Assembly (NCBI GenBank): GCA_015487695.1
Contig: WFPF01000117.1
Coordinates: forward strand, 1 to 36,845
Origin: Chitinophagales bacterium
GTDB lineage: Bacteria; Bacteroidota; Bacteroidia; Chitinophagales; S012-47
Length of the DNA stretch: 36,845 bases
Direction of reading: 5' to 3'
This document shows positions 1 to 36,845 of this stretch, piece after piece (position 1 is the first letter of the stretch; every line of letters starts with the position of its first letter). The position numbers and the translations under genes are program-made. The notes under the pieces were generated by a model, which saw nothing but the letters and a program-made list of their open reading frames with translations, searched no databases and was not told the origin of the DNA.

Positions 1-2
1 CC

Positions 3-1223
3 AACGACCACATCACCTATCCCAATATTTGCGCCATAGAAGTGAGCGCACTGAGCGATGCCATTGTACAGGGAAATCCGATAGCTGATTACATTCACCA
101 GCAGGAAGACAGCCGCTTTCAAATAACGGGTGGTTACGCGGGCTACCTGGAAGGCCTTTACTATCTGATTGGAGGTCAAAAGTTTATGGGGCTCTACAAC
201 CCCATGGGACCGGGACACGGCCCCGGTTTTATACAGGAATACAGCAACGCAATCAAACGCTTCAAACTTCACTTTGACGGCACGAACATTGAAGTGAGCA
301 ACTACAGCGAAGAGATTGACACGGCCAACCTCCACAGAAGAGACTACAACATGGTGCCCCAGATCTCGGCCGATGGCCGTCAGGGCTTTACGGCTTTTAC
401 GGGCGTTTTTCGCTATGATGCCGATCTTCCCTGGCTCAACTCGGTAGACATCTACGATACAGGCTATATCGTCCGAAACGATTACTCACAACTCCTGAAT
501 CAATACCACAGTGCCCACCTGCCCCTTTACGACCAGACCGGCAACATTATGCATACCCTTTTCTTCGGAGGAATAGGCCAGTATGCCTATGATTCGGCCA
601 CGGGGGAGCTGATAAATGATGAAAATGTGCCTTTTGTAAAGACGATCAGCCGCATCACACGCTATGCGAACGACAGTGTGGCGGAATCGGTGATGCCCGA
701 TGCCATGCCCGGCTATCTCGGGGCCGGGGCAGAATTTTTCGAAAATCCGGAGGCGCCCTACCTCCATGGCGAAATTCTCGATCTCAATGCTTTGCGAAGT
801 GACAGTGAGCTGGTTGGATATATTTTCGGTGGCATCCAAAGCACGGTACCCAATTCATTTTTCAGCAATACAAACGGACTCAGTTCGGCCAGCAATCGCA
901 TTTTTGAAGTATACATCGGCCGGGACCCCGGAACGGGACTCCCCTGGCAGCGCATCGGTGAATCGGCATTGCTGAGTTTCGAAGTATTTCCCAATCCCAG
1001 CGATAATGAAAGCACCGTCCGCTTCTTTGTAGGCAAGCAGATGCGTCCATTTCTTTATATCTACGACAACAGCGGGAAAATGATTAAAGGCTTTGATTTT
1101 GGCGTATTAAGCCCGGGAACATATACCCACACGATTTCGCTGCAGGGATATGCCAGCGGAAATTATCTGATCAAAATGAGCAACGGGCGCTTTGAAAAAA
1201 CGAGGCAGCTCATCGTACGCTGA
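3..1223 (+). CDS. T9SS type A sorting-domain protein, 5' end missing
   Basis: The reading frame is open to the left edge, so the true start lies outside the window; the first in-frame GTG (42) has no signal peptide behind it and is not a credible start. The visible ~407 residues hold an aromatic, glycine-rich body with phrases such as YYLIGGQKF and LFFGGIGQY, which look like beta-propeller (Kelch-like) blades. The last ~80 residues form a T9SS type A tail: FEVFPNPS, then LYIYDNSGKMIKG and a final GNYLIKMSNG...RQLIVR strand. Such proteins are exported by Sec, then through the T9SS, which removes the tail and may anchor the product on the surface. The substrate or role is unknown. It converges on the lipoprotein gene with only two bases between stop codons. 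Confidence 0.85.
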   Translation, partial: NDHITYPNICAIEVSALSDAIVQGNPIADYIHQQEDSRFQITGGYAGYLEGLYYLIGGQKFMGLYNPMGPGHGPGFIQEYSNAIKRFKLHFDGTNIEVSNYSEEIDTANLHRRDYNMVPQISADGRQGFTAFTGVFRYDADLPWLNSVDIYDTGYIVRNDYSQLLNQYHSAHLPLYDQTGNIMHTLFFGGIGQYAYDSATGELINDENVPFVKTISRITRYANDSVAESVMPDAMPGYLGAGAEFFENPEAPYLHGEILDLNALRSDSELVGYIFGGIQSTVPNSFFSNTNGLSSASNRIFEVYIGRDPGTGLPWQRIGESALLSFEVFPNPSDNESTVRFFVGKQMRPFLYIYDNSGKMIKGFDFGVLSPGTYTHTISLQGYASGNYLIKMSNGRFEKTRQLIVR

Positions 1224-1225
1224 TA

Positions 1226-1615
1226 CTAATAGTACCTTATCTCGAGAAAATTAACGGTTCCTGGCGGGGTTTTTACCTCTGCTTCGCGAACGCCCAAGAC
1301 AGGGTGTGAGGCCCGCACGTAATAATAATCGTCATCGCGGGCCAGAAATGTGGCCACTCCGTTGCGGTCAGTAGTCTGAATACCGTCCCATCCTGTGTTG
1401 GCCTTCCGGTCCTGTTTGCTTAAAAAAAGCTTCACCTCCACACCCGGCAAGAGGCTGTCTTTCCTTGGTGAGTCCAGTTTGTAAATGTGTATAACGGTCA
1501 CTTTTACCGTTCGCAGATCGGATTGATTTCCTGTATTGCTCGGTGTTTCAACCGGGATTTCTTTGCTGCATGAATAGAGAAAGAAAACAGAGAGGACAAG
1601 CAGAAGTGTGCGCAT
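1226..1615 (-). CDS. Small lipoprotein with a carboxypeptidase-regulatory-like fold
   Basis: The ATG at 1615 starts a lipoprotein signal (MRTLLLVLSVFFLYSC) whose lipobox LYSC gives the lipidated cysteine; an in-frame GTG at 1633 adds six residues and is less likely. The mature part (~110 residues) has a VKVTVIHIY strand, a PGVEVKLFL strand and TDRNGVATFLA, the usual pattern of a carboxypeptidase-regulatory/transthyretin-like beta-sandwich, ending in NFLEIRYY. It is probably anchored in a membrane facing the periplasm or surface. No enzymatic motif is visible and the function is unknown. It lies downstream of glyS on the same strand, 58 bases away, and might be read through from it. Confidence 0.7.
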   Translation of the reverse strand: MRTLLLVLSVFFLYSCSKEIPVETPSNTGNQSDLRTVKVTVIHIYKLDSPRKDSLLPGVEVKLFLSKQDRKANTGWDGIQTTDRNGVATFLARDDDYYYVRASHPVLGVREAEVKTPPGTVNFLEIRYY

Positions 1616-1673
1616 CAGATTATAATTTGTCACTCAATATAACACTTTTTTCTAAGTGTCCTTCAACTGCCTT

Positions 1674-3257
1674 TTACAATTGCCTCAAAAGATTTTCCAT
1701 CTGCACTTTCTCTTTCACCACTTCCCCGACTTTTTCAAGGGGAATACGTTCCTGTTTCATGCTGTCCCGCTCGCGTATGGTCAGTGTCTGGTCTTCGAGT
1801 GTCTGATGATCTACCGTCAGGCAATAGGGTGTGCCGATGGCATCCTGCCTGCGATAGCGTTTGCCGATGGCATCTTTTTCATCATACTGGCACATAAATT
1901 CCAGTTTCAGCCGGTCGAAGACCTGGCGTGCTTCCTCAGGGAGTCCGTCTTTTTTGAGCAGTGGCAAAACCGCCACTTTTACCGGAGCCAGCTCGGCTGG
2001 CAGGCGGAGCACGGTTCGCTGGCTTCCGTCTTCCAGGGTCTCCTCATCCAGCGCCTGGCTGAAGACGGCCAGAAACATCCGGTCGAGCCCGATGGACGTC
2101 TCAACCACCGAGGGCACATAGCCGGAACCCAGCTCCGGATCAAAATACCGGAGTTTCTTTCCGCTGAACTCCTGATGCCGTGCGAGGTCAAAATCGCCCC
2201 GTGAATGAATGCCTTCCAGTTCTCTGAAACCAAAAGGAAAATGAAACTCGATATCCACGGCCGCACGGGCATAATGTGCCAGTTTCTCATGCTTATGAAA
2301 TCGCAGAATCTGATCGAAAGAAGGCCTGTTGCTATTATTAATCTTGATATCCTGGTAGTAAAGCGTTCTATGCCATTTCATGCGCTTCTCCTTCCAATAG
2401 GTATACCACTTCTCCTCTTCGCCCGGCCTTACGAAAAACTGCATTTCCATCTGCTCAAATTCCCGCATGCGGAAAATAAACTGCCGCGCCACAATTTCAT
2501 TGCGAAAGGCCTTGCCTGTTTGGGCAATACCGAAAGGAATCTTCTGACGGGTGCTTTTCAACACATTCAGGAAGTTTACAAATATTCCCTGCGCGGTCTC
2601 CGGACGCAGGTAGAGCTTCCCGGTTTCTCCGGCAATGGTCCCCAGCTGTGTGCTGAACATCAGGTTGAACATGCGCACATCGGTCCAGTTCTTCGAGCCC
2701 GTCTCGGGGTCGGCTATTCCCAGCTCCTCAATCAATGCCTTGAGGGCAGCAAAATCTTCTTTCTTCAGGGCCTCGTTCATGCGGAAATTGATTTCCTCTA
2801 TTTTGGCCTTGTTGCGCAATACATTCGGATTGGTGGCCAAAAACTGCGCTTCGTCAAATTCCGCTCCGAATCGCTTGCGGGCTTTCTCTGTGTCTTTGGC
2901 AATTTTTTTATGGTATTTCTCGAGATAATCTTCAATGAGTTGGTCGGCCCGGTATCTTTTTTTTGAATCCTTGTTGTCGATCAGCGGGTCGTTGAATGCA
3001 TCTACATGGCCGCTTGCTTTCCAGATTTCGGGATGCATAAATATGGCCGAATCGAGGCCCACCACATTCTCGTGCATCTGCACCATGGATTTCCACCAGT
3101 AATTCCGAATGTTGTTTTTGAGCTCCACCCCATAGGGGCCGTAGTCATAGACTGCGCTCAGTCCGTCATATATCTCACTTGAAGAGAAAATATATCCGTA
3201 TTCCTTGGCATGCGAAACGATGGGTTTCAATGCATCCTGTTGTTGTGTTGACGCCAT
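1674..3257 (-). CDS. glyS: Glycine--tRNA ligase (homodimeric class II type)
   Basis: Charges tRNA-Gly with glycine in the cytoplasm. The 527-residue protein has class II motifs in order: a YDYGPYG N-terminal catalytic segment (~37-43), the glycine-enzyme signature LYLRPETAQGIF (215-226), motif 2 around FRNE (251-254) followed by REFEQMEMQFF, and motif 3 GLDR (390-393). The C-terminal ~100 residues (from APVKVAVLPLL) are the anticodon-binding domain. This is the single-chain alpha2 enzyme (eukaryote/archaea/many-bacteria type), not the E. coli two-subunit GlyQ/GlyS form. The ATG at 3257 lies 5 bases after a TATCTTTG -7 element. The gene is divergent from the lipoprotein at 3347. Recognition is secure. 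Confidence 0.97.
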   Translation of the reverse strand: MASTQQQDALKPIVSHAKEYGYIFSSSEIYDGLSAVYDYGPYGVELKNNIRNYWWKSMVQMHENVVGLDSAIFMHPEIWKASGHVDAFNDPLIDNKDSKKRYRADQLIEDYLEKYHKKIAKDTEKARKRFGAEFDEAQFLATNPNVLRNKAKIEEINFRMNEALKKEDFAALKALIEELGIADPETGSKNWTDVRMFNLMFSTQLGTIAGETGKLYLRPETAQGIFVNFLNVLKSTRQKIPFGIAQTGKAFRNEIVARQFIFRMREFEQMEMQFFVRPGEEEKWYTYWKEKRMKWHRTLYYQDIKINNSNRPSFDQILRFHKHEKLAHYARAAVDIEFHFPFGFRELEGIHSRGDFDLARHQEFSGKKLRYFDPELGSGYVPSVVETSIGLDRMFLAVFSQALDEETLEDGSQRTVLRLPAELAPVKVAVLPLLKKDGLPEEARQVFDRLKLEFMCQYDEKDAIGKRYRRQDAIGTPYCLTVDHQTLEDQTLTIRERDSMKQERIPLEKVGEVVKEKVQMENLLRQL

Positions 3258-3262
3258 GCCTG

Positions 3263-3270
3263 CAAAGATA
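3263..3270 (-). promoter_or_regulatory. Bacteroidota -7 element before glyS
   Basis: On the minus strand these bases read TATCTTTG, a full match to TAnnTTTG. It ends only five bases before the glyS ATG, so the transcript would be leaderless or almost so. I see no TTG at the usual -33 spacing. Confidence 0.4.
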
Positions 3271-3346
3271 AAGCCTCATCAGGCAGGATAAAAACAGCAA
3301 GTGTGCGCCTTAGTCATTAATTTTAAGCCTCAATCAATTTTCGGAA

Positions 3347-3769
3347 ATGAAAAAGCTTCTCTTTTTATCCCTTGCCGGCATCCTCATTTTTGCAGCAGGC
3401 TGTAAAAACTACAGCGATGGCCCCCTGATTTCTTTCAAAAAGCCGGAATCGCGGATAGTAAATACCTGGATTCCCGAAAAGGTTTATGACGAACAGGGCA
3501 ATGACATCACCAGCCAGTTTGAAGATATAAGCTACCTCTTCAATTCTGACGGCACTTTAGAGATACGATTGCTGCTGGGAGGTGTTTTTCAGACTCAATC
3601 CAGCGGTACATGGGTTTTCATCAATAAGAAAGATAAGCTTGTCCTGAACTATTCGGGCACTTTTATCACAGCCGTTGACACCCTGAGCATTCTCCGGCTG
3701 AAAAGCAATAGTTTCTGGTACAAAAGCCAGTATGGCAAGGAGTTTCATCTGTTGCCGGAAGCCCGCTAA
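3347..3769 (+). CDS. Lipocalin-like small lipoprotein
   Basis: A 140-residue protein with a clear lipoprotein signal: MKKLLFLSLAGILIFAAGC, cysteine 19 being the lipidation site. The mature part begins ISFKKPESRIVNTWIPEKVYDEQGNDIT and continues with SYLFNSDGTLEIR, SGTWVFINKKDKLVLNYSG and a closing LRLKSNSFWYKSQ segment. This order (trp-containing first strand, FNSDGT, GTWxF, LxL) is that of lipocalin-like or META-type lipoproteins common in Bacteroidota, small eight-stranded barrels of unknown ligand. Likely anchored to the outer membrane. It is divergent from glyS and 176 bases ahead of the T9SS protein gene on the same strand. Function unknown. Confidence 0.8.
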   Translation: MKKLLFLSLAGILIFAAGCKNYSDGPLISFKKPESRIVNTWIPEKVYDEQGNDITSQFEDISYLFNSDGTLEIRLLLGGVFQTQSSGTWVFINKKDKLVLNYSGTFITAVDTLSILRLKSNSFWYKSQYGKEFHLLPEAR

Positions 3770-3842
3770 GTCATCAGACGACTGCCGGCCTCTCTTCCCC
3801 GAGGATACCCCTCCTTTTAAAAAATACGGCAGTACGATCCCG

Positions 3843-3899
3843 TTTAACTTAAAGATAATCTGAGAGTAATATACCGGTAAGAGTATATCTCAAATTTTG
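3843..3899 (+). promoter_or_regulatory. Putative promoter region of the beta-helix T9SS gene
   Basis: Within the 176-base gap I see three elements: TTTAACTTAA at 3843-3852, the same 10-mer that occurs at 5709-5718 before the TonB receptor; an inverted repeat ATATAC-N8-GTATAT at 3869-3888; and AAATTTTG at 3892-3899, one mismatch from the -7 consensus TAnnTTTG. The 10-mer lies about 50 bases upstream of the -7-like element at both genes. Functional meaning is inferred. Confidence 0.35.
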
Positions 3900-3945
3900 C
3901 ATCATTCCATTTCGAGAGTTTGTAACCATTAAAAACATCAATGCA

Positions 3946-5628
3946 ATGAGAGCAATTTTAGCAAGTTTTCTTCTCCTTCTTTTTTCTTCCGGCCTTCGCT
4001 CACAAAACACCGTCACAGTTAAAGATGCCGACATAGGGCCCAACGATCAGGTGACATGGACCAGCAACAATGTCTACCTGCTTGACGGATATGTCTTTGT
4101 CGATTCCGGGGCCACACTGACCATCGAAAAAGGTACCGTCATCAAAGGACTGGCCGGCAACAGCATCAGCAGCGGTGATCCGGCCTCTGCACTCATCGTA
4201 GTTTCCACGGCCAAAATCTACGCCAACGGAACGGCAGACGAGCCCATCATTTTTACTGCCGAAATTGACGATATAAATGATCCCTACGACCTGGACGAAA
4301 GCGACCGCGGGCTCTGGGGCGGGCTGATCCTTCTGGGCAGTGCCCCTCTGGGCAACTCAAGTCCCATTGCTACCATCGAAGGCATCCCCTCGACCGAAAG
4401 TCGTATCAAATTCGGTGGAAACAACGAGAACGACAACTCCGGATCGCTCACCTACGTTTCCATCCGGCACGGTGGGGCCGAGCTTTCACCGGGTGACGAA
4501 ATCAACGGACTTTCCCTGGGCGGTGTAGGAAGCGGCACCGTGCTGGAGCACATTGAAATCTTTGCCAACAAAGACGATGGTATAGAGTTTTTTGGCGGAA
4601 ACCCCATGCTCAAGTGGGCTGCAGTGGCCTTCTGTGCCGATGACGGTTTCGACTGGGATCTGGGCTACCGGGGATCAGGGCAGTTCTGGTTCTGCATTCA
4701 GGCCCTTGACGATGGCGATCACGCAGCCGAGATGGATGGAGCCAAGCCCGATGGGAACGCCATCTATTCAAATCCCACGGTTTATAATGCCACCTATTTC
4801 GGAACCGGTATCGACAACCAACAGGCCGGGGGCATTGCTTTGCTTTTCAGAGATGCTACAGCAGGGAAATACTACAATTCCATCTTTACTGACTTTGGTA
4901 ATAAAATGATTCAGGTAGAAGACCTTCCTGCCGGTTCGGGAGTCGACAGCCGGCAACGGATGGAAAACGGAGAACTCATTCTGGCCAACAATATCTTTTT
5001 CGGTTTTGGCAATTACAGCACCCTCAATGCCGACCTCAATACGGGATACATACAATACACATCCGGTGCAGAAGACAGCAGTTGTCAGTTTCTGATCGAC
5101 CACTTCAACAACCATAACAACAGCATAGTCGATCCGCAGATCGGAGGAATCAGCCGCCTGCCCGATGGCGGACTGGACCCGAGGCCTTCTGCAAACGGTC
5201 CGGCTACTCAGTCACTGGCCGCCTATCCTTTCAGCTCCTTCTTTACGGAAGTCAACTACAAGGGCGCCTTCGACCCGACCGCCACCGGCACCTGGGCAGA
5301 CGGATGGACCGCGCTCTCATCTTACGGATATCTGAAAACCTTTGTAGGGATAGACAGGAACAAGCCGGCTGATTATGCCATGAGCGAGATCAGCCCCAAC
5401 CCGGCTCAGGGATCTGTTTCTTTCACCCTCCGGTCTACAGGCAGCAAAAACGTAGACATTGAAGTACTCAGTACCTCCGGCCGGGTGATGATGCAACGCA
5501 GCGAGCAACTCGGCCCTGAATCGAAGCAGCGGATTGAACTCGACCTGCAATCATTCCCTGCCGGAATTTACTTCATCCGCGTCAGCAACGGAGCTTCCTC
5601 CATTAGCCGGAAAGTGCTCCTTTTCTGA
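3946..5628 (+). CDS. Secreted beta-helix-like protein with T9SS type A tail
   Basis: A 560-residue protein with a signal peptide (MRAILASFLLLLFSSGLRSQ). The body has the look of a right-handed parallel beta-helix: YLLDGYVFVDSGATLTIEKG, VIKGLAG, AKIYANGTADEPIIFTA, LWGGLILLGSA, LEHIEIFANKDDGIEFFGG, a register typical of stacked rungs. Acidic loops (DIDDINDPYDLDESD-like, ALDDGDHAAEMDGA) could hold calcium. The C-terminal ~80 residues from EISPNPAQGSVSF to SRKVLLF are a T9SS type A sorting tail. It lies directly upstream of a TonB-dependent receptor on the same strand, but a strong hairpin separates the two. The pairing suggests a surface protein that feeds or assists the receptor; the substrate is unknown. 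Confidence 0.87.
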   Translation: MRAILASFLLLLFSSGLRSQNTVTVKDADIGPNDQVTWTSNNVYLLDGYVFVDSGATLTIEKGTVIKGLAGNSISSGDPASALIVVSTAKIYANGTADEPIIFTAEIDDINDPYDLDESDRGLWGGLILLGSAPLGNSSPIATIEGIPSTESRIKFGGNNENDNSGSLTYVSIRHGGAELSPGDEINGLSLGGVGSGTVLEHIEIFANKDDGIEFFGGNPMLKWAAVAFCADDGFDWDLGYRGSGQFWFCIQALDDGDHAAEMDGAKPDGNAIYSNPTVYNATYFGTGIDNQQAGGIALLFRDATAGKYYNSIFTDFGNKMIQVEDLPAGSGVDSRQRMENGELILANNIFFGFGNYSTLNADLNTGYIQYTSGAEDSSCQFLIDHFNNHNNSIVDPQIGGISRLPDGGLDPRPSANGPATQSLAAYPFSSFFTEVNYKGAFDPTATGTWADGWTALSSYGYLKTFVGIDRNKPADYAMSEISPNPAQGSVSFTLRSTGSKNVDIEVLSTSGRVMMQRSEQLGPESKQRIELDLQSFPAGIYFIRVSNGASSISRKVLLF

Positions 5629-5645
5629 GTAAAATATCACATCAT

Positions 5646-5679
5646 AAAAAGAGGCTCTCTGAATAGGAAGCCTCTTTTT
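5646..5679 (+). terminator. Rho-independent terminator after the beta-helix gene
   Basis: A perfect 11-bp stem, AAAAAGAGGCT (5646-5656) pairing with AGCCTCTTTTT (5669-5679), with a 12-base loop; the right arm ends in five T's. It begins 17 bases after the stop codon and separates the beta-helix gene from the TonB receptor. Confidence 0.85.
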
Positions 5680-5690
5680 CTATGTCTGTA

Positions 5691-5718
5691 CTTAACCATT
5701 CCTTAACCTTTAACTTAA
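5691..5718 (+). promoter_or_regulatory. PHO-box-like tandem repeat before the TonB receptor
   Basis: CTTAACC occurs at 5691-5697 and again at 5702-5708, exactly 11 bases apart, and is followed by TTTAACTTAA at 5709-5718. Tandem direct repeats with an 11-bp period are the binding pattern of PhoB-family winged-helix regulators, and CTTAACCT-N3-CTTAACCT is the form described for cyanobacterial PHO boxes. A PhoB-like regulator is encoded 6.5 kb away (12190-12870). The regulator assignment is inferred. Confidence 0.5.
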
Positions 5719-5761
5719 GCAAATACAATATATGTGAAGCCGATGGGCCTGGGTCGCATTC

Positions 5762-5769
5762 TATTTTTG
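5762..5769 (+). promoter_or_regulatory. -7 element before the TonB receptor
   Basis: TATTTTTG is a full match to TAnnTTTG, 17 bases before the chosen ATG at 5787. No TTG stands at the -33 spacing, as would fit a promoter that needs an activator bound at the upstream repeat. Confidence 0.45.
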
Positions 5770-5786
5770 CATAAAAGCATTTGCAA

Positions 5787-8636
5787 ATGAAAATCAAAGC
5801 GTTACTCGGTTTTTTTCTGATCTTTCTCACCACCACACTTCTTGCCCAGCATGCCACAATAAAAGGAACGGTGACAGATGCCGAAAGCGGTGAAACGCTC
5901 ATTGGAGTGAATGTGATCATTAAAGATCCGTTTATGGGCTCCAATACCGACCTGAACGGACACTACGAAATCAGCAGGGTGCCGGCAGGCAGCTACGACA
6001 TTCAGTTTTCATACGTTTCGTATTCCCCCCAGATAATTAAAGGTGTGGAAGTGCTGCCCGGAAAGGAAATTGTGCTGGACGTAAGCCTCAGCCCCGAATC
6101 GATGGGCCTGGATGAAGTGGTGATCAAAGCACGCAAGATTGACAACACCGAGAATGCCATTCTTTCGATGCAGAAAAGATCCCTTTCGGTGCAGGATGGT
6201 ATTTCGAGCCAGGAGATGAACCGCTTTGGAGTGAGCAATGCCGCTCAGTCGGTCAGGAAAATTACCGGAGTGAGCATTGTGGACGGGAAGCACATCAATG
6301 TGAGGGGCCTGGGTGACCGCTACTCCGGAGCACAGCTCAACGGAGTGACCCTCAACAGCACCGACCCGTACAGCAACAGTGCTTCTCTCGACCTGATACC
6401 GGCCAATATGCTGGAGAAAGTAATTGCCAGCAAAACATTCACACCTGACATGCCGGGCAACTTTACCGGAGGCAATGTGAACCTGACTACCAAATCATTC
6501 CCCGAAAGCAGATCTTTTCGCGTGAGCCTGGGCAGCGGCTACAATACACAATCCAGTTTTAACAGCGAGTTCCTTTCATTCGATGCCGGCCGCTATGCCT
6601 TTGCAGGATACAATGACGGCAGCCTCTCGCTTCCGGCATTGCTCGCTGACGAAGAAGTAAGAAACGAGCTCAGCAACGACATCTATATCAAAGCCAGGCG
6701 CAACGAAAGCTATGCAAAGCTCCTCGACCAAAGCATCAAAAGTGTTCGCCAGCAGATGGCCCCGGCTGAGCAGAACGCTCTGGGCAACTACAGCTTCAGC
6801 ATCTCTTATGGAAACAGTTTCAAACTCTTTGGCCGCGATTTTGGCGTTCTCATTGGAGGAAATGCGGGGCGCACCCTCACCCATTATGCCAATGGCAGCC
6901 AGGCAGCATGGGACATTACCGGACTTGAAGCACAGTCACTCTTTCCCTTTTTTCAGCTGAACGACATGCGCAGCATCTCAAATCCCCGCATCAACGGGCT
7001 GGCAACATTAAGTTACAAACTGAGCGAACACCACGAACTGGGCATCAACCTGCTCTACAATCACGATGCGCAAATCACAGGGCGATATCAGAAGGGCCCG
7101 GCTCCCGGTTTTATCTCGGCTTCCAATGCCCTGTTTGAAACACGCACCCTGCAGTTTATGGAGCGTGGCCTCAGCAGTTTCCAGCTGAGAGGAAAGCACT
7201 TCTTCCCCGCTCTGGGAAAACTAAAAGCAGAGTGGATCGGAGGCATGACCCGTTCTTTTCAGGATGAGCCCGACCTTCGCTTCTTTGCCAATGAGGTCCG
7301 CGACTCGCTCTACCTGATCCGCGTTTCGGAGTATTCGCTGCCGGCCCATTTCTTCAGAAATCTGCAGGATGAAAGCAAAGAGTTTAAGCTTGACCTTGAG
7401 CTCCCGCTGTCGGCTAAGAATTCATTCAATAAATTCAAATTCGGTGTCCTCGCCAATGAAAAGAATCGCGTCTTCAGCGAATACCGTTTTGATGTCAACA
7501 ATGCCAAGGGAAGAGCCTATAACGGAAATCCCGAAGATTATTTCGCATCTGACAATCTCGGCATCATCGGCTATGATTCGATGCGTCATCGTAACATCAC
7601 CGGCCTTTACCTGGTCAACAATACCCGGGCTTCCAACAATTATCGCGGCAGCCAGCGCATCTATGCCGGCTATGCCATGTTTAGCTACGAGCTCTTCAAT
7701 AAACTGAAGATAGCCGGTGGCGCGCGCCTCGAAAGGACGGAGATCAACGTACAAAGTGAAGACAGCACCCTGCAGGCAGGGAAAATAGATGAAAATGACC
7801 TCCTGCCCGGTATCAACCTCATTTACCCGTTGACGGAAAACATGAACCTCCGTGCTTCGGTCAGCCGGACCATCGCCCGGCCCAGCATGAGGGAGCTCGC
7901 TCCTTTCTCTTCCTTTGATTATATCGGTGGTTTTATCTACATCGGGAATCCGGATCTGAAGCGAACACTCATCAGCAACTATGATTTGCGCTGGGAATGG
8001 TTTATCCGTCCGGGCGAAGTGCTGGCTGTCAGTTCTTTCTATAAAAAATTCAACGATCCGATCAGCAAGTTTTACAATTCCGAAGCTTACAATCCGGAGA
8101 TCATCTATCAGAATACCTCCACGGCTTTTGTTTACGGTTTGGAGTTTGATTTCAGAAAAAAACTGGACTTTATTCACCCCTTGCTGAAAAACTTCAAGCT
8201 GGGCAGCAACTTTACTTATATCGTTTCGCGGGTGGATATGGAAGCCGGAGAATACGAGATTCTCAGCAGCATCAACCCCGAGCTGAAGCCTTACCGGCCC
8301 TTTCAGGGTCAGTCGCCCTACATCATGAATGCCATGCTCTCTTATGATGCCGACTCGGCAGGCATACATGCTATGCTGAGCTACAATGTCTTCGGTCCGC
8401 GCCTGAGCGAGATAGGCCGCGAAGGGGTGCCCGATATTTACGAGCGACCCCGCCACATGTTGAATTTTAAAATATCCAAAAAAATAAGCAGCCGCTTTGA
8501 GGCCAAAGTGGAAGCCCAAAACTTGCTGAATGCCGCCTATTTAAAAAGCCAGCAGTTCAAAGGGCGGGAATATGTCACGGAGTCGTATCAGATCGGACGC
8601 AGCTTCAACATCGGGCTTAGCTACGTATTAAAATAA
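5787..8636 (+). CDS. TonB-dependent outer-membrane receptor
   Basis: The start is taken at the ATG at 5787 (949 residues), which gives a compact signal peptide MKIKALLGFFLIFLTTTLLAQ; an in-frame TTG at 5781 would add two residues. Domains in order: a carboxypeptidase-regulatory-like domain (~23-105, ATIKGTVTDAESGETLIGVNV), a TonB-box-like stretch near LDEVVIKA, the plug (~125-235: SAQSVRKITGVSIVDGK, INVRGLGDRYSGAQLNGV, GGNVNLTTK) and a ~22-strand barrel ending SFNIGLSYVLK. Such receptors import ligands too large or scarce for porins using TonB energy. No SusD partner is present; instead a secreted beta-helix T9SS protein lies upstream. A PHO-box-like repeat before it suggests phosphate control. 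The ligand is unknown. Confidence 0.95.
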   Translation: MKIKALLGFFLIFLTTTLLAQHATIKGTVTDAESGETLIGVNVIIKDPFMGSNTDLNGHYEISRVPAGSYDIQFSYVSYSPQIIKGVEVLPGKEIVLDVSLSPESMGLDEVVIKARKIDNTENAILSMQKRSLSVQDGISSQEMNRFGVSNAAQSVRKITGVSIVDGKHINVRGLGDRYSGAQLNGVTLNSTDPYSNSASLDLIPANMLEKVIASKTFTPDMPGNFTGGNVNLTTKSFPESRSFRVSLGSGYNTQSSFNSEFLSFDAGRYAFAGYNDGSLSLPALLADEEVRNELSNDIYIKARRNESYAKLLDQSIKSVRQQMAPAEQNALGNYSFSISYGNSFKLFGRDFGVLIGGNAGRTLTHYANGSQAAWDITGLEAQSLFPFFQLNDMRSISNPRINGLATLSYKLSEHHELGINLLYNHDAQITGRYQKGPAPGFISASNALFETRTLQFMERGLSSFQLRGKHFFPALGKLKAEWIGGMTRSFQDEPDLRFFANEVRDSLYLIRVSEYSLPAHFFRNLQDESKEFKLDLELPLSAKNSFNKFKFGVLANEKNRVFSEYRFDVNNAKGRAYNGNPEDYFASDNLGIIGYDSMRHRNITGLYLVNNTRASNNYRGSQRIYAGYAMFSYELFNKLKIAGGARLERTEINVQSEDSTLQAGKIDENDLLPGINLIYPLTENMNLRASVSRTIARPSMRELAPFSSFDYIGGFIYIGNPDLKRTLISNYDLRWEWFIRPGEVLAVSSFYKKFNDPISKFYNSEAYNPEIIYQNTSTAFVYGLEFDFRKKLDFIHPLLKNFKLGSNFTYIVSRVDMEAGEYEILSSINPELKPYRPFQGQSPYIMNAMLSYDADSAGIHAMLSYNVFGPRLSEIGREGVPDIYERPRHMLNFKISKKISSRFEAKVEAQNLLNAAYLKSQQFKGREYVTESYQIGRSFNIGLSYVLK

Positions 8637-8641
8637 GGGGA

Positions 8642-9481
8642 TCAACTCTCGAAGACCAGTATCGGGATGCTTGCCACGCGCAGCAAATCTTTCGAAACGC
8701 TCCGCCCCAGGATCATCCCCAGAAAATTGCGGTGGCGGTGTTTCATTGCCAGCATATCGGCATCACTCCTCTCCATATAGGCAATGAGGGCAGCCACCGG
8801 GCTCTCCCCTTCCAGAAATTCATAGTGTATATTCTCCTGGCCGAAAAGGCGCTTAACCAGTTTTGTGAAGTTCTCAACTTCTTCTGGGGCGGCTTTCCCC
8901 TCTTCCACATCCACATGCACGATTTCCAGCGTAGCTCCCATTTCCTCTTTCAGTTCCACAAGGGTTTGCAAATCCAGATCGTCCATGGAGTGAAAATCGA
9001 TGGCATAGGCAATTTTTTCAATGCCCCGGTAGCTGTAGGACCCGGGCACTACGAGTACGGGCCGCTCCGACTTCGAGACCAGTGAGGCCGTATGATTCCC
9101 GAAAAACAAATCTTTCATTCCGGCATATCCGTGGCTGCCTGCCACGATGAGATCTGCCTGCAAGTCGTCCGCAGCCATCAGGATGGCATCGGCTACCAGC
9201 CCTGAGCGCATCTCTTTCCGGACTTCGGGCATATCGAGATCAGGCAGTTCTTCCCTTATTCTCTGCAGGGCATGCTCCATCTCCTTCATTACCTCGGCCT
9301 CAACTTCTTTCCAGATCTGATCCATCAGATCGCCCGGAGTTTGTGCGAGGAAGGCTTCCGGCTCCGTGACATGCACCAAGGTCAGCTTCGCCTTTAAATC
9401 AACGGCCATTTGGACGGCATAACGCAGTGCGTTGTGGGCATTCTCAGAGAAGTCAGTGGCGACCAGAATATGATTGAGCAT
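8642..9481 (-). CDS. Universal stress protein, tandem UspA domains
   Basis: A 279-residue cytoplasmic protein made of two UspA folds (~1-145 and ~150-279). The first begins LNHILVATDFSENAHNALRYA and ends with the nucleotide-binding signature G-x2-G-x9-G (GSHG...FFGN), with Asn in place of the final Ser/Thr; the second begins IEKIAYAIDFHSMDD and ends with KHRHRNFLGMILGRSVS, which lacks the glycine signature. UspA proteins support survival under starvation, oxidative or anaerobic stress, often binding ATP. It is the last gene of a minus-strand cluster with two more tandem UspA proteins and a metal transporter. It converges on the TonB receptor gene, five bases between stops. Confidence 0.93.
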   Translation of the reverse strand: MLNHILVATDFSENAHNALRYAVQMAVDLKAKLTLVHVTEPEAFLAQTPGDLMDQIWKEVEAEVMKEMEHALQRIREELPDLDMPEVRKEMRSGLVADAILMAADDLQADLIVAGSHGYAGMKDLFFGNHTASLVSKSERPVLVVPGSYSYRGIEKIAYAIDFHSMDDLDLQTLVELKEEMGATLEIVHVDVEEGKAAPEEVENFTKLVKRLFGQENIHYEFLEGESPVAALIAYMERSDADMLAMKHRHRNFLGMILGRSVSKDLLRVASIPILVFES

Positions 9482-9494
9482 GATAAACTATCTT

Positions 9495-10253
9495 TTATAC
9501 AGTACCAACAATGGATCGAAGAAGATCACCTACATAATAGGCCACGAGTGCGGCCACCGTACCCAGCATGAGCGTTTCGATGATGCTGCGAATCCGTGAT
9601 GCATGGGTCACGTAGCTTTTCAGGAAGCCAATGAAGATAAAAGCCAGGCCCGTAAACAGCGAAGAAAGCAGGAAGAGCCGGGCAGGCGGCATCTCGTAAA
9701 AATAAGATACCACATAGCTCATCAGGGGAATAAAACCAACCAGCACAAAAGCCGAGAAGGTAGCCAGGGCCGTCTTCAGCGGAGAAGCTGCCGGATACTG
9801 CAGATTGAGCTCTTCCTTCATCATCACATCGACCCAGCGGTCGCGGTCGGCCGTGATCACATCAACTACTTTTTCCAGCAAATCCCCTTCAAAACCTTTT
9901 GCTTCATATATTTCCCTGATTTCATCTCTTTCCTTGTGCGGAAGATTATCTACCTCCCAGTATTCGACCTCTTCCTGCCGCTTGTATTCATCAATTTCCG
10001 CTTTTATCGAGAGATAATTGCCAATAGACATGGACAGTCCGTCAGCAAAGAGGTTGGCAAAGCCGAGGATGAGGACCACCCCGATATTCAAGTCGGCACC
10101 CACCGCACCCGCCACCACCGCAAAAGTGGTCACACTGCCGTCCATGCCGCCATATACAAATTCGGCCAGATACTCGCGCAGCCCGCCAAAGCCCGCACGA
10201 CCGTGAATGTTGTCCTCGAATTTTTCTCTTTTGATTTTTTCTGTTCTACTCAT
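9495..10253 (-). CDS. VIT1/CCC1-family metal transporter
   Basis: A 252-residue membrane protein. The ATG at 10253 is preferred to a TTG at 10259; it overlaps the stop of the upstream stress-protein gene by eight bases, so translation is probably coupled. The family signature is clear: an N-terminal helix pair YGGMDGSVTTFAVVAGAVGA and ADGLSMSIGNYLSIKAE with the Asp and Met used in metal transport, a charged cytosolic stretch rich in Glu (~80-150, RDEIREIYEAKGF...MMKEELNL) that binds metal in CCC1/VIT1 relatives, then three more hydrophobic helices. Relatives move Fe2+ or Mn2+ out of the cytosol. Placement among stress proteins suggests a role in iron or manganese detoxification during stress; the metal is not determined. 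Confidence 0.88.
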   Translation of the reverse strand: MSRTEKIKREKFEDNIHGRAGFGGLREYLAEFVYGGMDGSVTTFAVVAGAVGADLNIGVVLILGFANLFADGLSMSIGNYLSIKAEIDEYKRQEEVEYWEVDNLPHKERDEIREIYEAKGFEGDLLEKVVDVITADRDRWVDVMMKEELNLQYPAASPLKTALATFSAFVLVGFIPLMSYVVSYFYEMPPARLFLLSSLFTGLAFIFIGFLKSYVTHASRIRSIIETLMLGTVAALVAYYVGDLLRSIVGTV

Positions 10254-11085
10254 GAGCAATAAATATGGGTACCGAATTGGACCGGATCAATTTTTTTCCG
10301 GTGCTGGGCTTAAACAATTGCGAAAACGCATTGCGCCCAAACGCTCCCATGACCACAATGGATTCCGGTGACATTTTTACGTAGCGCAAGAGTTCCTCCC
10401 TGGCTTTGCCCTGCAGCACTTCACGATACAAATTCTTCTTGTATCGCGTCAAATACTGCATCATTTCCGCCTCATAAGGAACCGCTTCTCCCTCTTTGCG
10501 CACCACCGTGATCAGGTTGGCTTTTGCCGAAGCTACCAAATTCGGAAATAAATAGAGGAACTGACGAATGGCAAAAGAGGAAGAGGAAGAGCCGTCAAAT
10601 GCAAAATTAATCAGCTTCAATTCGTGAAATTGCTCGGGGACCACAATGACCGGTGAATGGGTATGGCTCAGCAAATCCGAAACCAGGCGCATATCGCCCT
10701 GTATGCTGAGATTCGAGAAATAAGTTACCGCCCCGATGATGAGAATATCTGTAAACATGGAACGATCAATGAGCTCGACACCGGGTACTCCTATTTCATG
10801 TTCCGCCTCGCAATGCACACCGCTTGCACGACAGCTTGATTCAAATTTGGCTACATTTTCTTCGATCGACTGCCGTGTACTGCTTTTCAGCTCCTCGAGC
10901 ACCTCATCGGCTATACCAATCACATCGGGCGCTTCGAATATCGGGCTAAACTGATGATAGGCACTCACATCCTCCAGAAATACACCTTCGATCATGGCCC
11001 CTTCCGATTTGGCCAGCTGAATGGCATAGCGAAGGGCCGCATCCGAATAGTAAGATCCATCAAAGGCTAAGAGAATGTGTTTCAT
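10246..11085 (-). CDS. Universal stress protein, tandem UspA domains
   Basis: 279 residues, two UspA folds: MKHILLAFDGSYYSDAALRYA at the N-terminus and KLINFAFDGSSSSSFAIRQFL from about residue 155. Neither half has a full G-x2-G-x9-G(S/T) signature: the first has only GAVTYFSNL and the second has GAFGRNAFSQLFKPST, with Pro where the third Gly should be. It may therefore belong to the group of Usp proteins that do not bind ATP. The second gene of the cluster, it lies nine bases after the upstream Usp gene and overlaps the transporter gene. Cysteine residues near SSCRASGVHCEAEHE in the first half are unusual for the family and might sense redox state, which is only a guess. Confidence 0.9.
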   Translation of the reverse strand: MKHILLAFDGSYYSDAALRYAIQLAKSEGAMIEGVFLEDVSAYHQFSPIFEAPDVIGIADEVLEELKSSTRQSIEENVAKFESSCRASGVHCEAEHEIGVPGVELIDRSMFTDILIIGAVTYFSNLSIQGDMRLVSDLLSHTHSPVIVVPEQFHELKLINFAFDGSSSSSFAIRQFLYLFPNLVASAKANLITVVRKEGEAVPYEAEMMQYLTRYKKNLYREVLQGKAREELLRYVKMSPESIVVMGAFGRNAFSQLFKPSTGKKLIRSNSVPIFIAHE

Positions 11086-11094
11086 GGCCCGGGC

Positions 11095-12009
11095 TTAAAT
11101 GTTCATCAAAATATCCAGTAATTTAAGGGTTTCTCCTTTTCGTTTCATCACAAATACAGGGATCTTTTTGGTAATCCGAAGCAGTTTTTCGGTTGTGCTC
11201 CCCAGCACGATGCTCGAAACCATGGAATGTCCGCGGGCACCGATCAATATCAGGTCACAGTTCTCGCGAATGGCCTGTTCGTGTATTTTTTCTGCCGGAT
11301 TATGCTCTTCACCCAGGACAATCACGGGCTCCAGCTTCAGTTTTTCCAGCTTATTGTTCTTGACAAATTTCTCGAATTCCCTTTCTGCATTTTGCTTCAT
11401 GATGCCGGCAAACTCTTCATAGCTTTTCCCGGTGGAATAATAGCCAATGGGAACATGGTAGACGTGAAGCGCTACGAGGCGGATCTCAGGAAATTTTTTA
11501 CGAAAGAACATGGCCTCGCGAAATGCCATGGCCGAATAGTCTGAAAAATCAGTGGGCATCAATATGGCATCCATCTGCAACTCGGGTCGGGGAGGAATGA
11601 AGATGACGGAACAGGGGGCCTTGCGACTGAGACGGTGGGCCACAATGCCGGCTCCCTGGCGTTCGTCTTTCTTTCCTACGATCACCAGATCAATGTCGTT
11701 CATTTTCGTAAACTTTAAAATCTCATTGAAGGGATTCCCTCTGAAAAGATGAGCACTCAAATTAAGGCGTGTATCGGGTTTCCGTTCGTAGGCCTTGTGC
11801 ATGATCTCGCTCCTGAACTCCTCATCCGACTCGAAGCTGGCGTCCAGCTCTTCCAGCACATCCAGCTCGTGTATTTCTTCCTGCACCACGTGGAGCAGGT
11901 CTACACTTTCCGCTTCGAGCACTTCGGCCAGAAAGAGCCCGTAGCGAAGCAGTACTTCGTCCATCTCGCTGCGATCCAGCGCGATCAATACCTTCCTGAT
12001 GTCTTTCAT
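11095..12009 (-). CDS. Universal stress protein, tandem UspA domains
   Basis: The ATG at 12009 (304 residues) puts the family start MKDIRKVLIALDRSEMDEVLL at the N-terminus; the frame stays open 81 bases further but that extension has no UspA similarity. The first fold runs to ~150 (IVGKKDERQGAGIVAHRLSR, signature degenerate); the second begins LQMDAILMPTDFSDYSAMAF and ends with a perfect nucleotide signature GARG-x9-GS (IGARGHSMVSSIVLGSTT), so this copy most likely binds ATP. It is the first gene of the minus-strand stress cluster and is divergent from the PhoB-like regulator gene, with 180 bases between them. Confidence 0.9.
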   Translation of the reverse strand: MKDIRKVLIALDRSEMDEVLLRYGLFLAEVLEAESVDLLHVVQEEIHELDVLEELDASFESDEEFRSEIMHKAYERKPDTRLNLSAHLFRGNPFNEILKFTKMNDIDLVIVGKKDERQGAGIVAHRLSRKAPCSVIFIPPRPELQMDAILMPTDFSDYSAMAFREAMFFRKKFPEIRLVALHVYHVPIGYYSTGKSYEEFAGIMKQNAEREFEKFVKNNKLEKLKLEPVIVLGEEHNPAEKIHEQAIRENCDLILIGARGHSMVSSIVLGSTTEKLLRITKKIPVFVMKRKGETLKLLDILMNI

Positions 12010-12112
12010 GATTAAAATGTTTTTCCAAAAATGAACACTTCGAAGATCAATTGAAATGACTTTTATCAAGGAAAGGGATTCCATGCGCATTGAGGCCGTG
12101 GAATTGCTTTCG

Positions 12113-12132
12113 TTAACATTGCATTAAAGTTG
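12113..12132 (+). promoter_or_regulatory. 11-bp tandem repeat before the response regulator
   Basis: TTAACATTG (12113-12121) and TTAAAGTTG (12124-12132) are seven-of-nine matches exactly 11 bases apart, about 60 bases ahead of the regulator ATG. The spacing and the TTAAC core resemble the repeat before the TonB receptor (5691) and would suit autoregulation by the PhoB-like protein. The divergent stress-protein genes share this region. Candidate only. Confidence 0.35.
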
Positions 12133-12189
12133 AAATAAGCCCTTCTTAATTTGCTTATTGTAAATTCGCAATAACCGATAATCAACTTC

Positions 12190-12870
12190 ATGGCAAATTC
12201 CAATCTCAGCATTTTGGTTGTGGATGACGAACCCGATATCCTTGAGTTTATTAAATACAACCTTGAAAAAGAAGACTTCCGGGTGGTATTGGCCCGCAAT
12301 GGCCTGGAGGCGCTGAAAAAGGCAGAGGAGATAAGGCCGAATCTGGTTTTGCTTGACATCATGATGCCCGAAATGGACGGCATCGAGACCTGCCGGCAGT
12401 TGCGGTCATTGCTGGGGTACAAAGACACCCTCATTGCTTTTCTCACCGCACGCAATGAAGACTTCACACAAATTGCCGCCTTCGATGTGGGAGCCGATGA
12501 TTATATCACCAAACCCATCAAACCCCGGCTTTTGCTCAGCAGGGTAAAAGCCCTGCTCAGAAGGCATGCCGAAGAGAGTCAGGCCAACCTCATCGAAGTG
12601 GGACCCCTCAAGATTGACCGCGAGCGTTTTGTGGTGAGCATCCATGAAAAAGAACTCGTGCTGCCGCGAAAAGAGTTTGAATTGCTCTTTCTGCTGGCCG
12701 GCAAACCCGGAAAAGTCTTCAAACGGGAAGAAATACTGAACAAAATCTGGGGAAAAGAAGTGATCGTGGGAGACCGGACGATAGATGTTCATATTCGAAA
12801 ACTGCGCGAAAAGCTGGGTGACAAGATTATAAAAACAGTCAAAGGCATCGGCTACAAACTGGACCTCTGA
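12190..12870 (+). CDS. PhoB/OmpR-family response regulator
   Basis: 226 residues. The receiver domain (1-~120) has the acidic pair Asp12/Asp13, phosphoacceptor Asp56 (VLLDIMMPEMDG), Thr86 (FLTARNE) and Lys108 (DYITKPIKP). The C-terminal winged helix (~130-226) has VLPRKEFELLFLLAGKPGKVFKRE-type sequence and GDRTIDVHIRKLREKLGDK, IKTVKGIGYKLDL, the DNA-recognition signature of OmpR/PhoB proteins. Such regulators bind 11-bp tandem direct repeats as dimers, and repeats of that kind occur before this gene and the TonB receptor. The stop overlaps the kinase start by one base (TGATG), so the two are translationally coupled. PhoB identity is likely, but the specific signal is not proven since no pst or phoU genes are in view. 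Confidence 0.93.
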   Translation: MANSNLSILVVDDEPDILEFIKYNLEKEDFRVVLARNGLEALKKAEEIRPNLVLLDIMMPEMDGIETCRQLRSLLGYKDTLIAFLTARNEDFTQIAAFDVGADDYITKPIKPRLLLSRVKALLRRHAEESQANLIEVGPLKIDRERFVVSIHEKELVLPRKEFELLFLLAGKPGKVFKREEILNKIWGKEVIVGDRTIDVHIRKLREKLGDKIIKTVKGIGYKLDL

Positions 12871-13910
12871 TGAAAAACCCCACGCCCCGGCAGATAGCAC
12901 TTTACAGTGCGCTCTTTACGGCCATCGTGGTATTTGTCCTCGTTCTGGCCATCCAGCTCATTACAGGGCGGCTCAAGCCCATCGAAGCCCTGCTTGCCTC
13001 CGTTTTGATTATTCCGTTCACCTATGCCCTCAACCGCTACCTGCTCAACACATTCATATACCGGAAGGTAAAGCTCATCTACAAAAATATTCATGAGCGA
13101 AAGCGCGATCCGAAATTGCGCCAAAAGCTGACCCTCCACGACAACATCCTCGATGAAGTGGAACAGGAAGTCATGGAATGGGCCGATGACAAAGCCCGAG
13201 AGATCAAAGAATTGCAGGAAAGGGAGAAATACCGGAGAGAATTTATCGGCAATGTTTCGCATGAGCTCAAAACACCCATCTTCAATATCCAGGGCTATCT
13301 CCACACGCTGATAGACGGAGGAATCAATGATGAAAAAATCAACCTTGACTACCTCTACAAGGCGGCCAACAACCTAGACCGTCTCGATCAGATCGTGGAA
13401 GACCTGGAGGTCATTTCTCTTCTGGAATCGGGGCATCTGTCCATGCAAATGGAAAAATTTGACATTCACAGCCTGGCCCGGGAAGTGATGGAATCGTTGG
13501 AGCTGCAGGCCGACAGCAATGACGTGATGCTCGGATTCAAGAAGGACAGCAATAAGAGCACCCTGGTAATCGGTGATAAAAAACGCATCCGGCAGGTGCT
13601 GACCAATCTCATCAACAATGCCCTGAAATACAGCCGGGAGAACGGGCGCTGCCAGCTTGGATTCTACGATATGGATGAATATGTGCTCATTGAGGTCTCT
13701 GACAACGGCATCGGTATTGATCAGAAACACCTGCCCCGCCTTTTCGAACGCTTCTACCGGGTAGACAAAAGCCGTTCGCGGCACGAAGGCGGCACCGGAC
13801 TGGGACTGGCAATTGTAAAACACATCATAGAAGCCCACGGACAAACGATCAACGTCCGCAGCACACCGGGTGTGGGATCCACTTTTGGCTTCACACTAAA
13901 AAAAGCTTAG
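12870..13910 (+). CDS. PhoR-like sensor histidine kinase
   Basis: 346 residues. Two membrane helices (~10-32 and ~38-58) with almost no loop between them, so no periplasmic sensor domain; this is the short PhoR-like layout, in which the signal is thought to be sensed within or beside the membrane. A charged linker (~65-120) leads to the dimerisation/phosphoacceptor helix with His131 (FIGNVSHELKTPIFNIQGY). The ATP-binding domain has N box NLINNALKYS, G1 VSDNGIGID, F box LFERFYRVDKSRS and G2 GGTGLGLAIVKHI. It phosphorylates the preceding regulator. The stop codon TAG overlaps by two bases the stop of the outer-membrane gene on the other strand. Confidence 0.93.
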   Translation: MKNPTPRQIALYSALFTAIVVFVLVLAIQLITGRLKPIEALLASVLIIPFTYALNRYLLNTFIYRKVKLIYKNIHERKRDPKLRQKLTLHDNILDEVEQEVMEWADDKAREIKELQEREKYRREFIGNVSHELKTPIFNIQGYLHTLIDGGINDEKINLDYLYKAANNLDRLDQIVEDLEVISLLESGHLSMQMEKFDIHSLAREVMESLELQADSNDVMLGFKKDSNKSTLVIGDKKRIRQVLTNLINNALKYSRENGRCQLGFYDMDEYVLIEVSDNGIGIDQKHLPRLFERFYRVDKSRSRHEGGTGLGLAIVKHIIEAHGQTINVRSTPGVGSTFGFTLKKA

Positions 13911-14740
13911 GGCTTGCGCGGGCGCTGCAGAATATAGCGCAGGCCGATGTTGAATGTTTTTCCTGCTCCGCTGTTTTTCCCGAGGAAAAAACTCGTAATA
14001 AGCAACTCCCCTTCGAGCTGATCCAGAATGAAATACTTAAACCCCAGGCCGCTTTGAGCATAATAAGATGAAATGAGGGGCTCACCAAAGCTGGGGGTCC
14101 ACTCCGACAAAAAGTATAAAGCACTTTTTTCGCCCGGGAAATAGCTTACGATCAGCTTGAGCGGAGTGGATAGCAGAAAGCGATCCCGGCTGAAGGTGTA
14201 ATCGCTGCGCAACCATATGTCGAGACCCCCGTAGAGCTGCCATTGCGGATGCAGCATGCGGTCCATGTTGATCTGAGTCCATAGAAACAAACGGTCATAT
14301 TCAAGAAAAGGCTTGCCGGAGATACGGCCCTCCATGTCCTTCTTTACGGGAAAGTAGAGGGTCGACTGAATGCTGAGACGGGGCATGCTGCGGAAAGGTA
14401 TCCACCTTATCTTCGGCCCTATGCCACTCAGCCCCGACTGGGCTTCCGTGTTGTTCCCCGAATGGAAAATAGCGAGCGGAGTAGAGCCCGGGGGGTCCAG
14501 GCTTACGGCCTTGTAGAGCATATCTATGCCCACATTGAAGCGCGAACTGATGCCGTAGCTCCATTGTACGATCTCGGTAAAATAGCTCGCTCGCGATGAA
14601 AGTGCTCTTTTGCGTCCCGCGGCATCAAAAAAGCGGGTCTGCGAATAGAGATTGCTGAAAAGACGCCATTCCATATGCCCGGCCTGCAGCAAACTTGACG
14701 GAAAGAGGTAGTAATTGATATCTTTCGTATCATTCTGCAA
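13907..14740 (-). CDS. Putative outer-membrane beta-barrel protein without signal peptide
   Basis: 277 residues from a TTG at 14740; the frame stays open back to 14780 with no ATG. The sequence alternates in beta-barrel fashion (MEWRLFSNLYSQTRFF, YFTEIVQWSYGISSRFNVGIDMLYK, LKLIVSYFP, SGLGFKYFILDQLEGELLITSFF) and ends FNIGLRYILQRPRKP, like outer-membrane proteins of unknown function in this phylum. It has no signal peptide, which is wrong for such a protein. The preceding DUF547 gene ends 24 bases upstream; that gene has nine A's near its 3' end, and one extra A or a -1 slip there would join both frames into one protein with the DUF547 signal peptide. The alternatives are an indel in the sequence or reinitiation at the TTG. 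Confidence 0.65.
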   Translation of the reverse strand: MQNDTKDINYYLFPSSLLQAGHMEWRLFSNLYSQTRFFDAAGRKRALSSRASYFTEIVQWSYGISSRFNVGIDMLYKAVSLDPPGSTPLAIFHSGNNTEAQSGLSGIGPKIRWIPFRSMPRLSIQSTLYFPVKKDMEGRISGKPFLEYDRLFLWTQINMDRMLHPQWQLYGGLDIWLRSDYTFSRDRFLLSTPLKLIVSYFPGEKSALYFLSEWTPSFGEPLISSYYAQSGLGFKYFILDQLEGELLITSFFLGKNSGAGKTFNIGLRYILQRPRKP

Positions 14741-14763
14741 TTGGGAGGCAGGGCGATACCAGC

Positions 14764-15495
14764 TTACTTCACTTTTTTTTTAATATTCAAACTCCAGTCG
14801 TAGGGATAATAAGTTATGCTGAAGCTTTCAGGAATATGCTCTTTCCGGTAAGCGTTGAGAAAGGCAATCACATTACCGGCACTCTTCAGAAAGTCGTCCC
14901 GGTACCATTTGAAGATCATTGGCAATGCCACGGATTTCGCTTTCCGGTCTACCCTGATGTATCCTTCATCGTTCAGCGCTTCGCTTGTCGCCTTTTGAAT
15001 CATCGACTCCACATTGTCAGGACGAAAAGCCAGCGAAGGAATGGGCGGACAACCGTTGGCACCGCATACCAATACAAAATGGAGGCGCGGATCGAAAAAC
15101 TTTTTCATCAGGATTTCCTTCTCCAGCTCATTCAGGGTAAGCATCTTCCCTGCGATTCGGTGTTTTTTCCTGTCGAAGAGTCCTTCGATATCCAGGGGAG
15201 AAGCGACCGGATAATGATCGGTCAGCTCTTTGATCACCAGCAGATTGTAGGCATTAATGTAAAAGGCTTTTTCCTCTTCGGGCGAAATTCCCTGCACGGA
15301 AAAATCGCCTATCTCCCGGGTCAGCTCATTGATCAGTTCCTTGTCTTCTGCCAGAATCTCATAGAGCACTTTGCCGTCTTCGACATAAGCCCGGAGCAAT
15401 TGGTCGGCATGGTCGAAAAAGAGAGACTGAGCGGCAGAATTACTTATTCCGCTTATTAAAAAAACAGTAAGAATCAGTATTTTGTATATCAACAT
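14764..15495 (-). CDS. Exported DUF547 protein
   Basis: 243 residues with a signal peptide (MLIYKILILTVFLISGISNSAAQ). The DUF547 core is complete: EEEKAFYINAYNLLVIKELTDHYP, LFDRKKHRIAGKMLTLNELEKEIL, DPRLHFVLVCGANGCPPI with the conserved Cys and Gly-Cys-Pro, and the closing ITYYPYDWSLN. The fold is thought to relate to thiol proteases or amidases, but no reaction is established. It probably acts in the periplasm. It is divergent from the oxidoreductase operon and just upstream of the outer-membrane barrel gene. Its final codons pass through nine A's (14773-14781), the possible frameshift point discussed for the next gene. Confidence 0.9.
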   Translation of the reverse strand: MLIYKILILTVFLISGISNSAAQSLFFDHADQLLRAYVEDGKVLYEILAEDKELINELTREIGDFSVQGISPEEEKAFYINAYNLLVIKELTDHYPVASPLDIEGLFDRKKHRIAGKMLTLNELEKEILMKKFFDPRLHFVLVCGANGCPPIPSLAFRPDNVESMIQKATSEALNDEGYIRVDRKAKSVALPMIFKWYRDDFLKSAGNVIAFLNAYRKEHIPESFSITYYPYDWSLNIKKKVK

Positions 15496-15557
15496 GCATA
15501 CAAAAATGCAGAATCAGAAATTAAATTCATTTGCGATGGAGTCATTAGTCAGCAATT

Positions 15558-15573
15558 TGTCAATAACTTGACA
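15558..15573. promoter_or_regulatory. Crp/Fnr-like palindromic operator
   Basis: TGTCAATAACTTGACA is a perfect inverted repeat with six-base arms and a four-base centre. It fits TGT-N10-ACA, the outer pattern of Crp/Fnr-family sites. It sits between the divergent DUF547 and oxidoreductase genes, 47 bases ahead of the latter's ATG. Control of the redox operon by a Crp/Fnr-type regulator is inferred. Confidence 0.45.
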
Positions 15574-15619
15574 TGCGCTTGGCTGCAAGCTCCATTAATT
15601 TGCCTCTAAATCATTCCAA

Positions 15620-16957
15620 ATGCACATTCTAATCATCGGCAACGGAGTAGCCGGAATTACGGCAGCCCGCTATATTCGAAAGAGGAGCAGTCATGCCATC
15701 ACCGTAGTCTCGGCTGAGTCAAAGCATTTCTTTTCGCGCACGGCACTGATGTACGTTTATATGGGTCACATGCGCTTCGAGGATATCAAGCCCTACGAAG
15801 ACTGGTTTTGGGAAAAGAACCGGATCGATCTGCTGCAGGCCTATGTAGAAAAAATAAACACGGACAAAAAGACCGTGAGTCTGAGCACCGGCAATGATTT
15901 GCCCTACGACCGGCTGATCATTGCCACCGGATCGGCAAGCAATAAATTCGGCTGGCCCGGTCAGGACCTCCGCGGGGTGCAGGGCCTCTACAGTCTTCAG
16001 GATCTCGAAAACATGGAGACCTACAGCCGCGACCTGAAAAAGGCCGTGATTGTAGGTGGCGGACTCATCGGCATAGAAATGGCGGAAATGTTTCTTTCGA
16101 GAGGCATTGAAGTGTGTATGCTGGTGAGAGAAAAATACTATTGGGACAATGTCTTGCCCGAAGAAGAAGCCCGGATGATTACGAATCATATCCGGGATCA
16201 CCATATTGATTTAAGGCTGGAAACGGAACTGAAGCAAATACTCGGCAACGAAGAAGAGCGGGTGGTGGCCGTGGAAACCAGCAAAGGAGAGACCATTGAA
16301 TGCGGCTTTACGGGCTTGACACCGGGGGTGCATCCCAACATCAAAGTGGTGGAAGGAAGCCCCATTGAGTGCAGAAGGGGTATTCTGGTAAATGAATATC
16401 TGGAAAGCAATATCCCGGGAGTATACGCCATTGGCGACTGTGCCGAGCTTCGCAATCCTCCCCCGGGACGCAAAGCCATAGAGGCGGTTTGGTATACCGG
16501 AAAACTGATGGGCAAGACCGTTGCCCGAAGCATCTGCAAAGAAGCGACTCCCTACCGCCCGGGAATCTGGTACAATTCGGCCAAGTTTCTGGATATCGAA
16601 TATCAGGTCTACGGATCGGTGGCAGCCAGCGGCCAGTCCGCTGAAAACGAAGAATCATTTTACTGGGAGGATGCAAAAAAGCAAAGAAGTATGCGCCTTG
16701 TATTCGACAGAGAGAGCCGGAAACTGCTTGGAATCAATGTGCTGGGCATGCGCCTGAGGCACAATGTGGCCGACCAGTTTCTGCGTGAGCAATGGCCGGT
16801 AAGCAAAGTCCTTCAGCATTTCAATGCCCTATATTTTGATCCTGAGTTTTACCGCAATCCCATTCGGGAAATGCTCAAAAAATTCAATGCTGAATGCAAT
16901 GAAACAGTAAAAGCCCTTGACTTCAAGGCAGTAAAACATCTGGTTTTCGAAAACTGA
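15620..16957 (+). CDS. NAD(P)/FAD-dependent oxidoreductase (NirB/rubredoxin reductase type)
   Basis: 445 residues. FAD-binding Rossmann motif GNGVAG at 7-12, the second FAD motif ATGS at 102-105, the NAD(P)-binding motif GGGLIG at 146-151 and the third FAD motif GVYAIGD at 267-273. No CxxC disulfide pair is seen, so it belongs to the ferredoxin/rubredoxin/nitrite reductase group rather than the disulfide reductases. The C-terminal ~110 residues (from RPGIWYNSAKFLDIEYQ) form an extra domain. It probably passes electrons from NAD(P)H to an Fe-S partner; the next gene, 11 bases on, encodes a membrane protein with two [4Fe-4S] clusters, a natural partner. It is the first gene of the six-gene operon. 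The final acceptor is unknown. Confidence 0.92.
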   Translation: MHILIIGNGVAGITAARYIRKRSSHAITVVSAESKHFFSRTALMYVYMGHMRFEDIKPYEDWFWEKNRIDLLQAYVEKINTDKKTVSLSTGNDLPYDRLIIATGSASNKFGWPGQDLRGVQGLYSLQDLENMETYSRDLKKAVIVGGGLIGIEMAEMFLSRGIEVCMLVREKYYWDNVLPEEEARMITNHIRDHHIDLRLETELKQILGNEEERVVAVETSKGETIECGFTGLTPGVHPNIKVVEGSPIECRRGILVNEYLESNIPGVYAIGDCAELRNPPPGRKAIEAVWYTGKLMGKTVARSICKEATPYRPGIWYNSAKFLDIEYQVYGSVAASGQSAENEESFYWEDAKKQRSMRLVFDRESRKLLGINVLGMRLRHNVADQFLREQWPVSKVLQHFNALYFDPEFYRNPIREMLKKFNAECNETVKALDFKAVKHLVFEN

Positions 16958-16968
16958 AAGTTATTATC

Positions 16969-18501
16969 ATGAGCTCATTATATGAAAACATTTCGCTGAC
17001 CCCGCACAATAGCATGGGGAAAAAAGAGCGCGCAGGACTGACCCTTATGGCGCTTGGCTTGCTTGCCTTTTTGCTCTCATTCATCACATTTGCCGGACCG
17101 GCCATGCCCTTCCTGTCCGGTATTTTCTTTACCGTGGCCGGGGGTGTGGTGTATAGCAGGAAAGAGAGCCGCTGGTCAACAGGGAGTATGCTTCTTATTT
17201 TTCTCGGGCTTATTTCTTTCCTCTTTCTTATTTTCCGCCCATCCGCCCTTTCTCCCCTCCTGATTTCACTCTTTTCATTTGCTTTCTTTGTTTTGGGGGC
17301 TGCGATATACATTTTCTTCCGTTTCCGAAAGGGAGAAGCCGGCATTCGAAACAACGGCATCACATTCTCGCCCCTTACCCGGAAAAACGGGGCGCTGGCA
17401 TGGGTCCTCGCGGTGGTGATCACGGGGTTCTATATAATGCTTTACTGGTTTCCCGAACAGATCCATGGCCTTATCCTGGCCGTGGACCCGATTTACGGAG
17501 CGCTTTTTGGCAAGAGCGGCTTGCCTGAAAGCAACGGAGGCCATTACAATCCGTGGTTTCTCTATGGCTTCCTCTATACCGTAGCCGTACTGCTGATGGG
17601 TAGCCGCTTTATGCTGAAATACCGGCACAATCGTTACCAACTGCTGCGCACCGCTTCGGTGATGTTTTTCCAGGTGGTTTTTGCCTTTTTTATTCCCAAT
17701 GTCCTCGCTGCGCTCAATCACCAGGAGCTCTATTTCCACTATTTCTGGCCCCTCGATTATGATGTACTCTTCCCGTCCAGCATTGACACCCTCATGAGTG
17801 GTGACAGCCTCAGTCATTTCTTCTTCTGGTGGACGCTTGCCATCTCATTTCTGGCGGTTCCGGTGCTCACCTACTATTTCGGGAAACGATGGTACTGCTC
17901 ATGGGTCTGTGGCTGCGGAGGCCTGGCCGAAACCGCGGGCGATCCCTTCCGGCACCTCTCTGACAAATCGCTGAATGCCTGGCAAATCGAACGAAAACTC
18001 ATTTATCTGGTCCTTGTCCTGATAACAGCCATCACGGCTCTTCTGCTCCTCGACCGCAGCTTTGACTTATTTAACGAGAGCACTTCCCTGGCCTTCAGGA
18101 AAGGCTACGGCTTTGTGATAGGGACTGTCTTCTCGGGTGTTATCGGGGTCGGGTTTTATCCCATCATGGGCAGCCGGGTCTGGTGCCGCTTCGGATGCCC
18201 CCAGGCGGCTATTCTCGGCATTCTGCAGAAATATTTCTCGCGCTTCAGAATCAGTACCAACGGTGGCCAGTGTATTTCCTGTGGCAACTGCTCCACCTAT
18301 TGCGAAATGGGCATCGATGTGAAATGGTATGCCCAGCGGGAACAAAATATCGTCAGGGCCTCTTGTGTGGGTTGCGGCATTTGCTCGGCCGTTTGTCCGA
18401 GGGGTGTCTTGAAGCTGGAAAACGGACCCCTAAAAGGAAAAACAGCCATACAGATAAACCGGAACGAAGTGAAAATTTTAGATGAAGAACCGATAGGCTG
18501 A
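16969..18501 (+). CDS. Membrane-bound [4Fe-4S] electron-transfer protein, NapH/CcoG-like
   Basis: 510 residues with about ten hydrophobic helices: four at the N-terminus (~24-117) that look like an added module, then ~142-160, 197-214, 229-248, 284-304, 343-361 and 380-400. Two NapH-type Cys motifs face the helices: CSWVC at 310-314 (followed by Gly rather than the usual Pro) and CRFGCP at 406-411. Two bacterial-ferredoxin clusters follow: Cys435, 438, 441, 445 and Cys466, 469, 472, 476 with a Pro after the last. Relatives (NapH, CcoG, NosR C-terminus) pass electrons across or along the inner membrane. Position right after a flavin oxidoreductase and before glycosyltransferases suggests electron supply to a lipid or glycan step, by inference. 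Confidence 0.9.
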   Translation: MSSLYENISLTPHNSMGKKERAGLTLMALGLLAFLLSFITFAGPAMPFLSGIFFTVAGGVVYSRKESRWSTGSMLLIFLGLISFLFLIFRPSALSPLLISLFSFAFFVLGAAIYIFFRFRKGEAGIRNNGITFSPLTRKNGALAWVLAVVITGFYIMLYWFPEQIHGLILAVDPIYGALFGKSGLPESNGGHYNPWFLYGFLYTVAVLLMGSRFMLKYRHNRYQLLRTASVMFFQVVFAFFIPNVLAALNHQELYFHYFWPLDYDVLFPSSIDTLMSGDSLSHFFFWWTLAISFLAVPVLTYYFGKRWYCSWVCGCGGLAETAGDPFRHLSDKSLNAWQIERKLIYLVLVLITAITALLLLDRSFDLFNESTSLAFRKGYGFVIGTVFSGVIGVGFYPIMGSRVWCRFGCPQAAILGILQKYFSRFRISTNGGQCISCGNCSTYCEMGIDVKWYAQREQNIVRASCVGCGICSAVCPRGVLKLENGPLKGKTAIQINRNEVKILDEEPIG

Positions 18502-18505
18502 AACT

Positions 18506-19195
18506 GTGAAAAAAACGGATGTAATAATACCTGCCTTTAACGAAGAGAACAGTGTGGGAAAGGTGATAGCCGCACTGCCCAAAGAATGGGTGCGGGAGAT
18601 CATTGTTGTCAACAACAACAGCAATGACCGTACGGAGGAAGTAGCGCGCTCGGCAGGTGCTACCGTCCTCAGGGAGGAAGAGCAGGGCTATGGCGCAGCC
18701 TGCCTGAAGGGCATGGAATACATTGCCTCCAAAAACCCCGAAGAGCAACCCGGGCTGGTTGCCTTCATTGATGCCGACTTCAGCGACTATCCCGAAGAAC
18801 TTCCCTTGCTCATCAGGCGCTTGGAAGAGGGATACGACCTGGTGATCGGTTCGCGGGCACTCGGTCAGAAAGAAAAAGGCGCCATGATGCCCCACCAACG
18901 CTTTGGCAACTGGCTCGCCACCTTTCTGATTCGCCATCTTTTTGGCGTCCGTTTTACGGATCTGGGGCCGTTCCGGGTGATCCGGTATGACAAGCTGCTG
19001 GCCCTTGAGATGAAAGACCGCAATTACGGATGGACCGTGGAGATGCAGGTAAAAGCTGCCAAAATGAAACTTCGATGTAGTGAAGTAGCTGTTAGCTACC
19101 GCAAACGAATCGGGAAGTCCAAAGTAACCGGTACCATTAAAGGCTCTTTAGGAGCCGGATACAAGATTATCTATACCATCATAAAATCTTTCTGA
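18506..19195 (+). CDS. Family 2 glycosyltransferase, dolichyl-phosphate-sugar synthase type
   Basis: 229 residues from a GTG at 18506, four bases after the preceding stop; no better start exists and the GT-A fold begins at once (VIIPAFNEENSVGKVI). The metal-binding DAD is at 89-91 (VAFIDADFSDYPEE). FTDLGPFRVIRYDKL and NYGWTVEMQVKAAK are typical of the DPM1/DPG synthase group, which loads a sugar onto a polyprenyl phosphate. There is no membrane anchor at the C-terminus, only a weak amphipathic end (YKIIYTIIKSF). Third gene of the operon. It would supply the polyprenyl-phosphate sugar for the GT-C-like protein two genes on. The sugar is not determined. Confidence 0.92.
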   Translation: MKKTDVIIPAFNEENSVGKVIAALPKEWVREIIVVNNNSNDRTEEVARSAGATVLREEEQGYGAACLKGMEYIASKNPEEQPGLVAFIDADFSDYPEELPLLIRRLEEGYDLVIGSRALGQKEKGAMMPHQRFGNWLATFLIRHLFGVRFTDLGPFRVIRYDKLLALEMKDRNYGWTVEMQVKAAKMKLRCSEVAVSYRKRIGKSKVTGTIKGSLGAGYKIIYTIIKSF

Positions 19196-19201
19196 CACCC
19201 C

Positions 19202-20668
19202 ATGCAATATCTCATATTCATTTTATATGTATTCGCAATGACCGGCATACTGGCTTACTGTCTTTTGCAACTTTCTCTTGCCATGAAATATATGAAAAGC
19301 AAGCGCCAGCCGGAGAAGCAACCCGAAAGGCCGCGTGAATACCCCATGGTAACCGTACAGTTGCCGATTTTCAATGAACTCTATGTAGTCGACCGGCTGC
19401 TGGATGCCGTGGCATCTCTCGACTATCCGGCAGAGAAACTGGAAATCCAGATACTGGATGACAGCACGGACGAAACACAGGATCGTCTGAAGCAAATAGC
19501 GGCCGGGCTGAGATCAAAGGGCCTGGATGTGGTCTATCTTCACCGGAGCGACCGGAGCGGGTTCAAAGCAGGTGCCCTGCAGGAAGGAATGAAAGTGGCC
19601 AAAGGTGAGTTTATCGCCATTTTTGATGCCGATTTCATCCCGCACTCCGATTTCCTGCAAAAAACCATCCCCTGGTTTGCCGATGAAAAAATAGGCGTGG
19701 TGCAAACACGATGGCTACATATCAATAAAGATTTTTCACTACTTACGAAAATACAGGCGCTGGCTATTGACGTACACTTCACAATCGAACAGCGCGGGCG
19801 AAACAGTTCGGGATATTTTATAAACTTCAACGGGACAGCAGGTATCTGGCGCAAAACCTGCATTGAGGAAGCCGGAGGCTGGAGTGCCGAAACCCTGACC
19901 GAAGACCTCGACCTGAGCTACCGGGCACAGTTGAAAGGCTGGAAATTCAAATATCTCGAAGAGGTCGGAACACCGGCCGAGCTCCCTGCCGAGATCCACG
20001 GTTATAAATCGCAGCAGTACCGTTGGAATAAAGGCGGAGCGGAAACTGCCAGGAAAATCATCCCCCGGCTTATTCGTTCAAACTCCAAAAAGTCACAAAA
20101 ACTGCATGGTATCGTTCACCTGCTCAACAGCAGCGTCTATCTTTTCATTTTGGGCGCTGCCGTCCTCAGCGTACCGATGCTCTGGGTAGCCCAGTCGCTT
20201 TTTTCGCGTAATTTTTACTTATATCTCTCCATTTTCCTTGTAGCAACCATTGCCACATCCATTGTGTTTTTCATCGCGCTCTACAGCACCATCGATGATA
20301 AAAAGAAGGCCCTGCCCTATTACCTGGGACTTTTCCCGCTTTTTTTATCGGTCAATCTCGGATTGTCATGGCACAATGCCCGTGCCGTTGTCAACGGGCT
20401 TCGTGGAAAGCGGACACCTTTTATACGTACACCTAAATTCAATATCATTTCAAAATCGGACGACTGGAAAAAGAAAAAATATTCGGTAGGCAAGCTCGAC
20501 CTCAATACAGCCATGGAAGGATTGTTTGCCCTCTATTTTCTTGCCGGCATCGCCCTGGGCATCTACTATGGCGACTACGGAATGATGCTCATTCACCTCA
20601 TGGCAGCCTATGGATTTGCCACTATTTTTTACCATTCAGTACTTCAAAAATGGCTGCTAAGATCCTGA
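19202..20668 (+). CDS. Processive family 2 glycosyltransferase, cellulose/mannan synthase-like
   Basis: 488 residues. An N-terminal helix (~3-25), a cytosolic GT-A domain and C-terminal helices (~310-365, 370-392, 445-480). All catalytic signatures are present: DD at 86-87 (ILDDSTDET), DAD at 142-144, TED at 233-235 and QQYRW at 271-275. This D, DxD, TED, QxxRW set marks processive synthases such as BcsA and CslA that make a beta-linked polysaccharide and push it across the membrane. There is no PilZ domain and no bcsB or bcsZ nearby, so true cellulose synthesis is not indicated; CslA-like or glycolipid synthesis is equally possible. It starts 6 bases after the previous gene and overlaps the next by 19 bases. 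Confidence 0.92.
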   Translation: MQYLIFILYVFAMTGILAYCLLQLSLAMKYMKSKRQPEKQPERPREYPMVTVQLPIFNELYVVDRLLDAVASLDYPAEKLEIQILDDSTDETQDRLKQIAAGLRSKGLDVVYLHRSDRSGFKAGALQEGMKVAKGEFIAIFDADFIPHSDFLQKTIPWFADEKIGVVQTRWLHINKDFSLLTKIQALAIDVHFTIEQRGRNSSGYFINFNGTAGIWRKTCIEEAGGWSAETLTEDLDLSYRAQLKGWKFKYLEEVGTPAELPAEIHGYKSQQYRWNKGGAETARKIIPRLIRSNSKKSQKLHGIVHLLNSSVYLFILGAAVLSVPMLWVAQSLFSRNFYLYLSIFLVATIATSIVFFIALYSTIDDKKKALPYYLGLFPLFLSVNLGLSWHNARAVVNGLRGKRTPFIRTPKFNIISKSDDWKKKKYSVGKLDLNTAMEGLFALYFLAGIALGIYYGDYGMMLIHLMAAYGFATIFYHSVLQKWLLRS

Positions 20669-22014
20669 CATCCCTGCGGCTCCTGGGCATTTTCGACTAT
20701 CTTCTGATCATCCTGTCGGGACTGCTCTATTTTCTGCTTGGATATCGGGTTGAACGTGATTCATTTGCCCTCTTAATTCTTATTCTTGCCGCTCTTTTTC
20801 TCTTCGCGCTGCTCCTTTTTCGCTCTGCGCGAAAGAGGCCTGAAAAGTTAATTGGAATGCTGGCAGCCGCAGTCCTTTTCCGCCTGCTTTTTATTGCTTC
20901 CGAACCTCGTCTTTCGGATGATTTCAAGCGCTATCTCTGGGATGGCAATCTTACGGTTCAGGGCATCAATCCCTATTTATTCAAACCCTCGGAACTAGCT
21001 CCCGAGACCGGCCATGTCCTCGGTGACTGGCGGACACTCCCATTGCAAAAGGATTATTACTCCGTCTATCCGCCCATTCCGCAGGCCGTCTTTGCCGCGG
21101 CCTCGCTGCTTCCCCAGCGCAGTGGACAATTGATCATGCTTCACCTTTTCACCCTGTTGACGGAGCTGGGATCTATCTTCCTGATGCTGCGCATATTCAA
21201 ACAGTTGAGGCTTCCGCTTCCCCGGTCCCTGCTCTATATTTTGAATCCCCTGCCCATAATCGAGTTGAGCGGAAATCTTCATATCGAGGTTTTTATGATC
21301 TTCTTTGTGCTCCTGGCAGCTTACTTCTTCTATAATAAAAGCTTTGCAGCGGCAGGTCTTTCCCTTTCCGCCTCCATCCTCTCCAAGTTCATACCGTTGA
21401 TTTTCCTTCCGGCCTTCCTCAGCCGACCCTTGCTTAAAAAGAGCAACATTGTCCTTCTTTCCGCTGCATTTCTTCCCCTGCTTCTGCTGCTCATTTTAAG
21501 CGGTTTTACAGGCACATTGAATATCCTCTCTTCCCTGAGCCTGTATTTCAATACTTTCGAATTCAACGGCAGCATCTATTCATTAATCCGCTGGGCGGGA
21601 TACGAAATCAAAGGTTACAATGTCATCCATGAAATCTCATTTTATCTGGGGCTCTCCGTAGCCCTTTATCTGATCATCCTTTCCTTGTGGCATATGGTCC
21701 GGCCCTTTCAAAATGTCTTTGTCTTCTTCACGCTGGCTTTGGGGGGCTATTTTTTACTGGCTACCACGGTCAATCCGTGGTATATCACACCACTTCTCGC
21801 TTTTGGTGTTTTCACCCGATTTCTCACTCCGCTGCTGTGGAGTATGCTGGTATTTCTGAGTTATCAGGCATTCAATACAGCAGACTTTCATTTGAGCACT
21901 GCAACTTTAGCTATTGAATATGGTATTTTAACCCTTGCCATCCTATACGACCTTATAAATAAGTCTCATGAGTTCATTCCGGGAAAAACAAATCCTGCTG
22001 CGAGCCCGCATTAA
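20650..22014 (+). CDS. Polytopic GT-C-like glycosyltransferase (GT87-like)
   Basis: 454 residues with roughly eleven hydrophobic helices. After the second or third helix comes the loop EPRLSDDFKRYLWDGNLTVQGINPYLF, where the paired acidic residues and the W-D-G and G-x-NPY elements match the first periplasmic loop of polyprenyl-phosphate mannosyltransferases (GT87/DUF2029-like). Such enzymes take a sugar from a polyprenyl-phosphate donor outside the inner membrane. The start ATG lies inside the 3' end of the synthase gene in another frame (19-base overlap), so the two are coupled. The donor would come from the DPM-like enzyme two genes up. The acceptor is unknown. Function by fold resemblance, not by an exact family match. 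Confidence 0.8.
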   Translation: MAAKILTSLRLLGIFDYLLIILSGLLYFLLGYRVERDSFALLILILAALFLFALLLFRSARKRPEKLIGMLAAAVLFRLLFIASEPRLSDDFKRYLWDGNLTVQGINPYLFKPSELAPETGHVLGDWRTLPLQKDYYSVYPPIPQAVFAAASLLPQRSGQLIMLHLFTLLTELGSIFLMLRIFKQLRLPLPRSLLYILNPLPIIELSGNLHIEVFMIFFVLLAAYFFYNKSFAAAGLSLSASILSKFIPLIFLPAFLSRPLLKKSNIVLLSAAFLPLLLLLILSGFTGTLNILSSLSLYFNTFEFNGSIYSLIRWAGYEIKGYNVIHEISFYLGLSVALYLIILSLWHMVRPFQNVFVFFTLALGGYFLLATTVNPWYITPLLAFGVFTRFLTPLLWSMLVFLSYQAFNTADFHLSTATLAIEYGILTLAILYDLINKSHEFIPGKTNPAASPH

Positions 22015-22528
22015 GTACGACCGCATTGCTCCTTTCATCGGCAATGAGCCCATCCTTGACATCGGAAGCGGAAATGCCGGGGTAGTGAAGCTGCTAAAAG
22101 ATGCGGGACACCGGGTCACCGCCCTGGATGTAAAGAATAAATCGCGGTTCCCTGATATTGCGCCTCTTATCTACGATGGGCAAAAACTTCCATTTGAAGA
22201 CGAAAGTTTTCATACCGTCACCCTGCTGACCGTGCTTCACCATTGCGACCATCCCGTGCAGATTGTGCAGGAAGCCGCACGGGTGTGCAGCGATACACTG
22301 CTCATTATGGAAGACCTTTATGACAACCAATATGAGAAGGTGCTGACGCATTTTAGTGACAGCCTGGTAAACTGGGAATTCAGAGGCCACCCCCATTCCA
22401 ACAAAAGCGATCGCGAATGGCAGCGCCTCTTCGAAAAGAACGGGCTCGGCATGGATACCGTCATCCATTACCGCTTGGCCCTCTTTTACAAGCAGGTTCT
22501 GTATGTCTTAAAAAAGAAAAAGGGATAA
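21968..22528 (+). CDS. Class I SAM-dependent methyltransferase
   Basis: 186 residues. Motif I DIGSGNAG at 31-38, an acidic end of strand 2 (VTALDVKNKS), then PLIYDGQKLPFEDESFHTVTLLTVLHHCDHP, the usual methyltransferase 'PF.D.SFD.V' and post-motif pattern. Related to UbiE/Methyltransf_11 proteins that methylate lipids, quinones or sugars. The ATG overlaps the GT-C-like gene by 47 bases. It is the last gene of the operon; its final codons (lysines and Gly) form the left arm of a terminator hairpin. A role in capping or modifying the glycolipid made by the upstream genes is inferred. Confidence 0.88.
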   Translation: MSSFREKQILLRARIKYDRIAPFIGNEPILDIGSGNAGVVKLLKDAGHRVTALDVKNKSRFPDIAPLIYDGQKLPFEDESFHTVTLLTVLHHCDHPVQIVQEAARVCSDTLLIMEDLYDNQYEKVLTHFSDSLVNWEFRGHPHSNKSDREWQRLFEKNGLGMDTVIHYRLALFYKQVLYVLKKKKG

Positions 22529-22549
22529 TCCAAATGATTATCCCTTTTT
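22517..22549. terminator. Strong bidirectional terminator
   Basis: A perfect 14-bp stem: AAAAAGGGATAATC (22517-22530) pairs with GATTATCCCTTTTT (22536-22549) around a five-base loop. It has T-runs in both directions, so it can end the six-gene operon and the converging ompA-like gene. Its left arm lies inside the last codons and stop of the methyltransferase. Confidence 0.9.
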
Positions 22550-22569
22550 CCATAAGCCGGAGTTGATTC

Positions 22570-24189
22570 TTAGTCTGCCACTTTAAATTCAACCCGTCTG
22601 TTCATGTAGTATTCTTTTTCACCCTTGGCATTTGGTATGATTGGTTTTGCTTCGCCTTCATACTTGATATTGAAGCGTGAGCGGTCAATTCCGTAGTTAT
22701 CTACGAGGTAGTTGACAGCTGCTTCAGATCGCCTTTGTGAAAGCTTCAGGTTATATTCCTCAGAAGCACGCTGGTCAGTATGGCCGATTACATCCACTTT
22801 GATGTTTTTGTAACGGGTCATTACCTCACCCACATGGTCGAGATTAGCAACATCTTCTGTCCTGATTTTTGATTTGTCGAGATCGAAATGAATCATAGGA
22901 AGGAACCAACCGTCTATGGAATTTTCCTTAATCAACTCAATGACTTCATCTTTTTTCAAGCCTTCAGGCCATTGTGTTTTGCAATCAACGATCGGGTACT
23001 GAGGAGAAGAGAACGGTTCGGGATCTTCATGATCCGGGCACCCGTCACCATCGCTGTCCATGGTTACACCATTTACGTCCACAACGGCACCTTTCGGGGT
23101 ATTTTCTTCATCATCCCAGATATCCGGAACACCGTCACCATCGGTATCGGTGAAGTCGGTTTTCTTGTCAAGGTATGCCAGGTAATCGTAAGTATAATCT
23201 ACCGGATTGACGAACCAGGTAGGTTCTTCTGCATTTTTACCCAGGTTGTAGCCTACATTGAACATGGTATAGTTAACTATATCCGTGTTGGCTGTTGCTA
23301 CGTTGATGCTTCTGCTGCCTGTTTCGTAAGAACGGAAGGCAAAGTTGTCGAGATAATCACTTCCGGTAAAGATGAAACGGGTTTCCAGTCCCACCTCAAC
23401 GCGTTGTGACAATCTGAAGCCCATACCCAAACCACCGCTTATGGCGGGAAGCACGTCATATCCACTTACGTTGAACATGGCACCACGGTCCGGAGAACCG
23501 GCTGTTTCAAAATTGTAATCCAATTTTCCTTTAAGATATTTCACTCTTTCCCTTACTGTATTTCCTGCAACCGATTCGAAGTCATACATATTGCCGTTGG
23601 CATCGAGTGCATCAACTGATGACTGATGTCCCAATAAACCTACACCCAGGAAGAGGTAGGGTGCAAAATAGGTATTGGGTGAGTGGAATTTGATATTGTT
23701 CAGGTTGAACATAATGTCTCCTGAAAGGAAATGCTGAGAACTTTTATAGTTCAGATATGCTCCTCCTGTACCGGTAGCCTCATCATAGTAGTCTACCCGG
23801 GGATCACCACCGGCATTGAATCCGTAGTTATAGCGGATGCCCGACTCGTAAGTTCCGTCAATTCCGTAAGCAAATGCACGGTTGTAATATCCCCGCAAGG
23901 AAACTACATAGCCGAGGGCTTTGCGAATGTAAGCACCACCGGCATAACCAATCTGCGGTCGCACATCACCACCAATACTTGCAATTCCGGTATGAAGGCC
24001 AATTTGCCACATGTTGCGCTCTTTGGCAGGAAAGTTTGTTTCCATATTCAGCCATTTCTCATGCTGCTCCATTCGGTAACTCGGAATATTAGCTTCATTG
24101 GGGCCGGGTCGCATCGGTTCTTCCTGAGCGCTCAGGGCCGTAAATACCAGTAAAGCAAGGGTAAGGAGTAGAAATCTTTTCTTTTGCAT
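22570..24189 (-). CDS. OmpA-family outer-membrane protein with calcium-type repeats
   Basis: 539 residues with a signal peptide (MQKKRFLLLTLALLVFTALSAQ). Residues ~55-330 form an outer-membrane barrel (WQIGLHTGIASIGGDVRPQIGYAGGAYI, GGLGMGFRLSQRVEVGLETRFIF). Residues ~345-395 carry thrombospondin-3-like repeats (DTDGDGVPDIWD, DSDGDGCPDHEDPEP), which bind Ca2+. The last ~110 residues are the OmpA peptidoglycan-binding domain: IHFDLDKSKI, DVIGHTDQRASEEYNLKLSQRRSEAAVNYL with the conserved Asp and Arg, and YYMNRRVEFKV. It ties the outer membrane to the cell wall. Relatives in this phylum are abundant outer-membrane proteins, some tied to gliding/T9SS. A promoter stands 52 bases upstream. Confidence 0.95.
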   Translation of the reverse strand: MQKKRFLLLTLALLVFTALSAQEEPMRPGPNEANIPSYRMEQHEKWLNMETNFPAKERNMWQIGLHTGIASIGGDVRPQIGYAGGAYIRKALGYVVSLRGYYNRAFAYGIDGTYESGIRYNYGFNAGGDPRVDYYDEATGTGGAYLNYKSSQHFLSGDIMFNLNNIKFHSPNTYFAPYLFLGVGLLGHQSSVDALDANGNMYDFESVAGNTVRERVKYLKGKLDYNFETAGSPDRGAMFNVSGYDVLPAISGGLGMGFRLSQRVEVGLETRFIFTGSDYLDNFAFRSYETGSRSINVATANTDIVNYTMFNVGYNLGKNAEEPTWFVNPVDYTYDYLAYLDKKTDFTDTDGDGVPDIWDDEENTPKGAVVDVNGVTMDSDGDGCPDHEDPEPFSSPQYPIVDCKTQWPEGLKKDEVIELIKENSIDGWFLPMIHFDLDKSKIRTEDVANLDHVGEVMTRYKNIKVDVIGHTDQRASEEYNLKLSQRRSEAAVNYLVDNYGIDRSRFNIKYEGEAKPIIPNAKGEKEYYMNRRVEFKVAD

Positions 24190-24240
24190 ATTGGTTTAAA
24201 TTTTAAAAGACTTTCGGTTTCAGGTTTTAATATTACAAAG

Positions 24241-24271
24241 CAAAAATAAGCCAATTTTCACGTAAGACCAA
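24241..24271 (-). promoter_or_regulatory. Bacteroidota promoter of the ompA-like gene
   Basis: On the minus strand TTG (24271-24269), a 20-base spacer and TATTTTTG (24248-24241) match the TTG-N19-TAnnTTTG consensus closely. The predicted 5' leader is about 45 bases and A/T-rich. The rest of this 184-base gap shows only A/T-rich sequence. Confidence 0.5.
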
Positions 24272-24373
24272 TCAAAATATTGACCTTCCATTGTGAAAAT
24301 TACTTATACGCGCCTAAAAATACAAAATAAATATGTATTTCAATCATATCTGTCCGGCCTTTCCCACTCTGCT

Positions 24374-25060
24374 TTAAATCTCTTCTTCCCGGCCGGAAAT
24401 CACTTCAAATATGGGAATTTTTAAGAAGTCATTAAAACTTTTCAGCGATTTGAAAGTGTGAAAAATTACATTTTCTATGTCCGGGCTGAGCAATTCCTCG
24501 TCTTTTAACGCCTTCATGGCAATGAAGTCTTTGTGTTTCAGATATTTAAGTGCCGGGTTGTCCGTTTCATACCCCTTGGGCGCTCTTTTGAGTTGTTCCC
24601 CCATCAATTCCCCGAAATGTGCTTTGAAGTTTTTTTCGTTCAGCAGCGATTCAAAGCGACCCAGATTGTAATCGATTTCCTGGCGGATTGCTTTCAAAAT
24701 TGCGGGAGACGGATGATAGACTCCGCCACCGGCAAAACTTTTGTCCGGCTCGACATGCAGATAGTATGTCGGTCCTCCGGACTTGCGGCCGCCAGGTGTG
24801 ATGGCTGCTCCAAAATTCGTTTTATAGGGTGCCTTGTTTTTTGAAAAACGTACATCCCGGTAGATCCGGAAAATAAAAGAGGACGGCCTGAGGCCCACCA
24901 GGCCCGGTTCCATGGGGATCATGCGCTCAATGATGCGGGCCACAAATTCCTCGAATCCTGCCTTTGCATTAAGGTATTCCGCTTTGTTGGCAGTAAACCA
25001 CTGCCGGTTGTTATTCTCCTTCAGCTTCGTTAAGAACGCCAGGATTTCTTTTAGCTCCAT
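24374..25060 (-). CDS. DUF2461 family protein
   Basis: 228 residues, cytoplasmic, no signal peptide. The family pattern is clear from the N-terminus: ILAFLTKLKENNNRQWFTANKAEYLNAKAGFEEFVARII, then FRIYRDVRFSKNKAPYKTNFGAAI, SGGPTYYLHVEPDKSFAGGGVYHP and the later KRAPKGYETDNPALKYLKHKDF. Proteins of this family (also known as TIGR02453) are widespread in bacteria and fungi; the RDVRFSKNKxPYK segment is the most conserved part, but no reaction is established. It is divergent from gldC with 52 bases between the starts. Confident as a family assignment; function unknown. Confidence 0.93.
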   Translation of the reverse strand: MELKEILAFLTKLKENNNRQWFTANKAEYLNAKAGFEEFVARIIERMIPMEPGLVGLRPSSFIFRIYRDVRFSKNKAPYKTNFGAAITPGGRKSGGPTYYLHVEPDKSFAGGGVYHPSPAILKAIRQEIDYNLGRFESLLNEKNFKAHFGELMGEQLKRAPKGYETDNPALKYLKHKDFIAMKALKDEELLSPDIENVIFHTFKSLKSFNDFLKIPIFEVISGREEEI

Positions 25061-25087
25061 TCCCGCTCATTTTGATCTAAAACTCAA

Positions 25088-25095
25088 TACTTTTG
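25088..25095 (+). promoter_or_regulatory. -7 element before gldC
   Basis: TACTTTTG is a full match to TAnnTTTG, 17 bases ahead of the gldC ATG. No TTG occurs at the -33 spacing; the nearest (25072) is too close. Confidence 0.4.
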
Positions 25096-25112
25096 TGGCA
25101 AAATAAGGAATT

Positions 25113-25463
25113 ATGCCCAATAAAGAATCGGAGGTAATCATACGGGTTTCGCTGGACGAGCAGGGAATACCGGAAAAAATATTCTGGCGTGCACCGGGCA
25201 GCGGGGTACCCGAACCCAAAGAGTGCAAAAGTTTTATCCTTTCGCTCTGGGACAAAGAAGAGGCAAGCGCCATGCGGCTGGATCTGTGGACCAAAGACCT
25301 GCGAATAGATGAAATGGACAAGTTTTATTTCCAGACCCTCTACACCATGTCCGAAAACTATCTGCGGGCCACGAACAACGAAAAAGGAGCTGAGGACCTT
25401 AAACAGTTTGCACTGGCCTTCGCCAAAAAGGCCGGCATTATTTCTGACGAGCCAAAGGGATAA
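25113..25463 (+). CDS. gldC: Gliding motility protein GldC
   Basis: 116 residues, soluble, no signal peptide. The pattern KESEVIIRVSLDEQGIPEKIFW, then CKSFILSLWDKEEASAMRLDLWTKDLRIDEMDKFYFQTLYTM and a C-terminal FALAFAKKAGI helix matches GldC along its whole length (usual size ~110-120). GldC is a cytoplasmic accessory protein in gliding bacteria; loss in Flavobacterium johnsoniae reduces but does not abolish gliding. In many genomes it sits beside gldB; here it is between a DUF2461 gene (divergent) and ppk1 (convergent), so it stands alone. It supports the presence of a gliding/T9SS apparatus elsewhere in the genome. Confidence 0.92.
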   Translation: MPNKESEVIIRVSLDEQGIPEKIFWRAPGSGVPEPKECKSFILSLWDKEEASAMRLDLWTKDLRIDEMDKFYFQTLYTMSENYLRATNNEKGAEDLKQFALAFAKKAGIISDEPKG

Positions 25464-25484
25464 ATTCCTTTGCAAAGCATCCGA

Positions 25485-27557
25485 TTATTGCGCTGAAAGA
25501 TAATCGTAGATGGCCAGTTGCGCCTCCAGGGCTTTGCCCTTCTTCGGAACATAGCTGTTGAGTTGGTGGGGGTCAATTATTCGTGCTTTCACATTGTCGG
25601 CCCATTGCAGGTCCAATATGTCAAGCACCATCTGCTTTAGCTCCGGTTTTTTTATCTCAAATGCACTTTCGATCCTGCGATTCAGGTTTCTTGTCATCAA
25701 ATCGGCTGAAGACAGATAGGTTCTCTTTCTGCCGCCATGGTAAAAGCTGAAAACCCTTGCATGCTCTAAATACCGGTCTACAATGCTGATAGCCTTTATG
25801 CGGCTGCTGACCCCCCTGATCCCGGGCACGAGGCAGCAAATGCTGCGTACAATCAGCCTGACATCCACACCGGCTTCAGAGGCCTCGTATATCTTCCGTA
25901 TTATCTTTTCATCCTCCAGCCCGTTCATCTTCAATATCATTTCGGCTTTTCCCCCTTTCCGGGCCTCTTCGATCTCAAAGTCAATGAGGTGATTGAGCTC
26001 TTTGCGCATATTGACGGGGGCCACAATCAGCTCCTTAAAAAGGGCTTTGCTTTCAACACCCGCCAACACACGGAAAATCTCCCGGATATCGGATACCACC
26101 TTTTCGTCATCCGTAAAGAATCCGAAATCGCAATAGCTGCGGGCAGTCGATTCATTGAAATTGCCCGTGGCCAGGTAAGCATACGCATGAAGTTTCTCCC
26201 CTTCTTTTCTCGTCACCATGCAGATTTTGCTGTGAACCTTCAGCACCGGCAGGCTGTAAAGAACGTTCACTCCCGAAGATTCCAGCCTTTCCGCAGCCTG
26301 AAGATTCCGCAGCTCGTCAAAGCGAGCTTTCAGTTCGATAAAAACCGTTACATCCTTTCCGTTCTCCGCAGCTTTCCTCAGGGCTTTGATCAGTTTCGAT
26401 TCTGCCGCTATGCGATACAGCGTTATTTTGATAGTAAGCACTTCCGGATCGCGGGCAGCCTGGTAAAGAAAATTCAGAACCGGATCATAAGAGTGATAAG
26501 GAAAGTAGAGCAGGATTCGCTGTCCTGAAAGTCTTTCGAATATCCCCTTACGCTGCTTCAGCGATTTCACCTGCAAGGCCGGAAGAGGCTTGTAATCAAG
26601 GTTTTTCCCAAAGCGTGGAAAATCAAATAAATGTTCGTAGCTGAGGTAGCGGTCTCCCGGAATTAAATCCTCTTCCTGGAGTGAGAGCGCGTCCATCATA
26701 TACCTTTTCAGCCGGGGTGACATCTTCTTGTCGTGCATGATGCGCGTTATCACACCCGTACTTCTCTTCTGAATGAGTTTTTTGATGGCCTTCACCACAT
26801 CACCTGAAAATTCATCCTCTATTGGTATATCTGCATCGCGTGTCAGTTTGATGGCCCTGGATTCAAGAATATCATAGCCGGGAAAAAGTTTGTTCATGTT
26901 GAACCGGATTACATCATCGAGGAACATGACATAATTCCGCCCGTCAAGCTCCGGAAGAGTCACCCAGCGCGATAAATGATCCGTTGGAATTTCAAGGCTG
27001 GCATAAACGCTTCTTCTGCGTTTCCGGGAGCCTTCCTCAGTCGTCTGTTCGCGGGGCACCATGCGCAGAAAAAGGTAAAGTGTGTTGTTTTTCAGGAACA
27101 CCGATATTTTGTTTTTGATGATGATCATGGGACGGGACCAGGGACGGATATTTTGATCAAAATACTCGCTCAGAAATTTGTGGTGGGCACTTTGCAACTT
27201 CTTTTCATTGATGAGGTAAATATTCTCTCTTTCCAATCCGGGAATCACTTTTTTGTAAAATGTATCGAGGAAGAGCTCCTGCTGGTAGGCCACGGTCCTC
27301 ATTATATCCCGGTGTACAAGGTGCGGGTTGAAGGGGATCTTTTTACTGGCTTTGCTGCCCAGATGCATCATATGCCGGATCGCACTTACCCTGATTTTGA
27401 AAAACTCATCGAGGTTGGAAGAATAAATGGCAAGAAATTTAATCTGCTCGAAAAGGGGCACCGTATCGTCCATGGCTTCCTGCAAAACCCGGTGGTTGAA
27501 AGACAACCAGCTCAGCTCCCTGTTAAAATACGGAACCTTGCTCCCATCATCTGCCAT
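25485..27557 (-). CDS. ppk1: Polyphosphate kinase 1
   Basis: Makes long-chain polyphosphate from ATP, reversibly. The ATG at 27557 gives 690 residues and places YFNRELSWLSFNHRVLQEA near the N-terminus, as in other PPK1 proteins; a TTG at 27596, directly after the upstream stop, would add 13 residues. The two catalytic histidines are present: His442 (KVHSKICMV), the autophosphorylated residue, and His599 (LEHARVFSF). ITLYRIAAESKLIKAL and LATGNFNESTARSYCDFGFF, GVDVRLIVRSICCLVPGI are the PPK1 C-terminal domain signatures. It follows a SixA-like phosphatase gene with no gap and may be regulated with it. Related to phosphate storage and stress survival. Confidence 0.96.
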   Translation of the reverse strand: MADDGSKVPYFNRELSWLSFNHRVLQEAMDDTVPLFEQIKFLAIYSSNLDEFFKIRVSAIRHMMHLGSKASKKIPFNPHLVHRDIMRTVAYQQELFLDTFYKKVIPGLERENIYLINEKKLQSAHHKFLSEYFDQNIRPWSRPMIIIKNKISVFLKNNTLYLFLRMVPREQTTEEGSRKRRRSVYASLEIPTDHLSRWVTLPELDGRNYVMFLDDVIRFNMNKLFPGYDILESRAIKLTRDADIPIEDEFSGDVVKAIKKLIQKRSTGVITRIMHDKKMSPRLKRYMMDALSLQEEDLIPGDRYLSYEHLFDFPRFGKNLDYKPLPALQVKSLKQRKGIFERLSGQRILLYFPYHSYDPVLNFLYQAARDPEVLTIKITLYRIAAESKLIKALRKAAENGKDVTVFIELKARFDELRNLQAAERLESSGVNVLYSLPVLKVHSKICMVTRKEGEKLHAYAYLATGNFNESTARSYCDFGFFTDDEKVVSDIREIFRVLAGVESKALFKELIVAPVNMRKELNHLIDFEIEEARKGGKAEMILKMNGLEDEKIIRKIYEASEAGVDVRLIVRSICCLVPGIRGVSSRIKAISIVDRYLEHARVFSFYHGGRKRTYLSSADLMTRNLNRRIESAFEIKKPELKQMVLDILDLQWADNVKARIIDPHQLNSYVPKKGKALEAQLAIYDYLSAQ

Positions 27558-27596
27558 CAGATAATAAAGCGGATTTACCTCTTTTGGAAAAGCCAA

Positions 27597-28091
27597 TTAT
27601 TGCATTTTTTTAGGATAATCGAAAAAGTCCAGAGAATAGGGAATTGCTTCGAGCTCCTTCCAGTCGGAAAGAGGAAGATCGATGCTGAATACTCCGCAGG
27701 TAGGCATGTTGTCAAGCCGGGCCGGACTCAGCATATTCGCCAGGTCAGTGATCCCAGGATTGTGTCCGGTCAGAAACAAAACATCGGCCCGGCCGCCATG
27801 TTTTTGTATTGCGCGGATGATCTCCTCAGGGCTTGCCAGGTATAATTCATCCAAAAATTTGACATCCGATAAGCTCAGGTCAAATGAAGGCAGCATCAGA
27901 CTTACGGTTTCGCGGGCGCGCACAGCCGTACTGCTCAGCCACAGGCCGGGTTTGAGATTCCTTTTTGCCAGACGCTGGGCCATTTCCGGGCTGTTCCTCC
28001 TGCCTCTTGCATTCAGCGGCCTTTCAAAATCAGTCTGATGCGAATCGGTCCAATCCGACTTGGCATGTCGGATGAGCAAGAGTTTTTTCAT
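27597..28091 (-). CDS. SixA-like histidine phosphatase
   Basis: 164 residues, no signal peptide. The phosphoglycerate-mutase-like RH motif is at Arg8-His9 (LLLIRHAKSDW), followed by FERPLNARGRRNSPEMAQRL, LSSTAVRARETVSLML with the second arginine of the active site, and the second catalytic histidine in LFLTGHNPGITDLA. This is the small SixA branch; E. coli SixA removes phosphate from His in phosphorelay or PTS proteins. It overlaps the DUF2064 gene by four bases and abuts ppk1, so all are likely co-translated. A protein-histidine target in this cell is possible, but a small-molecule substrate cannot be excluded. Confidence 0.9.
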   Translation of the reverse strand: MKKLLLIRHAKSDWTDSHQTDFERPLNARGRRNSPEMAQRLAKRNLKPGLWLSSTAVRARETVSLMLPSFDLSLSDVKFLDELYLASPEEIIRAIQKHGGRADVLFLTGHNPGITDLANMLSPARLDNMPTCGVFSIDLPLSDWKELEAIPYSLDFFDYPKKMQ

Positions 28092-28723
28092 CCCCGCAAT
28101 TTAAGATTTTCCAAAACAGTCTGCCACCCCGAAGCTTGCAGATCTTCATATTCATCGATATCCACCAATTCGGGAAGCAGCCGATAACTAAGACCGGAAT
28201 TTACAATTTTCTCTATGCTTTGTTCCAAAACCAGCGAACTGCTCCAGGAAATATCCTGAAAAAGTTGCGCCTGAAAAGAGTTCATCCCGAGAAGATAATA
28301 GCCTCCGTCATTGCTCGGCCCGATGACGGTATCATGGCTCTGCAGTACATCAAATGCTTGGCTGAGATGCTCCGGCCGGATCTCTATATTGTCCGTACCG
28401 ATAATAATTGCCGGCCCGAACCCCAACTGAAATACTTTCTCAAAAGCATTCCGCATGCGCATGCCCAGCCCCTCTCCCGTCTGATAAAAGATTTGACTCT
28501 TAGGCATTTTGAATGGCAAGCCTCCTTTTTCATCCTTTTCGGTAAGAAAAAGAAAAACTTCGGCTTCGCTGTGATTCAGAACATGAAAAGTGTGTCTGAG
28601 CAATTGCTTGTAAACCTGAAGTGCCTGATCATCTCCGATTTTGGCAGCCAGCCGGGTTTTTACTTTTCCGGCTACGGGTGCTTTGAGAAAAACGATAACG
28701 GCAGGATTCACAGGCTTATTCAT
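28088..28723 (-). CDS. DUF2064 / TIGR04282-family glycosyltransferase-like protein
   Basis: 211 residues with a GT-A-like nucleotide-binding N-terminus: VIVFLKAPVAGKVKTRLAAKIG, the hallmark K-x-P-x2-G-x-VKTRL phosphate-binding loop. IIGTDNIEIRPEHLSQAFDVL carries the TD metal-binding pair and GPSNDGGYYLLGM follows, both typical of the DUF2064 family. Family members are linked to arsenosugar biosynthesis in some cyanobacteria, but the name is used far more widely than the function has been shown. No arsenic genes (ars, arsM) are in view. It overlaps the anti-sigma-like gene by four bases (28720-28723) and the SixA gene by four. Confidence 0.9.
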   Translation of the reverse strand: MNKPVNPAVIVFLKAPVAGKVKTRLAAKIGDDQALQVYKQLLRHTFHVLNHSEAEVFLFLTEKDEKGGLPFKMPKSQIFYQTGEGLGMRMRNAFEKVFQLGFGPAIIIGTDNIEIRPEHLSQAFDVLQSHDTVIGPSNDGGYYLLGMNSFQAQLFQDISWSSSLVLEQSIEKIVNSGLSYRLLPELVDIDEYEDLQASGWQTVLENLKLRG

Positions 28724-29250
28724 TGCGTTGCAACTACCATATTCTCGAGCATCGGACGACTTTTTTCCCCTTCTTCCACCCGGATAATTGCAAATTCATC
28801 CGCCTCTTTGACATCGCGCATTCTCTGAATCAGGTAGGGAGACTTATTCATGTCAAGTACTCCCAGGCTGACGGCATCATTTCCTTTAAATGCCCATACC
28901 TGATAGTATTCATTTTGCTCCAACGCGGGCAGGCCGGCCGGATTCACATACACCTGCCCGTTCTCCGGGTTCCAGTAGATGTACGCGCTGGCATCGGGCG
29001 CTATGGGCATGCCATCAAGCCGTACATGCAATATGTTCTCATTTGACATGGCTCTGAGCAATCCGGCAGATTGTGTGGCACCGGTATGAAGAATCTGATA
29101 ACTTGCGTACAGAGAATCCAGTTGATACTGTGTCTTTTGCAGCTCCCGTTCAATCCTGTCCAGTTTCAGCACGAAGTAAATGGCTGCCACCGCAAGAAGT
29201 ATGGCCGTGGCTGCCAATACCTTATTGAATATCCTCAGTGGATTGCTCAT
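28720..29250 (-). CDS. Anti-sigma-K (RskA) C-terminal-domain membrane protein
   Basis: 176 residues: a short cytosolic start (MSNPLRIFNKV), one membrane helix (~11-28), a coiled-coil-like stretch (~29-52, LDRIERELQKTQYQLDSLY) and a periplasmic domain whose AYIYWNPENGQVYVNPAGLPALEQNEYYQVWAFKGNDAVSLGVLD pattern is that of RskA C-terminal domains. Usual RskA proteins begin with a ~70-residue sigma-binding, zinc-type domain; it is missing here, and I see no sigma factor gene next to it in the window. It could be a truncated or repurposed sensor. It starts two bases after the stop of the giant surface protein, so the two are likely co-transcribed, and overlaps the next gene by four. Confidence 0.82.
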   Translation of the reverse strand: MSNPLRIFNKVLAATAILLAVAAIYFVLKLDRIERELQKTQYQLDSLYASYQILHTGATQSAGLLRAMSNENILHVRLDGMPIAPDASAYIYWNPENGQVYVNPAGLPALEQNEYYQVWAFKGNDAVSLGVLDMNKSPYLIQRMRDVKEADEFAIIRVEEGEKSRPMLENMVVATQ

Positions 29251-29252
29251 AG

Positions 29253-29513
29253 TTAGCGGATCAATATAAAGTTTCCTTGTCTTTGGCTCAAATTGCCTAC
29301 CTGGTCACGCACTTCCAGTATATAGATGTAAGTACCCATGGGCATGGGTCTGCCGCCCATGCTGCCATCCCATCCCTGCATCGGGTCGTTGGTCGAGAAG
29401 ACCAGATTGCCCCAGCGGTCGAATACTTTCAGATGCAGCAACTCGAACAAATCATTGGCTCCAATGCTGAACCAGTCATTCTTACCATCCCCGTTGGGCG
29501 TAAACGCATTGGG
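29253..29513 (-). other. T9SS type B (CHU_C) sorting domain of the giant protein
   Basis: The last 86 residues: PNAFTPNGDGKNDWFSI, LKVFDRWGNLVFS, GWDGSMGGRPMPMGTYIYILE and GNFILIR. These are the invariant landmarks of the gliding-motility-associated C-terminal domain, which directs export by the T9SS; proteins with type B tails use a different attachment/processing route from type A proteins. Confidence 0.93.
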
Positions 29514-32500
29514 AATATACAATTCAAGATAGGGCACCGGAATCACCAGTACCGAATCAATTGTAAAGCAATTGAATTCATTGAATCCGGTCACATAATA
29601 CAGGACTGTATCCTCGGGCTGAACCGTAATGAAATTATTTCCCGAATCAACGATGGCAATGCGGGGACTCCACTCATAACGGGCAGCCCCTTCTACTGTG
29701 AGTGTCGTCTTCGAGCCGAAGTAAATATAGATGTCATCGGATGCTCCGATTACCGGTGAAGGTTTCACTTCGACTAATATCGTATCGCTGTTGTAGCAGC
29801 CGTTGCTGTCTACAATCTCTACTACAAACGTCTGTGTCTGCGAAGGAATCAGGGAAGGATCGGCTATAGTCGGATCATCCAATGGCCCGGCAGGACTCCA
29901 GTTATAGCTGACTCCGTTTTCAGCATGCAGTACCAGGTCCTGATATTCGCAGATAATAGTGTCCGGCCTTGCATTCGGGTCCATCGGGATATAGACTTCG
30001 ACATAGACACTGTCCCTTGTAAAGCAACCGAGTTCATCGCTTACTTCTACATGATAATATCTTGATTGAGTGGGTGTAATGACTGGATTCGGAATATTTG
30101 CATTGCTGATTTCCATGTCAGGCCACCACAAATAGTTCAATCCGCCCGAAGCTTCGAGCACAAGGCTGAGTGCCAGACAGACGCCTGTATCAGGGGTGAT
30201 CGTAACTACGGGCAAAGGACGCACATCGACCCGCACATTATAGAAACGATAGCAACCTTTGTCCGTAAATCCCTGCACGGTATAGACCGTAGAGACGGCC
30301 GGTGAAGCGACCGGATTGTCGCAGCTCAGGCAAGATAAATCGGGATTGGTCACCCATTGGTAATAGGCACCTCCGCTTACCCGCAGTCGGGCTGAATCTC
30401 CTGCACAAATAATGGTATCGGGGGAAAGCTGTATGGCATCAGGTTCGGGGTTGACAATCACCTGCACCGTATCGGTCAAAGTACAATTGTACTGATTGTA
30501 CCCTGTCACAATGTACGCGGTGCTCACATCGGGCGCAATGACCGGATCGGGACAGTCATTGCAGGTTACGAAGCGGGTTCCCTGCCATATGAAACTGTCG
30601 GCACCGGTAGCAAACAACTGAATGGTATCATCCCAGCAAATGGCTGTATCCTCACCCGCATAGGTGCTGGGCAACGGGTTGACCACAATCAGCAGGGTTG
30701 TATCGCTGCTACAGGCGTTTTGATCAAGTACAGTCAGTGAATAATTAATGGTATAGGGCGGACTGGCTACCGGGTTTGCAATATCAGGATCGCTAAGGCC
30801 CAGCGCAGGTGTCCATTTGTAATTCGTTCCGCCACTGGCGCTAAGTTGTGTCGACTCCCCAAAGCACAAGGTGTCCTTCGTAACACTGATTACTGCCACA
30901 GGAAGCGGGTTGACTGTAATCAGCACCGAACCCGTATCTACACAACCATTGCTATCCGCCACAATGGCCATGTACTGAGTCGTAGATAAAGGAGTAGCCA
31001 CCGGAGTCGGGCAGTTTGCACAAGACAAGTTGCTGTCCGGTGACCAGGTGTACTGTGAAAAGCCTTTGGCAAAGAGCGTGATACTTTCTCCTGCGCATAT
31101 TCCGGTATCGGCAATGAAGTTGCCCGGTTGCAAGACATTCACCACCAATTTGAGGGTATCTTCAAAAGGACAACCGTTGGTATCCACTCCTGTGATCGTG
31201 TAGACGGTCGTCAGATCCGGGAAAGCAAGCGGATCGGCAATATTCGGATTGCTCAGGCTGGAGGCCGGTGACCAGTTGTAGATGGCTCCACCACTGAAAA
31301 CCAATTGTGTGGTATCGCCCTCGCATAAATGGGGCGGATCGGTATATGCGGTATGTGGTGGCGGGTAGACATGAATATTGACCGTGTCACTGTCCACACA
31401 TTCATTATTGTCTATTCCGATAACTACATAATCTTTGCTGACTGTTGGATAGATTACAATCGATGAGCAGGAGCTGCAGGACTTAGAGGTATCATCAAGC
31501 CATATATACTGGCTGGCACCCGATAAGTTCACAATTACGGAATCACCGGGACAAAGCTCCTGATCATTTCCTGCTGAAACGGTGGGCAACTGGTTCACAA
31601 AAACAGTGACTTCATCGCTCACCTTACAGCCGTTCGTATCTCTTCCTGTCAGCGTGTAGGTATTGGTCACCCGTGGCCAGGCAAGCGGTGATTCACAGCA
31701 TTGGCAACTTAGCGTGGAGTCCTGCATCCAGATAAAACGGCTTCCGTTAACGGCTTGCAGCATCACTGTATCGCCCGTACATATGGTCGTATCGGGTCCG
31801 GCACTCAGACCTGCCACAGGTTTCACCAGGATGCGAATGGTATCCCACACCGTACATTGCGTGATGCTGTCATAGAGCGTCAGCGTGTAGGTCGTATTCA
31901 CCGATGGAGTGGCATAGGGATACTGCGAATTGGGATCAGACAAGGAAGAGGCCGGTGCCCAGCTAAAGGTAGCCTGCCGTGTGTTGGTTTCAGCGACAAG
32001 TTGCGTAAAGTCGTTGGCACAAATTACATCCTTTTCAGCAAGCAGACGCAGCTCGGGCAGTTCCGTATATACAATCACGGTATCGCTTTCCACGCAATAT
32101 TTGCCTTCGGAAGAAATGGTCAGAGTATAAGTCGTGGTCTGATTGGGCGAAGCGGTGGTATATGGCGATGTCGGATCTTGCAAGCCGGTCGGAGGCGACC
32201 ATTGAAAGGTTGGCTGAAAGGAGACATTCTTGAAGGTCGGGCTCATCGACACACTGGGACTTGTGCATTTGCGCAAAGGGTCTCCCGCATCAATGATGGG
32301 TCGGTCGTTTGGCACTACCACCGTCTTATCTCCGGCTTTGCAGCCAAAAGCATTGATGGCTGTAACGGAGTACTGCCTGCCGATACTCGGAAAAAGAAGC
32401 ACCTTGTCAGGCGATCCCGTATGCCGCAAATCAATCTCGGGCTCCCAAATAATGGTGCTGGCTCCTGAATCATCGGCTTCGAGCAGAAGCGTATCGTTTT

Positions 32501-35500
32501 TACAGAGAAATACATTCTTCGGAAGATCAATGGTCGGAGACGGATTGATGACGATATCCTTTATAATCTGTGCCTTACAGCCCGTATTTGCAAAGACATC
32601 CAGTGTGATGGTTTTCACTCCTTCACTGTTGTATTTGTATTTCGGATTTTTTTGTTGTTTAAAGTCCGTGGGTGTAAACTTCCAGTTCCAGGCAATGATT
32701 TTCCCGTTGACCGGATTGGTAGAATCCTTGAAACGTATGGTCTGGCCCGAACAAAGGGGTTCTGAGTATGAAAAGTTGGGGATCGGGGTTTTGTATATTT
32801 TCACAATCATCTGATCCATATCCATGCAGGCTGCACCGGGCTCTGCGTACAACGTTACCAGATAGGTCCCTGTATCGGGATAGGTGAATGTAGGACTGTA
32901 TTCCGATGAAGTATCGCTGGCCACACCCGGTATTCCGAAATCCCAAAGGAAGGAATCTGCCTGACCGGTATTCAAGAAGTGGATGGTATTGTCCACGCAA
33001 TTAAGTATCAATCCGTTGGGTGTGCCGTCATTGTCTTCAATCGTTGCGACCGGTTGCTTCGTACAATTCACAATATTTACCTGAATTTCCCTTCGGATAT
33101 TACCAAGAAAGCGTCCGTTCTTATATTCTTCCGTACAAGTCGTCAGCACATGGGCTCCGGGCGTATTAGGAACCCCTGTCAGCAGTCCTGTCTTTCGATC
33201 AATTTTCAGTCGCGGGTTCGAGCTTGCCGGATAATGCGAACTCAGGCCCGGGGCATAGATCACTGAATCAAACGGGGGCATCCAGGAACGGGTATAGGGG
33301 CCTCCGGCAAGGGCCGCACAGAAGGTATAGACCAGCGAATCCTGATCCGGATCATAGTCATTGGAAAGGGGCTTAGCTACTAGGCTTTTGCCCGAATGCG
33401 TATGCCAGTAATCATTCAGCGCTGTTGGTGTAATATTAACTGATTGCACAATCTGAATGTAAACAGTAGCCGTATCACAACCCAAATTATCACAGACCTC
33501 ATAGACAAACTGATCCGGCCCGGTATAGCCCGGTGTGGCGTTGTAGTTTATCGCACCCTGCTCGGCCAATGCGGTCCCTTGACTTGGCGGAGTAATTACC
33601 GATAACGTATACCCTGCCGTTTCACGATCGCGGTCAAAGTCGTTCTCAAGTACATATATTCTCCTGAAGTATCCCTCGTACACATCTACGGCATCATCAT
33701 GTGCGGTAATAGGATAGGACGTGTCGCGGATCTCAAAATAGGCATAGGCAGTATCACAATTCCACCGGGCAGGGCTCTCGCATACCAGATACTTCAGGGT
33801 ATCATATCCAAAGAAATTCTGGTCTGCCATGTAATAAAGCAGGCCGTTGTTTTCAATAAAGGCGTCTCCGTTCTTGGTGTAATTCACTATGCGGTAGCTT
33901 GAAGGATCCACCGCACCATCGTTTTGTTTGATGTCGTATTCCCCAAAATCATTCTTAAAGATGGTGAAGTAATCATCCACGGCAAGAGTTACGTTGGGAT
34001 CTTTAGCTACCCATAGATATACACGGGCCGTGGATTTCATCACGGGGTTGGCGGCATCTGCTATTTGATAATCAAAGGAATCGCGACCAAAGTAATTGTT
34101 ATCCGGGTGATAAATAACCTGACCATCGACCAGGTTATATATGTAGCCATGGACCGGATTGACCGTAATGCGTACTGCGGCCGGATCCAGATTGCCATCC
34201 GGATCAGAATCATTGGCAGCCAGATTGATCTTGCGCGGTGTGTTGAGTTGTATGTTAAACTGATCATTGGCCGCAACGGGTGCTGCATTTGAGCTCACAT
34301 TGATTTGAACCGTAGCCGTACGGCAGTAGATGGACATCCCGTCATCGCATACTCGGTAAGTAAATTGATCCGGCCCGGAGTAGGTGTTGTCCGGTTTATA
34401 AATCATGCCGCTGTCAACCAGTACCGTAATATCACCGTGAAGCGGTGCGCTGACAATCTCAAGCGTAGCCCTTTTTATTCTGCCGTCCGGGTCCAGATCA
34501 TTCTTCAGCGGCTGAAAGAAATAGGGCCGGCCATAATCAACCGAGATGGCATCATTGTTTATCTGTGGAGGAACGTTGTAATTCAGGTTGATAGTCACTG
34601 TAGCACTCCCGCATTTCTTGGGTGTACCGTCATTGCATATGGAGTAGGTAAACTGATCTGTGCCGGTTGGCGATGAATCCGTGGGATAGTATACAAAGCG
34701 GTTTCTGAAATCGATGATAGCCAGACCGTAACCGGGCGGAGTTACGAGGCGGAGTGTTTGTTCGTCCAGCTTTCCTGAAGCGATATTGTCATTTTTAAGT
34801 ACCCGTATGGGGGTAGGCCCAAAGGCAGAAATAGTGACAGCGTCATTGTTGACCTGCGGGGGATCATTCGATATAACGGTGATTCGCACCCATGCCTCGT
34901 CACAACGGCTTGGAACGCCATTGTCGCAAATCCGGTAACTGAAGGAGTCCAGTCCGGCAAAACCCGGATCGTGCTGGTAAAGTATCTCTCCTTTCTGACT
35001 TACAAAAACCTGTCCGTGCTTAGCCGGCACCACAATATCAAATGATTCGAAGCTGATATTGTTTTCCGGGTCTACATCATTTTTGAGCAGATCTATAATC
35101 GCAAAGGTGTTCTGCCCAATCTTCTTGCGGTCATCTACCGCATTAGGCGGTAAATTGATGATTGTCGCATTGACATAAATAGTAGTTTCATCGCAGTCGC
35201 CATTGTCATCACAAATCCGATAGCTAAACTGATCCGGTCCTACATAACCGGAATCCGCCTGGTAAGTAAAACTCAGATCGGGATTGATCGTAGCTGTTCC
35301 ATTGAGTGGAGGCACGGTAATAACTACCGACCCGAAATCCAGATTCTCATTAAACACATGATCGTTGAGCAGCGGATAAATACTGTGCGGGAAAAAACAA
35401 TACGGGTCCATGGTGTCAGATGCTGCGAAAGGCAGGTAGTTGTTCGCTTTTACGAAAATCTCAATGCGGGCCGTATCACATTTTTGCGGGCTGCCATTGT

Positions 35501-36845
35501 CACATACCGAATAGCTAATCTGATCAATACCATTAAATCCGTTGTTGGGTGTATAGTCAATCTGTCTGCCTGTTACCGTGGCACTGCCATGCATTGGCCC
35601 ACTGATAATCTGAACCGTTCCTGAAGTCAGCAAATCACTGTCTTTGTCAAAGTCATTGTCAAGGACCGAAAAAGTCCCTCCGGTGTTAAAGTCCAGCAGA
35701 TACTGGTCTTTAAAGGCAAAGGGCTTATAATTTTCATTTTCCACCAACACATAGACCTTGGCCCAATCACAGTAATCCTCAGGTACCGCATCACAGATTT
35801 GATAGGTAAAACTATCGAGGCCAAAAAATCCATTGGGCGGGGTATAGTTGATTCCTGTAGCCCCCACGGTAGCCACTCCGTGAAATGCTTTGGTCGAAAT
35901 ACTGACACCGCTGTAATTCAGTGTTTCCACCTTGTCGAGGTCATTGGCAAGCACATCGAAGCTGCCACTGCTGTTGATCGTTATGCGAAAGGTATCGTCT
36001 ACGGCAAAGGGCGGATAATCGGCCGGCTTTCTGATGAGGTAGACCCATGCCGAATCGCAGGAGGCAGGTGTTTCCGTGTTGCATACAAGATATTGCAGCG
36101 AATCCAGTCCGTTCGACTTCAGGTCAGCCAGGTAAAATATTTTATTCACCAGCACGGATGCCGATCCATGCCTGGGGGCTTTCAGAATTTTAATACTTGC
36201 ATTCGAAAGGCTGGAATTAAATGCTTCATCGTTGTTCAATATCAGCACATTGGTGCTGGGGGTATTGAAAATATGAAAATCGTTGGCGGCAAAAGTCGGA
36301 TTTACTGAACGGGAAACCGTCACATACACCGTGGCTGTATCGCAATAGCGGGGATCACCCGAATCACAAATGCGGTATTTCATACTGTCGAGCCCGACAT
36401 AGCTGCCGTTGGGCACATAGCGCATTGAACCGTTGGAGAGGTACCAAATATCCCCGTAAAGCGGATTCTCGATCACCTTCAAGGAGGCCGGATTGATGGC
36501 CATATCAAAGTCATTGTCGTTGGCCAGCAGATCCACTTCCACCTGCCGGTCAGTGGTCGTACTCATATAATCGTCTGTAGCCTGCGGTGGAAGATTCTCA
36601 TAGGTCACCCTGATATAAATTTTAGCCATATCGCAGGCAGTCGGTGACCCCTTATCGCACGCCCGGTAGGTCAGGCTGTCAAGCCCCACAAAGCCGGCAT
36701 TCGGCACATATGATAATCTGCCGTTATTCGGATTGATGGATGCAGTACCATGCTGCGGTTGAAAAACAATACTCAACATCGATTTATCAAAGCCTCCGTC
36801 CGGGTCGACAGCCGAATTGTCAAAGCGGAGCGTATCGTTCACACA
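29253..36845 (-). CDS. Giant repeat-built surface protein with T9SS type B tail, N-terminus missing
   Basis: At least 2530 residues; the frame is open through the right edge (the codon before GTG 36842 is TGT), so the N-terminus and signal peptide lie outside. Order from the N-terminal side: ~12 cadherin-like units of ~95 residues, one divergent unit, two PKD-like domains, ~13 Ig-like units of ~77 residues and a final 86-residue T9SS type B (CHU_C, gliding-motility-associated) domain starting PNAFTPNGDGKNDWF and ending GNFILIR. It should be exported by the T9SS and act as a very long surface or released adhesin. Asp-rich turns (NDxDxD) suggest Ca2+ stiffening. First visible gene of the minus-strand unit. 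Ligand unknown. Confidence 0.93.
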   Translation of the reverse strand, partial: CVNDTLRFDNSAVDPDGGFDKSMLSIVFQPQHGTASINPNNGRLSYVPNAGFVGLDSLTYRACDKGSPTACDMAKIYIRVTYENLPPQATDDYMSTTTDRQVEVDLLANDNDFDMAINPASLKVIENPLYGDIWYLSNGSMRYVPNGSYVGLDSMKYRICDSGDPRYCDTATVYVTVSRSVNPTFAANDFHIFNTPSTNVLILNNDEAFNSSLSNASIKILKAPRHGSASVLVNKIFYLADLKSNGLDSLQYLVCNTETPASCDSAWVYLIRKPADYPPFAVDDTFRITINSSGSFDVLANDLDKVETLNYSGVSISTKAFHGVATVGATGINYTPPNGFFGLDSFTYQICDAVPEDYCDWAKVYVLVENENYKPFAFKDQYLLDFNTGGTFSVLDNDFDKDSDLLTSGTVQIISGPMHGSATVTGRQIDYTPNNGFNGIDQISYSVCDNGSPQKCDTARIEIFVKANNYLPFAASDTMDPYCFFPHSIYPLLNDHVFNENLDFGSVVITVPPLNGTATINPDLSFTYQADSGYVGPDQFSYRICDDNGDCDETTIYVNATIINLPPNAVDDRKKIGQNTFAIIDLLKNDVDPENNISFESFDIVVPAKHGQVFVSQKGEILYQHDPGFAGLDSFSYRICDNGVPSRCDEAWVRITVISNDPPQVNNDAVTISAFGPTPIRVLKNDNIASGKLDEQTLRLVTPPGYGLAIIDFRNRFVYYPTDSSPTGTDQFTYSICNDGTPKKCGSATVTINLNYNVPPQINNDAISVDYGRPYFFQPLKNDLDPDGRIKRATLEIVSAPLHGDITVLVDSGMIYKPDNTYSGPDQFTYRVCDDGMSIYCRTATVQINVSSNAAPVAANDQFNIQLNTPRKINLAANDSDPDGNLDPAAVRITVNPVHGYIYNLVDGQVIYHPDNNYFGRDSFDYQIADAANPVMKSTARVYLWVAKDPNVTLAVDDYFTIFKNDFGEYDIKQNDGAVDPSSYRIVNYTKNGDAFIENNGLLYYMADQNFFGYDTLKYLVCESPARWNCDTAYAYFEIRDTSYPITAHDDAVDVYEGYFRRIYVLENDFDRDRETAGYTLSVITPPSQGTALAEQGAINYNATPGYTGPDQFVYEVCDNLGCDTATVYIQIVQSVNITPTALNDYWHTHSGKSLVAKPLSNDYDPDQDSLVYTFCAALAGGPYTRSWMPPFDSVIYAPGLSSHYPASSNPRLKIDRKTGLLTGVPNTPGAHVLTTCTEEYKNGRFLGNIRREIQVNIVNCTKQPVATIEDNDGTPNGLILNCVDNTIHFLNTGQADSFLWDFGIPGVASDTSSEYSPTFTYPDTGTYLVTLYAEPGAACMDMDQMIVKIYKTPIPNFSYSEPLCSGQTIRFKDSTNPVNGKIIAWNWKFTPTDFKQQKNPKYKYNSEGVKTITLDVFANTGCKAQIIKDIVINPSPTIDLPKNVFLCKNDTLLLEADDSGASTIIWEPEIDLRHTGSPDKVLLFPSIGRQYSVTAINAFGCKAGDKTVVVPNDRPIIDAGDPLRKCTSPSVSMSPTFKNVSFQPTFQWSPPTGLQDPTSPYTTASPNQTTTYTLTISSEGKYCVESDTVIVYTELPELRLLAEKDVICANDFTQLVAETNTRQATFSWAPASSLSDPNSQYPYATPSVNTTYTLTLYDSITQCTVWDTIRILVKPVAGLSAGPDTTICTGDTVMLQAVNGSRFIWMQDSTLSCQCCESPLAWPRVTNTYTLTGRDTNGCKVSDEVTVFVNQLPTVSAGNDQELCPGDSVIVNLSGASQYIWLDDTSKSCSSCSSIVIYPTVSKDYVVIGIDNNECVDSDTVNIHVYPPPHTAYTDPPHLCEGDTTQLVFSGGAIYNWSPASSLSNPNIADPLAFPDLTTVYTITGVDTNGCPFEDTLKLVVNVLQPGNFIADTGICAGESITLFAKGFSQYTWSPDSNLSCANCPTPVATPLSTTQYMAIVADSNGCVDTGSVLITVNPLPVAVISVTKDTLCFGESTQLSASGGTNYKWTPALGLSDPDIANPVASPPYTINYSLTVLDQNACSSDTTLLIVVNPLPSTYAGEDTAICWDDTIQLFATGADSFIWQGTRFVTCNDCPDPVIAPDVSTAYIVTGYNQYNCTLTDTVQVIVNPEPDAIQLSPDTIICAGDSARLRVSGGAYYQWVTNPDLSCLSCDNPVASPAVSTVYTVQGFTDKGCYRFYNVRVDVRPLPVVTITPDTGVCLALSLVLEASGGLNYLWWPDMEISNANIPNPVITPTQSRYYHVEVSDELGCFTRDSVYVEVYIPMDPNARPDTIICEYQDLVLHAENGVSYNWSPAGPLDDPTIADPSLIPSQTQTFVVEIVDSNGCYNSDTILVEVKPSPVIGASDDIYIYFGSKTTLTVEGAARYEWSPRIAIVDSGNNFITVQPEDTVLYYVTGFNEFNCFTIDSVLVIPVPYLELYIPNAFTPNGDGKNDWFSIGANDLFELLHLKVFDRWGNLVFSTNDPMQGWDGSMGGRPMPMGTYIYILEVRDQVGNLSQRQGNFILIR
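29514..32541 (-). repeat. Array of about 13 Ig-like units in the giant protein
   Basis: Protein-level tandem repeats of ~77 residues, from SPTIDLPKNVF to the start of the sorting domain. The consensus runs: PxxxAGxDxxIC-x-GDS-x-x-L-x-A-x-G, then YxWxPxxxLS, then PVAxPxxxTxYxVTGxDxxGC, then DxVxVxVNPLP. Five units have a CxxC-like loop (LSCxxC) in the middle where the other units have LSDPN or LSNPN. Copies have diverged enough that no DNA-level repetition is obvious. Confidence 0.88.
32542..33057 (-). repeat. Two PKD-like domains in the giant protein
   Basis: FLNTGQADSFLWDFGIPG with FTYPDTGTYLVTLYAEPG, and FKDSTNPVNGKIIAWNWKF with YKYNSEGVKTITLDVFA, are the WDFG/WNWKF and Y-x-G-x-Y-x-V-x-L patterns of PKD domains. 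They separate the cadherin-like from the Ig-like array. Confidence 0.8.
33058..33431 (-). other. Divergent linker unit of the giant protein
   Basis: Begins like the cadherin-like units (ALNDYWHTHSG...LSNDYDPDQDSLVYTF) but then departs: AGGPYTRSWMPPFDSVIYAPGLSSHYP, LKIDRKTGLLTGVPNTPGAHVLTTCTEEY. The KTGLLTGVPNTPG phrase resembles cadherin-like/dystroglycan-type Ig (He_PIG) domains with their G-x-L-x-G-x-P turn. It closes the N-terminal array. Confidence 0.65.
33432..36845 (-). repeat. Array of about 12 cadherin-like units in the giant protein
   Basis: Protein-level repeats of ~95 residues running past the right edge. Consensus: ANDxF, then VLxNDxDxDxxL, then SVxIxxxPxHGxAxV, then IxYxPxxGFxGxDSFxYxICDxGxPxxCDxAxVYIxV, ending NxPP. 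These match bacterial cadherin-like Ig (Big_9/VCBS-type) domains. Eleven of twelve visible units carry the cysteine pair in the CDxGxPxxCD loop, presumably a disulfide; the unit near 33995-34290 has none. The NDxDxD turn is the likely calcium site. Confidence 0.88.

Follow-up and report, generated by a model that had tools for sequence, protein, structure and literature searches.

The window, i.e., the whole 36,845-nt stretch of DNA analyzed here, is one contig (C117) of a 2.77-Mb genome assembled in 137 contigs (98.7% complete). On the forward strand, it encodes a TonB-dependent receptor of 949 amino acid residues (5787–8636), which carries CarboxypepD_reg, Plug and barrel domains and is related to TIGR01782, and, upstream of it, a secreted beta-helix-like protein of 560 residues (3946–5628) with a C-terminal T9SS sorting domain. 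A terminator-like hairpin with a U-tract follows the beta-helix gene (about 5646–5679, forward strand; fold z = -4.1); its loop exceeds what the short-loop terminator pattern scan covers, and neither that scan nor a sigma-70-type promoter scan yielded anything useful. Further downstream, a response regulator of 226 residues (12190–12870, forward strand; Receiver and Trans_reg_C domains) adjoins a sensor histidine kinase of 346 residues (12870–13910, forward strand; HisKA and HATPase domains). The neighbors of the receptor gene are the beta-helix gene and a Usp gene: the interval up to the regulator pair (8642–12090, reverse strand) holds genes for a Usp protein, a VIT-family metal transporter (VIT1) and two more Usp proteins, and the idea, drawn from the gene sizes, that this stretch was a pst operon was rejected on these identities. 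An ORF of 2530 codons (29253–36845, reverse strand) runs past the end of the window.

The tandem repeat in the receptor promoter and two box arrays

Positions 5691–5718 of the forward strand read CTTAACCATTCCTTAACCTTTAACTTAA. Two exact copies of CTTAACC (5691–5697 and 5702–5708) are spaced by 11 bp, with TTAAC at 5692 and 5703, and form the candidate Pho box of the receptor promoter (5691–5708); they are followed by TTTAACTTAA (5709–5718), a further degenerate TTAA-rich stretch that is kept in the same-genus genome G004. This reading agrees with the preliminary description of an exact 11-bp repeat followed by TTTAACTTAA. A -7 element of the Bacteroidota type, TATTTTTG (5762–5769, forward strand), is located 70 bp from the first box and 25 bp before the receptor ATG at 5787. 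No TTG was found ∼19 bp upstream of it, and the -7 element thus lacks a -33 partner, as had been proposed. Given the hairpin after the preceding gene, the repeat appears to sit in the receptor's own promoter. When up to two mismatches were allowed, CTTAACCNNNNCTTAACC had a single occurrence in the window, where 0.11 would be expected from shuffles, and its exact form occurred once in the 2.77-Mb genome.

A weight matrix built from 56 sites, all from outside the window's family, was used to scan 73,642 window positions. The receptor site ranked first with 22.3 bits, a score that is not fully independent of the finding because part of the training set was picked with the TTAAC pair itself. The next score was 9.2 bits, at 12113 before the regulator gene, and position 3844 before the beta-helix gene ranked sixth (5.4 bits); unlike the receptor-site score, these two ranks are independent of the finding. 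At both places, the forward strand carries four boxes with an 11-bp period. The array before the beta-helix gene (3844–3881; TTAAC, ATAAT, GTAAT and GTAAG at 3844, 3855, 3866 and 3877) is kept in G004, and it absorbs an earlier claim: the 10-mer TTTAACTTAA does recur at 3843–3852 as described, although as part of the four-box array that starts at 3844. The array before the response-regulator gene (12113–12150) reads TTAAC, TTAAA, ATAAG and TTAAT at 12113, 12124, 12135 and 12146; the regulator-gene arrays are kept in G004 and G039, and autoregulation is predicted from this sequence. The first box of each array lies 48 bp ahead of a -7-like element with one mismatch (AAATTTTG at 3892–3899 and TAAATTCG at 12161–12168, both on the forward strand). 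Four TAA cores with an 11-bp period were found only at 3844 and 12113 in the window, against 0.017 expected, this form having been picked after the arrays were seen; the 48-bp spacing derives from other genomes.

Conservation, helical phase and the genes preceded by the repeat in relatives

The 28-mer was found unchanged in G004, whose receptor is 91% identical, while the flanking sequence differs. Together with the first rank given by the matrix trained outside the family, this argues that the repeat at 5691 is not a chance pair of 7-mers. In G077 (receptor 48% identical) the corresponding sequence is CTTAACCATTTGTTAACC, and in G011 (L051; receptor 51% identical) an 11-bp pair precedes the receptor gene in reverse orientation. 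Reverse-strand pairs were also seen before several other receptors.

Among 87 receptor homologs from the order, the window's receptor counted in, TTAAC pairs spaced by 11 bp were present within 300 bp upstream of 15, compared with 0–3 at any other spacing; mononucleotide shuffles of the 200-bp receptor upstreams gave 0.075 such pairs on average. Other ORFs of the same loci also showed an 11-bp peak (14 of 696 upstreams versus 0–1 at spacings 7–15), with 8 pairs at the 22-bp spacing, and several of those with 11-bp pairs are beta-helix, phoB, alkaline-phosphatase or further genes of the same clusters. Against this stands family f18, in which most of the closest full-length homologs have no obvious box directly before the receptor gene. 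A scan with an exact three-box pattern returned 66 matches, not far above its reversed control, and two of them stood immediately ahead of receptor homologs.

Across the retrieved loci, the first box was separated from TAnnTTTG by 26 bp in 11 cases, 37 bp in 12, 48 bp in 22 and 70 bp in three. Of the 63 distances between 26 and 140, 50 fell in one class modulo 11, in a set of rows that are not independent, since orthologs and overlapping pairs were counted. With such a fixed helical phase, the repeat would take the place of an upstream promoter element. With its 70 bp, as in G039, the receptor site is distal: it is in phase but lies beyond the usual 26–48 bp, which counts against the Pho-box reading.

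Whether the repeat precedes phosphate genes had been put forward as a test of the Pho-box reading, and the outcome was favorable. For pstS genes of the order, which were gathered by family without use of the motif, TTAA(C/T) pairs peaked at 11 bp (10 of 29 upstreams). A gene-blind scan with CTTAACATTNNCTTAACATT, one mismatch allowed, gave 64 matches in 396 genomes. At 18 of the 30 loci examined, the match preceded a recognizable phosphate gene: DUF47/PhoU_div (Pit-accessory) in eight, two confirmed by Pfam and the remainder assigned by evident sequence similarity; an OprP-type porin in three; the receptor in two; and, once each, a Na/Pi cotransporter, a purple-acid-phosphatase-like gene, a beta-helix gene, PhoB and pstS, the PhoB and beta-helix genes being identified by sequence reading. 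Sizeable numbers of matches also came from the reversed pattern used as a control, many of them in family f8 genomes, so the argument rests on gene identity and not on the raw match count. In genus g28 of that family (G064, G109, G121, G137, G141, G145 and others), the reversed pattern was enriched, with up to six matches per genome, which suggests another repeated element of their own. As expected of a Pho box, then, direct repeats with an 11-bp period (the CTTAACC pair here, the order-wide peak elsewhere) were found to precede phosphate-acquisition genes in relatives and, as described below, a Na/Pi gene in the window's own genome.

The phosphate genes of the genome and the products of the locus

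In the genome that contains the window, no PstB over the cut-off, no PstS, no Pit and no OprP-type porin were found, and linked pst-phoU genes are accordingly absent; as the assembly is a draft, the absence of Pst, Pit and OprP is likely but not certain. The only Pi-transporter gene found encodes a Na/Pi cotransporter fused to a C-terminal PhoU domain. Upstream of this gene, the site CTTAAGATTGTCTTAACC starts 87 bp before the ATG and scored 21.2 bits with the weight matrix. The gene lies divergent from a PF01663 gene (G000:C113:4850-6760; L005, L233), with the Pho-box-like site between them, and the PF01663 protein is read, from its sequence and family, as a PafA-like phosphatase. A third strong site (22.9 bits with the same matrix) lies before a DUF922 gene, for which no link to phosphate is known; this counts against the Pho-box reading. 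A sequence-only covariance model gave two matches in the genome, the receptor site and the DUF922 site, and missed the Na/Pi site; its best match (G000:C43:4782-4803; L057 around 2284–2310) lies a few bases before the DUF922 gene, in the opposite orientation. Over the whole genome, the bare repeat showed no excess over the reversed control, so the regulon in this genome is small.

The preliminary description had placed a PhoB/PhoR-like pair nearby. The domains of the two proteins bear this out, although the curated cut-offs were missed: the regulator scored 220.1 bits against a cut-off of 296.2 for the NCBIfam PhoB model and 210.9 against 270 for RespRegPhoBBctds, and the kinase scored 241.4 against 334.2 for PhoR and 264.3 against 400 for PnpS. 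The regulator is therefore called PhoB-like and not PhoB, and the kinase PhoR/PnpS-like. PhoB models are nevertheless the closest families of the regulator, and no second close homolog occurs in its genome (E ≤ 1e-40). An ortholog with 64% identity has boxes 72 bp upstream.

A beta-helix homolog was found near the receptor in 83 of the 87 loci of the order. In a phylum-wide search for the beta-helix family, 65 of 80 named loci had a receptor homolog, and the upstream peaks at 11, 22 and 33 bp appeared again; Neolewinella, Lewinella and Saprospira grandis are among the carriers of this family. The structural model of the beta-helix protein (pLDDT 88.5) contains many short strands, consistent with a beta-helix; Foldseek TM-scores were low except for small domains, T9SS sorting domains among them. 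Searching PDB sequences returned no relative of the receptor and, for the beta-helix protein, only a weak match to a sorting domain. In some relatives (L093, L098 and L102), the beta-helix protein has two or three tandem copies of the whole domain. A SusCD/PusCD reading of the receptor was rejected (62.6 bits with the SusC model against a cut-off of 368, and no SusD). Since the same repeat with the same helical spacing precedes known phosphate-uptake genes across Bacteroidota, the receptor is probably, as judged from sequence, a phosphate-scavenging importer.

Regulatory model, alternatives and known systems

The repeat at 5691 is very probably the docking site of a phosphate-starvation regulator, as the preliminary description had supposed; the pstS peak, the gene-blind scan and the 21.2-bit Na/Pi site all support that Pho-box reading. 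For the whole model, in which a Pho box and a PhoBR-like pair control the receptor, the beta-helix protein and the regulator, we put the probability at about 0.87. The site, its conservation, the genes that it precedes and its phasing relative to the -7 element were computed; from these, we infer the binding by the regulator, the induction, the division of labor and the substrate as follows. Under phosphate starvation, the PhoR-like kinase (12870–13910) would phosphorylate the PhoB-like regulator (12190–12870), which would bind both TTAAC half-sites from one side of the helix, given their 11-bp spacing. As the receptor promoter has a -7 but no -33 element, the bound regulator would be needed for recruitment of RNA polymerase. 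The regulator would also act at its own promoter (12113) and at the beta-helix promoter (3844), and this common control would induce the receptor, the surface beta-helix protein and the regulator together. The beta-helix protein, exported by the type IX system, would capture a phosphorus source with the receptor and move it across the outer membrane, and the Na/Pi cotransporter, encoded elsewhere in the genome and likewise preceded by a box, would carry phosphate across the inner membrane.

Among the other explanations, the one that survives best, while still unlikely, is that the regulator binds the site and the receptor imports something else, e.g., a siderophore or a vitamin, and is merely co-regulated. 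The sequence does not reveal the substrate of the receptor and no related solved structure was found; against this reading, the receptor is paired with the beta-helix family in 83 of 87 loci, and the described pairs of this kind are tied to phosphate starvation (PMC8115612, PMC2996285). Distinctly less probable is an operator of another OmpR-family regulator with a similar TTAAC repeat, ArcA-like, that answers a non-phosphate signal. The scores of the regulator and the kinase below the PhoB and PhoR cut-offs would fit such an operator, as would Riemerella anatipestifer PhoP, described as a broad regulator of many genes, whose motif was found to resemble that of E. coli ArcA most closely (PMC9603813); the box-sharing genes in relatives are nevertheless pstS, DUF47, OprP-type porin, Na/Pi, phosphatase and PhoB genes, and the regulator is closest to PhoB models and without another close homolog in its genome. 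A functionless chance arrangement in an AT-rich promoter, which the single such site in the window and the lack of excess of bare repeats over reversed controls in the genome would allow, is hardly credible and was rejected on conservation, spacing and phasing, given that G004 keeps the site exactly, that the spacing peaks at 11 bp among 87 promoters, that the boxes are in phase with the -7 element and that the outside-trained matrix ranks the site first.

Beyond the Pho-box reading of the single locus, we tentatively propose, at somewhat short of even odds, that a single Pho box, with CTTAAC(A/C) recurring every 11 bp in phase with the -7 element at 26, 37, 48 or 70 bp, is common to Bacteroidota, and that some members, this lineage included, have a stripped regulon without Pst, Pit and OprP, which would consist of the TonB receptor and T9SS beta-helix protein at the outer membrane and the PhoU-fused Na/Pi cotransporter at the inner membrane; the latter may replace Pst-PhoU as the phosphate sensor of PhoR. 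Such a box would provide a major phylum with an operator consensus of its phosphate regulon that can be tested; in the open-access papers searched, no more than the TTTAACA core of a single regulator was found, and no description of a phylum-wide consensus or of the -7 phasing. The very common, uncharacterized receptor/beta-helix pair would become a predicted phosphate-scavenging system, and in genomes where a PhoBR-like pair occurs without Pst, the mechanism of phosphate sensing is directly testable.

The candidate box can be compared with several described ones. In cyanobacteria, the SphR Pho boxes are CTTAACCT, 8 bp with a 3-bp linker (PMC1906773), and the early remark that the repeat is near the cyanobacterial form holds: the half-site is nearly the same, and the 11-bp period and the use of a PhoB-family regulator are shared (PMC1906773). 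In contrast, cyanobacteria belong to another phylum, with at least three boxes there versus two strong ones here, and the repeat here is phased to a Bacteroidota -7 element. The E. coli PhoB box also consists of 8-bp units with 3-bp linkers, repeated directly with an 11-bp period near the promoter core; its half-site, however, is cited as CTGTACTA (PMC1906773), and it lies 10 bp from the -10 element, whereas the receptor site is 70 bp away from its -7 element. Within the phylum, Bacteroides fragilis PhoB binds the pstC promoter (PMC3547664). R. anatipestifer PhoP, another regulator of the PhoB family, recognizes in vitro a motif whose core is TTTAACA, and in gel shifts it bound the promoter of a TonB-dependent receptor as well as that of its own operon (PMC9603813); it resembles the present case in phylum, regulator family and TTTAAC core, and the available part of that report was not found to mention 11-bp repeats, phosphate genes or phasing to a -7 element.

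A close counterpart of the receptor pair is found beside the Flavobacterium johnsoniae phoBR genes, in an operon in which the receptor Fjoh_0545 and the IPR011050 lipoprotein Fjoh_0546 (FII) are upregulated at low Pi by 8.0 and 9.9 log2 units, respectively (PMC8115612). By domain description and genome context, this pair resembles the present one, a TonB-dependent receptor with a pectin-lyase-fold (IPR011050) surface protein beside phoBR; Fjoh_0546, however, is a lipoprotein, whereas the protein here has a T9SS sorting domain and its gene precedes that of the receptor, and here Usp and VIT1 genes intervene before the regulator pair is reached from the receptor gene. Flavobacterium FI and FII are related to the low-Pi lipoprotein of Caulobacter, ElpS (PMC8115612), which is induced by phosphate starvation and whose gene co-occurs with that of the receptor CC0171 (PMC2996285). 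The locus thus matches both modules in pairing a TonB-dependent receptor with a beta-helix surface protein, and its likeness to ElpS/CC0171, a phosphate-starvation surface protein with such a receptor, again concerns domain description and genome context. Unlike the protein here, ElpS is a lipoprotein released with the help of a type II system (PMC2996285), and CC0171 was reported as constitutive (PMC2996285), which counts against an induced receptor. The box, the regulator pair and the receptor/beta-helix elements are of known kinds; what may be new is the consensus common to Bacteroidota, together with its -7 phasing and the set-up without Pst.
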